DNA of 61,412 nt, taken from the NCBI GenBank assembly GCA_015068825.1, contig SVJU01000011.1, positions 1 to 61,412 of the forward strand, in the 5' to 3' direction. Under the pieces are notes generated by a model, which did no database searches, was not told the origin of the DNA, and saw nothing but the letters and a program-made list of their open reading frames with translations. A program made the position numbers and the translations under genes. Of this stretch, positions 1 through 61,412 are shown piece by piece (within the stretch, counting starts at the first letter, position 1; every line of letters begins with the position of its first letter). The stretch is from Oscillospiraceae bacterium (GTDB lineage Bacteria > Bacillota > Clostridia > UMGS1810).

Positions 1-1
1 A

Positions 2-127
2 GTAAAGATTAAAGTTTCCTCATCATTCAAGGAAATGACGTACATTCGCAATGGTTTAAGATATGGTGCTCGTTCTGGTAACATCGTTAAAAAAATGATC
101 GAACAGTATGAAAGAAGTATGTCATAA
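2..127 (+). CDS. C-terminal end of an unrecognised protein (partial)
   Basis: An open frame enters from the left edge and ends at TAA 125-127, giving about 41 residues that finish ...IEQYERSMS. The piece is basic and polar, with a YIRNGLRYGAR stretch, and has no motif I can assign to a family. It is the only plus-strand gene before the tad operon and converges on it across the stem-loop at 171-222. The frame is supported by uninterrupted reading and by the terminator placed after its stop. Nothing can be said about function. Confidence 0.5.
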   Translation, partial: VKIKVSSSFKEMTYIRNGLRYGARSGNIVKKMIEQYERSMS

Positions 128-170
128 TAATAAATAATTTTTGATTTTAAAAAATATCTGAAATTATTTT

Positions 171-222
171 AAGTCAAAAAAATAGGCTTTGATAAGTAAA
201 ATTATCAGAGCCTATTTGACTT
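171..222. terminator. Bidirectional stem-loop terminator
   Basis: An inverted repeat pairs AATAGGCTTTGATAA (181-195) with TTATCAGAGCCTATT (202-216). It extends outward through AAGTCAAA / TTTGACTT, giving A- and T-rich flanks on both sides. It lies between the stop of the plus-strand partial gene and the stop of the last gene of the minus-strand tad operon, so it can terminate both transcripts. Confidence 0.8.
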
Positions 223-223
223 A

Positions 224-1459
224 TTATTTAATTCTTTTTCCTGATTTATCTATATAGAACCATTCGCCATCTTTTAATACATATGCTTTTGAGTTTTCAA
301 AGTAGTAAGCATCATCATATTCAAAAGCAATTTTAGGAATACCGTTCATATCAATAAATCCCCATTTGTCACCTTTTTGAGCAGCAATCAGGCCTTCACC
401 CAAAACATGGAACCAGTTATACTGGAATGGAATTATAGCTTTTCCGTTTTTATTAATTATTCCGTATCTTCCGTTTACACCTGCAAGAGCGAGTCCTTCA
501 CCTATATATCCATATCTTATTATGTCGTCATAATCAGGCTGCTGAACAACTTTGCCGGTATTATTAATTACACCGTATTTGCCATTTTTTGATACAATAG
601 CCATTCCTTCAAAGAAGTTGTCTACATATTCATAAGTAGGGGCAATTACTGCTTTGCCGGTTTTATCAATAAAACCCCATTTTCCATTTTTTTCATAAGG
701 AGCAAGCCCTTCGTTAAAAAGCTTTGCATTTTCATATTGAAAATCAATAACAACATTGCCGTCGCGATCAATATATCCCCATAAGTTTTTCTTTTTAACA
801 GGAGCAAGTCCTTCAGAAAAATATCCAACCATACCATCATACTCAAGAGGAATAGCAATTTTTCCGTTATGGTCAATAAATCCACATTTTCCGTTTTTTG
901 ATACGCCGCCTCTTTCGTTGTCAACAACTGAAAATCCCTCGTATAAGTTGTTTTTTGGAAAACCGTAAATAGTATCATATTCCATTGTAATTTCAACACA
1001 GTTTTTTTCTGAATTCCATTTTACATTAGCATTCATAGCTTCAGAAATAGCACGGATTGGCACCATTGTTGTGCCGTTGTTGTATAAAATAGGAGCAACA
1101 TCAATAGCAATTGATCTTTCTTCACCGTTAAATTCTCTGCGGTCTTTTTTGTTTATCCTATATTTATTTATCGACATATTGATAATTGTAATTTCGTTTG
1201 AAATTACAGCTGTCTGTGTCTCTTTAATCCATTTGATTTCATAATTAAGCAATTCTCCAACTGCGCGAAGCGGAACTAAAGTTCTTTCGTGATATACAAA
1301 TGCGCGGTTGTCAGATTCCAAACGTTTTCCGTTGATATATACATCAACAAAATCAACATTTTCGTAATTACCATTAATATTAACCATTTCAGCAGATGCT
1401 ATAATTCCTGTGCAAATAATGGAAAAAATAAACAGGAATAAAACTATAATCTTTTTCAT
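224..1459 (-). CDS. Secreted stalk-domain / WG-repeat protein
   Basis: This 411-residue protein begins with a Sec signal peptide (residues 1-23, cleavage near ASA-EM). Next comes a copper-amine-oxidase-N-like 'stalk' domain (about 36-158), recognised by the paired VPLRAVGE and VPIRAISE motifs. At least six WG-type beta repeats follow (about 170-410) with the pattern KxGKWGFID-x-x-GK. Both modules are common in secreted Firmicutes proteins and are thought to mediate binding rather than catalysis. It is the last gene of the tad operon, 24 bp after the kinase. A second WG-repeat protein sits in the middle of the same operon, which suggests a role at the pilus or cell surface. The exact role is inference. 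Confidence 0.85.
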   Translation of the reverse strand: MKKIIVLFLFIFSIICTGIIASAEMVNINGNYENVDFVDVYINGKRLESDNRAFVYHERTLVPLRAVGELLNYEIKWIKETQTAVISNEITIINMSINKYRINKKDRREFNGEERSIAIDVAPILYNNGTTMVPIRAISEAMNANVKWNSEKNCVEITMEYDTIYGFPKNNLYEGFSVVDNERGGVSKNGKCGFIDHNGKIAIPLEYDGMVGYFSEGLAPVKKKNLWGYIDRDGNVVIDFQYENAKLFNEGLAPYEKNGKWGFIDKTGKAVIAPTYEYVDNFFEGMAIVSKNGKYGVINNTGKVVQQPDYDDIIRYGYIGEGLALAGVNGRYGIINKNGKAIIPFQYNWFHVLGEGLIAAQKGDKWGFIDMNGIPKIAFEYDDAYYFENSKAYVLKDGEWFYIDKSGKRIK

Positions 1460-1483
1460 TTTAAAACTACTCCTTTTTTATAT

Positions 1484-3682
1484 TTAAAAATCTTGCTGTA
1501 TAGGCTGAACATCACCTTCGGGATGTACTGTATGATATTTACTTCCGCAAGTAGGACAGGTTGTTGGCTGAACAGGATGAACGGCATGGTCACCACTTCC
1601 GCAGGTAGGGCAGGTAACAGGGTGAACTGAATGTGAAGTACTGCCACAAGTAGGGCAAGTAACAGGGTGAACTGAATGTGAAGTGCTGCCACAAACATTA
1701 CATTTTTTTATTGTTTTCTTTGGTGGTGTTTTATTTACGGTATTGTTTGCAGATTCATTGTTTGCAATTTCAACTGCTTTGTTGTATGCAGTTTCAAGAT
1801 TTTCCATAGAGGGTTTAATATTGTTGTTATAAGCGTTTAAATATTCTGCAACTAAATCCCTGTCTGCATCTTTAAGATTGTTTATATCATATTCTGCAAG
1901 AAGTTTTGAAAGTGCATCGAATTCAAGTTTTATGTTATCGTGATTGATTAGTGTATCTAAAGCAATATTATTTAAAAATGTTTCTGCATCATTAAACTGA
2001 TTTGTTAACTGTGTGATGTCAATGTCGTTTTCAACAGTAACCATAATAGGTTTAATAAGAGAATTATATACAATTTCAACGGTTGTTGTTCCTTCCAAAT
2101 TAGCTTTAATCAAACCGTTTTCGTCAACTGTTATAATTTGTTCATCTTCTACTTTGTAAGTTAATCCTATGCCTGATCTTTCTTCATCTTGCATATCAGC
2201 TAAAATCTGATATTCTTCACCTACTACAATAGTTACCTCTGATGGGTGATCAATTATGACAGAATCAATATATGAATCTTCTTTATGAATAAAGCGGTTT
2301 ACTGTAAATATGCCAGTAAACAAAGCTAAAATAACAATAGCAGCAGCTATAATAAGTTTTACAACTGGTTTTGCTTTTTTTTCGGTTAAATCTTTTTCTT
2401 TTACAGAATTTAATTTATCTGAGGGTATATCAGTAGCCTCTTTGATATCTGCTTTTGGTAATTTTTGTTCGGAAATTTGTTCAATTACAGGGCTATCTTC
2501 GAAAAGAACTTCAGTTTCTTCGGCAATGTCTTCATTGTAAATATCGTTTGAAGTTTCGTTTAAAACTACCGTTCCTTCATCATCTTGGTTTAAAACTACG
2601 GTTTCTTCATTACCACCAAAATCAGAAATTACTTCCTGTTTTGCAGTTATATTGTGTCTGCTTGGATCAATAAAATCAGAATTTTTATCGTGTGTAGTAA
2701 TATTAGATGCATAAATCTCGCAGTCTTCTTCTTTATTGTGTAAAATTTCTTCAAGGTCTTCACGCATTTCGGATGGAGTCTGGTATCTTTCATCAGGGTT
2801 GTGCTGACAAGCCTTGAGAATGATTTCGGCTAATCTTCCATTTGCATGGTTTGGTGGCGGAAGAGTTTCTCCGCTTATTCTTCTTTTTATTGCAGTTTCT
2901 CTGTCGGTATATGTAATAGGTGCAGGATATGCAGGAAGGAAAGGTGTTCGGTTCTCGTTAAGTAGACGATACATAACTATTCCAAGAGAATATATATCAA
3001 CATTTGCGCGATAAGATTCTTCTTTGTATATTTCGGGTGCCATATAGGCTTGAGTTCCTTTTTTAGAAAGCATACCACTGCTTTGTTCAAGAGTTCGTGC
3101 AATACCAAAATCACCAAGTTTAAAATCTTTATTAACAGATACAAAAATGTTTTCTGGCTTAATATCACGATGAATAATATTGTATTTCTGACATAATTCC
3201 AAAGCCTTACACATATCAATACCAAGCTGAATAACATCTTTTCTTTTTAAATTGATTGTTTTTATGTAATCAATAAGAGGAGTAAGAAGCTCCATTCTTA
3301 TAAGAATATCCCAGCCGATTTTGTCTTCATGCTCAATTACCATATGGTCTTCGTAACTTACAATATTACTGTTTCCTTTAAGCTTTGACATAAGAACAAA
3401 TTCTTTTATGACATCTTCAACAAAGTTTTTATAGTAGTCTCTTACACTACCTTCGTCCATTCCATCAGCCATTACACTTTTAATTTCGCTTTCATTCTGA
3501 GGAATTGTCATAGTTTTAAGAGCTGCTTTGTATGTAGTTCCAAAGTCTTCGCGTTCTATTTCAAAAACTTTACCGTAACTTCCTTCTCCAATTAATCGTT
3601 TTATACGCCAATTGCCAAAAAAAGGTTCATAGTTTTTGTAATATTCTGCGTTCATTATATCATCATCCACCTTAATTTTCAA
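1484..3682 (-). CDS. Transmembrane Ser/Thr protein kinase with CCHH-repeat sensor tail
   Basis: The cytoplasmic Hanks-type kinase domain spans about residues 25-315: glycine loop IGEGSYGKVF, ATP-binding Lys in AALK (K56), catalytic HRDIKPEN (171-178), DFG (191-193) and APE. A juxtamembrane linker carries EETVVLN and DEGTVVLN, candidate phospho-Thr sites at T361 and T371. One membrane helix covers about 441-461. Outside the membrane lie a BIG2-like beta domain (about 472-552), a helical stretch, and four tandem C-x2-C-x4-H-x2-H repeats (661-720). PknB-type kinases usually carry PASTA domains here, and none is present. It starts 3 bp after the stop of a PP2C phosphatase, so kinase and antagonist are co-translated. 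Likely substrates are the FHA protein and other Tad components; that part is inference. Confidence 0.92.
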   Translation of the reverse strand: MKIKVDDDIMNAEYYKNYEPFFGNWRIKRLIGEGSYGKVFEIEREDFGTTYKAALKTMTIPQNESEIKSVMADGMDEGSVRDYYKNFVEDVIKEFVLMSKLKGNSNIVSYEDHMVIEHEDKIGWDILIRMELLTPLIDYIKTINLKRKDVIQLGIDMCKALELCQKYNIIHRDIKPENIFVSVNKDFKLGDFGIARTLEQSSGMLSKKGTQAYMAPEIYKEESYRANVDIYSLGIVMYRLLNENRTPFLPAYPAPITYTDRETAIKRRISGETLPPPNHANGRLAEIILKACQHNPDERYQTPSEMREDLEEILHNKEEDCEIYASNITTHDKNSDFIDPSRHNITAKQEVISDFGGNEETVVLNQDDEGTVVLNETSNDIYNEDIAEETEVLFEDSPVIEQISEQKLPKADIKEATDIPSDKLNSVKEKDLTEKKAKPVVKLIIAAAIVILALFTGIFTVNRFIHKEDSYIDSVIIDHPSEVTIVVGEEYQILADMQDEERSGIGLTYKVEDEQIITVDENGLIKANLEGTTTVEIVYNSLIKPIMVTVENDIDITQLTNQFNDAETFLNNIALDTLINHDNIKLEFDALSKLLAEYDINNLKDADRDLVAEYLNAYNNNIKPSMENLETAYNKAVEIANNESANNTVNKTPPKKTIKKCNVCGSTSHSVHPVTCPTCGSTSHSVHPVTCPTCGSGDHAVHPVQPTTCPTCGSKYHTVHPEGDVQPIQQDF
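1520..1702 (-). repeat. Tandem 45-54 bp repeats encoding four CCHH units
   Basis: The 3' end of the kinase gene holds four direct repeats, each encoding CxxCGSxxHxVHP. Two copies are almost identical at DNA level: the block from AACAGGGTGAACTGAATGTG to the downstream CCACA recurs exactly 45 bp apart (1617-1647 and 1662-1692). The other two have diverged. The near-identity suggests recent copy-number change by slippage or recombination. Confidence 0.85.
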
Positions 3683-3685
3683 AAT

Positions 3686-4477
3686 TTATATAAAAAGTTT
3701 TCTCTTTTTTGCTTTAACAACAATAACTGTAGAGTTGTCTTTTCCGCCTTTTTCATTAGCTTTTCTTAAAAGATTCTGTACAATTTCTTCCGGATAGGTG
3801 AAAAACTTGATTGTATCACAAATTTCTGTGTCGGATAACATATCAGTTATACCGTCGCTGCAAAGAATAAAAGTATCATCTGGCAAAATGTCAAATTCAT
3901 CTACAATGTTAGGTTGCAGAATAATTTCATCATTAAATATTCCAAGATGCTGAGTTAATTTGTGTTTTCCCTTGTGCAAGTTCATATCTTCGGGTTTAAT
4001 TATTCCCATATCAACCAGACTTTGAGCCTGGGTATGATCTTTTGAAAGTTGTGTAAGAGTATTGTTTCTAAACAAATATACTCTGGTATCGCCAATATTA
4101 TATATATAGGCTTTGTCATTGTTTATGTATAATGCGGCAAATGTAGTACCAATGCCGGTACCATTGTTTTTTCTTATTTCATCGCAAATTATATCATTTG
4201 CAAAATTTATATAATCGTTTATATTAAGATTAAAATCCTTGTTATAGTAATTATCAAGGGCCTTTACCGATATGAGCGAAGCTAATTCACCATAGGATTC
4301 ACCACCCATACCATCACAAACAGCATATAAATAGAACTTTCTTTTTTTGTCATCTTTATAAGAATAATAGTTTAAGTGTGTATCGCTTTTATATTTACCG
4401 TTTACATAAAAATTATCTTCATTGTTGTCTCTTATTTTTCCTGCATCACTCATTGCACAGGCTTCGAATTTTATCAT
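3686..4477 (-). CDS. PP2C-family Ser/Thr phosphatase
   Basis: This is a PPM/PP2C metallophosphatase of about 263 residues, with metal-binding and core motifs in order: IRDNNEDN, VCDGMGG, GIGTTFAAL, NIGDTRVYL, LSKDHT, LCSDGITDML and KDNSTVIVV. It has no signal peptide or membrane segment, so it is cytosolic. I place the start at ATG 4477. The longer frame begins with a GTG at 4486 that lies inside the Shine-Dalgarno sequence AAGGTG. It directly precedes the kinase gene and probably reverses its phosphorylations, as PrpC/Stp does for PknB. A second, divergent PP2C lies upstream in the same operon. Confidence 0.93.
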   Translation of the reverse strand: MIKFEACAMSDAGKIRDNNEDNFYVNGKYKSDTHLNYYSYKDDKKRKFYLYAVCDGMGGESYGELASLISVKALDNYYNKDFNLNINDYINFANDIICDEIRKNNGTGIGTTFAALYINNDKAYIYNIGDTRVYLFRNNTLTQLSKDHTQAQSLVDMGIIKPEDMNLHKGKHKLTQHLGIFNDEIILQPNIVDEFDILPDDTFILCSDGITDMLSDTEICDTIKFFTYPEEIVQNLLRKANEKGGKDNSTVIVVKAKKRKLFI

Positions 4478-4507
4478 TACTGACACCTTCTTTAATGAAT
4501 AATATAG

Positions 4508-4732
4508 TTATTGGATGATAAAACTTGATTGTGAAAAAGAAATTTCTTCTTCTGTTGTAAATTTTTTATCAGGTATATCAGTATGCTTTTTTCTTAATTT
4601 ACATAAAATTATTATAAATGTTAATAAAAAGCAAAAAGTTAGAAGTATAGCTAAAATTAAAGCATAATTATTTAACAACAATTGTTGTAACTGTAATATT
4701 ATCTGTTTCACCGCGTTCTTTGTTATATCCAA
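4508..4732 (-). CDS. Small single-pass membrane protein between two phosphatases
   Basis: The frame allows up to 74 residues. It has one strong hydrophobic helix (YALILAILLTFCFLLTFIIIL), then KLRKKH and a polar tail that is probably cytosolic. The only start for the full frame is TTG at 4732, inside the upstream phosphatase gene. Two further TTG codons at 4681 and 4678 overlap that gene's stop and would give a protein of about 57 residues. No clear ribosome binding site is visible, so translation probably depends on coupling. Position and the well-formed helix support a real gene. Function is unknown, and the start is unsure. Confidence 0.55.
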   Translation of the reverse strand: MDITKNAVKQIILQLQQLLLNNYALILAILLTFCFLLTFIIILCKLRKKHTDIPDKKFTTEEEISFSQSSFIIQ

Positions 4733-5438
4733 TTAACAATTCCTCTTTTCTTTTTATGTCTGATTGTGATTTGAATTGTTTGCTTTTAAAATTCAACTCT
4801 AATTCACACTCATCAAGCTTGTGTCTGAAACCATCTGAACACAACATAAAAGTAGTGTTTTTTCTGATTTTTCCAAAATAAAAATCAGGATTAACATTTT
4901 CATTAACTCCGATGCACTGGGTAAGAACATTTTGATTTTTTGCTGTTTTTGCCTGCTCGGGTGTTATAATTTTTTCATCGATTTGTCGCTGTACAAGTGA
5001 ATGGTCCTTAGTAAGCTGAGTCAGTTTGTTTGAAATTTCATATGCCCTTGTATCACCAATGTTTGCTATATAATAATTTTTTTTGGTTACAAGCATTGCG
5101 GTCAATGTAGTTCCTAAATGAATATCATTGTTAAGTTTACCATATTGACGGATTTTGTTATTATCTTCTTTTATAATCTTTTCCCACTGCTTAAAAATTT
5201 TTTCTTTACAAATAGGGGATGTGGTAAGATAAGGAAGAGTATTATTAATCCAGTCATTAAAACTATGCAAAACTGTTGCACTGGCGAGTTCTCCGTTTTC
5301 AAGACCACCCATACCATCACAAATACACGCAAAAACAACCGGTCCGATAGATGTTTTTATTTTCTTTATAAGAAAACTGTCCTGATTTATAGATTTTTTA
5401 ATTCCTATATCGGTAGTGCCTGAAATATAAAAAGTCAT
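4668..5438 (-). CDS. PP2C-family Ser/Thr phosphatase (second copy)
   Basis: This is a PPM/PP2C phosphatase of 256 residues with motifs INQDSF, ICDGMGG, LGTTLTAML, NIGDTRAYE, LTKDHSLVQ, LCSDGF and TDNITVTTIVV. It is only distantly similar to the other PP2C of the operon, so it is not a recent duplicate. It is cytosolic, with no membrane segment. The gene starts 9 bp after the FHA-protein stop and overlaps the small membrane ORF downstream. Having two phosphatases and one kinase suggests they act on different substrates or in different states; that is inference. Confidence 0.92.
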   Translation of the reverse strand: MTFYISGTTDIGIKKSINQDSFLIKKIKTSIGPVVFACICDGMGGLENGELASATVLHSFNDWINNTLPYLTTSPICKEKIFKQWEKIIKEDNNKIRQYGKLNNDIHLGTTLTAMLVTKKNYYIANIGDTRAYEISNKLTQLTKDHSLVQRQIDEKIITPEQAKTAKNQNVLTQCIGVNENVNPDFYFGKIRKNTTFMLCSDGFRHKLDECELELNFKSKQFKSQSDIKRKEELLIGYNKERGETDNITVTTIVVK

Positions 5439-5447
5439 TTTATCACC

Positions 5448-6860
5448 TTAATACATTCTGAATTCAAAATCTTCATCTGCAATTTTAATTCTCTGTCCGT
5501 GTTTTACTTCAACTTCTACACTTCCAGTAAGCATAACATTATCAAGATATGTATGGTTGCGGGAGTTATCATCAACTATGTAATACTGGTTATCTCTTAT
5601 AATAAAATGGCAATGTAGTCTGCCAACATATTTATTATCTTTTAAATCGTAATCAATAAGTTCATTATTTCTTCCAATTTTAAAAGAAGATTTTGTTATA
5701 TAAATCTGCTCGTTTGTTTTAATTCTCAAAAGATATGCACAAGATTGTTGTTTAGCAGTTTCTTCGCCGATAACAACTGTGCCTTCGTCAAAATCAGAAT
5801 TAATACTGTTATCAATACTTCCAAAATCAAATGGTGTATTATTAATAGCAGCAACATTTTCTGCGCTATTTGACGTGGTTTCGGGCTGCAAAGCATTTTC
5901 TTTTTCTTCATAAGAATCGTTGTCAGACTTCGAAGAAGAAACAGGTGCAACAGGCTGTCCGGGAATAGCTATATTTGGAACAACAGGATTAGATGTGTTT
6001 TTCTTTTCTTTGCTTTTTTTCTTTTGTTTTGAAGTGTTTTTATCGTTATCTTTTAAAGCTTTTTTAGCATTTTTTTGTTCATCATAAATTCGTTTGTTTT
6101 CAGAATTGTAATGCTGAAGAAGATAAAAAAGCGACATTGGTTTTTCATCTGAATTACTTTTTTCGGGTGTATTTTTTTTATCCGGTATTTTAACTTCAGG
6201 AACAACGGGTTTTGGTGTATTGGTAATAGGAGGAGCTATTACTTTCTGAACAGAAGGGGTGGGGGAAGATTCAGGTGCTTTTGCCACCTTTTTTAATTCC
6301 GGACCCTGAATATTTATTGTTTGTATTAACTTGTAAAAATCATCAATCGAAAAAATATCAGCAGTATTTAAATAATTAATCATAGTTGTAACATAAGAAT
6401 TGTTTTCATCCTGTGAGAATTTTGCATTGAATAATATGTTTTTAAAGAAAGAAGATAAGTCTTCCTTATCAATTTTGGCATTTTCAACAGGAAGGCAGAT
6501 AAGTTCTGTTTTGTTGTCGGAAATATCGGTGAATATGTAATCTTTATTAATCAGGAAACAAGATTCATCAATCATATATTCTTCAGCAGATTTGATTGCT
6601 TTTATTATTTCTGAAAAAATAGATAAAACTCTCTTTTTTGTCATGTTTGATTCTGATATTTGTGTAAAGCTCACCTTTGAGGTAATATTATATTTTAAAA
6701 TTCGTGTATCATCAATCTGAGTGTAGGTTGTTGGTACAATTCCGTCGATTGTATTGTTGGTAAGCATACCTAAAATAGATGAATCCACCTTTTCAGACGG
6801 GTCTATTTTGCATACAAGATATGTTTCTGAACCTTGATTTTCGTATGTGAAAGAGCTCAT
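5448..6860 (-). CDS. FHA-domain phosphothreonine-binding protein
   Basis: Of 470 residues, the first 190 form a globular domain resembling DUF6382, which often precedes FHA domains in Clostridia (family name from memory). A long Pro/Lys-rich linker (about 195-350) follows, then an acidic DEGTVVIGEE motif (358-367). The C-terminal FHA domain (about 375-470) shows FKIGRNNE, VGRLHCHF and the phosphopeptide loop NSRNHTYLD. The DEGTVV core also occurs in the juxtamembrane region of the operon's kinase. This suggests either a kinase-FHA docking pair or intramolecular binding of phospho-T361. The protein lies between TadE-like and phosphatase genes and is probably the phospho-dependent adaptor of the pilus machine. 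An AGGAGG site precedes the ATG. Confidence 0.88.
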   Translation of the reverse strand: MSSFTYENQGSETYLVCKIDPSEKVDSSILGMLTNNTIDGIVPTTYTQIDDTRILKYNITSKVSFTQISESNMTKKRVLSIFSEIIKAIKSAEEYMIDESCFLINKDYIFTDISDNKTELICLPVENAKIDKEDLSSFFKNILFNAKFSQDENNSYVTTMINYLNTADIFSIDDFYKLIQTINIQGPELKKVAKAPESSPTPSVQKVIAPPITNTPKPVVPEVKIPDKKNTPEKSNSDEKPMSLFYLLQHYNSENKRIYDEQKNAKKALKDNDKNTSKQKKKSKEKKNTSNPVVPNIAIPGQPVAPVSSSKSDNDSYEEKENALQPETTSNSAENVAAINNTPFDFGSIDNSINSDFDEGTVVIGEETAKQQSCAYLLRIKTNEQIYITKSSFKIGRNNELIDYDLKDNKYVGRLHCHFIIRDNQYYIVDDNSRNHTYLDNVMLTGSVEVEVKHGQRIKIADEDFEFRMY

Positions 6861-6872
6861 ATTAAAAACCTC

Positions 6873-7451
6873 CTATTTTGTTTTCCATAATTTTGAACAT
6901 GCAGTTTGCTCAACCTTAATATTTTCCATATTTGCCGGTTGAAAATCGTATTCCATTTCATATTTTAAATTTACATATAGTGTGTCATTCTCAACATACG
7001 AACCTGAAAAATCGAGTCCGTCAAGTCCGTTGACAATGTTTAAATTTTTTAAAAATGATGATGCCTCTTCTTCGTTGCCGCCGTTAAGATATCCTACAAA
7101 TCTGGATTTTACAGCTTCGCTTACATCATCTTGTTCATACCATTTTGCTTCAAAATTGAAATTTGTTTTATCTTCACGAGCATCTGTGTCAACATTACTT
7201 AGATCCCTTATTAAGTCACCTAAAAAATCACCGACATTCGTTGCATCGGCAGAGCTTTCGAGTAGCAACTTGTCTATTGAATAAACCTCAGTTGCAAGAC
7301 TTTGGGTTGCCTGCAGAACAACATGAGATGTAATATTTTGTGCCATAAAAATCAAAAACAGGCTGGATAAAAGAAGCATAAGTATTAAAAACGAAACAAC
7401 TACAACGCAGGCTTCTAATGTTATAACACCACTATTTGAATGTTTTTTCAT
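6873..7451 (-). CDS. TadE-like pseudopilin
   Basis: This 192-residue protein has a type IV prepilin-like leader. The short basic segment MKKHSNSG is followed by VITLE and a long hydrophobic helix, so processing after G8 would place Glu at position +5, the hallmark of prepilin peptidase substrates. The remainder is a small soluble domain rich in Asp and Val. TadE-like minor pseudopilins help initiate or stabilise Tad pili. It follows the split TadG-like gene by one base and precedes the FHA gene, consistent with translational coupling. Confidence 0.8.
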   Translation of the reverse strand: MKKHSNSGVITLEACVVVVSFLILMLLLSSLFLIFMAQNITSHVVLQATQSLATEVYSIDKLLLESSADATNVGDFLGDLIRDLSNVDTDAREDKTNFNFEAKWYEQDDVSEAVKSRFVGYLNGGNEEEASSFLKNLNIVNGLDGLDFSGSYVENDTLYVNLKYEMEYDFQPANMENIKVEQTACSKLWKTK

Positions 7452-7452
7452 A

Positions 7453-7857
7453 TTAATACCCCCTGTAGTTTTTTCTTTTTATTGTAAACAAAGATGAATC
7501 CGATAAAGAAGGTAAAATTTGTTTTATAGTTACATCAGCCTCTGATTCAACAAATGTGTATGCCTTGCGAAGATCGAAAACAAAATCTTTGCCGTTTTGT
7601 TGTTGATAATAGTGTGTAGACTCCATTTGTATTAAATTTTGCAATCGCATTAATTGCAAATCACTTGGTATCAATAAGAATAACAACATCAAGCAATGTT
7701 CTCTGTATTTAAGAGAAACTAAGTCTTTTAATTTTATTGATGAAGGAGTTTCTTTTTCACTTGGCATTTCTTTTTCACTTGGTGTTTCTTTTTCACTCGG
7801 TGTTTCTTTTTCTAAAAAACTGCCTTCTGTTTCTTCGTTTGACAGTCTGTCAGCCAA
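7453..7857 (-). CDS. Probable detached C-terminal part of the TadG/DUF5702-like protein
   Basis: The frame encodes 134 residues: a low-complexity stretch of EKETPS repeats, then a domain with YREHCLMLLFLLI and MRLQNLIQMES, ending in a beta-rich tail. The second half resembles what I recall as the C-terminus of the large DUF5702-type proteins in clostridial tad loci. There is no convincing start. The annotated one is TTG, and the same frame stays open upstream to about 7910, overlapping the end of the 740-residue gene. A frameshift near 7900 that split one protein of about 890 residues is the simplest reading. A genuine two-gene arrangement is possible. Confidence 0.55.
   Translation of the reverse strand: MADRLSNEETEGSFLEKETPSEKETPSEKEMPSEKETPSSIKLKDLVSLKYREHCLMLLFLLIPSDLQLMRLQNLIQMESTHYYQQQNGKDFVFDLRKAYTFVESEADVTIKQILPSLSDSSLFTIKRKNYRGY
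7744..7815 (-). repeat. Four 18-bp direct repeats encoding EKETPS
   Basis: The unit TTTCTTTTTCACTTGGTG recurs four times in the plus orientation with few changes. In the minus-strand frame it encodes the tandem hexapeptide EKETPS, a flexible acidic linker. Such units change copy number readily by slippage. Confidence 0.8.
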
Positions 7858-7898
7858 ACGGGTAATTCCTCTTGATGCGTTAACAGAAACAGGGTTTC

Positions 7899-10121
7899 TT
7901 ACTGACCAGTTTCTACTCGGTAAGAGGATACAATTGTATTAGATATGGATGAATTATCCCCAAAAGGCACACTTATCAATTTGTCTATTACTTTTGGAAT
8001 TCCACTTGGTGAAGCATATATGCCAGTTAATTTTATTAGCGGAACAGAATTGTTATTTACTAATAAAATGGTATCTATTAATGGTTCTACAAATGCAATT
8101 ATTGCCATTACAGCAGGATAACCAATTGTTGCAGCGGCAGCCATAGCCTGTGCATCAGGATCTGTAAATACCGGAATTAAATCTATTAATAATCTTAATA
8201 TATATATTCCCACAAAGGTGGCTAATTGGTTACCAATTTCACTGTTTGTACCGCCAACAATGTATTCTATTTCAGCACCGCTGAATGTTATATCAGCACC
8301 ATGTCCTGATGCCAGAGTAGTTATATTATCTATAATTGCCGCAAAATCGTCAATTGGACTTATATTATTTGAAATTATGTTTGATTTTGGCAAGTAGTAT
8401 GCATCAGCAGATGGAGTGGATGAACCTATACTGAAATTTGTCATTGTAGTGTAGGAAGTGCCATTTGTTTTATTATCAGTTCTGCAAGAAAGATTGTATG
8501 TAGAATATGTAGAATACCATAGTTGGTTTCTCATTACATTTTCGAGTCTTTCTACCATTTTAAAAGCAAATGTTTTTAAATTCTCAAAAATTGCTTTTGA
8601 TGATTCAATAGCACCTTCAAAAGCATCATAAGCTGCAGAAATGTCAAGATTTTCTATTGAAAGAGATTCTTTTATAGTTGTTACGCTGTTAAGTAAATTA
8701 CTTATTGAAGATACAATTGCCATCATATCATCACTCAACACATGTCCTGGCAATCCACCAATATTTTCTTTATAAAAGTTACTATCTATTATGTTTGAAA
8801 GTGACGGGTCAAAAAATATTTGAGTTTTAAATACTTGATTTATTAAATCATTTAATTGCCCAAGATAAACTAAAATGCTGTCGTCAAATAAATCAAGAGC
8901 TTGTTGTGCAAGAAATTTTGTAATTTCTTTTGTTGTTAAATGACCTGTTATAACATAATAATATTCATCTTTTGATATGGTTGTTGATGATGATATGCTG
9001 CTTATGTCAAAAGAATTTACTTTTCCCTTCAGTGTTTCAAGGCCTTTCATTATTTCGCCAAATACATTTCCTTCATTTTCGCTTATGACAGAATTCCAGT
9101 TGTTCAGCGTGTTTGAAGCGCTTTTCTGAGCTAAAGATGTTATATCGTTAACAACTTTAGTTGTTTTTTCAAGTTGGTCGTTACTACTGCTATTACTATT
9201 GCTGCTGTTGTTATTTTTATTTATTTCATTACCAAGCTTTACTCCTGAACTTATCGAACCTGTAATGCCGGGAACAATGCTTGTAGCACTACTTGCTAAT
9301 GATACTGTTGCAGAAAAACAAGCTTTTGTTTGTTCTACACAATCAGCAAAAACAGATATAAGATCATCTATCATAGCTACATACGATTCTTTGGCAGTTT
9401 GAACATTGTCTTTTAAACTTTCAATATCAGTATCTGCACCTTCTTCTGAGGTGGTATTTAATGCAGATACAAGATCAGTTACTGTTCTTTCAAATTCATC
9501 ATAACATTCATTGTAAAATGCGCCATATTGTTCGATTTTCGCTGTTGCTTTTGCAAGTTCTTGCGAAGATTGCATTAATGTTTTTGTGGCAGAAATTGTA
9601 GTATTAACAGAGGTGAATGTAGATAAAATATTGGTTATAAATTTGTCCAGATTTTTTATAAGCCCAAGAAGTTCTTCAATTGCAACTGTAAAGACTGTGG
9701 TCGCAAGGCGAGTAGGGGCACTGTATTTAGCAAATTCGAGTATTTGTGCATTTAATGTATCTCTGTTTGAAAGTGGATACAATCCCATTGAATTCGCAGG
9801 AGAATTTAATTTTACTGAATTTCCCAATACACCAATGTTAGTAGTAAAATATTCATTAAAAGAATCGTTTATATTTATGTCTTGCGAAAGTGCCAAAAGA
9901 CCCCAGCGTTCTCTTAAAAATGGGTCATAATTTGCAAGAGTAGAGGTAGCAGAAACACCCATAGCTTCATCTAATATCGAAACTGCGCTGTTATATCTGC
10001 CCATTTCAACCAAAATAGTTGCAACAGATAAAAAAGGTGTCATTAATATTGCTAAAAACAGGGCGATTACACCTTTGGTGCCATTTATACATTTTAGTGG
10101 TCTGAATTTTTTTCTTTTCAT
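7899..10121 (-). CDS. Large TadG/DUF5702-like Tad-locus protein
   Basis: This 740-residue protein has a basic N-terminus, then GTKGVIALFLAILMTPFLS, a prepilin-like membrane helix with a possible G17/V18 cleavage site but no Glu at +5. A long alpha-helical, Ser/Thr/Asn-rich ectodomain follows. Near the C-terminus are hydrophobic segments (about 640-700) with GIYASPSG. Proteins of this size and layout sit next to TadE-like genes in Firmicutes tad loci and are thought to be surface or pseudopilus components. The frame stops shortly before the next ORF, whose content looks like the missing C-terminal domain. ATG and an AGGAGAC-type site lie 26 bp after the upstream TadE-like gene. Confidence 0.75.
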   Translation of the reverse strand: MKRKKFRPLKCINGTKGVIALFLAILMTPFLSVATILVEMGRYNSAVSILDEAMGVSATSTLANYDPFLRERWGLLALSQDININDSFNEYFTTNIGVLGNSVKLNSPANSMGLYPLSNRDTLNAQILEFAKYSAPTRLATTVFTVAIEELLGLIKNLDKFITNILSTFTSVNTTISATKTLMQSSQELAKATAKIEQYGAFYNECYDEFERTVTDLVSALNTTSEEGADTDIESLKDNVQTAKESYVAMIDDLISVFADCVEQTKACFSATVSLASSATSIVPGITGSISSGVKLGNEINKNNNSSNSNSSSNDQLEKTTKVVNDITSLAQKSASNTLNNWNSVISENEGNVFGEIMKGLETLKGKVNSFDISSISSSTTISKDEYYYVITGHLTTKEITKFLAQQALDLFDDSILVYLGQLNDLINQVFKTQIFFDPSLSNIIDSNFYKENIGGLPGHVLSDDMMAIVSSISNLLNSVTTIKESLSIENLDISAAYDAFEGAIESSKAIFENLKTFAFKMVERLENVMRNQLWYSTYSTYNLSCRTDNKTNGTSYTTMTNFSIGSSTPSADAYYLPKSNIISNNISPIDDFAAIIDNITTLASGHGADITFSGAEIEYIVGGTNSEIGNQLATFVGIYILRLLIDLIPVFTDPDAQAMAAAATIGYPAVMAIIAFVEPLIDTILLVNNNSVPLIKLTGIYASPSGIPKVIDKLISVPFGDNSSISNTIVSSYRVETGQ

Positions 10122-10146
10122 AAGAGTTGTCTCCTGGTAATTTTAA

Positions 10147-10812
10147 TTATCCATTAACCATTTTTAAAATAGAGTTTATAAATTTTACTATATCGCTGTT
10201 TAATGATTTGAGTGAAGTTGTAACATCAACATAATCAATCGTATTGATATATTCTAACATATCAAAACACTCGGCATAAGATGTTACTTCATACTCAATT
10301 ACACCCGGAAAACCAAAAAATGCCATTGATTCACCAAATGGAACTTTATATTTCCCGGAAATTGTAAGTGAAAGATGGTATCTTCCTAATGAGTCATAAC
10401 GAATGTCAGGAATGATGTTGGTTGTACCAACTTCTTTTGTGAAGGTGGTTCTTCTAAGCCTTTCGGAAGCGTATTCGATTAGTTTTTCTTTTATTGTTTG
10501 TTGATGTACTCCCTTACTGATTTCGCCTTTTATATCAAATAAATATCCATTTCTGTATAAATCAACATTTGCAAGGTCATCTTCGGTAATTTCTCCTGTT
10601 GAAACATCAGCATTGGCATAACGATATGTTTGTGCAACTCTTGTTACTGCCTCGTTTGCTATTGTATGTATATTCCATCTTTGAAACAAAACAGAAAAGA
10701 GTGCCAGAATAAAGAAAAGCAAAAAAATCGTTACTGTATAAACAATCAAAGCTTCAAGCATTATTTCGCCATTGTTTGATTTTATTAACTTGTTTTTTAA
10801 CTTTTGTATCAT
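10147..10812 (-). CDS. TadE-like pseudopilin (first of two)
   Basis: This 221-residue protein has a classic class III leader: MIQKLKNKLIKSNNG, then EIMLEALIVYT. Cleavage after G15 puts Glu (E20) at +5, and a helix of about 25 hydrophobic residues follows. The rest is a mixed alpha/beta ectodomain. Retention of G-1 and E+5 strongly suggests processing by the A24 peptidase encoded nearby at 12203-12898. It lies between a WG-repeat gene and the large TadG-like gene. Its partner at 6873-7451 has the same leader but an unrelated ectodomain, as expected for a TadE/TadF pair. Confidence 0.8.
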   Translation of the reverse strand: MIQKLKNKLIKSNNGEIMLEALIVYTVTIFLLFFILALFSVLFQRWNIHTIANEAVTRVAQTYRYANADVSTGEITEDDLANVDLYRNGYLFDIKGEISKGVHQQTIKEKLIEYASERLRRTTFTKEVGTTNIIPDIRYDSLGRYHLSLTISGKYKVPFGESMAFFGFPGVIEYEVTSYAECFDMLEYINTIDYVDVTTSLKSLNSDIVKFINSILKMVNG

Positions 10813-10857
10813 GACAATGTCACTCCAGATAAATTTAAAAATTGCATATAGGGGATA

Positions 10858-12177
10858 TTAATCAAATTTAAATTGAAGAAGTTGATAACATCCGTCGGCT
10901 TCTGATATCATACATGTTTCAGATGATGTAAAATAGAAAGCATCAAAGTATTTGTAATCAATAACAAGTTCGTTATTTGAATTTATAAAGCCCCATAATC
11001 CACCATCATTTTTTACAGCAGCATATCCGTTTGCAAAGCTTTTTGCACCGTCATACGCAGGCTCAATTTCAACTTTTCCTTCTTTGTTGGCAAATCCCCA
11101 TTTTCCGCCTTTTTCAAAGGCAATAAGGTTTGAAGATATGCAAATGTCCACATTGCTTGCCGAAAAATCACCAATTTGTTTAAAATCAGCATCGTAAATA
11201 TGATAATTTCCGCCTTTTTTAGCCAAAATAATACCACTTTGAATATAAGAGCCGTAAAGGTCAAGCTTTATATCCTGAAAATCAAGTTTTGTTTCGTTGC
11301 CTTTTTCGTCAATCAAATACCACTTGTTATCCTTTTTTGCAACGGCTTTTTTGTTGTAAAAGCTTCCTGCAACATCGTATTCACCTTTAAGAAGCTTTCC
11401 TTTAGAATTCACATATTTCCATTTATCTTTAATTTTAACAGGAATAAGGTCAGATGATTCGCTGTAGCAGCCTGCTTCTTCAACATCAAGTTTAAATCTT
11501 GCACGGGCAATTTCGTTTTTGTCAAGAATTCTTGTGTCAATGTTATTTATATAAAGTCCTTTTCCGTCATCATTTAATAAACCTATAAGTTTATACGGAC
11601 CTATAAGCTCTTTACCGTCATCACCCAAAACAAGCCATTCATTTCCATCATAAACGGTAATATAACCATTTAAAGCTGTATAGAATTTTGAATATAATTT
11701 ATAATCAATTTTAGTCATATAAAGAAGCTCTTTGTATAACTTGTCAAATTCTTTTCCAGAAACATTCATATTTTTTGCCTGAACAGCTGTTTCGTAAGCT
11801 TTTGTATAATTGTTTGCTTCTATATAAAGCTTGATTTGTGTATTCCAGAACTCATCCTGATTTGGAAAATCAGTTGCTGCTAATGCCATATCAGAAATAT
11901 ACGCGTTTCTGATAAATGGTATATGCTCTTCTTTATATAATGTGTCGTATGTAGATTTAATGTCACGGTAAATACCAACGCTTTTCTTTACAGATAAAGC
12001 ATCCTTATAAAATTCAATTGCCTGTTCATATAAACCGTCTTTAATACTTGCTTTTGCTTCTTTAATATATGAGTTGTACTCAATGGTAGTTTTAAAAGTA
12101 CCCGAAAGGAAAGAGTACCAGGATATTAAAAGAAGTACTATAAGAATTACTGGTAAAAATACATTTAATTTTTTCAT
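10858..12177 (-). CDS. Membrane-anchored TPR-like / WG-repeat protein
   Basis: An uncleaved N-terminal helix (MKKLNVFLPVILIVLLLISW) anchors about 439 residues outside the membrane. Residues about 30-150 are helical and TPR-like (AIEFYKDALSV, AYETAVQAK). Residues about 165-440 form degenerate WG-type beta repeats, clearest in KGGKWGFANKEGKVE and GGLWGFINSNNELV. I place the start at ATG 12177. A longer frame begins at GTG 12189, which is part of the ribosome binding site. It sits between the prepilin peptidase and pseudopilin genes. A scaffolding role in pilus assembly is plausible but is inference. Confidence 0.8.
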   Translation of the reverse strand: MKKLNVFLPVILIVLLLISWYSFLSGTFKTTIEYNSYIKEAKASIKDGLYEQAIEFYKDALSVKKSVGIYRDIKSTYDTLYKEEHIPFIRNAYISDMALAATDFPNQDEFWNTQIKLYIEANNYTKAYETAVQAKNMNVSGKEFDKLYKELLYMTKIDYKLYSKFYTALNGYITVYDGNEWLVLGDDGKELIGPYKLIGLLNDDGKGLYINNIDTRILDKNEIARARFKLDVEEAGCYSESSDLIPVKIKDKWKYVNSKGKLLKGEYDVAGSFYNKKAVAKKDNKWYLIDEKGNETKLDFQDIKLDLYGSYIQSGIILAKKGGNYHIYDADFKQIGDFSASNVDICISSNLIAFEKGGKWGFANKEGKVEIEPAYDGAKSFANGYAAVKNDGGLWGFINSNNELVIDYKYFDAFYFTSSETCMISEADGCYQLLQFKFD

Positions 12178-12202
12178 AATATATACCACCGTTTAAATTT
12201 TA

Positions 12203-12898
12203 TTAATATAATGTAAAAAGACACATAACCAAGTATCCAATATAAATAAAAGGACCAAAAGGCATAACATCTTTTGAAGTTTTCTTTTTTAGAGCTATTA
12301 AAATAAGTGATATTAAAATGCAGGCAATAAGAGCGAGCAAAAGTGTTGAAAAAGCAACATATACACCGCACATTAATCCTAATGATGCCAAAAGTTTAAT
12401 ATCACCGGCACCAATACCGCCTTTTGAAAGCTTGTTTGCTATTATAAGAAGTAATCCTGAAAGGAAAAAACCTATAAGTGAGCTTAAAAAAGATGCCACT
12501 ACGGTATTTGTAAATATAAATTCATATATAAGAATTAAAATTCTTGATATTATTAATACCAATGGAAAAAAGTTTGGTATTATTTTAAGTTTGTAATCTA
12601 TTACTGCTGCGCCAAGAAGTACAATATAGCTTACACCAAGCATAATTAATGCAGTTATTGAAACTGCATTTTTTGAGATTATAAATCCCGAAAGTGCTGA
12701 AAGCACAATGATTACTATCAACGAAATTAAAGAATAAACATTTTTTTCGTATTTTTTTAAGCAGGGGATATCATTTTCTTCATTATTTTCAATTGAAGTG
12801 TCAATAAGTTCAATTTTTTTGTTTGTGTAATAAAACATAAAAAACGACATAAAAGCAGAAAGCAAACCAAATAATAAAGTAATAATAACTGAATACAA
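12203..12898 (-). CDS. A24-family prepilin peptidase (TadV/CpaA type)
   Basis: This polytopic membrane protein of 231 residues has about seven hydrophobic segments. The two catalytic aspartates of the A24 family are visible: D101 in AVIDYKLKIIPN and D166 in GIGAGDIKLL (the GxGD motif). There is no N-terminal methylase domain or cysteine cluster, as usual for tad-type enzymes. It should remove leader peptides from the Flp pilin and the two TadE-like proteins encoded on either side. It follows the pilin gene across a strong hairpin. Confidence 0.93.
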   Translation of the reverse strand: MYSVIITLLFGLLSAFMSFFMFYYTNKKIELIDTSIENNEENDIPCLKKYEKNVYSLISLIVIIVLSALSGFIISKNAVSITALIMLGVSYIVLLGAAVIDYKLKIIPNFFPLVLIISRILILIYEFIFTNTVVASFLSSLIGFFLSGLLLIIANKLSKGGIGAGDIKLLASLGLMCGVYVAFSTLLLALIACILISLILIALKKKTSKDVMPFGPFIYIGYLVMCLFTLY

Positions 12899-12924
12899 AT
12901 TCTATCCCTCCAAAAAGCTTTTTC

Positions 12925-12949
12925 AGGGGGTATAAAGGTATACCCCCCC
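12925..12949 (-). promoter_or_regulatory. Hairpin after the pilin gene (partial terminator or RNA stabiliser)
   Basis: A perfect GGGGGTATA / TATACCCCC stem with a 4-nt loop lies 27 bp past the Flp pilin stop and upstream of the peptidase gene. No uninterrupted U-tract follows on the minus-strand RNA, so it is not a full terminator. It is well placed to attenuate read-through or protect the pilin mRNA 3' end, so that pilin is made in excess over the rest of the operon. Confidence 0.7.
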
Positions 12950-12975
12950 AGTTTTGTTAAATAAACTAAATGAGC

Positions 12976-13200
12976 TTATCTTCCGCCTTTAGCAGTATCA
13001 AAGAAAGAGCCGATGTTTTCGTCAACCCAACCAATAACCTGATCTTTGAATGCAATAAATACAGCAGCAAGCGCAATACCTATACCAAGAAGAATTAAAA
13101 CAGAAATAAAGTTTGTATCTCCTTCTTCGTTTCTTAAAAAGCTTTTTGCTTTTTCAAGTTTGATTTTTGCCATTAGGGCAAGATTGTTAAGTGTTTTCAT
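12976..13200 (-). CDS. Flp1-like type IVb pilin
   Basis: This 74-residue protein has a basic leader ending NEEG (G27), then DTNFISVLILLGIGIALAAVFIAF, and a short amphipathic tail that ends in Lys/Gly/Arg. Size, leader and position after TadC match the Flp1_like pilin family of Firmicutes tad loci. The residue at +5 after the predicted cleavage is Ile, not the usual Glu. Glu is the contact normally needed for efficient assembly of type IV pilins. It is the probable major subunit. An AAGGAT site lies about 8 bp before the ATG. Confidence 0.85.
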   Translation of the reverse strand: MKTLNNLALMAKIKLEKAKSFLRNEEGDTNFISVLILLGIGIALAAVFIAFKDQVIGWVDENIGSFFDTAKGGR

Positions 13201-13240
13201 TGTTTATCCTTATCCTTTCATTAATAATTTTTATATGTAA

Positions 13241-13256
13241 TTTATCGTCCGATAAA
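13241..13256. promoter_or_regulatory. 16-bp dyad upstream of the pilin gene
   Basis: TTTATCG-TC-CGATAAA is a perfect 7-bp inverted repeat in the 71-bp gap between the tadC-like and pilin genes. It could be an operator or a short RNA hairpin. I see no convincing -35/-10 pair beside it, so an independent pilin promoter is not demonstrated. Confidence 0.4.
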
Positions 13257-13271
13257 AAACAACAATTTTAT

Positions 13272-14126
13272 TTATAAAACCATACCCTGCATAGCTGCAG
13301 ATATTATTATCATAATTATTCCTGCAAACATAATACCAAGTGGAATAACAAGTTTTCCAGCAGCAATTTCACCTTTTTGAAGGGTTCTTTGTCTTTTTCC
13401 TTCCCAAAGCTCATTTGCCTGATTGGCAAGAAAATCTGAAAGTTCGCTATTACCTTTTTCAAGACTTTGAATAATAGCACTTGAAAATTTCTTTATTTCG
13501 GAGGAGTTTGAAATTACACCGAATTTGTGAATAGCTACAATGTCAGATTCACCATTATCCATAAACACACACGATTTTTTCATAAGGTCATAAAGCTCGC
13601 CTTCTTTTCCATGCGCAACAAGTCGCCACGCATCATGAAGTACCATACCTGAATTGATAAGAAGAGAGAGTTTTGCAATCATATCGGGAAATTCCAATAC
13701 ACAGTCTTCGCTTCTTTTTTCCAAAAGCTCTTTCATACTTGATAATGTAAGGTTCCATATTGCAGCAATTGCTAAAATTCCAATCAATAAAAACAATGCG
13801 CCTGCAAAGCTTGCTAAAACAGAAGATATGCAAAGTGCAATAAGTGAAAAGGTTAAAAACTGCGCCCACGCAAGACCTACATAATATTCATAATAAACTT
13901 CTCCGTGTATGATTGTTGCTTGTTTCTTTAAATCTTGTAAAAGCTTGCCTTTTAATCTGAATAATTTTTTTTGGCTTAAATAGTATCCAACAATATATAA
14001 AGATTTTAAAGGATGCTCTCCTTCATCAAGATTTTGTATATATACTTCATTTGGTTTTCCTTTTGCCAGACCAATTATAAACATCACCGTGCTTATGGTG
14101 GCAATTATAAGTGATATAAGTGTCAT
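13272..14126 (-). CDS. tadC: TadC-like inner-membrane platform protein
   Basis: This 284-residue protein has an N-terminal membrane segment, two central hydrophobic segments (about 95-135), a cytosolic helical T2SSF-type region (VLEFPDMIAKLSLLINSGM and following), and a C-terminal membrane pair ending in MQGMVL. This topology is typical of the T2SSF family platform proteins TadB and TadC. It follows tadB by 19 bp. In Tad systems TadB and TadC form the membrane platform on which the TadA ATPase acts. Confidence 0.88.
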   Translation of the reverse strand: MTLISLIIATISTVMFIIGLAKGKPNEVYIQNLDEGEHPLKSLYIVGYYLSQKKLFRLKGKLLQDLKKQATIIHGEVYYEYYVGLAWAQFLTFSLIALCISSVLASFAGALFLLIGILAIAAIWNLTLSSMKELLEKRSEDCVLEFPDMIAKLSLLINSGMVLHDAWRLVAHGKEGELYDLMKKSCVFMDNGESDIVAIHKFGVISNSSEIKKFSSAIIQSLEKGNSELSDFLANQANELWEGKRQRTLQKGEIAAGKLVIPLGIMFAGIIMIIISAAMQGMVL

Positions 14127-14145
14127 AATAATATATCCTCCGTTA

Positions 14146-14988
14146 TTATGCTTTTATGGCAACAATTTTTTCGCCATATTTGTATGCTGCTATAAATACA
14201 ACAATTGCAATTGTGTTAACAAGAACACCGGTAGGAGTTGCAAAGTTTTCTGCAAATCCTTTGTTTGTAAGCTTTAGCATTAAAACTATTGCAATAGGCA
14301 TAAGGCTCATTACATTATGCTGCATTTTATTTGAAGTAAGCTTTGTCTGTATTTCATTTGAAATAGCAATTTTCTGACCTATAAGGTCGTGTGTACGCAT
14401 AATAACCGATTTCATATTTCCGCCTTTTTGATGACACATTGCAAAAACATCTGCAAAATTTAAAACATCATCATTTGAACTTCTTGCGGCAAAATCTCTT
14501 AGCATTACATCGATGTTGATACCCTGATTTGAACCACTTATAATCTGCTGCATTTCCTGTATTATAAAATCATTTTCTTCATACTGTAATTTAAGGTCAT
14601 TAAATGCAGACAAAAATGCACTTTGAACATTGCTTCCTGCAGAAAAAGAAGCAGATAAGGATTCAAGCATATCACGAAATTGCAATTTTATGACATTCTT
14701 TCTTTTTTCAAGCATAGAATTTTTGTACATTGGAACAAGAAATTTTATTCCTGCAAAACCAACTACTGTAAAAAAGAATATATTTGAAATATGTGTAGCC
14801 ATTGTTGCATAACCGTCAACTTTAAATAATCCGCTATAAAATATAAGTCCTGTTATACCACCAAGTATAAATGCAATAAGATTTGCAAGGATTTTTTCTG
14901 CTTTTGAAAACACATAAACATTATAGTTAAGCATCTGATTATTTAAAGGAGTGGTAAGATATTGTTCTTCTATTATCTTTTTTTTCAT
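14146..14988 (-). CDS. tadB: TadB-like inner-membrane platform protein
   Basis: This is a T2SSF-family protein of about 280 residues. An N-terminal cytosolic segment precedes two membrane helices, followed by the T2SSF core (FRDMLESLSASFSAGSN, the charged FAD-VFAMCHQKGG region, and VIMRTHDLIGQKI) and C-terminal helices. The start is ATG 14988 (MKKKIIEE). The longer frame starts at a GTG at 14997 that belongs to the GAGGTG ribosome binding site. This site overlaps the end of the ATPase gene, so the two are coupled. It pairs with TadC as the assembly platform. Confidence 0.88.
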   Translation of the reverse strand: MKKKIIEEQYLTTPLNNQMLNYNVYVFSKAEKILANLIAFILGGITGLIFYSGLFKVDGYATMATHISNIFFFTVVGFAGIKFLVPMYKNSMLEKRKNVIKLQFRDMLESLSASFSAGSNVQSAFLSAFNDLKLQYEENDFIIQEMQQIISGSNQGINIDVMLRDFAARSSNDDVLNFADVFAMCHQKGGNMKSVIMRTHDLIGQKIAISNEIQTKLTSNKMQHNVMSLMPIAIVLMLKLTNKGFAENFATPTGVLVNTIAIVVFIAAYKYGEKIVAIKA

Positions 14989-14998
14989 AAAAAACACC

Positions 14999-16237
14999 TC
15001 AGATTTCAGTTTTATATCCGGAAAGTTGAAGTTTAAATGTATTAATCATTGGATTTTCTGTTCTTTTCAAGCTTCCCGAAACTTTTGTAAGTGTACTGTT
15101 TTCATCTTCTTCAAATACATAAAGAGGGTTAAGTACAACTTTGCCATTTTCGTATTTAACAACCTCTGTTATAGCCATAGTTTTTCTTGAGTGGTCACGA
15201 AGTCTTGAAAGATGAATGATTATATCAACAGCCGATGCAATTTGCTGGCGTATTGCTTCTAAAGGAAGTCCGGCTGCACCTTGAAGAACCATTGTTTCAA
15301 GACGGCTTAACATATCTTCTGTAGAGTTGGCATGTCCTGTTGAAAGCGAACCATCATGACCTGTATTCATTGCCTGAAGCATATCAAGAGCTTCTCCACC
15401 TCTGACCTCTCCGACAATTATGCGTTCTGGTCTCATTCTTAGTGATGATTTAATAAGATCTTTAATAGTTATCTGACCTGCACCTGCTGTGTTGGCATTT
15501 CTTGTTTCAAGTGAAACAAGGTTATCAACACCTTTAATCTGAAGTTCAGCAGAGTCTTCAATAGTAATTACACGCTCATCTTTTGGAATAAAATTTGATA
15601 GAGCGTTTAAAAATGTAGTTTTACCGGAACCGGTACCGCCACTGATAAATATGTTATATTTTGCTTTAACCAAAAGTTCCAGCTTTTCTGCTATTTCGCT
15701 TGTTATAGAACCATAGGAAATAAGCTTTTCCATAGTCATAGGTGTTTTGGAAAATTTTCTTATAGTCATTGTGGGACCGCACAAAGCAATAGGGGGTAGT
15801 ACAACATTTACACGCGATCCGTCAGAAAGCCTGGTATCTACAATCGGGTTTGCCTGGTTTACTTCTCGTCCGGCACTTTCAACTACCCTTTGAATAACAT
15901 CAAGAAGGTCACGTTCGCTTCCGAAATGTCTTTCAAGCTTTTGAAGACGACCGTTTTTTTCAATAAAAATATTTTCGTGGCCGTTTATCATAACTTCTGT
16001 TATTGTATCGTCGTTTATAATTGTATCAAGCAAACCAAGTCCACGAAATGAGTTAAAAACTTGTTGAACAATATCAACCATCTGGTTAACAGAGCAGTAT
16101 TCGTTTTCAAGTTTACTGTTTACAATTTCTTTTATTTTATCTTCAAGCTCTTCGTCGCTCATAGTGCTGAATTGCAAGTATGAACGGATATATGTAACGG
16201 TTTCGGTTATTAAGGATTGTTCTCTTTCTAAATCCAT
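14999..16237 (-). CDS. tadA: TadA/CpaF-type secretion ATPase
   Basis: This 412-residue hexameric ATPase powers Tad pilus assembly. Residues 1-150 form the N-terminal CpaF domain. Walker A is GGTGSGKT (200-207). The Asp box (TIEDSAELQ), Walker B (RMRPERIIVGEVRGGEALD) and His box (TGHDGSLSTGHANS) follow in the expected order. Length and motif order are normal for the family. It lies 17 bp after tadZ and is translationally coupled to tadB. Confidence 0.95.
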   Translation of the reverse strand: MDLEREQSLITETVTYIRSYLQFSTMSDEELEDKIKEIVNSKLENEYCSVNQMVDIVQQVFNSFRGLGLLDTIINDDTITEVMINGHENIFIEKNGRLQKLERHFGSERDLLDVIQRVVESAGREVNQANPIVDTRLSDGSRVNVVLPPIALCGPTMTIRKFSKTPMTMEKLISYGSITSEIAEKLELLVKAKYNIFISGGTGSGKTTFLNALSNFIPKDERVITIEDSAELQIKGVDNLVSLETRNANTAGAGQITIKDLIKSSLRMRPERIIVGEVRGGEALDMLQAMNTGHDGSLSTGHANSTEDMLSRLETMVLQGAAGLPLEAIRQQIASAVDIIIHLSRLRDHSRKTMAITEVVKYENGKVVLNPLYVFEEDENSTLTKVSGSLKRTENPMINTFKLQLSGYKTEI

Positions 16238-16254
16238 AATTACACCTCCTGTTT

Positions 16255-17322
16255 TTATAGTGTTAATAGGTCTTTGAATGCATTTACTTCAACCATTTTT
16301 CTAATAATATCATTAACATTTGCATTGTTATATTCCGGTGAAGCACCAATTGTACGAACATTTGGAATATTTATGCTGCTTTGCAAAGAATTTTTAACAC
16401 GGTTATAGAATATTACAATTCTGTCAAGAAAAGCTGCATTTTCGGGATTTACCGACATAGAAACAGCTTCATAGGCTCTCTGAATTTTATAAGTTGCTTT
16501 TTCTGATGCGTCTGACACCAAAATAACTGCGTGCGAAAGATTAAATAAAGATGTAATTTTATCGGATACTTCAAAATCAATGTCAATTACAACACAATCA
16601 AATGCACCTGAGGTTTTGAAAAGTTCAATTAAGCTCTTAATGTCAGCAGCTGTAAGTGTTGCTATATCGAGTGATTTTTGAGGACTTGATATAAAGCTTA
16701 CATTAGTTTTATCTTTTTTAACCATACTTTCAAGCTTCATAGATATATTTGATTTGCCAGATTTTATAGCAATAAGTATGTCACGCAAATCATATTGACC
16801 TTCGCCATCAAAATAAAATGATGTATTACCGAATTTTTCAAGATTAAGATAAATAACTTTTTTACCTTCTTTGGCTAAACTTATTGAAAATGCAGATGCA
16901 GCAACAGATGTACCGCATCCCCCAACAGCAGAAGTAAAAACATATACAGGCATATCTGACGACATAATAGGTGTGGATAGTTTTATGTCGTTTTTATCGG
17001 TATAAATATCTATTATACAATTGTGTATGTTTTCAAGTTTCTGAAATTTGCATACAGCACGTTCGCCATTGTAAAGGTCAACATCTTTTGTGTCTACAAG
17101 ATACGCAAAACCGCATCTTTCAGGCAAAACAGATGTATCAATCTCATAAGAAAAAGATGCGAAAAATACATCGATATTGTTTTTAATAACATTTTCTACA
17201 GCTTTTTGCATATCAGTAAAACAATATATTTCAAGTTTGTCGTTATATTTGTGTCCAAGAGATGTACTGATTCTTTCAAGATATGATTGTTCTTTGTCCA
17301 AAACAGCTAACTTAATTTTCAT
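16255..17322 (-). CDS. tadZ: TadZ/CpaE-like ParA-family protein
   Basis: This 355-residue protein has an N-terminal receiver-like domain (about 1-120) without a clear phospho-acceptor constellation, followed by a ParA/MinD-fold domain. Its Walker A region reads SAVGGCGTSVAASAF, in which the usual Lys is absent. This fits the atypical ATPases TadZ and CpaE, which localise the pilus machine to the pole. It is the first gene of the operon. The Shine-Dalgarno sequence AGGAGGG lies 27 nt upstream of ATG 17322, separated from it by a perfect hairpin. There is no alternative in-frame start above it because of a TGA. Confidence 0.85.
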   Translation of the reverse strand: MKIKLAVLDKEQSYLERISTSLGHKYNDKLEIYCFTDMQKAVENVIKNNIDVFFASFSYEIDTSVLPERCGFAYLVDTKDVDLYNGERAVCKFQKLENIHNCIIDIYTDKNDIKLSTPIMSSDMPVYVFTSAVGGCGTSVAASAFSISLAKEGKKVIYLNLEKFGNTSFYFDGEGQYDLRDILIAIKSGKSNISMKLESMVKKDKTNVSFISSPQKSLDIATLTAADIKSLIELFKTSGAFDCVVIDIDFEVSDKITSLFNLSHAVILVSDASEKATYKIQRAYEAVSMSVNPENAAFLDRIVIFYNRVKNSLQSSINIPNVRTIGASPEYNNANVNDIIRKMVEVNAFKDLLTL

Positions 17323-17328
17323 ATTATT

Positions 17329-17356
17329 TCAAACCCTGAGGTTTGATTTCCCTCCT
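17329..17356 (-). promoter_or_regulatory. Shine-Dalgarno site plus spacer hairpin upstream of tadZ
   Basis: The leader RNA reads AGGAGGG (17356-17350) and then TCAAACC-TCAG-GGTTTGA (17346-17329), a perfect 7-bp stem. ATG begins 6 nt further on. Folding would shorten the physical distance between ribosome site and start to the normal range, so the hairpin may be needed for efficient initiation or may gate it. Confidence 0.55.
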
Positions 17357-17418
17357 AACATATATAAAGTTTTATAAGGTAAAACCCAATAAAACCCTGA
17401 TTTTACTTATACATTAAA

Positions 17419-17446
17419 ATTATATCATCTTTACCGAAAAAGTCAA
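17419..17446 (-). promoter_or_regulatory. SigA-type promoter of the tad operon
   Basis: On the minus strand, TTGACT (17446-17441), a 16-nt spacer and TATAAT (17424-17419) form a near-consensus vegetative promoter. It leaves a leader of about 90 nt before tadZ. That is too short for a large riboswitch. Confidence 0.75.
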
Positions 17447-17532
17447 CATATTACTGTAATAAAGTTTATAATTTTACAAAATATTACAATTGATAATCAA
17501 AATGCTATTTTAAAACAAATATAGTAGTCTAT

Positions 17533-17561
17533 TTGACTTTTTATTCGATATAATATATAAT
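17533..17561 (+). promoter_or_regulatory. SigA-type promoter of the lipoprotein-EamA-PTP genes
   Basis: TTGACT (17533-17538), a 17-nt spacer and TATAAT (17556-17561) precede the ATG at 17590 and its GGAGGCGG ribosome site. It is divergent from the tad operon promoter about 90 bp away. Confidence 0.8.
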
Positions 17562-17589
17562 TTATTTAAATTAATGCGGAGGCGGTTTT

Positions 17590-18207
17590 ATGGGTAAAAA
17601 AACTTTTCTTGCTGTTATTGCTTTGACGATTTTTTTGTGTGGATGCAATAATGCCGGGTTAAATAAAACAGGAACTAAAAAAGTCGCTGATGAAGAAACC
17701 AGAGCGGCTAAGTTTTTTAATACATATTTTGACGACGGAAAATATCTTCTTAAATTCAGAAACTGGTCTGATTCAGGAGAAGATATGTCTTGCGTAATGG
17801 GAGTAGACGGTGATAATTATTATCTTGAATATGAAACAACAGAAGGTAAACAGGTGCTTTTTGTAAAGGATAATAAAAGTTATGGTATTCTGGATGAATT
17901 AAAATCTTATGTTGTTGAGGATGTGGATGAAAACGCAAAAATGCAGGAAGATTTTCATTCTAAGGATATAATTGGCAAAACATACGAAGTATGTGAAGAA
18001 AAAATAGGTGATATAACATATCAATGTGAAAAATTTACAGAACAGGACGGAGAAGAGAATCACTATTGCTTTGAAGAAGATAAGCTTAAATACATAATAA
18101 CAAAAATGGATGATGCAAAAGTTTATCTTGAAATAATTTCTGTAAGTGATGAAATTCCAAAAGAGTATTTTGAAATCCCTGAAGGATACGAAAAAATTGA
18201 GTATTGA
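17590..18207 (+). CDS. Small lipoprotein of unknown function
   Basis: This 205-residue protein has a lipoprotein signal peptide with lipobox LCGC (Cys at about 19). The mature part is acidic and beta-rich, with many Tyr/Asp/Glu residues (YYLEYETTEGK, QCEKFTEQDG). Layout and content recall small membrane-bound lipoproteins that fold as a single beta domain, but I recognise no family. It is the first gene of a plus-strand unit with the transporter and tyrosine phosphatase, divergent from the tad operon. No evidence links it to the pilus beyond position. Confidence 0.85.
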   Translation: MGKKTFLAVIALTIFLCGCNNAGLNKTGTKKVADEETRAAKFFNTYFDDGKYLLKFRNWSDSGEDMSCVMGVDGDNYYLEYETTEGKQVLFVKDNKSYGILDELKSYVVEDVDENAKMQEDFHSKDIIGKTYEVCEEKIGDITYQCEKFTEQDGEENHYCFEEDKLKYIITKMDDAKVYLEIISVSDEIPKEYFEIPEGYEKIEY

Positions 18208-18236
18208 TTTATTAAAAATAAGAGGTTTTACACAAA

Positions 18237-19094
18237 ATGGAACACATCTGGATTTTATTTATAGTTATATACAGTCTTTTAAAAGGCTCGCGTGATGGAA
18301 TGAAAAAAGCTGCACTCAAAAAGAGTAGTGCAGGCGAGATTTTGTTTTTTTATACGCTTATTGGATTTATATTTACACTCCCGAATATAAAAGATGCATT
18401 AAGCCTTGAACCGATATTTATATTTTACATATTTTTAAAATCGGCGGTTGTGTGCACCGCGTGGATATTTGCTTTTCTTGCAATTAAAAATATGTCGGTA
18501 AGCTTGTATGGTATAATGGATTTGTCAAGAATGGTATTTTCTACAATGCTTGGTGTGTTTGTTCTTGGCGAAAGTTTTACTGTCAATAAAGCAATCGGTG
18601 TGGCTTTGGTAATATTGGGACTTATGCTTGTTAATGCTAAAAAAAATTCTTCTTCAAAAGGAGTATCTATACCGGTACTTGCTGTTGCACTTTTAAATTG
18701 CTTTTTTAACGCAGTTTCAGGCACAATGGATAAAGTACTTATGGGATATATGGAATCAACACAGCTTCAGTTCTGGTTTATGTTGTTTATGACAATAATC
18801 TATGGCGTAACACTTATAATAAGAAAAGAAAAAATTTCAATTAAATCAATTAAAACAAATTACTGGATACCTGTTATGAGTTTGTCGCTTATTATAGGCG
18901 ACAGGCTTTTGTTTGAGGCAAATAAAAACCCTTTAAGTGAAGTTACTCTTATGACTGTTATAAAACAATCCTCGGTAATCGTAAGTGTTTTAACAGGTTA
19001 TTTTGTATTTAAGGAAAAAGATATTTTATATAAGCTGATGTGCACTTTGATTGTTCTCTCGGGAATATTTGTTGCACTTTTGATGAATTATTAG
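18237..19094 (+). CDS. EamA/DMT-family transporter
   Basis: This is a 285-residue integral membrane protein with about ten hydrophobic helices in two homologous halves, typical of the drug/metabolite transporter superfamily. Each half ends in an EamA-like pattern (LGVFVLGESFTVNKAIGVAL; TGYFVFKEKDILYKLMCTL). The substrate cannot be read from sequence. A GAGG site precedes ATG 18237. The gene is 29 bp after the lipoprotein and 12 bp before the phosphatase gene, so the three are probably one operon. Confidence 0.88.
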   Translation: MEHIWILFIVIYSLLKGSRDGMKKAALKKSSAGEILFFYTLIGFIFTLPNIKDALSLEPIFIFYIFLKSAVVCTAWIFAFLAIKNMSVSLYGIMDLSRMVFSTMLGVFVLGESFTVNKAIGVALVILGLMLVNAKKNSSSKGVSIPVLAVALLNCFFNAVSGTMDKVLMGYMESTQLQFWFMLFMTIIYGVTLIIRKEKISIKSIKTNYWIPVMSLSLIIGDRLLFEANKNPLSEVTLMTVIKQSSVIVSVLTGYFVFKEKDILYKLMCTLIVLSGIFVALLMNY

Positions 19095-19106
19095 TGGAGT
19101 TGTATT

Positions 19107-19571
19107 ATGGTAAGGATTTTGTTTATATGTCATGGAAATATATGCCGAAGTCCAATGGCGGAATTTGTTTTTAAAGATATTGCAGAAAAAAAGGGAATAG
19201 GTTATAAATTCTATGTGGCATCTGCTGCTACAAGTTACGAGGAAATAGGAAATCCTGTACATCGTGGTACAGCAAGAATTTTAGATGCTCTTGGTATATC
19301 ATATTCAGAAAAAAGGGCAATACATTTGGAAAAGTCTGACTACACAAAATATGATTATCTGGTGTGTATGGACAGTTTGAATGTGCGCAACACCTTGCAT
19401 ATTGTAGGTGATGATGCCAAGAAAAAGATACATAAATTACTTGAGTTTGCTGGATCCTGCGAAGATGTGGCTGATCCATGGTATACAGGCGATTTTAACA
19501 GGACATATAAAGATGTTTTGTCAGGATGCAAGGGTCTTTTAAGTTATATAGAAGAAAGACAAAAAAGTTGA
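19107..19571 (+). CDS. Low-molecular-weight protein tyrosine phosphatase
   Basis: This 154-residue protein carries the N-terminal P-loop CHGNICRS (nucleophile C8, R14) and the general-acid motif DPWYTGDF (D123), both diagnostic of LMW-PTPs. Length is normal. It should dephosphorylate Tyr residues, or Arg residues as in YwlE-type enzymes; the motifs do not distinguish them. It ends the plus-strand unit and is followed by about 1.2 kb without intact genes. Confidence 0.93.
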   Translation: MVRILFICHGNICRSPMAEFVFKDIAEKKGIGYKFYVASAATSYEEIGNPVHRGTARILDALGISYSEKRAIHLEKSDYTKYDYLVCMDSLNVRNTLHIVGDDAKKKIHKLLEFAGSCEDVADPWYTGDFNRTYKDVLSGCKGLLSYIEERQKS

Positions 19572-19723
19572 TTGGTACAGTATATTTATAAAATGAATTA
19601 AACAGTATATAATGCATTGGTGATTGGATTGATGACCGAAAAAAGTTGTCAGATAAAATTATCAATGCTCTTTTTATATCAAACATAAGATAATGATATA
19701 GAACTGAAAGTTTGGTGGTTATT

Positions 19724-19766
19724 GCAAAAAAATAAACTCCACAAACCACTTGGTTATGGGGTTTTT
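19724..19766 (-). terminator. Rho-independent terminator downstream of the tRNA 3' fragment
   Basis: On the minus strand, AAAACCCCATAACC pairs imperfectly with GGTTTGTGGAGTTT and is followed by ATTTTTTTG. It lies directly after the tRNA 3' end, as expected for the native terminator of that tRNA gene. This implies that lower coordinates are the original chromosomal flank. Confidence 0.6.
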
Positions 19767-19769
19767 AGA

Positions 19770-19815
19770 TGGTTGCGGGGGCCGGATTTGAACCAACGAC
19801 CTTCGGGTTATGAGT
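19770..19815 (-). pseudogene. 3' half of an initiator tRNA-Met (CAT), probable attachment-site remnant
   Basis: Read on the minus strand, the sequence begins at the anticodon loop with CTCATAACCCGAAGG. It continues through the variable loop, the T arm (GTTGGTTCAAATCCGGC) and the acceptor 3' strand CCCCGCAACCA. CAT flanked by a CCC-ending anticodon stem and an encoded CCA match bacterial initiator tRNA. The 5' half is absent: the bases before CTCAT (TTTTGAA) cannot pair to form the anticodon stem. A block from anticodon loop to CCA is what tyrosine-recombinase elements duplicate when they insert in tRNA genes. Confidence 0.85.
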
Positions 19816-20119
19816 TCAAAATTGTGTTGATTATCATACATTAATTTTAATTAAAACAAGTTGGATAATACCTCGTAAAAAGCCTGTACAAAAGGGATTT
19901 TGAAATGTAAACCAAGCCAAATGCAGTAGAGACGGCAAATATAGGTTTTGCAATTTTTTGCATATTAATTAGAAATTCGTTAGAAAAAAAGAGTAGTTTA
20001 TTCGTGATATATATTTCTAACTGTGGCATTTGGGCGTTGTATAACAAAAAAGAACACATCTAAAGCTGGTACCTTTTTACAAGATAGATCATTTTTTATA
20101 GGCTGTTTTTTTAAAATTG
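19816..20119. other. Gene-free AT-rich stretch
   Basis: I see no coding sequence, RNA or repeat that I can support here. Short open frames lack ribosome sites and plausible protein composition. It lies between the tRNA fragment and a decayed YitT-type gene. Confidence 0.6.
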
Positions 20120-20419
20120 TTATAGTGCAATTTGTGAACTAATAGATTTTCGAAAATGAAAATCACTCTGTACTTTAACACCATCAGAAAAATATATAAA
20201 TGTTTCTGGATATTGTTTCATAGTGTTCATAAATTTAGTTATACTTTTATTATGCAATATTGTAACAACCATATAGTAGTTTTCGTCGGTATACATTCCC
20301 TGAGTTTCTATGATTGTGGCACTGTGTTGATATTTATTCAATATCTCGTCACGAATTATTTCGGGATTTTTAGTGATGATTTTTACTTCAATTGCATATC
20401 GTTCTTTTCGTAGAAGCGA
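20120..20419 (-). pseudogene. C-terminal fragment of a YitT/DUF2179-type membrane protein
   Basis: The minus-strand frame is open from 20419 to the TAA at 20120 (about 99 residues). It encodes a DUF2179-like domain: AIEVKIITKNPEIIRDEIL, QHSATIIETQGMYT, YYMVVTILHNKSITKF and FIYFSDGVKVQ. In YitT-family proteins this cytosolic domain follows about six membrane helices, which are entirely missing here. An in-frame TAA at 20422-20420 closes the frame, and unrelated DNA begins. There is no start codon with a ribosome site, so this is a remnant. Confidence 0.65.
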
Positions 20420-20574
20420 TTATGCGGTCCATTCAAATACAAAAATTTGAATTACAGAAAGAAGTATGCTTTTCAAATCCCAATAAACAAAATATGATGA
20501 AAATAAATGTGTTATATACATCAAAATGTTTTGCAAATAGCTTAGAAACAGAACAAAACAACCAAAAGCAACAA

Positions 20575-20688
20575 TTAAAACAAGTTGCAGACATACTTGT
20601 ACATACTACCTCGCAGATAACCGAGATGTACTATGTAAAGAAGGACACTTCAATGCTGAATGGAGTGACGGATGGGTTTGAGATATAA
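20575..20688 (+). pseudogene. C-terminal tail of a tyrosine integrase
   Basis: The frame encodes LKQVADILVHTTSQITEM, then YYVKKDTSMLNGVTDGFEI and TAA. This resembles the end of phage/ICE-type tyrosine recombinases, where LGH-(S/T)-x-x-x-T-x-x-Y holds the last catalytic His and the nucleophilic Tyr. Here LGH has become LVH, and everything upstream, including the Arg-Lys-His/Arg part, is missing. Upstream residues of the same frame look like random translation. Its position less than 1 kb from the tRNA fragment supports an element boundary. Confidence 0.6.
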
Positions 20689-20703
20689 CAGAATCGAGAA
20701 TAG

Positions 20704-20750
20704 AATCCCCCTGAGAATGAAACTAAAATCACTCTCAGGGGGATTGTTTT
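20704..20750. terminator. Strong terminator hairpin
   Basis: AATCCCCCTGAGAATGA (20704-20720) pairs with TCACTCTCAGGGGGATT (20729-20745) around an 8-nt loop, with a single mismatch, followed by GTTTT. It lies at the 3' end of the minus-strand GH10 gene and just past the integrase remnant, so it can serve either direction. Confidence 0.85.
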
Positions 20751-20757
20751 GATAAAT

Positions 20758-22122
20758 TTATAAATTTTCGATAACGATATTTTGCATAAAATCATATCTT
20801 CCGTCAAGGTGAAATTCTTTTTTATAATTTTTACCGTTATATTCAAATTCGATTTCGTATATGCCCTTAAATCCTTTAAAGGTTGCTATACCATTGTCGT
20901 TTGTATAAAACTCTCCTTCTGTATGCCATTCTTCGTTTACAAGTTTTTTTAGTGCTTTCCATGCAGGCTTTGGAGATAAGTCATTATAAAAAAGTGCACC
21001 ACCGTATTTGTTTTCGCCGGCGTTCATATCAAGCATTCCGCCTTTGGCAGAGTCTGGCACAAATGTGTATCCGTCAACAAGGTTCCAGTACACAATTCCA
21101 TCCATTTTTTCGTGACTGAACCAAATTTTATACATATTTGTTAAAAGTTCTGCCTGAATGAGCATATCCTCTTCATCCCCATTATACGATGCTATTGTAA
21201 TTTCGGAAATTTGAAGTGGTTTGTCAAATTTTGCATAAGTGTCAAGCACATCATACATGCGCATTGGATTGTACCTGTCAAGAGCATATTTATCTTCATT
21301 TTCTCTTGGACAAAACTGATGAAATTGCATGCCAATACCATCAAATTCAACATTTTCGTACATAAGAGTTTTTAAATATAAATAGTAATAACTTCTATCA
21401 AATTTAAAGTTTTCCCAGATGCCTGTTGCTTCATTAATGAATTTTCTGTCAAAAGGAAGCATAGATGCAACTTTAAACGGATATTTTACATAATCATCAT
21501 TATTTCTGAATTGCCTTGTTGAGTTATTCATATATTTTCCGTAGCAAGGCCAGTTAAGCATTTCGTTAACTATGTCCCAATCCTTGATTGTGTCACCGTA
21601 TCTTTGTGATATTTCACTTAAATGATGTCTTACCTCTTTTTTTATTTCGTCGCTCGATTTATCACGAAGCCATGTTGGTGTGAAACCATCATATACAAGA
21701 CAATGTCCTTTTACACGAATGTTATTTTTGTGGCAGTATTCAAGCACTAAATCAGGTGCAGGACGACGATAAATTTTTTTACTGCTTTTTTCGTATCTGG
21801 GGTTTCCTTTTTCAGGCTCTAAATCATCCCAGTAAAAAGGAGCAACGGCATAATTGAATACTTCGGGAAATGTTTTTCTGTAAATTTTATTTTTTTCTTC
21901 TGTTTCAAATTCATCAAGCAAAAACATATTGCAACCAAAATTAAAGTCGTGGCTTTTTTGCGTTGCTTTGAATTTAAGATTTTTAATTTGTGTACCATCG
22001 GGCAGGGTGAATTTTAAATTTGCGTATCCTTTTCTGTAAAGTTCAATCCCGCTTTTTACACGGGTATCCATATAGTCTTTTTGTTCTTCAAAGTGTTTTA
22101 AAACAGTTTCTCTTCTTGACAA
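20758..22122 (-). CDS. Cytoplasmic GH10 endo-xylanase-like enzyme
   Basis: This protein has about 454 residues and no signal peptide. After an N-terminal beta region (about 20-85) comes a GH10 TIM barrel: FGCNMFLLDEFETEEKN, APFYWDDLEPEKG, VKGHCLVYD, the acid/base Glu in DWDIVNEML (E187) and the nucleophile Glu in LQISEITIAS (E307). A small beta domain ends it. I place the start at TTG 22122, because GTG at 22131 is part of the Shine-Dalgarno AGAGGTG. Intracellular GH10 enzymes shorten imported xylo-oligosaccharides. A paralogue lies at 39150-40448. It is divergent from an AraC regulator, its probable activator. Confidence 0.9.
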   Translation of the reverse strand: MSRRETVLKHFEEQKDYMDTRVKSGIELYRKGYANLKFTLPDGTQIKNLKFKATQKSHDFNFGCNMFLLDEFETEEKNKIYRKTFPEVFNYAVAPFYWDDLEPEKGNPRYEKSSKKIYRRPAPDLVLEYCHKNNIRVKGHCLVYDGFTPTWLRDKSSDEIKKEVRHHLSEISQRYGDTIKDWDIVNEMLNWPCYGKYMNNSTRQFRNNDDYVKYPFKVASMLPFDRKFINEATGIWENFKFDRSYYYLYLKTLMYENVEFDGIGMQFHQFCPRENEDKYALDRYNPMRMYDVLDTYAKFDKPLQISEITIASYNGDEEDMLIQAELLTNMYKIWFSHEKMDGIVYWNLVDGYTFVPDSAKGGMLDMNAGENKYGGALFYNDLSPKPAWKALKKLVNEEWHTEGEFYTNDNGIATFKGFKGIYEIEFEYNGKNYKKEFHLDGRYDFMQNIVIENL

Positions 22123-22157
22123 AAATATCACCTCTTATTTTAATATAATATACTTTT

Positions 22158-22186
22158 AGTTTAGCATTGATTAAAAAGATTGCCAA
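22158..22186 (-). promoter_or_regulatory. Promoter of the minus-strand GH10 gene
   Basis: On the minus strand, TTGGCA (22186-22181), a 17-nt spacer and TAAACT (22163-22158) lie 36 bp before the proposed TTG start. It is slightly off consensus, as expected for an AraC-activated promoter. Confidence 0.55.
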
Positions 22187-22207
22187 GATAAATAATTGAT
22201 AAAAGGT

Positions 22208-22236
22208 TTGACTTTTGAAACTAAAGATGCTAAAAT
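22208..22236 (+). promoter_or_regulatory. Promoter of the AraC-type regulator
   Basis: TTGACT (22208-22213), a 17-nt spacer and TAAAAT (22231-22236) precede ATG 22262. It is divergent from the GH10 promoter, so one intergenic site could control both. Confidence 0.6.
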
Positions 22237-22261
22237 TACCTTTAAACGAGGTGAATAAGGT

Positions 22262-23005
22262 ATGTTTTTTGAAAAGTGCGACTTTGCCGTAAATGTGATT
22301 GATGTATTGGAATTTAATCAGCAAAAAAAAGTTGTTGTTCCAACGAAAGCGAGGAATTTCTGGGCTATTTCTTACAGACATAACGCAGAAACCTATTTTA
22401 AAACAGGGCATAAAACCATTGAGGCACTAAGTAAAAGTATTGCCATTTTTCCTGCTGGTCTTAATTATACCCGTGTTGCCAGGAATGAAAATATGACGGT
22501 TGTGCATTTTATTCCTACAATTAATCTTGGAGATGAAATTAAGGTTTTTTATCCCGAAAATTATGTTGAGTATGAAAAGTGTTTTGATCGTATTTTTAAG
22601 GTGTGGCAACGAAAAGACATTGCATACAATATTAAATGCAATGAATATTTAACAAGGCTTATATATATGATTTGCTGCGAACAGACAAATTTGCAAAATG
22701 AAAATATCGCAAAAGTTTGTGCAAGGCAGATAGAAAGAAATATTTCTAACTTTGAATTTTGTGTAGGAAATATTCCTGACAATATGGATATAAGCGGAGT
22801 ATATTTAAGAAAGAAATTTAAAGAAGAGTATGGTATTTCGCCTCTTGAATATCTTACAGAAAAAAGAATGGAAAAAGCAGCGGCACTTCTTGAAACAAAT
22901 TACTTTTCGGTAAAAGAGATAGCAAAAAGGTGCGGTTTTGAAAACGAGAAATATTTTTCTACAGTATTTAAAAAACATTTTGGTGTTTCACCATCAAAAT
23001 TTTAA
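22262..23005 (+). CDS. AraC-family transcriptional regulator
   Basis: This 247-residue protein has an N-terminal cupin-like sensing domain (about 1-130) and a C-terminal pair of helix-turn-helix motifs (about 160-247). It ends with the AraC signature IAKRCGFENEKYFSTVFKKHFGVSP. The sensing domain probably binds a sugar. It is divergent from the GH10 gene with back-to-back promoters, so local control of xylan use is likely. An AACGAGGTGAATAAGGT stretch upstream of the ATG contains the ribosome site. Confidence 0.92.
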   Translation: MFFEKCDFAVNVIDVLEFNQQKKVVVPTKARNFWAISYRHNAETYFKTGHKTIEALSKSIAIFPAGLNYTRVARNENMTVVHFIPTINLGDEIKVFYPENYVEYEKCFDRIFKVWQRKDIAYNIKCNEYLTRLIYMICCEQTNLQNENIAKVCARQIERNISNFEFCVGNIPDNMDISGVYLRKKFKEEYGISPLEYLTEKRMEKAAALLETNYFSVKEIAKRCGFENEKYFSTVFKKHFGVSPSKF

Positions 23006-23190
23006 ATAAATGAATAAAGCAAAAAGATAGTGCGGCATAATTCTTCTGTTAAAATGTGTAGTTAGATACAATGGTGAATCATTTGATTGTGTTTTCCATA
23101 CGAGGTCTTGTCACCATGAGGTTTGCTTCTTTAACAACTTAATCCAATATTTAACATTATATAATGTTAATATATATTTTTATTAAATAA

Positions 23191-23316
23191 ATTGTTGTTT
23201 TCCTTGGAACAAACGACCACGCAGGAATAGGCAAAGATAACGAGTTTACAAGCGATGATTTTGTAACAGCTTATAACGATTTTATCTTAACTACATATGG
23301 TGTAAAATCAAGTTAA
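23191..23316 (+). pseudogene. C-terminal fragment of an SGNH/GDSL (CE2-like) esterase
   Basis: A frame opening right after a TAA encodes IVVFLGTNDHAGIGKDNEF and then DDFVTAYNDFIL...GVKSS before TAA 23314-23316. The VVxxLGTND pattern with following acidic residues is SGNH-hydrolase block III, seen in CE2 acetyl-xylan esterases. Catalytic Ser and upstream blocks are missing and no start is available. It sits in a 318-bp gap otherwise without genes. Only a palindrome AACATTATATAATGTT (about 23153-23168) is notable in the rest of that gap. Confidence 0.6.
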
Positions 23317-23323
23317 TAAATCA

Positions 23324-24925
23324 TTATTTTTTTGATAGTGTCACAGTGTCGTCAGAATTGATGAAAATATTATCTGTAACATTAATTTTTTCGTATCTTG
23401 CCGCAATAACTGCCGGTGCCAATGAGTTTTCAAAAACATTTTCAAAAATTGTTATTGAACCATGTATCTTTGAAGAAAGATTGCTGTTAGAGGCGTCATG
23501 TTTGTCGTTTACACTAATTACACCGTAAGTTTTTGAGGATGCGGTATTTATAAATCGGTTATTTTTTATTACTATATTCTCGCTTGGTCCCATTTCAAAC
23601 CATTTGGTAATATCCGGAGCAATAAGTATTGCTGATAAGCATAGGTTTTTAAATGAAGAGTTTGTAACCATAGCATTTTTTGTTTGTAAAAGAAGGCCTC
23701 TTGCACGACCCCTTTTGACTTTTATATTATCTATTGTCACATCTGGACAATGAGCACTGTTTTGCATTACATAAGCACCAGAAATACTTTTTGGAAGATT
23801 GTCAAATATAATAGTTCCGTTCCTGATTTTTAAAGCAGTTGCACTTGTGATTTTTTCTAATTTTTCGTTATAAAACTCTATAAGATCCCCTTTTTTTGCC
23901 CATAAATTATCTATTTTTGTATTTTCGTTTCCAATAGTGGCAGTTATTTTATTTTCTGTTATATTGACAATTTTAGCTGCTTTTGAGTGAATATTAACAA
24001 TGTCATCGCCCATTCCTACAAAATTTGAATTTTTGAGAATAAAACTTCCACGCAACCCTTTTATATGTATTCCGTCTTCGTTAGATGCAAACAATCTTTT
24101 TTCGTTATCTGATACAATGTTGAAATTTTCAAGAAAAATATTTTCGTTTTCACAAGGTGCATAAACAGTTGCACTTGGACAAGAAATTATATTCATATTT
24201 TTTAATGTAAGATTTTTAGTTTCGGAAACAAATATGGCAGGTGAAGAAAAGGTTCCAGTTGAAAATCTTATGCAGATATCATCTCCGTCCTGACCATAAA
24301 AACCAGAAATTTTAAATAAGTTGTCATTTTTATTTTCTTCTTCTAATTTGATTAAACTGTCGAAATATTTTTCGCCAGTTTTATTTTCATTGCTATCAAA
24401 AACTGTTACAGAGGCGACATTTTCACCACCTTTAAGGGGTGTGCCGTCAAAAGGCTTAAATATTGTATACCCGTTTTTAAAATCAATTATTTTTCCACTG
24501 ACATTTACACAATTTAAGTAATCTAAATTTATACCTGTAATGATAATGTCGTTACTCTTTAATAACTTTAAAATATTACTGTTTGAGTAGTTGGTTAAAT
24601 TATCGCCGGTATATGGAGAAAATAATGTATTTATAATTTTCGTATTATTACCTTCAATAGTGATTTTAGATTTCTTAAATAACAAAATGCCATCCGAAAT
24701 GTAAATTTTACCTTTGGGAAGAATAATTTTGCTGTTTTTCTTCGCTTTTCTTATAAGCTTGTTTATAATTTTGCTGTTTTTCTCCGCATAATTTGCATCA
24801 TCGAGGAAAATGCCGTAATCATTTGCATAAATATCGCCTTTTAACGATGGAAAACAAGTTATTATCGAACAAATGATTATTAATAGAAAAATAAGAAAAG
24901 AAACGGGAAGAATAAATTTTTTCAT
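23324..24925 (-). CDS. Secreted right-handed beta-helix protein, possible glycosidase
   Basis: This 533-residue protein has an N-terminal signal or anchor helix. The rest is a parallel beta-helix with regular N-x-x-I/F turns. Conserved-looking acidic clusters are NEDGIHIKG and GMGDDIVNIHS. Such DGI / GDD-x-x-NIH pairs recall beta-helix galactosidases of family GH110, but I cannot assign a family firmly; a polysaccharide lyase or epimerase fold is also possible. It starts 9 bp after the AraC gene at 24935-25735 and is co-transcribed with it, so the regulator probably controls it in response to a plant or host glycan. Confidence 0.7.
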   Translation of the reverse strand: MKKFILPVSFLIFLLIIICSIITCFPSLKGDIYANDYGIFLDDANYAEKNSKIINKLIRKAKKNSKIILPKGKIYISDGILLFKKSKITIEGNNTKIINTLFSPYTGDNLTNYSNSNILKLLKSNDIIITGINLDYLNCVNVSGKIIDFKNGYTIFKPFDGTPLKGGENVASVTVFDSNENKTGEKYFDSLIKLEEENKNDNLFKISGFYGQDGDDICIRFSTGTFSSPAIFVSETKNLTLKNMNIISCPSATVYAPCENENIFLENFNIVSDNEKRLFASNEDGIHIKGLRGSFILKNSNFVGMGDDIVNIHSKAAKIVNITENKITATIGNENTKIDNLWAKKGDLIEFYNEKLEKITSATALKIRNGTIIFDNLPKSISGAYVMQNSAHCPDVTIDNIKVKRGRARGLLLQTKNAMVTNSSFKNLCLSAILIAPDITKWFEMGPSENIVIKNNRFINTASSKTYGVISVNDKHDASNSNLSSKIHGSITIFENVFENSLAPAVIAARYEKINVTDNIFINSDDTVTLSKK

Positions 24926-24934
24926 TTTCAGACC

Positions 24935-25735
24935 TCATTTATATTGATGGGATTCTTTTTTCATATATTCAGTAGGCGAGCTTCCAAAAGATTTTTTAAA
25001 AACTTTGCTGAAATAATATACATTTTTATATCCAACAGTTTCGGAAATTTCGGTAATGGAATAACGCTTTGTATTAAGCAGCTCGCAGGCATATTTCATT
25101 CTTAATGAGGTAACATATTCACAAGGTGTTACCTCAAATTTTTTTATAAAAAGTCGTTTAAAGTATGAATAACTTATTGAACAGATTTTGGCACATTCAG
25201 CATACAATAAATTTTCATCAAAGCAATGCTCGTGAATATAGTTAATGCCTTTTTCTATTTTTGTAAATAAATTTTGTGGTAAATAAACCTGATTAATTTT
25301 AATAATACGATATAAAATCTGATAAAGAATAGACATACATTCAAAATAATATCCATGTTTTCTTCCTATCCATATCTGATAGAATTTTGTGAATAACATT
25401 CTTAACTGTGTATCTAATGAAGTGTCTACTATAAACGGCTCGTCAAAAATCGGACAGTTTGTGTCAAAAAATATATTTATACATTCGCCATCTGAAATTT
25501 TATCAACATAATATTCGGCATTTTTTATGCCTTTGGGCAAAAACTCAACAACCCCCGGTAAATTGTGAAGGCTCTTTTTGTTAAATGTAGTAATGTTTTC
25601 CCCGCTTATTCTGTATGCAAGCTCGTATGCTGGGATATTGCCCCTATAATACGAACGAGTTGACGGATAACTGGAAGAATTTACATATATAGCTGACCAA
25701 ATATCTGTTATGTAGAATTTGTCGCTTTTAAACAT
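24935..25735 (-). CDS. AraC-family transcriptional regulator
   Basis: This 266-residue protein has an N-terminal cupin-like region (about 1-150) followed by the double helix-turn-helix (about 165-260) with ITEISETVGYKNVYYFSKVFKKSFGSSPTEY in the second motif. The GAGGTGATAATATG start region shows a good ribosome site. It is first in a two-gene unit with the beta-helix protein and is divergent from the long plus-strand hydrolase cluster starting at 25955. It could regulate both. Confidence 0.92.
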   Translation of the reverse strand: MFKSDKFYITDIWSAIYVNSSSYPSTRSYYRGNIPAYELAYRISGENITTFNKKSLHNLPGVVEFLPKGIKNAEYYVDKISDGECINIFFDTNCPIFDEPFIVDTSLDTQLRMLFTKFYQIWIGRKHGYYFECMSILYQILYRIIKINQVYLPQNLFTKIEKGINYIHEHCFDENLLYAECAKICSISYSYFKRLFIKKFEVTPCEYVTSLRMKYACELLNTKRYSITEISETVGYKNVYYFSKVFKKSFGSSPTEYMKKESHQYK

Positions 25736-25954
25736 ATTATCACCTCAAAAAAATTATATATTTATGTATGAAAAATGTCAATATTATTATTTTAAACTGG
25801 TAAAAATTTTTGTACCAAAAAGTATAAAAATAACACATTTTGCATTTACATTTTATATGTATGGCGTAAAATATAATTGTGGTTTTGTCTTTTTATTTTA
25901 AAGACAAAAGGGTATTAATCAAATAAATGTATATAAAAGAAGGGGTTTGAGAAA

Positions 25955-27160
25955 ATGAAAAAAATTAAAGGATTCGTAGGTGTTTTAACAGCCATATTGC
26001 TTGTTGTTCAGATGCTTTGCATAACAGGTTTTGCAGCAAAAACTTATGAAGATAGTGTAGTCATCTTTGATGATGCATTTATAAGTGGATCAACGGTTTC
26101 AGATGATACTCTTATAGTGACAGACGAGTATTATAGTGGTACTTCTTCATTTAAGGTTCTTTCGTGGAAAACACCAAATGTTACATTTTTACAGAGCTTT
26201 GATATGTCTGACTTTATTGATCAGAGTACATCTACAGGCGGAAAAATCAGCTTTTATTTAAAAAAGACACAAGAGATTGTAACTGCAGAAACTGATATGT
26301 TTGAAATAAATATTTGTGATGAAAATTCAAACCAGTGCAGAGTATTTATGGACTATGATGCTTCTTCTGCTACAAACTGGACATATTATGAAATAGATTT
26401 GGATAGCTATACAAGTGCTTGGTATAACAATACATATTCATCTTTTGATAAAACAAAGGTAAATAAAATTGAATTTCGTACAAGAGGTAATTTTACAAGC
26501 TACATTGATGATATAAAGCTTGTTATTGAAAAGGAAATCAAAGGCGCTACACAAGAGGTGGTTTTACAGACATATTTTGATGAGTATCTTCATATAGGCG
26601 GCAGTTCGGAAACGCAAACAGATCCATCTTCCCATATATGGTATAGTTACGGATATCGTATTGAAGGTGAAGAATCAACCGCTTACGCTAACAGTGGGGA
26701 AAAATCTTTACAGCTTACATTGGGCTCAGGATGGCAGTCATATGGGCTTTATGGTGCAGCTATTGAGCTTTCGGATGTGTGGGATGATGCATATATTAAG
26801 TTTAGCATCAAGGCTGAAAGTGATTTAAATATGTTCGTTTCTGCGGCATATCGCAATGGTACTACATCTGATAATGTTTCAACAGCTTCGTATACCGTGC
26901 CTGTAACTACATCTTGGACAGATGTTAAAGTTCCAATGAGTACATTTACAGATTTTACAAATTATAAGGATTTGTTCTCTGGTGTAAGATTTGTTCATAA
27001 TTCTACCGCAAATGAAGGTCAATCTGTTTACATAGATGATTTTGCAATTTGCTATGAAAAAGAAATTCCTACATTGTCAGGAACGCTTTCTGATGACAAT
27101 AAAACCTTAACGGTATCTACAAGTAGTGAGAAAGGACAAATTATTGTTACAGTATTATGA
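25955..27160 (+). CDS. Secreted protein with two beta-sandwich (CBM-like) modules, truncated
   Basis: A signal peptide (residues 1-27, ending GFAA) is followed by two jelly-roll-type modules (about 33-196 and 203-370). Each begins with a VxIFDD/VVLQTYFDE-type strand and ends with YIDD, features shared by other secreted proteins of the window. The modules probably bind polysaccharide. A third domain starts (PTLSGTLSDDNKTLTVST) but stops after about 30 residues at VTVL. The next bases are the tail of an ABC permease in another frame, so the gene seems to have lost its 3' part by deletion. It has its own AGGGG ribosome site. Confidence 0.75.
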   Translation: MKKIKGFVGVLTAILLVVQMLCITGFAAKTYEDSVVIFDDAFISGSTVSDDTLIVTDEYYSGTSSFKVLSWKTPNVTFLQSFDMSDFIDQSTSTGGKISFYLKKTQEIVTAETDMFEINICDENSNQCRVFMDYDASSATNWTYYEIDLDSYTSAWYNNTYSSFDKTKVNKIEFRTRGNFTSYIDDIKLVIEKEIKGATQEVVLQTYFDEYLHIGGSSETQTDPSSHIWYSYGYRIEGEESTAYANSGEKSLQLTLGSGWQSYGLYGAAIELSDVWDDAYIKFSIKAESDLNMFVSAAYRNGTTSDNVSTASYTVPVTTSWTDVKVPMSTFTDFTNYKDLFSGVRFVHNSTANEGQSVYIDDFAICYEKEIPTLSGTLSDDNKTLTVSTSSEKGQIIVTVL

Positions 27161-27351
27161 ATAATATTCAGTATTTGTCAGAGCATGCTTCTGATGTTAA
27201 TCAGGGCGGTATGGGTGCTCTTCAGAATATTCCTTCTGAAGGAGCAAGAATGGCGATGTGTATTATGGCACTTGGCCCGGTTGTTCTTGTTTACCCATTT
27301 TTGCAGAAATATTTTGTAAAAGGTCTTACTGTAGGTGCAGTAAAAGGTTGA
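27157..27351 (+). pseudogene. C-terminal fragment of a carbohydrate ABC transporter permease
   Basis: The 64 residues MNNIQYLSEHASDVNQGG...VLVYPFLQKYFVKGLTVGAVKG match the conserved end of LplC/YtcP-type sugar permeases. The last membrane helix and the FVKGLTVGAVKG tail are intact. The five upstream helices and the EAA loop are missing. The frame overlaps the end of the preceding secreted-protein gene by 4 bp, and no ribosome site is visible. The next gene encodes the matching class of binding protein, so this is the residue of a permease that once belonged to that transporter. Confidence 0.85.
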
Positions 27352-27385
27352 TAAAAATAAATTTATAAAAAAAGGACGGAGAAAA

Positions 27386-28837
27386 ATGTTAAAAAAATTA
27401 GTTTCGGTTTTATTAATAATGGTAATGTTGTTTTCGCTTGCAGCTTGTGGTGGTGGCTCTTCAAATGAGTTTACGGATGATGAGTCAAAAGAGGTTGAAT
27501 TAACTTACTTTTATCCGGGTGGTCTTGAAACAGCAAACGAAGAAAGAATAAACGAAAAATTAAGCGAATATGTAAAAGACAAAATCAATGCAAAGGTTAA
27601 ATTCCATCGTTTTGACTGGAATGCTTATCAGCAGAAAATCAGCACAATGGCAGCTTCAGGAGAAGCTTTTGATATTGTATTTACGACTTCATGGTGTCTT
27701 CCTTACATACAGAATGCTCAAAAGGGTGTATTTTTAGAGTTGGATGACCTTCTTAAAGATTACGGAAAAGACATATTATCAGCACTTGATCCCGACTTTT
27801 TGGCGGCATCAAAGGTTGACGGAATTCAGTATACAATCCCTGTCAAAAAAGAAACTGCTCATTCAGTAGGTTTTCTTTTCAGAGAAGATCTTGTTAATAA
27901 ATATGGCATTGATGTATCATCTATTAAGACTTTAGAAGATGTTGAAAACGCACTAAAAATTGCAAAAGAGAAAGACCCTGATCTTTATCCTCTTCAAGTG
28001 GGCAAAGAAGGTTTGACATCACTTTTGGATTTTAGTTATGTTACAGGTTCAAATACAACTCCTGGTGCTTTGTATGCGGAAAATAACGATAATAAAATTT
28101 TCAATCAATATGCTTCAAAGGAATATATGGAACTTGCAAAAACAGTAAGAAGATTTTATGAAAATAAATATATAAGACCTGATGCTGCAACAAGCGGAAC
28201 AGGTTCTACCGATGTGGCTTTTGCACAGGTAGCTATGTTGAAACCTGGCAAAGATAAAGAATCTTATGACTCTTCAAGAGGATATTCATATATTCAGGCT
28301 GATTTAACCAAACCGATGATGGTTACCGGTGATGCTACAGGCGCTATGGCTGCTATTTCAGCTACATGTAAAAATCCTGTAAGAGCAATGAAGCTTTTAA
28401 ATCTTCTTTATTCTGATAAAGATCTTTTAAATCTGTTGTATTACGGAGAAGAAGGTGTTGACTATACATTAGATGAAGAAGATAGAGTTGTTAAAAAAGC
28501 TGGTATGTATTCTGCATCAGGCTGGATGTTTGGAAATCAGATGATTGCAAAACTTACTAATTTGGAAGATCCAAGTAAATGGGAAAAGATTGAGAAATTC
28601 AATGACGAAGCAATCGTTCATGACAGTGTTGGTTTCTCGTTTGATCAGACAAATGTTTCAACAGAGATTGCAACCTGTGCTAATGTTGTTGCTGAATATC
28701 AGGCAATAGTTGGAACAGGTGTTCAGGATCCTGAAGAAACCATACCGGCATTTTTGGAAAAACTTGAAACTGCAGGTGCGCAGAAGATTATTGATGAAGC
28801 ACAAAAACAGTATGACGAATTTTTAAAGACAAAGTAA
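27386..28837 (+). CDS. Carbohydrate ABC transporter substrate-binding lipoprotein (LplA/YtcQ type)
   Basis: This 483-residue protein has a lipoprotein signal with lipobox LAAC (Cys near 20) and a Gly/Ser linker. The family-1 extracellular solute-binding fold follows, including FDIVFTTSW and GIQYTIPVKKE. The C-terminal half resembles the DUF3502 region of LplA-like proteins, which import oligosaccharides with LplB/LplC permeases. It follows the permease remnant by 34 bp. No intact permease or ATPase gene is in the window. It therefore must work with permeases encoded elsewhere or be an orphan. Confidence 0.9.
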   Translation: MLKKLVSVLLIMVMLFSLAACGGGSSNEFTDDESKEVELTYFYPGGLETANEERINEKLSEYVKDKINAKVKFHRFDWNAYQQKISTMAASGEAFDIVFTTSWCLPYIQNAQKGVFLELDDLLKDYGKDILSALDPDFLAASKVDGIQYTIPVKKETAHSVGFLFREDLVNKYGIDVSSIKTLEDVENALKIAKEKDPDLYPLQVGKEGLTSLLDFSYVTGSNTTPGALYAENNDNKIFNQYASKEYMELAKTVRRFYENKYIRPDAATSGTGSTDVAFAQVAMLKPGKDKESYDSSRGYSYIQADLTKPMMVTGDATGAMAAISATCKNPVRAMKLLNLLYSDKDLLNLLYYGEEGVDYTLDEEDRVVKKAGMYSASGWMFGNQMIAKLTNLEDPSKWEKIEKFNDEAIVHDSVGFSFDQTNVSTEIATCANVVAEYQAIVGTGVQDPEETIPAFLEKLETAGAQKIIDEAQKQYDEFLKTK

Positions 28838-28873
28838 TTATTGATGATACTTTAATTTAGGGGGCTATTTTAA

Positions 28874-31800
28874 GTGTTTGGAACTAACCTGAAAAAAATT
28901 ATAGCACTTGCTGCAGTTTTTATGTTTGCATTTCAGGGAACATTTGCAGCTACGTTAAATCAATCCACCATAGAAGATATTATGGATAAAACTCAATCAT
29001 CAGAGCCGTATTCAAAAGTTCAAGAGAAAAAGAACGTTGCTTTGGATAGTCAAAGTGTGGAAATATCATATCCTGATGGTGTGTTGAAACAGGTATATAA
29101 TGGCGAATTTTTTGAATGTAAGGAAAGCAACGGTTGGGGATATTCACTTGACTTTACCGAGGGCGGTCCTGTTAATGACAAGGTCGGAAGGCTTAGTATG
29201 GATACTGACGGCTACCGTGGATTTTATTTGAAATTTGATTCAAATTTCTATATAAATGAGCAAATGAAAAAAAACGGTGCAGTTGAGCTTTATATTAAGA
29301 CAAATATAAAATTCAATAATATAAGAGTTATGCTTACAACTAACCAAAACGGAAATTTTGTTACAAATGAATCGTCAATTATGTCGGTTGTAGATCTTGG
29401 TGATGTGGCAACTGACTGGCAAAAAATAGTCCTTCCTATTTCTTCATGGCCACAGGAAGCATCATATTGGAATGCAACCTATGGCGAAAATCAGTTTGTT
29501 CCGTTTGATTTTACAAATGTTAACGGAATAGGCTTAGCACTTTCAGTTCCTCAGCTTGAAGAGGGGCAGATTGCAGAGTGTTATTTTGATGATTGGTGTA
29601 TTACAAAAGGTAATGTAGAAGACGAGATGCTTGGCGTAACACTTTTAGATGAAGAAAGATATGCAAAAACCAATCAGAGTTTTAATATGCTTGATTTAAA
29701 AAGTGTTGCCAATATGGGCTATAAGGATGAGGTTGCCAACGACGAAAAAGGCGGTTGGACAGATCAGGGCCCGACAAACGATTTTTCAAGCTTTGATATG
29801 TTTGGTGTAAATAAAGTTAAGGGTATACCATTTAATTTTATAAATCCTGATGAAAATGACGGCAAGGCTGTGCTTGTTATGCGAGGTCAGAACAGAGCCT
29901 GGCTTCCGAACAGGGTTGAAATACCGGTAAATGCTTTTTGTGCTGGAGCATATTTTGTTCATGCTGCTGCATGGAATTCTGTAACTGCGGCAACATATAA
30001 ATTTGTTTATGAAGATAATACAGAAGAAGCTGTACCGATAATTTTCAAAAAGCATATCGCAAACTGGTGGGGTGCGTCTGATTTAGAGCTTATGCGTACA
30101 GCGTGGCAGGGCACAAATCCATCCTGCGGAACAATTTCTTCATATTTATTTGCATTTGGAAATCCAAACCCCGATAAAAAAGTTGCAAAATTGGTGCTTG
30201 AAACTCCGGGTGATGCTTCAATAGTTTGTATTCAGGCAATCACACTTACAGATAAAGGTCCGTATCTTCCAAATCTTGATGACAGAGGAAATCCTGATAC
30301 ATCTGATTGGTATGCTTATACAATGCCGGAATTTGATAAAATGGCAGGAACTCCGCTTGATGCATCGTATGTTCTTGATGCACCGGCAGGAAAACACGGA
30401 TTTTTGACATCAAAAGACGGAAAACTTGTTTTTGAGGATGGAAAAACTCTTGAAATCTGGGGTACTAATGTAGTAGGACCTGCAAACTTTTTGGATAAGT
30501 CGGATGCTGATAAGCTTGTAGCTTCGCTTAAAACATCGGGTGTAAATGTTGTAAGAATGCACCATCTTGACTCAGGCTACTATTCACCAAACATTTTTGG
30601 TAGTGATCCGGCGAGCATGGAGCTTGACCAAAATCAAATGGACAAATTCTGTTACTTTTGGGCAAAGCTTAAAGAGGCGGGAATTTACTTTATGCCTGGA
30701 CTTCTTTGCGGAAGATATGCAAGAAGCGAACATGGAATTGTTGATGCGAACAATCTTGATGCCGGCTGGAAAATTGAGTGTATGTTTGACAAGCATCTTA
30801 TAGACCTTCAGAAAAAATATGCGAAGGATTTGTTTACCTGTGTAAATCCGTATACAGGAACATCTTTGGCAACAGAGCCGGCTGCCATTATGCTTGAAGT
30901 ACATAACGAATGTAATATCACCGATTACGGCGGACAGTACTCGTTTACTTCGGATTATTACCGTCAGGAGTTTTATGATTTATTTAACGAATGGCTGAAA
31001 GAAAAATACACAACTAACGAAAATCTTGCAAATTCCTGGCAGGAATCAGGAAAACTACTTTTCCTTGAAGGAGAAAATTTGGATTCAAATACAATAACCC
31101 TTCCGGAAGAGTATAAAACTATGAATTTCAGTGATAAACGAAAGAAAGACAGCTTTGAATTTTTGGTTCACATCGCCCAAAGCTATCACACTGAAATGAT
31201 AAATTATCTTAAAAATGACATTGGGGTTAAAACTTCAATAACAGGCGTTAATAATATTATTATGCACGACCTTGCTGATTTGTGGGAAAATGCACAGTAT
31301 GACCATGTTGACAGACATATTTACTGGACACATCCTAGTGGTTATACAATTTCTTCAGGATCGGCAGCCGGTGGCTTAAATTCACAGGTTTCATCGCCTT
31401 CATCAAGTATTTTTGGATATATGTCAAGCCAGAATGTATTAAACAAACCGCTTGTTGTTTCAGAGTGGAATATAGGTGAGCTTAATCCGAATATGGCAGA
31501 AAATGATGTTCTTGGTGCAGCGATGTTTGGCTATCAGGGATGGCATTCAACAGTGTTTGCGTATCTTTCCGGTCCATTACCATACTTAAATAAAATAACA
31601 GGATTTTTTGATGTAATGAGCGAGCCTTTAAGACTTGGATTTATGCCTGCATCTGCTGTTATAAGAAAAAATGTTGCAAGGGCTCAGAAAGGTTATTATA
31701 CCGAGTATTCAAATGAAAAAGTTTTCGACCCGATAAATCAGTCTGTGGTAGTTCCTAAGAATTTATTTATTGCCGGAGAATGTGGCGTGAGCTTTCCTGA

Positions 31801-32767
31801 AATTATAGATGCAAAATATGATAATGATGAAAGCCTTATCGAAAGAGCGAAAGAACCCATTGTAGTAAGCGATACAGAAGAAATTTTATGGGATGCAAAA
31901 AATACCATTTTCAGACTCAATTCGCCCAAAGCACAGGCGATAGCAGGACATCCAAAGGGCGCAAAAGTTGACCTTAATGATGTAAGATTTGAAATAGAAA
32001 ATGAAATTGCAACTTTATCGGTTACCCCGAATGACGATAAGCCTATTTCAGAATCTGAAAGAATGCTTCTTTCTGTTGGCGCAAGGGTAAGAAACAGCGG
32101 TATGAAGATGTCTCCAGACGGAAGAACAGTTGTTGTTGGCGGAAGTGAGCCGATAATATTAGAGCCTGTAATCGGAAAGGTTACATTAAAAACAAACGGA
32201 ATTTATGAGGTTTATGTGCTTTCTACGTCTGGAAAACGCCTTAAAAAGCTTTATACCTCAATTGATGAAAATGGATTTAGCGTAATTGAACTTACCAAAA
32301 ATGATAAAACTATGCACTATGAAATTGTAAGAGTAGGAAATTCAAAAGAAGCTATAAAAGAAACTATGTTTAAAGATGTATATTCTGATAACGAATTAAA
32401 ATCTGATATTGAAGAACTTTGTAAGAACGATATTATGATTCCATATACATCTACACTGTTCATGCCGGATGCCTATATTACAACAGGTGATTTTATAGGT
32501 GCACTTGTGAGAAAACTTGGATTAAATGGTGAAAAAGGCGAACAATTTTTGGATGTTGGTGAGTATAACCGAAATTATGATGAGATCATTTTGGCTCGTG
32601 GTAAAGGTATAATTTTGGGGGACGGCGAAAATGTTAATCCGTATGGCTTACTTACTTATGAAAAATTAAAGATATTCCTTGAACGTGCAGGCGTTTTAGT
32701 AGATATACCGGAAAATGAAGGGTATGTTACAAGAGAAAAGATTGCAAAAATACTGAGCAAATTATAA
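28874..32767 (+). CDS. Large SLH-anchored GH5-like glycoside hydrolase
   Basis: This 1297-residue surface enzyme starts at GTG 28874. A signal peptide (1-26) precedes two beta-sandwich modules (about 50-255 and 265-465) and a GH5/clan-A TIM barrel (about 495-960). Visible landmarks are KTLEIWGTNVVGP, VVRMHHLDSGYYSP, acid/base E679 in EVHNEC and nucleophile E864 in VVSEWN. A C-terminal beta domain (about 990-1155) leads to SLH-type repeats (about 1160-1297; FKDVYSDNELKSDIEEL). SLH repeats tether proteins to the wall. A paralogue without SLH lies at 35433-39146. The substrate is probably a beta-linked hemicellulose such as xylan or mannan, but the subfamily is not recognised. Confidence 0.85.
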   Translation: MFGTNLKKIIALAAVFMFAFQGTFAATLNQSTIEDIMDKTQSSEPYSKVQEKKNVALDSQSVEISYPDGVLKQVYNGEFFECKESNGWGYSLDFTEGGPVNDKVGRLSMDTDGYRGFYLKFDSNFYINEQMKKNGAVELYIKTNIKFNNIRVMLTTNQNGNFVTNESSIMSVVDLGDVATDWQKIVLPISSWPQEASYWNATYGENQFVPFDFTNVNGIGLALSVPQLEEGQIAECYFDDWCITKGNVEDEMLGVTLLDEERYAKTNQSFNMLDLKSVANMGYKDEVANDEKGGWTDQGPTNDFSSFDMFGVNKVKGIPFNFINPDENDGKAVLVMRGQNRAWLPNRVEIPVNAFCAGAYFVHAAAWNSVTAATYKFVYEDNTEEAVPIIFKKHIANWWGASDLELMRTAWQGTNPSCGTISSYLFAFGNPNPDKKVAKLVLETPGDASIVCIQAITLTDKGPYLPNLDDRGNPDTSDWYAYTMPEFDKMAGTPLDASYVLDAPAGKHGFLTSKDGKLVFEDGKTLEIWGTNVVGPANFLDKSDADKLVASLKTSGVNVVRMHHLDSGYYSPNIFGSDPASMELDQNQMDKFCYFWAKLKEAGIYFMPGLLCGRYARSEHGIVDANNLDAGWKIECMFDKHLIDLQKKYAKDLFTCVNPYTGTSLATEPAAIMLEVHNECNITDYGGQYSFTSDYYRQEFYDLFNEWLKEKYTTNENLANSWQESGKLLFLEGENLDSNTITLPEEYKTMNFSDKRKKDSFEFLVHIAQSYHTEMINYLKNDIGVKTSITGVNNIIMHDLADLWENAQYDHVDRHIYWTHPSGYTISSGSAAGGLNSQVSSPSSSIFGYMSSQNVLNKPLVVSEWNIGELNPNMAENDVLGAAMFGYQGWHSTVFAYLSGPLPYLNKITGFFDVMSEPLRLGFMPASAVIRKNVARAQKGYYTEYSNEKVFDPINQSVVVPKNLFIAGECGVSFPEIIDAKYDNDESLIERAKEPIVVSDTEEILWDAKNTIFRLNSPKAQAIAGHPKGAKVDLNDVRFEIENEIATLSVTPNDDKPISESERMLLSVGARVRNSGMKMSPDGRTVVVGGSEPIILEPVIGKVTLKTNGIYEVYVLSTSGKRLKKLYTSIDENGFSVIELTKNDKTMHYEIVRVGNSKEAIKETMFKDVYSDNELKSDIEELCKNDIMIPYTSTLFMPDAYITTGDFIGALVRKLGLNGEKGEQFLDVGEYNRNYDEIILARGKGIILGDGENVNPYGLLTYEKLKIFLERAGVLVDIPENEGYVTREKIAKILSKL

Positions 32768-32789
32768 AAATTGGGAGAAATAAAAATTT

Positions 32790-34679
32790 ATGAGAAATAA
32801 AAATAAAAAGAATTATAAAAATTTGATTGTATTAATTTGTATTATTTCAATTATTGCAAGTGCTTTTCCAGGGATATCATTTGCGCAAAATCAAGATGAA
32901 ATAGATTCAGGTAATGTTTTACAAAGTGATAATTGTGCTACTATAGAAAACGAATCAAATATAGATGAGGATATTTTATCGGAAAATGCTGTTAATGGCA
33001 GCATAGATGAAGACGTAATTTTATCATCAGATGAAAATGAAGTTGTTTTGGCAGCAATTCCCGGTGATGTGCCGACAAAAAACATATATGTTTTTTATGA
33101 TAAACCAATTGCAAATATAACCAATACTGGTGAAGGTGCAATTATAACAAAAGAAGATTATTTTAGCGGTACTTCGGCACTTAAAGTAAAAGGTAATAAC
33201 TGGACCGGATCTTCAGATGCTAAAATAGTGTTTGAAAATTCTTATGATATTTCAAGTTATCTTACAAATGCAAAGTTATCTGTAAAAATAAAAATGCCGT
33301 CAAATGCAGTTCCTTCAAGCGGCACAAATGCACTTCAAATAGATTTGTATGATATTAATGATGTAAGAAGAGGCTATTTTATTAATGTAACATCTGCTGA
33401 CGAATGGGGTGAATATACAGTTTCTTTAAATTCACAAAGTGCAGGATGGGATACATTTGACTGGACAAATTTAAAATGGATAAATATAGCATCAAGACCG
33501 CAAGCATATTCTTCATGGTATTGGTATATTGATGATCTTAAAATTGATTTGGGACTTGGTGATCCTACCTGTGAAATTTTAGATGTAAAAAATGGCGGGT
33601 TGCAAATAACAAACAACATTATAGATTCATCAAAAGAAATAGCATTTACGTTTAATACAGATATTGATGAAGAAAGCCTTGAAAAAGTAAAAATTTCTGT
33701 TAATGGAAATGATGTCAATTTTACATCACAGTATCTGGATAAAGTATATACTATAAATATTTTGGATGAACTTTTACCGTATTTGAAATACAAAATTGAT
33801 TTTTCTGATGTAACAAATAGTATGGGTATTCCAATCGCAGAAGATGATATGGAATATACATTTTATGCTCCGTCAGATTTTAGGTGTGATACTATCACAT
33901 TAGATGGCACAAATAGTGCAAGTGCTGTTGTAAAGAGATTAACACAAAATGATAAAAAACCGCTTCTTATGGTTGCAAAATATAACGCTAATGGCGAAAT
34001 GACTGTTCTGGTTTCGGATGGATTTGTTTCTGAAATGGCAGATGAAGATATGCTTTATGTGGAGCTTCCAAACTTTTCAAATGACGAATACGGATATGTT
34101 TTTGCCATTGATGATATAAAATCAATGAATCTTTTGTGTGATGCAATTTCTATTGGAACAAAAGCGCAAATAGTAACCGATGAACCATTTAAGGTGTCAG
34201 GAAACGAGAAATTTAGTTATAAAGATGTATATGGTTTGGTAACTATATTGAAGCCGGCTGTTAGCTTTAGTGATTTGGAAACGGTAGCGTATACCTCATT
34301 AAGTGATTATATACTTAATATTTCGCCTGTAAAAACAAATGAAAACGGAAGCTTTGAACTGACTTTTATTTATAATGGCACTGAAAGCTCGGTAGGTGAA
34401 AAAAATACATATTTTAACGTAAAGAATACAATAGACAATACTTCGCAAACCAGCCTGATGCCTTATTTTAAAACAAATACACTTAATACTTATGTAGATG
34501 AGCTTAAAAAAATCACATTGCAGACAGACTTTGTTGACAAATTTAATAAATGTCTTGAAGTTTTTAAGTTTGATAAAAAGTACTATGATTTGTTATCTGA
34601 TAAGGACGAAATGGCAAAAATACTTTTTAATATCGGATTTGAAGATAAAGAATCTCTTCTTAGCACATTACAAAAATAA
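32790..34679 (+). pseudogene. Secreted multi-domain surface protein, 5' part of a broken gene
   Basis: The 629 residues begin with a signal peptide (MRNKNKKNYKN..., ending ISFAQ) and an acidic low-complexity stretch. A beta-sandwich module follows (about 90-255; IYVFYDKP ... WYIDDLKID), then a Big-like domain (about 258-365) and another beta region. The frame stops at TAA 34677-34679 in the middle of what reads like a continuing helical segment. Sequence typical of the rest of such proteins resumes immediately in another frame. It lies between the two large GH5-like genes and shares their expression direction. It was probably a cell-surface binding protein; the present form is likely truncated. 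Confidence 0.7.
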
Positions 34680-35097
34680 CAAGCTTAAGCAAATTGATAT
34701 AAAAAATGCAGCGGTGATTTATAACCAAAGATATTTAAACATTAATGATAAAAAACATATGGTTCCTGAAAATGGAGAGCTTGTTTTTATTGATAATAAC
34801 GGTGATGGAAAATATGATGTTGTTTCAATTTCTTCGTTTGAAACAAACACTATTGTTAAATATATTTCCAAAACGGATATGTATGTAAGTGACAAATATA
34901 ACGAAAATTCGGGAATTTGTCTTGACGAATCAAAGTATGACAGTCTTGAAATTGTTGATAAGAATGCAAATCCTGTAAATATTGCGCAGATAAAAGCAGG
35001 CGATGTTATAACAAGTGCAAAAAGCTTTGACGGAAAAATAATGACTGCCATTGTTGGAAGCACAAGTGTTATAGGAAAATTAAACTCTGTTCAATAA
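34675..35097 (+). pseudogene. Second fragment of the broken surface-protein gene
   Basis: In the +1-shifted frame, from about 34675, the sequence reads NNKLKQIDIKNAAVIYNQRY, then ENGELVFIDNNGDGKYDVVSI, and on to GKLNSVQ before TAA. This module, with an IDNNGDGKYD calcium-like loop, occurs in large clostridial surface proteins. It has no start codon of its own near the real homology. It joins the previous fragment without a gap, so either a frameshift or a deletion fused two parts. Confidence 0.65.
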
Positions 35098-35099
35098 CT

Positions 35100-35420
35100 G
35101 ATCCTATGGAATTTCCGTCATCTGCAAGCTTTTCTGAGTGGAATGTGTCCACAATTGCGTACATAATAGACCGTGACGGTTCGTACATAAAAACAAATAT
35201 GAATAAAAAATCAAGTGAATCATATTCTTCGGCATCGGATATGTACTACTATTTGAATGGAATTCCACTGTATTTGTTTGATAACAGTAAGGAAAAAGAA
35301 GATAAAATAAGCCAGATAACAGACATAAATATACCTGTTGCTCAAGGAAGTAAAAATCCTTATATTTATTTGTTCTCTGTTTATGGTTCTATGAAATTCG
35401 GTGTTATTTACACAGATTAA
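35100..35420 (+). pseudogene. Third fragment of the broken surface-protein gene
   Basis: After the TAA at 35095-35097 the original frame reopens: DPMEFPSSASFSEWNVSTIA, YYYLNGIPLYLFDN, and PYIYLFSVYGSMKFGVIYTD before TAA. It is rich in Tyr and Ser, like extracellular beta domains. It is probably the C-terminus of the same gene or of a neighbour brought in by deletion. The next gene starts 12 bp later with its own ribosome site. Confidence 0.55.
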
Positions 35421-35432
35421 AGAGATGAAAAT

Positions 35433-38400
35433 ATGAAGTTTAATAAAATAGTATGCAGTCTTTTTATTTTTATCTTTGCCACAACAGGTATATTTAACAT
35501 ACCTGTTGTAGCAGAGAATACAAATTCTTTGATAATGACTTATATTGAAGATAGTTCTGCGTTTAATGAATGGGCGCAAAGAGAAAATTCAAGTAATGTC
35601 TGGCTTATGTCAGGTGCAGAGTATCTTAATGGTATGATGCACACTCAAAAGTGCGCGCGCCTTACAATAAACTATGTATCAAATGGTTCTTTGTTGTGGC
35701 TTTCACAATGTGGATTTACCACAAATCCCAGACTTAATGTAAAAGATATAAATTCCTTTATCAGAATGAAGATTTACATAAAAGAGTATAATAGTGAACT
35801 TAATTTCTTTATACAGGATGAAAATGGCGAAAAATCATATATACCTGTTACTAATTATATGCAAAGTACAGATTTTGGTAAGTGGTCACAGGTTGAAATA
35901 CCAGTTTTAGATTTTTACGACTGCAATTTAAAGCTTGACAGAAGTGTTATATCTATATTTGGCGTTGCTTGGAAAAGAACTTCAGCGACAAATAAAACAT
36001 CTTCAAGCGAAGATGAGAGTATTTATGTAACCGATTTAAAGGTTATTTCTATGCCATCATTGTATGCAAAAACAGAGTCCATAAGCGAAAATAAGGTAAA
36101 AATCTCGTGGAATAAACAAGAAAATTGTGAAAAATATAATATTTACAAAAACGGTATTTTCGTTGCACAGACAGAAGATACATTTTATACAGACGAAGAA
36201 TTTGATGTAAATACTTTTGAAAGCTATGAAATAAGTTTTTCAGATTTTTACGGCAACGAGAGTATGAAAAGCAACAAAATAGAAAATGAATTTTTATCTT
36301 CTCAAAAAACAAATGTGTTGTTTTCTGTGTATGATGATTTATCACCGAATAGTGCATACTATTTTTGCTGGCCTAATGAAAGTTCAACATCAAACGGAAA
36401 ATATATAACCCTTGGTACATCTTCTGATTCATACAAGGGTGCAACATCGCTTTCGTTTTCGTTTCCTGCTTATCTTACTTATGGCAGTTTTTGTTTAAGA
36501 TATTTATCATATAAAGATTTTTCATCTTATGTTCAAAACGGTATTTTTTCATTTTATGTAAAAACGACCGATACATCAGATGAAATTTCTGTTGAAATAT
36601 CAGACCGCAACGAAAACAGTATAAATCTTGGAACTGTTATTACACAAGGTCTTGGAAAGTGGGAGAAAATATCATTTGTGCTAAGAAGCTATTCAGATGC
36701 TGATTTTTTGTGGGATAGTATAAAAGACATAAATCTTATTTATAAGGGGTCAAAAAGAACATCTTCATTAGATATGCTTGTTGATTTTATACATATAGAA
36801 GAAGTCCCAAGCGATTTTAAAATTTTTTCAACAGATGAAAACCCATATGTTGTTTCACCGAACACTTCGTACTATATAATGTGTGAATCAGAAAATGAAA
36901 ATGCAAGTTTGTATGTTGCATATTATGATGAAAATAACCGTCTTATAGGGGTTTCAAAAGGTAAAAACAATAATGGCACAATGTATGCGCTTATTTTGTC
37001 AGATAATGAGATTACAAACAAAAACATAAGACTTATGTGCCTTGAAGATAGCCTTGAACCAATATATAAATCATATTCTTTACTGTGTAAAAATACATAC
37101 GATTTAAGTCTTAATACAGGAAAATGGTATAGATACGAACAGCCTGATTATAAAAGCTTATCCAAAACTGCACTTGATGCGTCGTTTCTTCTTGATGCAC
37201 CTGCAGGAAAGCACGGCTTTGTAAAAGTGCAAGATGGCAGATTTGTTTTTGAAGACGGCACAAATGCTAACTTTTGGGGAACGAATGTTGTAGGGAAATC
37301 CAATTTTTTAAAAAAAGAGGATATAGATGTGTTGGTCCAGGCAATAGCAGCATCAGGCTTTAATGCAGTGCGTGTTCATCATCTTGATGCAAGCTATTAT
37401 TCGCCAAATATTTTTGGGAGTGATAAAAACTCAACTACGCTTGATGAAGAACAAATGGATAAGTTTAATTATCTTTGGTATAAGCTTAAAGAAAAGGGCA
37501 TTTACATAATTCCAAGTCTTTTGTGCTCGAGGGTTGTGACAGAAGATATGGGTATTCAGGAGGCAGAAAGCATAAATGCTGGTATGAAAATAGAGGGTAT
37601 GTTTGATAAGGACCTTATTGCTCTTCAAAAAAAATATGCAAAAGACCTTCTTACATATGAAAACCCCTATACTGGTACTACATTAGCAACTGATCCGGCG
37701 ACAATAATGTTTGAAGTGCATAACGAATGTAATATAACACGCTACGGTGAAAACAGTGAATATTCTATTACATCAGATTATTACTATGATATGTTTTGCT
37801 CACTTTTTACAGATTTCCTTTTGGATAAGTATTCTACAAGGGAGAATATTGAGTTGGCATGGGGAGAAAATGTTTCTGATACTTCAGATATAGAGATTGA
37901 AGCAAATTATCTTAGTAGGGGATATTCTGATGCTCACATAAAAGATTGCAGAGAATTTTTAAATTATATTGCAAGAAATTATCATACTCAAATGATGAGT
38001 TATCTTAAAGATGAGCTTGGTGTCAAAGTTCCACTTGCAGGCACAAATAATGCATCGTCAGACAATCTTGGTGATGTTTATGAAAATGCTTTTTATGACT
38101 ATATGGACAGACATAGTTATTGGTCTCATCCTAATGGCACATATTCTTTTGAAAAAGGGCTTTATACAAGTTACCCATCTTCAATTTTAGATGCTGCAAA
38201 TTATAATATTTATTCAGAACTTTCAAAAAACAATGTATATGGTAAGCCAATGCTTGTTTCGGAGTGGCAGGCAGGACTTCCAAACAGATATATAAGTGAA
38301 ATCCAGATGATTTCAGCTGCAATTTTTAAATATCAGGGGTTCAGCAGTTGTGAATTCGACTTTTTAAATGGCGATTTACCCACAGAAAACAAAATCACAA

Positions 38401-39146
38401 CTACTCTTGATATTATGGCAAATCCCGTATCGTTTGGTATGGTTCCAGCTGCATCAGTTGCATATCATAATATTTCAGAAGCCCAAAACGGATATTATGT
38501 TAATTATACCGAAGATGATGCCTATGATATATCAAAACAAAAAGCAGAGCTGGATAGCATGGGTTTTATGATTGGAAAGTACGGATTAAGCTTTTCTGAT
38601 GTTACAAAAGCAAATGCGCAAAACGATGCTGACTTTTTAGCAAAACTTGATAATGCCAGACAAAGCGGAATTTATCAAAGCAGTACAAATGAGCTTTTGT
38701 GGAACCGAAATGATAGATTTTTTACTGTAAATAATCCTTATGTAAATTCTGTATCGGGATTTATAAAAGGCAAGCTTATTGAGCTTGATTATATGAAGGT
38801 TGATGTTGGTAATGATTTTGCATCAGTAAGCCTTACACCTTGCAGCCAAAATACACTTTATGATGCACCAAGCCTTCTTCTTACAGTTGGAGCAAGATGT
38901 ATGAATACAGGCTACAAAACAGACTCTGATGCAAGAGTTGTTGTAAACGCCGGAGAGGCTCCTATTCTTGTTGAACAGGTTGAAGGAAAAATATATGTTG
39001 AGGGCGATAATTTTAAGGTGTATGTTCTTTCAAGCTCGGGTGAAAGACTAAAAGAAGCTGATATTGAAACAAAAGATGGATATACGGTTTTGAATATGAC
39101 AATTTTAGATAAAACAATGCACTATGAATTTGTAAGGGAGGAATAA
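35433..39146 (+). CDS. Large secreted GH5-like glycoside hydrolase without SLH anchor
   Basis: This 1237-residue paralogue of the enzyme at 28874 carries a signal peptide (1-27), a beta-sandwich module (about 30-210), a fibronectin-III-like domain (about 213-290), a second sandwich module (about 293-460), and another beta region. The catalytic barrel covers about 575-1090: NANFWGTNVVGK, AVRVHHLDASYYSP, acid/base E765 in EVHNEC and nucleophile E944 in LVSEWQ. A C-terminal beta domain ends at YEFVREE. There is no SLH domain, so it is released or held through its binding modules. The start at 35433 follows AAAGAGATG. The 3 bp gap to the next GH10 gene implies co-translation. Confidence 0.85.
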   Translation: MKFNKIVCSLFIFIFATTGIFNIPVVAENTNSLIMTYIEDSSAFNEWAQRENSSNVWLMSGAEYLNGMMHTQKCARLTINYVSNGSLLWLSQCGFTTNPRLNVKDINSFIRMKIYIKEYNSELNFFIQDENGEKSYIPVTNYMQSTDFGKWSQVEIPVLDFYDCNLKLDRSVISIFGVAWKRTSATNKTSSSEDESIYVTDLKVISMPSLYAKTESISENKVKISWNKQENCEKYNIYKNGIFVAQTEDTFYTDEEFDVNTFESYEISFSDFYGNESMKSNKIENEFLSSQKTNVLFSVYDDLSPNSAYYFCWPNESSTSNGKYITLGTSSDSYKGATSLSFSFPAYLTYGSFCLRYLSYKDFSSYVQNGIFSFYVKTTDTSDEISVEISDRNENSINLGTVITQGLGKWEKISFVLRSYSDADFLWDSIKDINLIYKGSKRTSSLDMLVDFIHIEEVPSDFKIFSTDENPYVVSPNTSYYIMCESENENASLYVAYYDENNRLIGVSKGKNNNGTMYALILSDNEITNKNIRLMCLEDSLEPIYKSYSLLCKNTYDLSLNTGKWYRYEQPDYKSLSKTALDASFLLDAPAGKHGFVKVQDGRFVFEDGTNANFWGTNVVGKSNFLKKEDIDVLVQAIAASGFNAVRVHHLDASYYSPNIFGSDKNSTTLDEEQMDKFNYLWYKLKEKGIYIIPSLLCSRVVTEDMGIQEAESINAGMKIEGMFDKDLIALQKKYAKDLLTYENPYTGTTLATDPATIMFEVHNECNITRYGENSEYSITSDYYYDMFCSLFTDFLLDKYSTRENIELAWGENVSDTSDIEIEANYLSRGYSDAHIKDCREFLNYIARNYHTQMMSYLKDELGVKVPLAGTNNASSDNLGDVYENAFYDYMDRHSYWSHPNGTYSFEKGLYTSYPSSILDAANYNIYSELSKNNVYGKPMLVSEWQAGLPNRYISEIQMISAAIFKYQGFSSCEFDFLNGDLPTENKITTTLDIMANPVSFGMVPAASVAYHNISEAQNGYYVNYTEDDAYDISKQKAELDSMGFMIGKYGLSFSDVTKANAQNDADFLAKLDNARQSGIYQSSTNELLWNRNDRFFTVNNPYVNSVSGFIKGKLIELDYMKVDVGNDFASVSLTPCSQNTLYDAPSLLLTVGARCMNTGYKTDSDARVVVNAGEAPILVEQVEGKIYVEGDNFKVYVLSSSGERLKEADIETKDGYTVLNMTILDKTMHYEFVREE

Positions 39147-39149
39147 TAT

Positions 39150-40448
39150 ATGCAGTTTGAGGAAATGCGATATTTTAATCAACAAAAGGATGAAATAGAC
39201 GAAATAAATAAAAAAGGCATAGAAAAAAACAGAAAAGGCAAATTTACTATTTCGGTAGTTGATAAGGATAACAACAAAATTTCAGGCGGAAAGCTCACAA
39301 TAAAGCAAAATACACACGATTTTATGTTCGGTGCAAATATATTTATGCTTGACTGCTTTGAAACAGATAAACAAAACGAGCTTTATGAGGATTACTGGCT
39401 AAAGCTTTTCAATACTGCGGTTGTACCGTTTTATTGGGGAGCTTTAGAGCCTGAAAAAGGGAAGCCAAGATACGCAAAGGACAGTAAATTTATTTTCAGA
39501 CGCCCGCCTGTTGACAGATGTCTTGAATTTTGTGATAAAAACAATGTAATTCCAAAGGGTCATACTCTTGTATGGCACAAAATCATTCCTGAGTGGGCAT
39601 CAAAAGACGGAGAGGGAATGTGGCAGCAAATAGAAGAAAGAATGACAGATATTTCCAAAAGATATAAGGATAAAATAAAAACATGGGATGTAGTAAACGA
39701 ATCTCTCATTGATATTCAGGTGCGTGAAGGCTTTAATATGCCAAGTGACTATGTTTTTAGAAGTGTTCATCTTGCAGAAAAGCTATTTAAAGGCTGCAGC
39801 TTGTTTTTGAACGAAGATACACCTACTGCATGGCATCCGCAAAAAATAAACTGTGCATATTCTCTTCTTTTGGAAAATATGCGTTTAAGAAATGCAAGGG
39901 TTGACGGCATAGGTATGCAGTACCACTTGTTTTTCAGGCAAGAGGAGCTTAAAAACGAAGCAGAAACATATATTAATCCAAAAAGCCTTATTGAAACAAT
40001 GGATATGTATTCACGCTTTGGCGTGCCGCTTCATATTTCAGAAATTACTCTTCCGTCATACCGACTTGGCAATGAAAGAGCGTTAGCACTTCAGGCTGAG
40101 CTTGCAAGAGAGCTTTATACACTCTGGTTTGCACATTCATCTGTTGATGCAATAATATGGTGGAATCTTGTAACAGGCGGTGAGTATTCAACAAAGTTCT
40201 GGGACGAGGGTTATTTTGATGGTTCTTTGGTTAATAAGGATTTTACAAAAAAACCTGCTTATGAGGTGCTTTATGATTTGATTAACAATAAGTGGAAAAC
40301 AAATGTTGTATTGGATAACGATGGCGAAAACAATCTTTGCGGTTTTTATGGAAAATACACAGCCACTTATGAAAAAAACGGAAAGACAACAACATGCGAT
40401 TTTCATCTTAAAAAAGGGCATTTTAATAACTTTGTTATTGAAATATAG
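39150..40448 (+). CDS. Cytoplasmic GH10 endo-xylanase-like enzyme
   Basis: This 432-residue protein has no signal peptide. It has the same layout as the GH10 enzyme at 20758-22122, with an N-terminal beta domain and then a GH10 barrel: FGANIFMLDCFET, VPFYWGALEPEKG, KGHTLVWHK, acid/base E184 in WDVVNES and nucleophile E298 in HISEITLPS. WHK and the Trp-rich subsites are more canonical here than in the paralogue. It probably hydrolyses imported glucuronoxylo-oligosaccharides. A GGGAGG site overlaps the end of the preceding gene. Confidence 0.93.
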   Translation: MQFEEMRYFNQQKDEIDEINKKGIEKNRKGKFTISVVDKDNNKISGGKLTIKQNTHDFMFGANIFMLDCFETDKQNELYEDYWLKLFNTAVVPFYWGALEPEKGKPRYAKDSKFIFRRPPVDRCLEFCDKNNVIPKGHTLVWHKIIPEWASKDGEGMWQQIEERMTDISKRYKDKIKTWDVVNESLIDIQVREGFNMPSDYVFRSVHLAEKLFKGCSLFLNEDTPTAWHPQKINCAYSLLLENMRLRNARVDGIGMQYHLFFRQEELKNEAETYINPKSLIETMDMYSRFGVPLHISEITLPSYRLGNERALALQAELARELYTLWFAHSSVDAIIWWNLVTGGEYSTKFWDEGYFDGSLVNKDFTKKPAYEVLYDLINNKWKTNVVLDNDGENNLCGFYGKYTATYEKNGKTTTCDFHLKKGHFNNFVIEI

Positions 40449-40466
40449 ATTTAGGAGGAATAAAAA

Positions 40467-41873
40467 ATGAAGAAAAATTTTGGTAAAAAAATACTTACAC
40501 TGTTTTTGGTGTTTGTAATGCTATTTAGCGTAAACACAAGTGTTTTCGCAGATGGCGAAAGAACTACAATAACAATTTTTGATGATGCGTTTAATACAAC
40601 TGTTTTGACAAAAACCGAGTACTCAAGCACAACTGCGGGGTATAATTATAATGTTACCGATTCTTATGCAAGCGGAACCTGTGCTTTTTCTCTTGAAAAC
40701 AAAGCGACATATGGAGGTGTTCGTTTAACACTTACATTTAATAAAGCAATAAATGTTGAAGGAATGAATGCAAAGCTTTGTTTTTCTGCAAAAGGTGCAA
40801 ATGGTGGAGAAAATGTGAGGTTTAATCTTGTAAACAGTGATTTAAAAAAGATTTACACCATAAATGCCTTAACCACAAGTTGGAAAAATTTCAGTATTGC
40901 CGATAGTGCATTCATAAAAACCGGTGGGACTACTGCACCTGACAATGTATCAGATGTATTGAAAGACGTAAAGCAAATTGAATTCTATCTTGATGGGAGT
41001 GCAACAATTTACTATGATGATATTTACATTGAAATGGATGCAGAACCAACGATTATAGATTATTCATATGTTCCTGATTATAATTGTTTTGATGAAAATA
41101 CAAACAACACTTTAAATGGCTTTGAAATATTTGAATCTGAAGATTATGCTTCAAGCGGAACAATCTCTTTAAAAAGTACTTATACAGGTGAAGCTTGGGA
41201 TGCTACACATTATGTCGACCTAAAAAATAGTGTTCCGATTACAAAGGATATTGCAGAGCACGGATATTTAACTTTTAAGGCAAAGGGCGTTTTTGAAGGA
41301 TCAACAGCCAATGTTTGCTTAAAATTGCAAAGAACATATAAAAAGGAAGACGGAAATCTTGATTGGAACTATTCGCCGGGGTCATTTGTATTTAGGCCGA
41401 GTGCAGATTGGACATATTATATGATTCCGTTAAAGGATATGGTTAAGGGAACTGTATCAAATGAATACAGAGATGAAAGTAACTTAACAGACCATATATT
41501 CAGAAAAATATATTTTACTGGAAACGGATTTAATGGAGATTTATATGTAGACGAAATAGGTTTTTATTTCCCCAAGCTTACGGCAGCTTTAACCATAAAT
41601 GGTGAATATGCAGAAAATGTTTCTGCCGGAAGTGCAGAGGTAACAGCTAAATTAAGAGGTGTTTATGACACTCCCGTTAATGTATATATTGCCGTATATG
41701 AAGATGGTGAATTAAAATCGGTTGATGTAAATCCGTTTACCACAGTTTCTGAAAGAGCAGAGGCAGATTATTCATTTACTGCCAAAAACAATACCTCTGT
41801 CAAAGCGTTTGCGTGGTATAAGGATTCAAACGAACCTTTGGTAAATTTTTGGAATGTGGAGAAAGTGAGTTGA
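40467..41873 (+). CDS. Secreted protein with two beta-sandwich modules, adjoining a deacetylase
   Basis: A signal peptide (1-28, ending SVFA) is followed by two jelly-roll-type modules (about 33-192 and 200-370). A C-terminal Ig-like module of about 90 residues (SAEVTAKLRGVYDTPVNVYI ... KAFAWYKDS) recurs in secreted clostridial proteins. The start is well supported by AGGAGG. The stop TGA at 41871-41873 overlaps the first possible codon of a polysaccharide deacetylase ORF, which lacks a signal peptide. The two may form one secreted product through -1 frameshifting, or be separate coupled genes, or be one gene broken by an indel. Confidence 0.8.
   Translation: MKKNFGKKILTLFLVFVMLFSVNTSVFADGERTTITIFDDAFNTTVLTKTEYSSTTAGYNYNVTDSYASGTCAFSLENKATYGGVRLTLTFNKAINVEGMNAKLCFSAKGANGGENVRFNLVNSDLKKIYTINALTTSWKNFSIADSAFIKTGGTTAPDNVSDVLKDVKQIEFYLDGSATIYYDDIYIEMDAEPTIIDYSYVPDYNCFDENTNNTLNGFEIFESEDYASSGTISLKSTYTGEAWDATHYVDLKNSVPITKDIAEHGYLTFKAKGVFEGSTANVCLKLQRTYKKEDGNLDWNYSPGSFVFRPSADWTYYMIPLKDMVKGTVSNEYRDESNLTDHIFRKIYFTGNGFNGDLYVDEIGFYFPKLTAALTINGEYAENVSAGSAEVTAKLRGVYDTPVNVYIAVYEDGELKSVDVNPFTTVSERAEADYSFTAKNNTSVKAFAWYKDSNEPLVNFWNVEKVS
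41843..41849 (+). other. Candidate -1 slippery heptamer A-AAT-TTT
   Basis: In the zero frame of the upstream gene the codons read GTA AAT TTT TGG, so A AAT TTT fits the X-XXY-YYZ pattern in phase. Slipping back one base enters the deacetylase frame exactly where it becomes open. I see no strong downstream stem or pseudoknot by eye, so this is only a candidate. Confidence 0.3.
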
Positions 41874-42706
41874 TTGTAAAATATTTATTACCCGATTATA
41901 AAGAAAAAGCAGTAACCTTCAGCTGTGACGATGGAGCGAAAACAGCTGACACAAAAATGGTAGAGCTATTAAAAGAAAATAATCTTAAAGCTACATTTAA
42001 TTTGGTAGGAAATTACCTCAAAGGTGAAAATGGAACCTGGTATGTATCAGCAGAAGATGCGCCTGAACTTTACAATGGCTTTGAGGTTGCCAGCCATTCG
42101 TCCACTCATCCGCATTGGGATGAGATTACCGATGACGAGGCTAAAAAAGATATCAGCGATAACCAGACATATTTAAATACTGTTTTCGGTTATACGCCCG
42201 AGGGCTTTGCGTGGGCATATGGTGATCCTCAAAATTCGGTGCTTTATAACTATCTTGAAGAAATAGGCATTGAATATGCAAGACCTGTAAATACTGCTTT
42301 AAATTATGAGATTCCTGCAGATTGGCTTGTATGGAAGCATTATAAAGCAACTGTTACCTCAGTTAACGATGTTGGCAGCGACTTTTTAAATAACTGCAAA
42401 TATGACGGAAAACCAAAGGTTTTGGCATTCTGGCTTCATTCGTGGGAATGGGATACTGATGGTAAATTTATTGAAGATGGCACTGCTGATGAACAATGGG
42501 CTGTTATGGATGCTTTTATGAAAAAGGTAGCTGCAGATGAAAAAATATGGTCATGCACAAATCTTGAGTTTGCAAAATATGCAAAAGCACTTGATTTGGT
42601 TGAAATTGAAGGCAGAAAGATAACAAATAACAGCCAGCTTGATGTTTATCTTAATGTAAACGGAGAAAATGTAATTATTAAAGCAGGAGAGAGCCTTACT
42701 GCTTAA
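41870..42706 (+). CDS. Polysaccharide deacetylase (CE4/NodB)
   Basis: This ORF of about 278 residues carries NodB motifs: AVTFSCDDGAKTAD (catalytic and metal Asp pair), EVASHSSTHPHW (metal His pair) and AFWLHSWEWD near the end. CE4 enzymes remove acetyl groups from xylan, chitin or peptidoglycan. In this xylan cluster acetyl-xylan is the likely substrate. No signal peptide is encoded. A TTG at 41870 follows GGAGAAAGTGAG and overlaps the upstream stop. The frame is open to TTG 41849. Export would require fusion to the upstream secreted protein. A terminator follows. Confidence 0.85.
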   Translation: MIVKYLLPDYKEKAVTFSCDDGAKTADTKMVELLKENNLKATFNLVGNYLKGENGTWYVSAEDAPELYNGFEVASHSSTHPHWDEITDDEAKKDISDNQTYLNTVFGYTPEGFAWAYGDPQNSVLYNYLEEIGIEYARPVNTALNYEIPADWLVWKHYKATVTSVNDVGSDFLNNCKYDGKPKVLAFWLHSWEWDTDGKFIEDGTADEQWAVMDAFMKKVAADEKIWSCTNLEFAKYAKALDLVEIEGRKITNNSQLDVYLNVNGENVIIKAGESLTA

Positions 42707-42720
42707 AGTTGCCAAATTAA

Positions 42721-42754
42721 ATTCTTCCCCGATTTTTTATATTCGGGGAAGAAT
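42721..42754 (+). terminator. Terminator after the deacetylase gene
   Basis: ATTCTTCCCCGA pairs perfectly with TCGGGGAAGAAT around a T-rich loop and is followed by AAAATATTTTT. It lies 14 bp past the deacetylase stop and separates that unit from the GH36/GH3 unit. Confidence 0.8.
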
Positions 42755-42784
42755 AAAATATTTTTATGAAAATGGAGATCACCT

Positions 42785-43546
42785 ATGATAAAAATCAATG
42801 GAAAAACCATTCATTTAATTGGAAAAGATATAAGCTACATAATGTATATAAGTGAAAATAAGGATTTAATCAATTTTCATTTTGGCGAAAAATTAGAGGA
42901 TATAGATTATTCTTTAATAAAAGATGAATATGAAACAGTACACGGCTTTGCTTCAAATGTGCGCTCGTTAGACGTTTATCAGCAGGAATATCCTTGTTAT
43001 GGGCGTTCTGATTTAAGAGAGGGTGCAATTGGAATTGAAAATAAATTTGGCAATGCTATTTTGGAACTGTATGTAAAAAGTTATGAGGTTTTTAAAGGGG
43101 TTGCACCTTTGGTAGGAATGCCTTCATTATACTCAAATAATAACGGCGAAACATTAAAAATTGTACTTGAGGATAAAATCATAGGCGTGGAAGTGGAGCT
43201 TTATTATACTGTTTTTGATGAATATAACGTAATTGCCAGAAATGCAGTCATTGTTAATAAATCTAAAAGCAGTATTACCTTAAACAGTGCATATTCTTTA
43301 AGCATTGATTTGCCTCCTGATGACTATGAAATTATTCATTATTCAGGTACTTGGGCAAGAGAAAGATATTTGCAGAGAACACCGCTCAAATCTGGTCTTA
43401 TGGCCGATATAGAGAATTTAAGAGGTACAAGCGGTCATCAGATGAATCCTTTTGTAATTATTGCAAAAAAAGATACTGATGAGTTTAATGGCGATGCGTA
43501 TGGTTTTTCGTTAATATACAGTTCAAATCATGCAAGAATTACTTAA
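42785..43546 (+). pseudogene. N-terminal fragment of a GH36 alpha-galactosidase
   Basis: The 253 residues match the N-terminal beta-supersandwich domain of GH36 enzymes: FHFGEKLEDIDY, SDLREGAIGIEN, the SLDLPPDDYE-like region, HYSGTWARERYLQRTPL, SGHQMNPFVIIA and YGFSLIYSSNH. GH36 enzymes have about 700 residues, and the whole TIM barrel with its catalytic Asp residues is missing. The frame runs 17 bp into the following GH3 gene and stops. The intact start region (GGAGATCACCTATG) shows this was a real gene. It has been cut by a deletion that brought the GH3 start codon against it. Confidence 0.85.
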
Positions 43547-45770
43547 AAAAATGACACTTGAAGAAAAAGTTGCACAGCTTTCGCAAACCGTTGCAGGATA
43601 CCGCTGTTATGAAAGATGCGGTGATGAATTTGAGTTTTCGGATGAATTTAAAAAATTTATAAAAACTTATGGTGCAATGGGTGCTATAAGCAACATTCTT
43701 CGTTCGTGTGCATGGACTAAAAAAGACTGGGGAATTGGCATTGAGCCAAAACACAGGGCAAAGGTTGCAAATCAGCTTCAAAAATATGTTATTGATAACA
43801 CAAGACTTCAAATTCCTGTGCTTATTGAGGTTGAGGCAAATCACGGACTTCAGGCGCTTGGAAGTGAAATGTTCCCTACAAATATTGGTATGGGAAGTGC
43901 CTTTAATACCGATCTTTATAAAGAAATTATGAAATCTGTCGGAAAAGAAACATATCTTTCGGGCAATCATATGGATTTTGTAACAATGCTTGATATGGCG
44001 CGTGACCCAAGATGGGGAAGGGTTGAAGAATTCTTTTCGGAGGACCCGTATCTTGCATCGCAGTATGCAAAATATGGTGTTGAAGGATTAAAGAGTGAAA
44101 ATGTTCTTGCATGCTGTAAGCATTTTTGTGCAACAGGTGATTGCTTTGGAGGACTAAATACCGCAGAAGTAAATATCGGCAAAAGAGAACTTCACGATAT
44201 TTATCTTGGTGTTGCCAATAAAGCGGTTAAAGCAGGCGCAGATGTTGTTATGGTTGCATACAATACTGTTGATTCGGTTCCCTGTCATGCAAATTCATAT
44301 TTGCTTAAAGATGTTTTAAGAGATGAGCTTAAATTTGATGGAATCACACTCTCAGACGGCTGGGGCGTTGAAAGAATGATTAAGCAAATGGGCTTTGATA
44401 ATTTAAACGGAAGTATTCTTGCTCTTAAAGCCGGAATTGACCTTAGCCTTGCAGATAACGGAGTATATTTAAACTTAATTGAAGCAGTAAAAAATAACCT
44501 TGTAGATATAGAATACATAGATGAAGCAGTAACAAGAATTCTTACCAAAAAATATGAGCTTAAGCTTTTTGATAATCCGTACATTGAAGAAAATGGAGAG
44601 CTTGAAGCATATTTATCTTCAGGTGTGCAGAAAAAGCTTTCATATAAAGCGGCAAGTGAATCTATGGTGCTTACTAAAAATAATTCGGTTCTTCCTGTTT
44701 CAAATAAAACAAAGATTGCGTTAATTGGTGAGCACGCAAGTAATTTATATTATCTTTTGGGTAGCTATACTTCACTTAGAAAAAATGGTGAAGGAAAAAC
44801 TATTTGTGAGGCTTTTAAAGAAAAATTTGAAAATATTGAATATACAAAAGGCTGGAGTTTTGATAATAGTGAAGACGATTTTGAGAATGCCATAAATATT
44901 GCAAAAGATGCTGATGTAATTGTTGTAACACTTGGAGGAAATTCCGCTGCCGCTATTTACAAAACCGAATTTGATAAAAATACAGGTGCAATGGTTTCGG
45001 GTTCGGGATTTGTTGATTGCGGCGAAGGACTTGATACTGCAAGTATAACTTTGCCCGGAAATCAATTAAAACTACTTAAAAAATTAAAGGAACTTAATAA
45101 ACCGATAGTTTCTGTTTTAATACAGGGAAGACCATACATAATAACTGAGGTTGAAGAAATAAGTGATGCGGTTTTAATTGCGTGGTATCCCGGTCAGCAG
45201 GGTGCAGATGCACTATGCGATATTTTAACAGGAAAAGTAAATCCATCAGGAAAATTATCTGTTTCAATACCATATCAGGAGTGTTGTCTGCCTTGCTATT
45301 ATAACCGAATTGGTGAGGATTCGCCCGATAATCCTTTTGATGAATGTTGCACAAATACATATACAGATTATAAAAAGAGAGTTCTTCATCCTTTTGGATA
45401 TGGACTTTCATATTCAAAGTTTGAGTATGAAAATCTTAAGGTGAAAGAAATCGGAAAAAATGAATTTGAAGTTGAGTGCGAAATCAAAAACATTTCAGAT
45501 ATTGCAGGTTATGAGGTAGCACAGCTTTATATACGAGGATATAGAAATTCAATACGCCGAAGAGGAAAAGAACTTAGAGGCTTTGAAAAGATTTATCTTA
45601 ATGCAGGCGAAACAAAAAAAGTTACCTTTAACCTTGGATATGACGAGCTTAAAATTTATTCAATTAATCAAAAATATGAGGTGGAAGATGCTGATGTGGA
45701 AATAATGGTTGGTTCAAATCCCAAATTGCCATTAAGAGCATTTATACATACATGCTTTGAGGAAAAATAA
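43530..45770 (+). CDS. GH3 beta-glucosidase/beta-xylosidase
   Basis: This 746-residue protein has no signal peptide. The GH3 N-terminal barrel starts MQELLKKMTLEEKVAQL and includes ARDPRWGRVEEFFSEDP, CCKHFCATGD and nucleophile D276 in TLSDGWG. A C-terminal alpha/beta sandwich (AGYEVAQLYIRGYRNS region) and a fibronectin-III-like end follow. It should release glucose or xylose from imported oligosaccharides. The ATG lies inside the 3' end of the truncated GH36 frame and has no ribosome site of its own, so translation would depend on coupling to that fragment. Confidence 0.93.
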   Translation: MQELLKKMTLEEKVAQLSQTVAGYRCYERCGDEFEFSDEFKKFIKTYGAMGAISNILRSCAWTKKDWGIGIEPKHRAKVANQLQKYVIDNTRLQIPVLIEVEANHGLQALGSEMFPTNIGMGSAFNTDLYKEIMKSVGKETYLSGNHMDFVTMLDMARDPRWGRVEEFFSEDPYLASQYAKYGVEGLKSENVLACCKHFCATGDCFGGLNTAEVNIGKRELHDIYLGVANKAVKAGADVVMVAYNTVDSVPCHANSYLLKDVLRDELKFDGITLSDGWGVERMIKQMGFDNLNGSILALKAGIDLSLADNGVYLNLIEAVKNNLVDIEYIDEAVTRILTKKYELKLFDNPYIEENGELEAYLSSGVQKKLSYKAASESMVLTKNNSVLPVSNKTKIALIGEHASNLYYLLGSYTSLRKNGEGKTICEAFKEKFENIEYTKGWSFDNSEDDFENAINIAKDADVIVVTLGGNSAAAIYKTEFDKNTGAMVSGSGFVDCGEGLDTASITLPGNQLKLLKKLKELNKPIVSVLIQGRPYIITEVEEISDAVLIAWYPGQQGADALCDILTGKVNPSGKLSVSIPYQECCLPCYYNRIGEDSPDNPFDECCTNTYTDYKKRVLHPFGYGLSYSKFEYENLKVKEIGKNEFEVECEIKNISDIAGYEVAQLYIRGYRNSIRRRGKELRGFEKIYLNAGETKKVTFNLGYDELKIYSINQKYEVEDADVEIMVGSNPKLPLRAFIHTCFEEK

Positions 45771-45781
45771 TGAAAAATATA

Positions 45782-45819
45782 AACTCTCAAAAACCAATTG
45801 ATACTGGTTTTTGAGAGTT
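45782..45819. terminator. Bidirectional terminator
   Basis: AACTCTCAAAAACCA (45782-45796) pairs perfectly with TGGTTTTTGAGAGTT (45805-45819), followed by a long T-run. It lies between the convergent GH3 and AraC genes and can end both transcripts. Confidence 0.9.
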
Positions 45820-45901
45820 TTGTTTTTTTTGAAACTGCTTATAAGACTTTATAAACCGATATACAAGCAGGAAAAATTTAAATATCAAGATAAAAAATAA
45901 G

Positions 45902-46687
45902 TCAATATTTTTTTGGAGGACAACCGATTTTTTTTTGAAAAACCTTAGAAAAATAGTATTCATCATAAAAACCGCATTGATCAGCAATTTCTTTTAAACT
46001 GAAAATATTTGATTCCAACATGGTTTTTGCGTGTTCAATTCTTACCGTAGTTATGTATTCACTGGGAGTTGTGTTGTAATATTTTGAAAAAAGACGCTTA
46101 AAATGAGCTCGGCTGAATCCTGATAAATCTGCAAGTTCTGCTATGTTTATTTTATCATTGTAATGAACATCAATATGTTTTTTTGCTTTTTCCATATGTA
46201 GAAATGAAGGTTCTGTTATTTTAGAAGAATAATACTCTTTATATAGATTATATAATATTTCACTTAGCACAGATTTTAAAATGAATTTGTATGCAGTACC
46301 TCGTTTTTTGCCAATATCGTAACCTTTTGTAAATAAATCCAAGAATTTTTCATAATGAGATACTTTTGTAAGTCGTTTAAAATAAGGTATTTCATCTTCA
46401 AATATGTCGAAATAAACAACGTAGAATGCATAAGGAATTTCCGGCCCGTCAGAGTTGTATGCATTATATGCTTCGCCTTTTTTTAAAAGTAAAATATCAC
46501 CTTTTTCCAAACGGATAATTCTATCGTCAACATTATAAGAGATTGAGCCAAATTTCATAAAAACGATTGCGTGTTTTTCTTTGCTTTTTTCTTTGAAACA
46601 AAAGCTGGTATTACGCTCTCTATATTGAAAAGGTCTAACTTCTTTAAATGATACATCAACCTCTGAAAGGTTCAACCAGTTATTCAT
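45902..46687 (-). CDS. AraC-family transcriptional regulator
   Basis: This protein has about 261 residues: an N-terminal cupin-like domain (MKFGSISYNVDDRIIRLEKGD) and a C-terminal double helix-turn-helix (INIAELADLSGFSRAHFKRLF; LKEIADQCGFYDEYYFSKVF). The start is ATG 46687. The longer frame begins with a GTG inside the ribosome site GAGGTG. It is divergent from the 569-residue protein at 46891, its most likely target. Confidence 0.92.
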   Translation of the reverse strand: MNNWLNLSEVDVSFKEVRPFQYRERNTSFCFKEKSKEKHAIVFMKFGSISYNVDDRIIRLEKGDILLLKKGEAYNAYNSDGPEIPYAFYVVYFDIFEDEIPYFKRLTKVSHYEKFLDLFTKGYDIGKKRGTAYKFILKSVLSEILYNLYKEYYSSKITEPSFLHMEKAKKHIDVHYNDKINIAELADLSGFSRAHFKRLFSKYYNTTPSEYITTVRIEHAKTMLESNIFSLKEIADQCGFYDEYYFSKVFQKKIGCPPKKY

Positions 46688-46890
46688 AATATACACCTCG
46701 TGCTAATTATATATCATTTTAATTTTTATGTCAAATGAGCCATTTGTAAAATATTTGATTTAATAATACATTGTTTTGTTTTGCTATAATACATATAATT
46801 ATGTATATGGAACCCTGCATTGATACGTTGTTGGTTTCATTGCTGGTAAGAAAAGTGGTTTTGTGTTAAGTTTTACAGGAGGTTTTTACA

Positions 46891-48600
46891 ATGTTAAAAT
46901 GTACAATAAATTATATGGATGGATCAACAAAGGAATACATTCCTTCAGTTGAAAATTTTGATGGATATGTTAAGTATACCGTTTTAGATAATTTGGAGTA
47001 TGATAAAATTTCAAGCATAGACTTTAATTTGCATGAGTTTGAAATAAAAGAAGGGGATGCTGGTTATTATCTGCTTCCTGGTGGTGCAGCAAAGACAGTC
47101 CTGTTTGAAAATGCAATCGGGTATTTTAAAAAGCGTGAAAACATTGTGTGGGAAAATATAGATGCATTTATGCCCATACTTGGTGTTGTGCATGAAAAAG
47201 AAAGCTTCCTTGGTGTAATTACTGGAATGCCTGAACAATGTATGCAAAAAGTTATAATTAATGACGGAACTTATAAGTTTTTACTAAGAGTTGAAACATT
47301 TGGAAAATCCCCTTACGATATAATAAGCATGGTAAAGCTTGCATTGCCATCTGATGCAGATTATAGCAAAGTAGCAAGCGTTTACAGAAACTATCTTTTA
47401 AACAACGGATTTGTTGCACTTAAAGATAAGCTTACCCCTGAACTTAAGTATGCTGCCGAATCGCTTTATATCAGAGTAAGATTAGCATGGAAGCCTGCTC
47501 CAAGTCCGGTAGAAGACCAGACACCTGAAACTGAGCCTCCATTGTATGTTGCATGCACATTTGAAGATGTAGAAAAAATTATGCGCAGTTATAAAGAGGC
47601 AGGCGTTGAAAAGGCAGAATTCTGTCTTGTTGGATGGAATTCAAAGGGGCATGACGGAAGATGGCCGCAGGTGTTCCCTGTTGAAGAAGAACTTGGCGGC
47701 GAGGAAGGTCTTAGAAAGCTTATAGCTGAGGCACATCGTCTGGGATATAATATCACTTGTCATACAAACAGCAAAGGTGCATATACTATTGCTAATAACT
47801 TTAATGAGGATGATATTATCCGTAATGAAGACGGAAGTCTTAATAAAATTGAGCATAGGGCATGGTCGGGTGGAAGAACGTATTTTCTTTGTGCAAAACG
47901 TGCATACGAAATGGCTCTTGAAGTTTTACCTAAGGTTGCAGATTTGGGCTTTAGAGGCGTGCATTATATAGATAGTATTACTACTTTAAAGGCAAAACCT
48001 TGTTATTCTCCAAAGCATCCGCTTACCACAAAAGAGTCATACGAGTATTATGATAAGATACTTGCATTTGCAAAGAAACAGTTTGGCGGTATAAGCTCTG
48101 AAAGCGGTTATCAGTATGCGCTTAAAAATTGCGATATGATATTTTATTTGTCATATTTAAAGCCAATCAACAGTGATGTTGCGGTTATTGATGAGTACAT
48201 TCCATTCTGGCAGCTTGTTTTCCATGGTATAACTATGATAGGTGCTCCTAATTCTATGTATATGGATTCTTCGCATCCTACAAAAGATCATCCTGAGGCA
48301 TTAATGAAAACTCTTGAAAACGGCGGAAGACCGCTTTTATATTATTATAAAAAGTTCACAGGTGAACCTCCGTTTATTAATGAAATCAATATTGATACTG
48401 AGGAAGATTTAAAGAGGACAACTTCTTATGCAAAGGCATTATGGGATGCTTACAAGGAGCTTTCATATTTGCAGTATGAGTTTATGGAAAAACACGAAAA
48501 AATTGCTGATAACATTTACCGTGTTACATATTCTGATGGAAGTTATATTACTTTTGATTATAACAATAACACATATAAGCTTACAAAAAGCGATAAATAA
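46891..48600 (+). CDS. TIM-barrel, glycosidase-like protein of unknown function
   Basis: This 569-residue cytosolic protein has an N-terminal beta domain (about 1-185) and a barrel-like C-terminal part (about 190-540). Landmarks are KAEFCLVGWNSKGHDGRWPQ, LGYNITCHTNSKGAY, GVHYIDSITTLKAKPCYSP and GGISSESGYQYAL, which hold candidate catalytic Asp/Glu. The layout recalls large retaining glycosidases such as GH101/GH129 and DUF5696 proteins, but I cannot assign it. An AGGAGG site precedes the ATG. It stands alone between its AraC regulator and the glucuronate operon, ending in a hairpin. Its place suggests action on an uncommon xylan side-chain sugar; that is inference. Confidence 0.8.
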   Translation: MLKCTINYMDGSTKEYIPSVENFDGYVKYTVLDNLEYDKISSIDFNLHEFEIKEGDAGYYLLPGGAAKTVLFENAIGYFKKRENIVWENIDAFMPILGVVHEKESFLGVITGMPEQCMQKVIINDGTYKFLLRVETFGKSPYDIISMVKLALPSDADYSKVASVYRNYLLNNGFVALKDKLTPELKYAAESLYIRVRLAWKPAPSPVEDQTPETEPPLYVACTFEDVEKIMRSYKEAGVEKAEFCLVGWNSKGHDGRWPQVFPVEEELGGEEGLRKLIAEAHRLGYNITCHTNSKGAYTIANNFNEDDIIRNEDGSLNKIEHRAWSGGRTYFLCAKRAYEMALEVLPKVADLGFRGVHYIDSITTLKAKPCYSPKHPLTTKESYEYYDKILAFAKKQFGGISSESGYQYALKNCDMIFYLSYLKPINSDVAVIDEYIPFWQLVFHGITMIGAPNSMYMDSSHPTKDHPEALMKTLENGGRPLLYYYKKFTGEPPFINEINIDTEEDLKRTTSYAKALWDAYKELSYLQYEFMEKHEKIADNIYRVTYSDGSYITFDYNNNTYKLTKSDK

Positions 48601-48639
48601 TATCATTTTTTGAATAATTACTGTTTTAGCCATAAAAAT

Positions 48640-48672
48640 CACCCCAGAAGTCTTAACTTTTGGGGTGCATGT
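48640..48672. terminator. Bidirectional terminator between convergent genes
   Basis: CACCCCAGAAG pairs with CTTTTGGGGTG around a short loop, followed by CATGTTTTT. It lies just past the plus-strand TIM-barrel gene, and its right arm contains the end of the minus-strand AraC gene. Confidence 0.75.
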
Positions 48673-49402
48673 TTTTATATTTATTATATGTTTCGTAGAA
48701 AAACGACATATTGTTAAATCCTGTTATATATGCCGCTTCCAAAACAGTGTAGCCTTCAATTTCAATCATTCTTCTTGACTGTGCAATTCTTATTTTATTT
48801 CTGTATTCAACAGGAGACATTGTTGTATATTCTCTGAACAATTTTCTAAAATTTGATTCGCTCATATTACAAAGATCTGCATAATATGATATTTTGTGAT
48901 TTTCAAAATATTTCTGTTTGATTCTGTCAATAGCGGGGGTGATTTTTCTATATTTTAAAGGAACGATCTGACTTTCATCCCGCATTATGTATAATAGTCT
49001 ATATATATTTGAATATATAAGAAGGGTGTTTTGATTATTATTCGAATTAAATACAGAAAAAGTTTCAGGAGATTTTAGGATAAAGTGTTTAGAAAGGAAC
49101 TTAGGAAGAGTGTTCGACTCTATATCAAAAGTAAAAATTCTTATTGCTGTATTCTCCTTCAAATAAGTTGTATAATAAGGATAATTCTTTGGTATATACA
49201 AAAGATTATCTTTTTTTAGAATAATGCTTTCTTGAATTTTCGGAAAAGTGTATTCTATCTCACCGTCTTTAACATAAATAAAAGAAAACAGGTCTTTCCC
49301 TTTTTTGTATTCAAAAAAATAATTTGCACTTCTTACAACCTGAATATAACCAACATTAACTATACTGTATTCAAGTTTTCCATCAAATCTTATATCTTCC
49401 AT
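48653..49402 (-). CDS. AraC-family transcriptional regulator
   Basis: This protein has about 249 residues: an N-terminal cupin-like domain (GEIEYTFPKIQESIILKKDN) and a C-terminal double helix-turn-helix (YYADLCNMSESNFRKLFREYTTMSP; VLEAAYITGFNNMSFFYETYNKYK). I place the start at ATG 49402 (MEDIRFDGK), preceded by TGGAGAT. The longer frame to 49426 lacks a ribosome site. It is divergent from the glucuronate operon and is its probable regulator, replacing the GntR/LacI types seen in other bacteria. Confidence 0.9.
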   Translation of the reverse strand: MEDIRFDGKLEYSIVNVGYIQVVRSANYFFEYKKGKDLFSFIYVKDGEIEYTFPKIQESIILKKDNLLYIPKNYPYYTTYLKENTAIRIFTFDIESNTLPKFLSKHFILKSPETFSVFNSNNNQNTLLIYSNIYRLLYIMRDESQIVPLKYRKITPAIDRIKQKYFENHKISYYADLCNMSESNFRKLFREYTTMSPVEYRNKIRIAQSRRMIEIEGYTVLEAAYITGFNNMSFFYETYNKYKNMHPKS

Positions 49403-49447
49403 AATATCTCCATAATCGAATACCATACATATAAATCAAATGGCGTA

Positions 49448-49477
49448 TTGAAGTTTTATATAAATTTATTGTATACT
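49448..49477 (+). promoter_or_regulatory. Promoter of the glucuronate operon
   Basis: TTGAAG (49448-49453), an 18-nt spacer and TATACT (49472-49477) lie 34 bp before the uxaC start codon and between it and the divergent AraC gene. Confidence 0.6.
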
Positions 49478-49511
49478 AGAGTAAAGAATTTGTCAAGGAG
49501 TGGAAGAGAAA

Positions 49512-50834
49512 ATGGACAATAGATTTTTGATTTCCTGTGTTACTGCAGAAAAGTTATATGAAAAAATAAAAAATTTACCAATAATCGATTACCATAATCA
49601 TTTAAGCGTTGATGATATTAATAATGTGCCTTATAAAGATATTTATGCTTTGTGGGTAAAACCAGATCCATATAAACACAGAGCAATGAGAATGTGTGGC
49701 GTTGATGAAAAATATATTACCGGAGATGCAACAGATATCGAAAAATTTCAAAAATGGTGCGAAACAGTACCAAAATTAATCGGACATCCTCTTAGTCACT
49801 GGACTAAAATGGAACTTGAATTATTAGAAATAGATGATATGCCAAATTTGGAAAATGCAAAAGATATATATGAAAAATGCAATGATTATTTGGTAAAGCA
49901 TGAGTTTTCTTTAAAGTCTGTTATTGAAAAATATAATGTAGAAAAGCTTTGTCCTTGTGTTTCTATAATGGATGATTTATCGATGTTTAATAAAGACGGA
50001 GTGTGTGTTCCTTCTTTAAGGGGTGATGATATAGTAAATATTACCATTAATTTAACCGACATAAATAGTCTTGATGAATATGAAAAAATGATTATTACAA
50101 GGCTTGAACAATTAAAAAATAAAGGATGTAAATTTACTGATCATGCTTTAGATGACGGATTTAAGTATTACTTAGATGATGGAAAAAACAAAGAAAGATT
50201 TAAGCGTTTATTAGATAATAAAGCAAGTGTTGAAGATAAAGAAAGACTTTCGTCATATATACTTAAATTTCTTGCCAAAAAGTATTCTCAAATGGGCTTT
50301 GTAATGCAGATTCATATAGGTGCTCAAAGATACACAAGTACTAACTTAAGAGAGGTTGCAGGCGCTGCAGGTGGATTTGCAACCATAGGAAACAGTGTAG
50401 ATGTAATTTCATTAACAACTTTTCTGGATGATGTTGATAAAAGTACAGGACTTCCAAAAACTATACTTTTCACACTAAACCCAGCCGATAACGCGTTAAT
50501 TTCGACATTGTCAGGTTCATATTCAAAAAACGGTGTGAGCGGACTTGTAACTCAGGGACCTGCCTGGTGGTGGGATGACCATAAATTGGGAATTGAAAAA
50601 ATGCTTGAGAATAATTCGGTTTATGGTCTTTTGTGGAATTTTATAGGAATGACAACAGATTCAAGAAGTATTCTATCTTTTGTAAGACATGAATACTTTA
50701 GAAGAATACTTTGTAGTTATCTGGGCGATAGCTTTGAAAAAGGTGAATATATTTGCTCATTTGATGAGCTTTTAAAATTAGCTGAAAATATGTGTTATTA
50801 TAACGCAAAAAATATAGTAGGAGGAATAAAATGA
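49512..50834 (+). CDS. uxaC: Glucuronate isomerase
   Basis: This enzyme of about 440 residues converts D-glucuronate to D-fructuronate, the first step of intracellular uronate breakdown. Family landmarks are IIDYHNHLS (metal His pair), DIYALWVKPDPYKHRAMR, MQIHIGAQR, and the C-terminal GPAWWWDDHKLGIEKML and GMTTDSRSILSFVRHEYFRRILC. Length is normal. I use ATG 49512, 11 nt after AAGGAG; the longer GTG start at 49500 overlaps that site. Its stop overlaps the next start as ATGA, so the operon is translationally coupled. Confidence 0.96.
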   Translation: MDNRFLISCVTAEKLYEKIKNLPIIDYHNHLSVDDINNVPYKDIYALWVKPDPYKHRAMRMCGVDEKYITGDATDIEKFQKWCETVPKLIGHPLSHWTKMELELLEIDDMPNLENAKDIYEKCNDYLVKHEFSLKSVIEKYNVEKLCPCVSIMDDLSMFNKDGVCVPSLRGDDIVNITINLTDINSLDEYEKMIITRLEQLKNKGCKFTDHALDDGFKYYLDDGKNKERFKRLLDNKASVEDKERLSSYILKFLAKKYSQMGFVMQIHIGAQRYTSTNLREVAGAAGGFATIGNSVDVISLTTFLDDVDKSTGLPKTILFTLNPADNALISTLSGSYSKNGVSGLVTQGPAWWWDDHKLGIEKMLENNSVYGLLWNFIGMTTDSRSILSFVRHEYFRRILCSYLGDSFEKGEYICSFDELLKLAENMCYYNAKNIVGGIK

Positions 50835-51673
50835 AATTTAAAGACAAAGTTGTAGTGGTTACCGGTGCCGGCGGCACACTTTGCTCAGAGATTTCAATTG
50901 ATCTTGCAAGCAAAGGAGCAAAAGTTGCACTTGTTGGCAGAACAAAGGAAAAGCTTGATCTGGTTGCTGATAAAATCAAAACAAATGGCGGTATTGCCGA
51001 AGTTTTCGTTTGTGATGTTTCCAATGAAGAAAGTGTAAAAAAATTAGCAAACGATGTAAAACAAAAATTAGGTTTGTGTAATTATCTTATTAATGGTGCA
51101 GGCGGAAATAATCAAAAAGCCATGCCAACAATTACACAGTTTGATAAAAGAGAGATGTCAGGTAATCTTCCTGAAGGAACAAAAGGAATCTATAATATAG
51201 ACATGGATGCCTTTGAAAGTGTTTTAAACATAAACACAATGGGTACTGTTTATCCACTTTTAGAATTTACAAAGCAAATGATAGAAATCGGAGAAGGAAG
51301 TGTTATAAATTTTGCTTCTATGAACAGTTATTGTCCATTAACCCGTTGTTTTGCTTATGCAATGAGCAAAGCGGCTGTAACTAATTTAACCCAGTCTTTT
51401 GCGGCATATTTTGCTCCTGCAAATATAAGAATAAATGCAATAGCACCTGGATTTATGGTAAATGAAAGAAGTAAAAATTATCTTGGTACAGTTGAAGATG
51501 GTTTAACTTTAAGAGGACAATCGGTTATAAATCATACACCAATGGGCAGATTTGGTGAGGCAAAAGATTTACTTGGTTGCGTTGACTGGTTATTGGATTC
51601 TAAGGCTTCTTCTTTTGTTACAGGTATAACAGTTCCTGTTGATGGAGGCTTCTTAACTCTTGGAGGTGTATAA
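50831..51673 (+). CDS. uxuB: SDR-type D-mannonate oxidoreductase (fructuronate reductase)
   Basis: This 280-residue short-chain dehydrogenase has the cofactor motif VTGAGGTLCSEI, the NGAGG motif, a catalytic Ser in NFASMNSY and a Tyr-Lys pair in YAMSKAAV, and ends GITVPVDGGFLTLGG. The SDR form of UxuB (YjmF type) reduces fructuronate to mannonate in Firmicutes. Position directly after uxaC and before uxuA supports this function, whereas the enterobacterial UxuB belongs to another family. Confidence 0.88.
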   Translation: MKFKDKVVVVTGAGGTLCSEISIDLASKGAKVALVGRTKEKLDLVADKIKTNGGIAEVFVCDVSNEESVKKLANDVKQKLGLCNYLINGAGGNNQKAMPTITQFDKREMSGNLPEGTKGIYNIDMDAFESVLNINTMGTVYPLLEFTKQMIEIGEGSVINFASMNSYCPLTRCFAYAMSKAAVTNLTQSFAAYFAPANIRINAIAPGFMVNERSKNYLGTVEDGLTLRGQSVINHTPMGRFGEAKDLLGCVDWLLDSKASSFVTGITVPVDGGFLTLGGV

Positions 51674-51675
51674 AA

Positions 51676-53190
51676 ATGATTAATGTTAAAAATTTGGTAA
51701 GAAAAAAGCAAAGTAACTTTTGGAACCATGTTCATTTTCATCCTACAGATGCTATAGAGGATGACTGGGGTCAGAAAATATTAAACGAAGTGGCAAAGGA
51801 TAACGTTGCAAAGGTTATCCGTATGTATGCTATGCTTGAAGACATAGTAACAATGGACGAAAATGGAGATTTTGTATATGATTTTACTGAAAATGACGTA
51901 AGAATGGATTACATAGTTGAAAAAGGCTTTACACCTCTTATTTCATATGCATTTGTACCAAAATGTCTTTGCGAAAGTACAGATTGTCTTTCGAGTATGG
52001 CTAAAGGAAAAACAAGATACAAAGGTAAATATATAATTTCATCTAAGCCTAAAGATTATAAGGCATGGGGAGAAATATGCAGAAAATATGCAGAGCATAT
52101 TGTTGAAAGGTATGGAATAGACATGGTTTCTACCTGGTATATGCAATGCTATAACGAGCCTTGTGGCGGTGGCTTTTTCATGGGTGAGGAAAAAAGCTAC
52201 CATATACGTACCGGAGAGTACTGCAAGCTTTATGAAAATTTTGCAAAGGGTGTAAAAAGTGTAGATGAAAGACTTAAAGTAGGTGGAAGTGCAACCACTG
52301 ATTTTGCATTAGGATTTTTAGAAGCATTTTTAAATTATGCAAAGCTTAATAATTTGCCTCTTGATTTTGTAGATGCACATACATATGGAACAATGCCACA
52401 GTCTATTAATGAAAAAACAAGACTTTTAAGTATTTATAATAACATAGGGCACATTTGTGTATACAATAATATTATAAAAAAATTCTTCCCGGAAGGAAAA
52501 GAGTTTATACTTGATGAATGGGGACCTGCAGCTTGCGGATTCTATAACCTTGAAGACTGTCCTACTTTTATTTTCAGAGAAAATTCAATATTCCCAACAT
52601 ATTTTGCTAAACTGGTTACAAATATTATCGACAATGATATGAATGTTAGCAAGATGTTGCTTTGTTTGTCAGGACAACACGAAATGACAGAGGATTTTAG
52701 CGGATTCAGAAACTTCTTTTCACTAAACTTTATAAGAAAACCTATATATAACGCATATGCTCTTATGTCAAGAATAAAAGAAAATATTTTGTATTCAGAA
52801 ACTGATAATCCTTATGTTACAGTGCTTGCATCAAAAGATGAAAAAGATAATTATTCCTTGGCAATTACATATTCATCTGAACATTTTGGCACCGAAACAG
52901 ATACATGGGACGACGGATTACCAAACTTTAAGGATACAGTTAAAATAGACGATATTCATGGCGATAAATGTGTTACAGTATGGGTGATTGATGATAATAA
53001 CACAAATCCTTATGGTGTTTATAAAAGAAAAGGATATACCAAGGACCTTACTAAAGAACAGATAGAAGAATTAAAGGAAGTTGGCAGAATTAAACCTGTT
53101 AAACAATTTAATGTGCATGCCGAAGGAAAACTTGAGGTTGATATTGAATCAACACCTAATGGTTTGATTTTTATTGAAATAACAGCGTAG
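51676..53190 (+). CDS. GH39-like beta-xylosidase
   Basis: This 504-residue protein has no signal peptide. A clan-A TIM barrel shows the acid/base Glu in MQCYNEPCGG (E161) and the nucleophile Glu in FILDEWGPA (E281), and a beta-sandwich follows. Overall pattern and length match GH39 beta-xylosidases. It starts 2 bp after the SDR gene inside the uronate operon. It may therefore act on xylo-oligosaccharides linked to the same glucuronoxylan, or on a uronate-containing disaccharide. It cannot be an alpha-glucuronidase of the GH67 or GH115 type by sequence. Confidence 0.85.
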   Translation: MINVKNLVRKKQSNFWNHVHFHPTDAIEDDWGQKILNEVAKDNVAKVIRMYAMLEDIVTMDENGDFVYDFTENDVRMDYIVEKGFTPLISYAFVPKCLCESTDCLSSMAKGKTRYKGKYIISSKPKDYKAWGEICRKYAEHIVERYGIDMVSTWYMQCYNEPCGGGFFMGEEKSYHIRTGEYCKLYENFAKGVKSVDERLKVGGSATTDFALGFLEAFLNYAKLNNLPLDFVDAHTYGTMPQSINEKTRLLSIYNNIGHICVYNNIIKKFFPEGKEFILDEWGPAACGFYNLEDCPTFIFRENSIFPTYFAKLVTNIIDNDMNVSKMLLCLSGQHEMTEDFSGFRNFFSLNFIRKPIYNAYALMSRIKENILYSETDNPYVTVLASKDEKDNYSLAITYSSEHFGTETDTWDDGLPNFKDTVKIDDIHGDKCVTVWVIDDNNTNPYGVYKRKGYTKDLTKEQIEELKEVGRIKPVKQFNVHAEGKLEVDIESTPNGLIFIEITA

Positions 53191-53234
53191 AAAAATATGG
53201 TTAAGTTTAATTAAAAAAGTATCAGGAGAAAAAA

Positions 53235-54173
53235 ATGATTTTATCGGATTATTTTAAAAGTAAAAAGGACATAATGTGGGATTATGCAAAACAATGCGGT
53301 GTGGAAACTGCAGTTGTAAGACTTCCCGAAGATAAAGATTTTGATATAACAGATTTTTCGCATTGGAAAACTGTATATAAAAGATTTGAGGATTTTGGCA
53401 TAAAACCAGTTGTTATTGAGCCTTTGCCCAATGAATTACATGATCATATAAAAACAGGTGACGAAAAACGCGATGAATGTATAGAAAAAGCTATAAAAAT
53501 GTTTGAGTATATGGACAAATTAGACATAAGAACTATATGCTTTAACTTTATGGCTCATGTTGGCTGGACAAGAACCACTGACAGTATAGTTGAACGTGGC
53601 GGAGCACTTGTTACAGGGTTTGATTTAGATGATTATAAGCCATCAGATAATGTAATAACAGCAAAAAGATTGTGGGATAACTATGAGTATTTTATAAAAG
53701 CTGCGATACCCTATGCTGAAAAATATGGCATAAAACTTGCACTTCATCCTGATGATCCACCGCTTGAAAAATTGGGTAATGTTGAACGTATAATGATAAG
53801 CTATGAAAATATAAAAAAGGCAATAAGTATTGTTGACAGCCCAAATCTTGGCGTTACAATGTGTCAGGCAACATATCTTATGATGGGCGAAGATTTATAT
53901 GATGTTATTCCAAAACTTGCTGATAAGATATTTTTTGTTCATTTTAGAAATGCTGTGGGAAATAAATATAAGTTCAACGAAACATTTCACGATAATGGCC
54001 TTATTGATATGGCGGATATTATGAGATTATATAAAAAGCATAATGTTGATGTTCCGATTCGTGTTGACCATGTACCGCTAATGGCAGGAGAAAAACAGGA
54101 ACTTGCGGGATATACAGCACTTGGAAGGCTTTATGCAATCGGCTATTTAAAAGGTATATTAGAAAGCGTTTGA
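53235..54173 (+). CDS. uxuA: Mannonate dehydratase
   Basis: This 312-residue protein has a TIM-barrel fold and dehydrates D-mannonate to 2-keto-3-deoxygluconate. Visible landmarks are FNFMAHVGWTRT, KLALHPDDPP, GVTMCQATYLMM, FVHFRNAVG and the C-terminal RVDHVP, with metal-binding His/Cys/Asp. It is shorter than UxuA of Escherichia coli (about 394), fitting the compact Firmicutes type. It lies 45 bp after the GH39 gene with an AGGAG site. The next enzymes, KDG kinase and aldolase, are not in the window. Confidence 0.93.
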   Translation: MILSDYFKSKKDIMWDYAKQCGVETAVVRLPEDKDFDITDFSHWKTVYKRFEDFGIKPVVIEPLPNELHDHIKTGDEKRDECIEKAIKMFEYMDKLDIRTICFNFMAHVGWTRTTDSIVERGGALVTGFDLDDYKPSDNVITAKRLWDNYEYFIKAAIPYAEKYGIKLALHPDDPPLEKLGNVERIMISYENIKKAISIVDSPNLGVTMCQATYLMMGEDLYDVIPKLADKIFFVHFRNAVGNKYKFNETFHDNGLIDMADIMRLYKKHNVDVPIRVDHVPLMAGEKQELAGYTALGRLYAIGYLKGILESV

Positions 54174-54191
54174 TAAAAGGAGAGAAAAAAT

Positions 54192-55100
54192 ATGCATTTT
54201 AATGACAGAGAAGAAATTATTGCTTTAACCCCGCAGTGGAAGGGCGAAAGATTTGATGACGGAAGACCAAAGGTAGATGATAAATACCTTAAAGCATTAA
54301 AAACTCTTACACTTGAAGAAGTGTGGAAACCAATTTTTGTAAAAGGTTATGAAAGTCAGTTTGAAGGAAGACTTCATACACTTCACGATGATGGAAGAAA
54401 GCTTATAGGAAGAGCAGTAACTGCAACATACTGTCCTTTCAGACCCGACCTTGACGAAGTAGTAAAAGACATCGGAAGATCAGAAGGCAGAACAGGCACA
54501 TACAATCAATGGGTTATAGACAATCTTAAGGAAGGTGATGTTCCTGTAATAGATATGTACGATAAGATTTACAAAGGAACATTTCTTGGCGGGAACCTTA
54601 CAACAGCACTAAAAAACAAAACAAAAAATGAAAATGGCGGTGCAGTAATCTGGGGCGGAATAAGAGATACCGAACAGATGAAAAAGGTTGAAGATACACA
54701 GGTTTACTACCGTGGAATTGACCCCACACCAATTCGTGATTTTATTATGACAGGATACAATACCGCAACAAGAATAGGTAATGCAATATGTCTGCCCGGT
54801 GATGTTGTATTTGGCGCAGGCGGCGGAGTGTTATTTATTCCAAGCCATCTTGTTGAAGAGGTTGTTGGTGGCGCTGCAAAAACACAGGTTAAAGACCTTT
54901 TTGGTTTTGAAATGATAACACTGAACAAATTTACGACTGCTCAGATTGACAAAAACACCTGGACAAAAGATATGCTTGACCTTCTTATGGACTTTATTGA
55001 AAAAGATGACAGAGCAGCTGAATACCGTGGTCTTGACTGGTCACACGAATATGACCTTGCAATAAACGGTGATCCAAACGATACACAATCTGCTCTATAA
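54192..55100 (+). CDS. RraA-like family protein, possible aldolase
   Basis: This 302-residue member of the RraA/HMG-aldolase fold shows GRAVTATYCPF, DMYDKIYKGTFLGGNLTTAL, GGAVIWGGIRDTEQM, GDVVFGAGGGVLFIP and a C-terminal extension. The fold supports oxaloacetate decarboxylase or 4-hydroxy-4-methyl-2-oxoglutarate aldolase activity in characterised members. As the last gene of a uronate operon it may cleave a keto-acid intermediate; that is inference. It is about 130 residues longer than RraA itself. An AAGGAGAG site precedes the ATG and a strong terminator follows. Confidence 0.85.
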   Translation: MHFNDREEIIALTPQWKGERFDDGRPKVDDKYLKALKTLTLEEVWKPIFVKGYESQFEGRLHTLHDDGRKLIGRAVTATYCPFRPDLDEVVKDIGRSEGRTGTYNQWVIDNLKEGDVPVIDMYDKIYKGTFLGGNLTTALKNKTKNENGGAVIWGGIRDTEQMKKVEDTQVYYRGIDPTPIRDFIMTGYNTATRIGNAICLPGDVVFGAGGGVLFIPSHLVEEVVGGAAKTQVKDLFGFEMITLNKFTTAQIDKNTWTKDMLDLLMDFIEKDDRAAEYRGLDWSHEYDLAINGDPNDTQSAL

Positions 55101-55112
55101 AAATATTATAAT

Positions 55113-55148
55113 AAAAAAGCTGTATTGATTAATCAATACAGCTTTTTT
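55113..55148. terminator. Strong bidirectional terminator
   Basis: AAAAAAGCTGTATTGATT and AATCAATACAGCTTTTTT form a perfect 36-bp palindrome with A/T tails. It ends the uronate operon and, from the other side, the two-component system. Confidence 0.92.
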
Positions 55149-55173
55149 AAATTTAATTCTAATGCTTGTATGG

Positions 55174-55860
55174 TTATTTATCAAGATTTTTAAAGTGGTC
55201 AAACACATGAAGATTGTTTATTGAATTTACTAAATTTCGCATGTTTGATGCGCCAAATTTTTTTAGAATATTTGAACATATAGAACGAACCGTACTAACT
55301 TCTGTAAATCTTTTTTTTGCGATAGTATCATTTGATTCGCCTGCACAAAGTAATTTTAAAATTTCAAATTCAGTTTTTGAAAGTGTAATAAGCATGCTGA
55401 GCATATAAATCAAACTTTGGTGCGATTCGTTAAGGTTTCGGGACATATCAGTAAATTTTTTTGAAATTTCGGGTAGTAATTGTGTTTGATTACGATATGC
55501 ATCATGAATTTTTTGAATGATTTGTTCAACAGAGCAATCCTTAGTAATATAATCGGTTGCACCATCAATAAGAGCTGAAAAAATATATTCATTGTATGCA
55601 TAACTGGACATTATGATAATTTTTAGTTTTGGGCTTTGTTCAAGTAATTCAGAAATAATATCTATTCCGGCGGTTTCCTTTTCCATTTGTATATCCAAAA
55701 GCAAAACATCAGGGCAAGAATCTTTTACCAGCTTTGGACAGTCTTTTGCTGATGTACAATAACCCACAAATTCTATATCCTCTTGATATTTAAAATGATT
55801 TTTTAGATTTTGACATAAAAACTCTAAATCATCACATATCGCAACACGAATTTTATTCAT
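55174..55860 (-). CDS. NarL/LuxR-type response regulator
   Basis: This 228-residue protein has a receiver domain (1-125; phospho-acceptor D56 in VLLLDIQM, acidic pair D10/D11, K near 112) and a C-terminal LuxR-like helix-turn-helix (about 160-205; LSKTEFEILKLLCAGESNDTIAKK). It overlaps its sensor kinase by 4 bp, so the pair is coupled. It is divergent from the GH74-like gene, its likely target. Confidence 0.93.
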   Translation of the reverse strand: MNKIRVAICDDLEFLCQNLKNHFKYQEDIEFVGYCTSAKDCPKLVKDSCPDVLLLDIQMEKETAGIDIISELLEQSPKLKIIIMSSYAYNEYIFSALIDGATDYITKDCSVEQIIQKIHDAYRNQTQLLPEISKKFTDMSRNLNESHQSLIYMLSMLITLSKTEFEILKLLCAGESNDTIAKKRFTEVSTVRSICSNILKKFGASNMRNLVNSINNLHVFDHFKNLDK

Positions 55861-57374
55861 CTTTTATCACCCTTCTTTTTTGATACGATTGGAAACGAAA
55901 GCTGAAATGTTGTAAACTCACCGATTTGGCTTGCTATATTAATCTTTCCCCGGTAAAGTTCAACTATACTTTGAACATAACTAAGCCCGATTCCATAGTT
56001 TCTCGCACGGTTTTTTGTGGTAAAAAACGGAAGAAAAACTTTTTTAAAATTGTCTTTTGTTATACCGCATCCATTATCGGTTATTTCAAAAATACAAAGC
56101 TTATTGCTTACTCCGATTGCAATTTTTATCGTTGGAGTATCAATTTCCTTGGTTTTTACACTTTCAATGGCATTTATTATTAAGTTTTTAAATACCTCTG
56201 TTAATTCCTGTTCATTTCCGAAAATAAGTATTTCATTTTCCGGAAGTGTGACTTCAAATTTAATATCGTTTGCCGCAACATTTGAAATTGCATTTTTTGC
56301 ACATTGAACAATGTCGGTATTTTTTATGGTGCTTTTTTGTATGGTAAGCTGCTCCATTGCTGATTGTGTGGATTTTATCTGAGCTTTCATAAGCTCTGCA
56401 CCGGCATCAGTATATTCGATTGCGTGCGAGATGTTGTTTGTGTTTATTGCCGTTTTTATCAGTTCAAATTGCTGCTGAGTTGTCCAGAAAATATTCTTAT
56501 ATGCATGAAGGCTCATTGCAAGATTTTCGCTATACATTTGCGTATTTTTTAAAATGTTTTTATTTTTTCGTCCTTCAAACTGGAATAAACTGAATGGCTT
56601 AAAATATATTAGAATTGAAAATATAAGCAGCATAAAAGCGATAATAATGAACGGCGTAATAATGTAATTTACATTTCCGTCATAATTAATCTGTAAATTG
56701 GCTGTATTTAAATTGTAAAACATAACATTTTTAAATGTTCCAAAGACAAAAATCGAATAGAAAAATATGTTGAGCAATGTTATGCAAACACCATATATCA
56801 CAATATACTGTTTATTGATAAGATACTTGGTTTTATTATAGTACGCATAAATGTAAAAATATGGCAACAAAGTATACAAAACAAGTATACACATTGAAAG
56901 ACAATTAAAAACATTCGCAAGTATGTTATATGCATGGAAGCCAAGATATGTATGTTGCTTTAATTCAAAGTTGATTAAAAATTTAGGATCATTTAAAAAT
57001 ATAAAAATCAATATGGGTAGTGATAGCCATATTAAGTGGTGGCGAGGTTTGTTTAAAATAACAACAAAGCCATATGCTGTTGAAAAGAAAAACAAACCGA
57101 AAGAAACATTGTACAAGCGCCTTAAGATATCTAATCTTATCTTAAGATTTGATACAGCCAGATATATAGCATAATCAACTTTTAACGGAAAAGTATAATA
57201 TGTCATTCTAACAGTATACGCAGTGGCAAAAATTGATAGCATAACCAGCGATATAAGGTAGAGCTGGATAATGTTTGAATATCTGTTTTTTGTGCTGGTA
57301 GATACGAATACAAGAACCAACGCCAGCATAATAAAGGTAGCCAGAAACATAAATATCACGCATAACAAATACAA
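55857..57374 (-). CDS. Multipass sensor histidine kinase
   Basis: The first 250 or so residues form about eight membrane helices with little extracytoplasmic mass. The transmitter has a dimerisation helix with candidate phospho-His H290 in SLHAYKNIF, and an HATPase domain (N box NLIINAIES, G1 DNGCGI, F box FLPFFTTK, G2 GIGLSY). An HxxKN-type His box is typical of kinases paired with LuxR-type regulators. The start is uncertain: TTG at 57374 lies 15 nt from AGGAGA and no better codon is in frame. It may sense a membrane-permeant or sugar-related signal. Confidence 0.88.
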   Translation of the reverse strand: MYLLCVIFMFLATFIMLALVLVFVSTSTKNRYSNIIQLYLISLVMLSIFATAYTVRMTYYTFPLKVDYAIYLAVSNLKIRLDILRRLYNVSFGLFFFSTAYGFVVILNKPRHHLIWLSLPILIFIFLNDPKFLINFELKQHTYLGFHAYNILANVFNCLSMCILVLYTLLPYFYIYAYYNKTKYLINKQYIVIYGVCITLLNIFFYSIFVFGTFKNVMFYNLNTANLQINYDGNVNYIITPFIIIAFMLLIFSILIYFKPFSLFQFEGRKNKNILKNTQMYSENLAMSLHAYKNIFWTTQQQFELIKTAINTNNISHAIEYTDAGAELMKAQIKSTQSAMEQLTIQKSTIKNTDIVQCAKNAISNVAANDIKFEVTLPENEILIFGNEQELTEVFKNLIINAIESVKTKEIDTPTIKIAIGVSNKLCIFEITDNGCGITKDNFKKVFLPFFTTKNRARNYGIGLSYVQSIVELYRGKINIASQIGEFTTFQLSFPIVSKKKGDKR

Positions 57375-57538
57375 AATGTATTGTTAATTCTCCTTTCAAT
57401 AATAATTGTAATGTAATATTTATTTTTTGTCAACGAAACAGTGGAAAAGTCCATATTTTTTAAACTTCCAATATTATACCTGCTGTGATAAAATTTTATT
57501 ATAAAGTATTATGAATTTTAATGGAAGGAGAGCTTTCA

Positions 57539-60500
57539 ATGAAAAATAAATTTTTGGGTCTGATTGTTGCTGTATCAATGTTTGTTACACCTGCACCTGT
57601 TTTGGCTGAGCAAACTAAAAACATTGTTCCTTGTGAAGATACTTATACTTTTGATTTGGCACCCGATAAATGTTTTGCACTTGATTCTGAAATTATAGTT
57701 GGAAAAACGGAAGAAGAATTTTATGCCGGATATGTTACTTTTGTATTGCCATCTGATATTGATAACGATGAAAGAATTTCATTAGAACTTGATCCGATAA
57801 AAGGCGAAAGCAACATCTTTGGACTATTAGGTTGTGGTCAGCAGGATTTGATAAGTGCAGATATTACATATAATAGTGTGCCTGCAACTGGAAGTACAAT
57901 TACTACTTGCAAAGTTTCGCCTAACGAGAAAACAATTGTAGATGTTACAGATTATGTTCTTAAAAACCTTTCAGACAGAAGAAATATTAGCTTTTGTTTA
58001 ATGTGTAACGATTCAATTTTAGAGTTTTCTTCTTCAGAATCTTCTGAGTGCGGTATTACTATGAATATTGAATATGGTGTGCGCAAAAAAGATGGTGACT
58101 TTGTTGAAGTAAGTGAAGAAACATTAAACTTGGGACTTCTTAAAGATACACCTGAACTTGAAGTAAGTGGTTCGATTACTATATGGGATAATAACGATGT
58201 AAGAGGATTAAAAGAAGAAAAGCTTGGAAAAGCACTTCCCGAACTTCCTAAGCTTTCTGAACATGTAAATATTGATGATTATTCAGCAACTTATTATAAA
58301 CCATGGCTTGCAAACAGACACATTACATCACCTGGTGATATTTTAGCTGACCGAAAAGGCGGAGAAATGGGACAGAGAATTACTTGCGGTGCTATTTCGC
58401 CATCAAATCCAAACCGATTGATGATAGGAACTGACGTTGTAGGTTTATGGAGAAGTGATGATTTTGGAGCAACATGGCATCCGTCAAGTAAGGGAATAAA
58501 CATAATGGGGGTTGCATCTATTGCATTTGACCCGGATAATGAGAACATTGTATATGTTTCTACCTGCCGTAACGGAACAACAGCGCATGAGAATGCCGGA
58601 ATTTACAAGAGCATTGATGGTGGCGAAACATGGGAATTTAAAACAAGCTTGCAAAGCTTGTTTGGTCTAAGCACAGAACTTATAGAATTTACCGAAAAAA
58701 ATGCTGACGGCATAAGAACAATATATGCTGCTTCGTATAATAATGATGGCATTGTTGTTTCTTATGACGGTGGCGAAACATGGGAAAATATCGGTATGAA
58801 AGACCGTGTTATAAACAGTATTACATATAACGAGGGAGAGCTTATAATTACTTCGCCGGATCGTGGTATTGAGGTTTCAAAGGACGGCGGAAAAACCTGG
58901 GAAAACAGAAATGAAGGCTTTTTGAAATTTGATATAAAAACATCAGCCGATCCGTTTGTAAGATCAACCAAGATTAATCAGGTATATAGAGTGTTAGGCA
59001 AGATTTATGACACGACACAGCTTGCTATAGACCCATTAGATTCAAATCACTGGGTTATTTCAGGATACAACACGGTTTATGAATCGTTTAATCGTGGACA
59101 AAGCTGGGAAATTTTAACAGACACAAAAAAAATATATGGTCAAAGCGGTGTAAAAGCTGTAAAGGTAAGTTTTTCACCTGTATTTCCTGACGGACATTCA
59201 AGATTATGGGTTTTAGCTGCCAGCATTAACTGGCCATACAGATATAGTGACGATGGCGGAAAAACCTTTAATAAGATTGCTCAGTATACATTGGGTGCAG
59301 CACATGAGGATGCGTATGGTCATGCTAAACCGATGCTATTTGACCCAAAAGATCCTAATCGTGTAATTTGTGTGCTATCTCCTGTATATAAATCTGTTGA
59401 CGGAGGTACAAGTGTATATCCTGTCGGCGGCGGTATGTCGGGAAGCCGTTTGCAGTCCTTATGGGTTAATCCCGATGGTTCGGGCGACGAAATGTACGGT
59501 TTTACAGATGTAGGACTTGATTACAGCTTGCCTTCAGGCAGAGGGGAATTATTCCCTGTTTCAACAAGTTACGCTTCGGATGACAGATTCTGGATTCGTT
59601 GTCAGTATAGTGGTTCAAAAAGTATTAATGGTATTACTGCCGACCCTCGTGACAGAAACAGAGTTTTTATTATGATAGGAAACTGGACAACTGCATCAAT
59701 AAAAGTTAGTACTGATAGGGGGCTTAACTTTAAAGAGGTGGACGGCGTTGGTCCGGTAACCAATAGCTTTATTCAATTCCATAAAGATAATAACGATATC
59801 ATTTATACAGAGTCTGTAACAAGTTTTGATAACGGTGTAACATGGGTGAGGAATGAAGTTCCGATTATGGAAGTATCACCTATAAATAATGATATTGTAT
59901 ATGGTTATATAAACAAGGATGGTATATACAGATCTTCTGATTGCGGAAGAACCTGGGAGAAATTTGCAGGAACCGTTAATTCTGCTCAGGAAATAACAGC
60001 AGATTATGAAATTCCCGACAGATTATATGTAGGTTCTGCAAAAGGCGGAATGGCAATTGTAGAAAAAGACAAAGTAACATATAAAGGCGCAGAAGATGGT
60101 TTGACACCTAATGCCGCAGGCCGTCTGTCATTCTATTGTATTGTTCAGAATCCTAAAAATCCTAAGCATCTTGTTACTTGCGGAGCAGGTGGCTTGGTAG
60201 AGGCAATAGGATCTGGAATTCACGAATCTTTTGACAGGGGAGAAACTTGGCGCAGGGTAGACGGAATGGTAGGACCGAGCGATTCAAAGTTGTTGATCTG
60301 GCATCCTGAGGGAGAAATGGTATTTCTTGTAACGTCAACGGGAACAATGGTTTATTTCCCGAATAAAGTATATGATATGAATGAATATGTTTATCTTGAT
60401 GTGAAAACAAAAGATGACTCATATGCAATGGACGAAATTGAATATCTGTTCAAAGAGGGGATTTCAGATCAGTATCATGACGGATATTTCAAACCAAAGG

Positions 60501-60913
60501 AAAATATGACCAGATGGGAATTTGTAAGATACATGGCCAATATTCTCGATATAGAAACATATTCAACAAAAGCGGCATTTAATGATGTCGGTCCGTTTTC
60601 CAGACATTATCCGTATGTGCAGGCTGCATACGAGGTAGGTCTTTTAGCGCTTAATAGCGAAAATCTGTTTAATCCTTATGATTACATCACTTATCAGGAA
60701 GCTGCAACAATTATGGTAAGAATGTTAAAATACAAAAATGCTATAAAGCCTGATCAATTTGAGAATATTTCAATAGAAAATGCGTATGAAAATGCATATG
60801 AAATTTTGAAAGAACTTAAAGTTATTGACGAAAAAATTGTTCATGAAAAAGAGAAGGCTGCTACCAGAGAAGATTTGGCGCATATGATTTATAATTTGGT
60901 AAAAGGCTTTTAA
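57539..60913 (+). CDS. SLH-anchored GH74-like beta-propeller enzyme
   Basis: This protein of about 1124 residues starts at ATG 57539 after AAGGAG; the ATG at 57521 lies upstream of that site. A signal peptide (ending VLA) precedes a DNRLRE/CBM96-like beta domain (about 25-190). A two-propeller region (about 255-955) has BNR-type Asp-box motifs (SIDGGETWEF, SYDGGETWEN, SKDGGKTWEN, SSDCGRTWEK) and the GH74 opening MIGTDVVGLWRSDDFG. SLH repeats close the protein (about 965-1124). GH74 enzymes cut xyloglucan. Asp boxes alone do not fix the substrate. Confidence 0.88.
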   Translation: MKNKFLGLIVAVSMFVTPAPVLAEQTKNIVPCEDTYTFDLAPDKCFALDSEIIVGKTEEEFYAGYVTFVLPSDIDNDERISLELDPIKGESNIFGLLGCGQQDLISADITYNSVPATGSTITTCKVSPNEKTIVDVTDYVLKNLSDRRNISFCLMCNDSILEFSSSESSECGITMNIEYGVRKKDGDFVEVSEETLNLGLLKDTPELEVSGSITIWDNNDVRGLKEEKLGKALPELPKLSEHVNIDDYSATYYKPWLANRHITSPGDILADRKGGEMGQRITCGAISPSNPNRLMIGTDVVGLWRSDDFGATWHPSSKGINIMGVASIAFDPDNENIVYVSTCRNGTTAHENAGIYKSIDGGETWEFKTSLQSLFGLSTELIEFTEKNADGIRTIYAASYNNDGIVVSYDGGETWENIGMKDRVINSITYNEGELIITSPDRGIEVSKDGGKTWENRNEGFLKFDIKTSADPFVRSTKINQVYRVLGKIYDTTQLAIDPLDSNHWVISGYNTVYESFNRGQSWEILTDTKKIYGQSGVKAVKVSFSPVFPDGHSRLWVLAASINWPYRYSDDGGKTFNKIAQYTLGAAHEDAYGHAKPMLFDPKDPNRVICVLSPVYKSVDGGTSVYPVGGGMSGSRLQSLWVNPDGSGDEMYGFTDVGLDYSLPSGRGELFPVSTSYASDDRFWIRCQYSGSKSINGITADPRDRNRVFIMIGNWTTASIKVSTDRGLNFKEVDGVGPVTNSFIQFHKDNNDIIYTESVTSFDNGVTWVRNEVPIMEVSPINNDIVYGYINKDGIYRSSDCGRTWEKFAGTVNSAQEITADYEIPDRLYVGSAKGGMAIVEKDKVTYKGAEDGLTPNAAGRLSFYCIVQNPKNPKHLVTCGAGGLVEAIGSGIHESFDRGETWRRVDGMVGPSDSKLLIWHPEGEMVFLVTSTGTMVYFPNKVYDMNEYVYLDVKTKDDSYAMDEIEYLFKEGISDQYHDGYFKPKENMTRWEFVRYMANILDIETYSTKAAFNDVGPFSRHYPYVQAAYEVGLLALNSENLFNPYDYITYQEAATIMVRMLKYKNAIKPDQFENISIENAYENAYEILKELKVIDEKIVHEKEKAATREDLAHMIYNLVKGF

Positions 60914-60930
60914 TCGAAAGGGAAAATATA

Positions 60931-61412
60931 ATGTTGAGTCGTTTTAATACAATTATATTAATTGCTGTTTTTCTTTTGACGCAAATTATGATTCCGGTAT
61001 TTGCCAATGAATCAAATCTGATTATTTATGACGGAACTTTCAGTAATGGTAATGACGAAAAAGCAGAATTTTCATCCAATAACGCTGTTATAAAGTATAG
61101 TGTTGATGTTGATGTTAATGGTGAAAAGGATAAAGTTTTTCTTGTGTTAGCACTTTATGATAAAAAAGGAACACAGCTAAAAGATGTAAAATCTGAAAAA
61201 CATGTAATAAGAGGTTTACAGACAATTTCATCCGAAATTTCTCTTCCATCAGGAGATGAATACACCGGTGATTATATAGTGAAAGCTATGCTTTGGTCTA
61301 ATTTCAAAAAAATAATTCCTCTTACTGAAGCAAGAATATGTCAGCAGGAGAGAAACTGGCCAGAGATTATTGAACTTAATGATTACATTAATGTAGAAGA
61401 AAATACGACAAC
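60931..61412 (+). CDS. Secreted protein with Ig-like module (partial, runs off the window)
   Basis: ATG 60931 follows AAAGGGAAAATATA and opens a frame that is still open at 61412 (about 160 residues). A signal peptide (MLSRFNTIILIAVFLLTQIM, ending PVFA) is followed by a beta-rich region. KVFLVLALYDKKGTQLKDV and IVKAMLWSNFKKIIPL resemble the C-terminal module of the secreted protein at 40467. It is 17 bp after the GH74-like gene and probably co-transcribed. Function and full length are unknown. Confidence 0.8.
   Translation, partial: MLSRFNTIILIAVFLLTQIMIPVFANESNLIIYDGTFSNGNDEKAEFSSNNAVIKYSVDVDVNGEKDKVFLVLALYDKKGTQLKDVKSEKHVIRGLQTISSEISLPSGDEYTGDYIVKAMLWSNFKKIIPLTEARICQQERNWPEIIELNDYINVEENTT

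Follow-up and report, generated by a model that had tools for sequence, protein, structure and literature searches.

The window analysed here, a stretch of 61,412 nucleotides from an Oscillospiraceae bacterium (contig SVJU01000011.1), begins with a run of minus-strand genes (224-17322) in which Tad pilus genes are followed by an FHA/DUF6382 gene, two PP2C phosphatase genes, the gene of a Ser/Thr kinase and the gene of a Cu_amine_oxidN1-WG protein (Table 1). The Tad part has the gene content of a Tad/Flp cluster, with an ATPase, two TadB/C-type proteins, TadZ and a prepilin peptidase, and with a Flp pilin recognized by inspection; short N-terminally hydrophobic proteins in the same part look, likewise by inspection, like pseudopilins. 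The composition of the whole run suggests a phospho-control of the Tad pilus. An 18-nt tandem repeat (7748-7812, 3.6 copies), located in the ORF 7453-7857, encodes SEKETP-type repeats.

Table 1. Features of the kinase locus and of the adjoining pilus genes in the window.
Feature	Position	Strand	Basis or remark
Stem-loop of 16 pairs, possible terminator behind the last gene	180-217	.	
Secreted protein with two Cu_amine_oxidN1 matches and WG repeats	224-1459	-	First gene after the kinase
Ser/Thr kinase, transmembrane	1484-3682	-	732 aa as mechanical ORF, TTG start
C-terminal end of the kinase, EGDVQPIQQDF	1487-1519	-	11 residues after unit 4
CCHH unit 4, CPTCGSKYHTVHP	1520-1558	-	
CCHH unit 3, CPTCGSGDHAVHP	1574-1612	-	
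CCHH unit 2, CPTCGSTSHSVHP	1619-1657	-	
CCHH unit 1, CNVCGSTSHSVHP	1664-1702	-	
Big_2 Ig-like domain, predicted outside	2063-2245	-	Pfam, 24.5 bits, cut-off 22.8
Single transmembrane segment, residues 443-461	2300-2356	-	Mean hydropathy 2.81
Protein kinase domain	2774-3607	-	Pfam, Pkinase 133.9 bits, cut-off 31.7
PP2C-type phosphatase	3686-4486	-	Pfam, NCBIfam
Second PP2C-type phosphatase	4668-5438	-	Pfam, NCBIfam
DUF6382 and FHA domain protein, candidate phosphothreonine reader	5448-6860	-	Pfam
Tad/Flp pilus genes	6873-17322	-	TadZ-like, T2SSE ATPase, two T2SSF, A24 prepilin peptidase, DUF5702 protein
Second WG-repeat protein, with N-terminal hydrophobic segment	10858-12189	-	Inside the Tad run
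Flp-like pilin in the Tad run	12976-13200	-	By inspection

The N-termini of related kinases (M-x-x-x-Y-Y-K) indicate that the ATG at position 3655 is a likelier start of the kinase than the TTG. The motifs HRDxKxxN, DFG and APE can be read in the intact kinase domain, and by these features the protein is classified as a eukaryotic-like transmembrane Ser/Thr kinase with predicted activity. A Lys-rich stretch precedes the transmembrane segment, and the outer region consists, in this order, of the Big_2 domain, a helical stalk, the four CCHH units and 11 residues. Since the protein has one hydrophobic segment only and the Big_2 domain lies beyond it, the tail is predicted to be located outside the cell, and the extracytoplasmic position proposed in the initial annotation is thereby supported as a prediction. 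Its description as a kinase without PASTA domains holds as well: Pfam detected no PASTA domain in the window kinase, and with 143.8 bits against a cut-off of 450 the protein is no PASTA kinase according to the NCBIfam model.

Each unit comprises 13 residues with two Cys and two His, which follow the pattern C-x2-C-G-S-x2-H-x-V-H-P in the window, and all four units are in frame within the last 80 residues of the kinase. The underlying DNA repeat has a period of 45 nt (2.8 copies), with one further copy at 54 nt. It had been stated that the outer part ends in four such units; the four units are real, but 11 residues still follow. We found no second copy of the module elsewhere in the same genome, no curated family, known metal-binding families included, that matches the units over its cut-off, and no mention of the spacing C-x2-C-x4-H-x2-H (CX2CX4HX2H) in the literature searched. 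A search of the PDB sequences with the tail returned weak zinc-ribbon matches alone (best E 0.013), and the AlphaFold2 models calculated from single sequences, one for the tail and one for the outer region as a whole, had mean pLDDT values of 49 and 39, which are too low for use. As far as literature and databases were searched, the kinase class is known and the outer module is undescribed. The assumption that CxxC pairs are rare in exported proteins is correct for this genome: in a sample of 338 kb (about 277 kb plus the window), with export called by a crude signal-peptide rule, we counted 0.29 CxxC per 1000 residues in 59 predicted exported proteins versus 1.37 in 156 cytosolic proteins, and none of these 59 exported proteins contained four.

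For the distribution of the module, DNA patterns were scanned in 391 genomes of the class, 398 of the phylum (slight overlap) and 28 of one order, and a separate kinase search covered the same 391 class genomes. The module was detected in three further proteins only, with one unit in G024 (L084), four units in G046 (L085) and two units in G242 (L154), which gives 11 units in four kinases. The search in other kinase tails that had been suggested beforehand was successful: each of these three proteins is a transmembrane kinase from the subfamily of the window kinase, with the units placed at its outer C-terminus. The initial DNA pattern allowed only Val or Ile and overlooked the G242 kinase, which was found by the kinase search before the pattern was relaxed, and the phylum-wide count may therefore miss variants. 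The remaining DNA-pattern matches are isolated singles in short or unrelated frames and look random, two extra matches being judged from DNA only. Searches of phages and plasmids revealed nothing convincing for the module, and none of the nine single matches of a pattern scan of IMG/VR is located in a comparable tail. As the module occurs only once in its own genome and matches outside of kinases are single and random-looking, its recurrence is above chance. No subfamily kinase was found at E 1e-60 in G001, the sole other genome of the genus searched (93% complete), so the gene is not constant across the genus.

The residues C1, C4, S6, H9, H12 and P13 are invariant in all 11 units. Position 5 varies among Gly, His and Asn; at position 11, nine units have Val or Ile and those of G242 have Ser or Asn, which results in the consensus C-x2-C-[GHN]-S-x2-H-x2-H-P for all units. 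The conservation of Cys and His, named in advance as the test on which the proposal could fail, is complete in the three other tailed kinases. A comparison of nine units revealed a pS of 0.99 (saturated) and a pN of 0.09 at conserved positions, where pN stems from Val/Ile and Ser codon switching, and values of 0.71 and 0.54 at variable positions; Ser codons of both the TCN and the AGY type are used. The high pS in combination with the low pN and the use of both Ser codon types points to selection on the units and not to recent copying, and judged by these codon data it is the chemistry of the units that is selected for. The sequence SKYHTVHP is common to unit 4 of the window and the only unit of G024. 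The outer regions of the window and G242 kinases share 33% identity (BLAST E 7e-27) and the same layout of Ig-like domain, helical stalk and units, and in this comparison the first two units retain their ligands. The spacing is fixed within the units, and the gap between units ranges from 0 to 5 residues.

In a tree calculated from 68 kinase-domain sequences, the window kinase clusters with a kinase of G380, whose tail is lost at the contig end, and the other three tailed kinases form a second well-supported group apart from the window kinase. Because this tree needs at least two changes, the kinases either swapped the outer part among each other or lost it on several occasions. Other outer parts among the relatives are PASTA, TPR-like, BspA-like repeats and solute-binding-like parts, which were assigned by inspection with the exception of the PASTA-like repeats; many of these relatives stand in tandem kinase arrays. 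The loci L025, L042, L043 and L044 contain two to four closely related kinases in tandem with a different outer part in each, and these arrays give the impression that one kinase body was equipped with exchangeable sensors.

A secreted Cu_amine_oxidN1 protein is encoded by the next gene in four of four tailed kinases versus five of 63 others (Fisher p 1.6e-4), and a Cu_amine_oxidN1 neighbor with WG repeats in three of the four versus none of the 63 (p 8e-5), whereby both tests ignore the shared descent of the kinases. Since five kinases without units also precede Cu_amine_oxidN1 genes and WG repeats are missing in the G242 partner protein, docking between both proteins need not involve the units. 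A C-terminal [FY][DEN] is present in seven of nine kinases beside a Cu_amine_oxidN1 gene versus two of 58 others, a pattern that was picked post hoc; this ending of an aromatic residue followed by an acidic or amide one concerns the C-termini in L031, L032, L084, L085, L086, L143 and L154. It is a possible docking peptide and no more than a lead; the window kinase, which ends with DF, does not match it.

Taken by their residues and spacing, the units probably hold metal. Each of them looks like a self-contained C2H2 site, because the internal spacing is fixed, the gaps are variable and a tail with one unit exists, and Zn is most likely, as Zn2+ is the usual ion for a set of two Cys and two His. 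The initial annotation left open whether the units bind metal or form disulfides. Metal appears to be the likelier option and disulfides are disfavored, because the His residues are as invariant as the Cys residues and no DsbA or VKOR families were found in the three tail-carrying genomes tested, while controls detected both families elsewhere. C4 ribbons between adjacent units were ruled out by the variable gaps, the invariant His and the kinase with one unit, and haem c binding was ruled out as there is no CxxCH.

The CCHC zinc knuckle has the pattern C-x2-C-G-x2-G-H-x4-C and resembles the units in the start C-x2-C-G-x3-H, in tandem copies and in one ion per short unit, which is putative for the kinase tail. 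However, the fourth ligand of the unit is a His three residues after the first His and not a Cys five residues after it, and the units are predicted to act outside the cell and not on nucleic acid. Due to this different ligand the units do not belong to zf-CCHC (PF00098): the tail of G046 scored 13.8 bits against a cut-off of 20.8, and the family is not among the best 25 profile matches for the window tail. Zinc ribbons (DZR, DZR_2, RUBY_RBDX) and the cytosolic zinc-ribbon kinases of the subfamily are similar with regard to CPxCG knuckles and their presence in membrane kinases, but have two CxxC pairs (C4) in fixed spacing and precede the transmembrane segment in L042 and L044, whereas in the CCHH units the His are invariant, one unit suffices and all are located beyond this segment. 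With every match to DZR and relatives below the cut-off and a single-unit tail in existence, the units are not members of the zinc ribbons either. Two CxxC-rich membrane proteins of a Gram-positive, Llmg_0524 and Llmg_0526 of Lactococcus, have been shown to bind zinc and have a cell-wall phenotype (PMC4628341), but these proteins carry CX2CX10CX2C at the N-terminus and no kinase. The kinases in L007 and L008, which belong to the same family of organisms, contain on their cytosolic side, immediately N-terminal to the transmembrane segment, a zinc-ribbon-like stretch (WRCPxC...CxxC).

A metal-dependent docking or sensing is the likely role of the units, and owing to the linkage with a co-encoded secreted protein we consider protein docking no less likely than metal sensing. 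The explanation that we favor, even though we rate it somewhat below an even chance, is a metal-folded outer docking head that acts together with this secreted protein. The tail would form, on the outside, a row of small metal sites that are each complete in themselves; the two Cys and two His of each 13-residue unit would bind one ion, most likely Zn2+. The metal-loaded units could give the flexible C-terminus a fixed shape for docking to a surface protein, most likely the secreted Cu_amine_oxidN1(-WG) protein of the next gene. Docking, or its loss under metal scarcity, might bring kinase molecules together or apart and alter phosphorylation inside the cell, and in the window the neighboring PP2C phosphatases and the FHA protein might relay the signal to the machinery of the Tad pilus. 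The more far-reaching proposal, a new extracytoplasmic 13-residue metal repeat that serves as sensing or docking head of a kinase and, together with a co-encoded secreted Cu_amine_oxidN1-WG protein, controls a pilus or secretion machine from outside, is held with less confidence and is only tentatively put forward.

Among the alternatives, we favor a direct metal sensor next to the docking head, followed by a plain structural tail and then by redox sensing. In a direct sensor the units would load and unload free outside Zn2+ or another transition ion, the shape change alone would set the kinase activity and the neighboring secreted protein would be incidental or otherwise employed. The four, two or one identical C2H2 sites at the outer end of the kinases, the strict conservation of the ligands and the paralogue arrays in related genomes, which show that the subfamily swaps its outer sensor parts, are in line with such a sensor. 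However, one to four like sites offer no obvious graded sensing, the conserved Ser and Pro beyond the ligands together with the conserved neighbor gene suggest a protein surface, and no metal transporter or metal regulator is among the neighboring genes read, so that we regard this explanation as rather unlikely. Metal-folded repeats that carry no signal and merely make the end stiffer or anchor it to the cell envelope would explain why the unit number varies (1, 2, 4, 4) and why low-complexity linkers (Pro, Thr, Asn or Lys-rich) precede the tail, as in envelope-spanning stalks. The ligands are, however, more conserved than the stalk, and kinases of relatives bear recognizable sensor domains at that place, which makes a purely structural tail doubtful.

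The case for a thiol redox sensor, with CxxC pairs that make or break disulfides depending on the outside redox state, is based on four CxxC on an exported tail in a genome whose exported proteins are otherwise poor in CxxC, and on a cyanobacterial Ser/Thr kinase under thiol-based redox control, as far as it is cited in PMC6213207. As disulfide chemistry needs neither the two His nor the Pro, which are as fixed as the Cys, the missing DsbA and VKOR families in three genomes speak against it, and the other relatives are presumably strict or likely anaerobes, we consider redox sensing clearly improbable. That the tail is not outside at all and represents a cytosolic zinc ribbon as in L007, L042 and L044, with CxxC before the transmembrane segment, is hardly to be expected: such ribbons exist in the same kinase subfamily and are the best weak profile matches, but the units follow the sole transmembrane segment in all four tailed kinases, and in three of them they also follow Ig-like domains.

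Like the PASTA kinases PrkC, PknB and StkP, the window protein combines a cytosolic kinase, one transmembrane helix and small outer repeats with a PP2C gene alongside, but the outer part is built of Big_2, helical stalk and C2H2 units instead of PASTA. To our knowledge, the sensed signal is undefined for most membrane Ser/Thr kinases without PASTA domains. The units may provide a kinase of an anaerobic bacterium with a new type of antenna outside the cell, and as the module is short, defined, easily made and combined with a specific neighbor gene, ligand and partner are directly testable. If metal is held outside, a zinc-type module of this sort would be unusual among the exported proteins of a Clostridia-type bacterium, in which exported Cys is scarce, and it would connect the state of a metal or a surface protein to a Tad pilus. 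The grouping of genes for a membrane Ser/Thr kinase, a PP2C phosphatase and an FHA protein with those of a secretion or pilus machine resembles the threonine phosphorylation pathway PpkA/PppA/Fha of type VI secretion (PMC5995506), but here the machine is a Tad pilus in the window or WXG100/FtsK genes in G242 and G380, the genome is of the Gram-positive type and a pathway of this kind is putative. The stretches of G024 and G046 that were read showed no Tad genes, and the link to the pilus is therefore not general. The kinases of G242 and G380 adjoin PP2C and WXG100 genes, in G242 together with FtsK/SpoIIIE. Subfamily kinases are located beside type VII secretion genes in L154 (2-10954) and L155 (1-6711), with WXG100 in both and an FtsK/SpoIIIE-type ATPase in L154.
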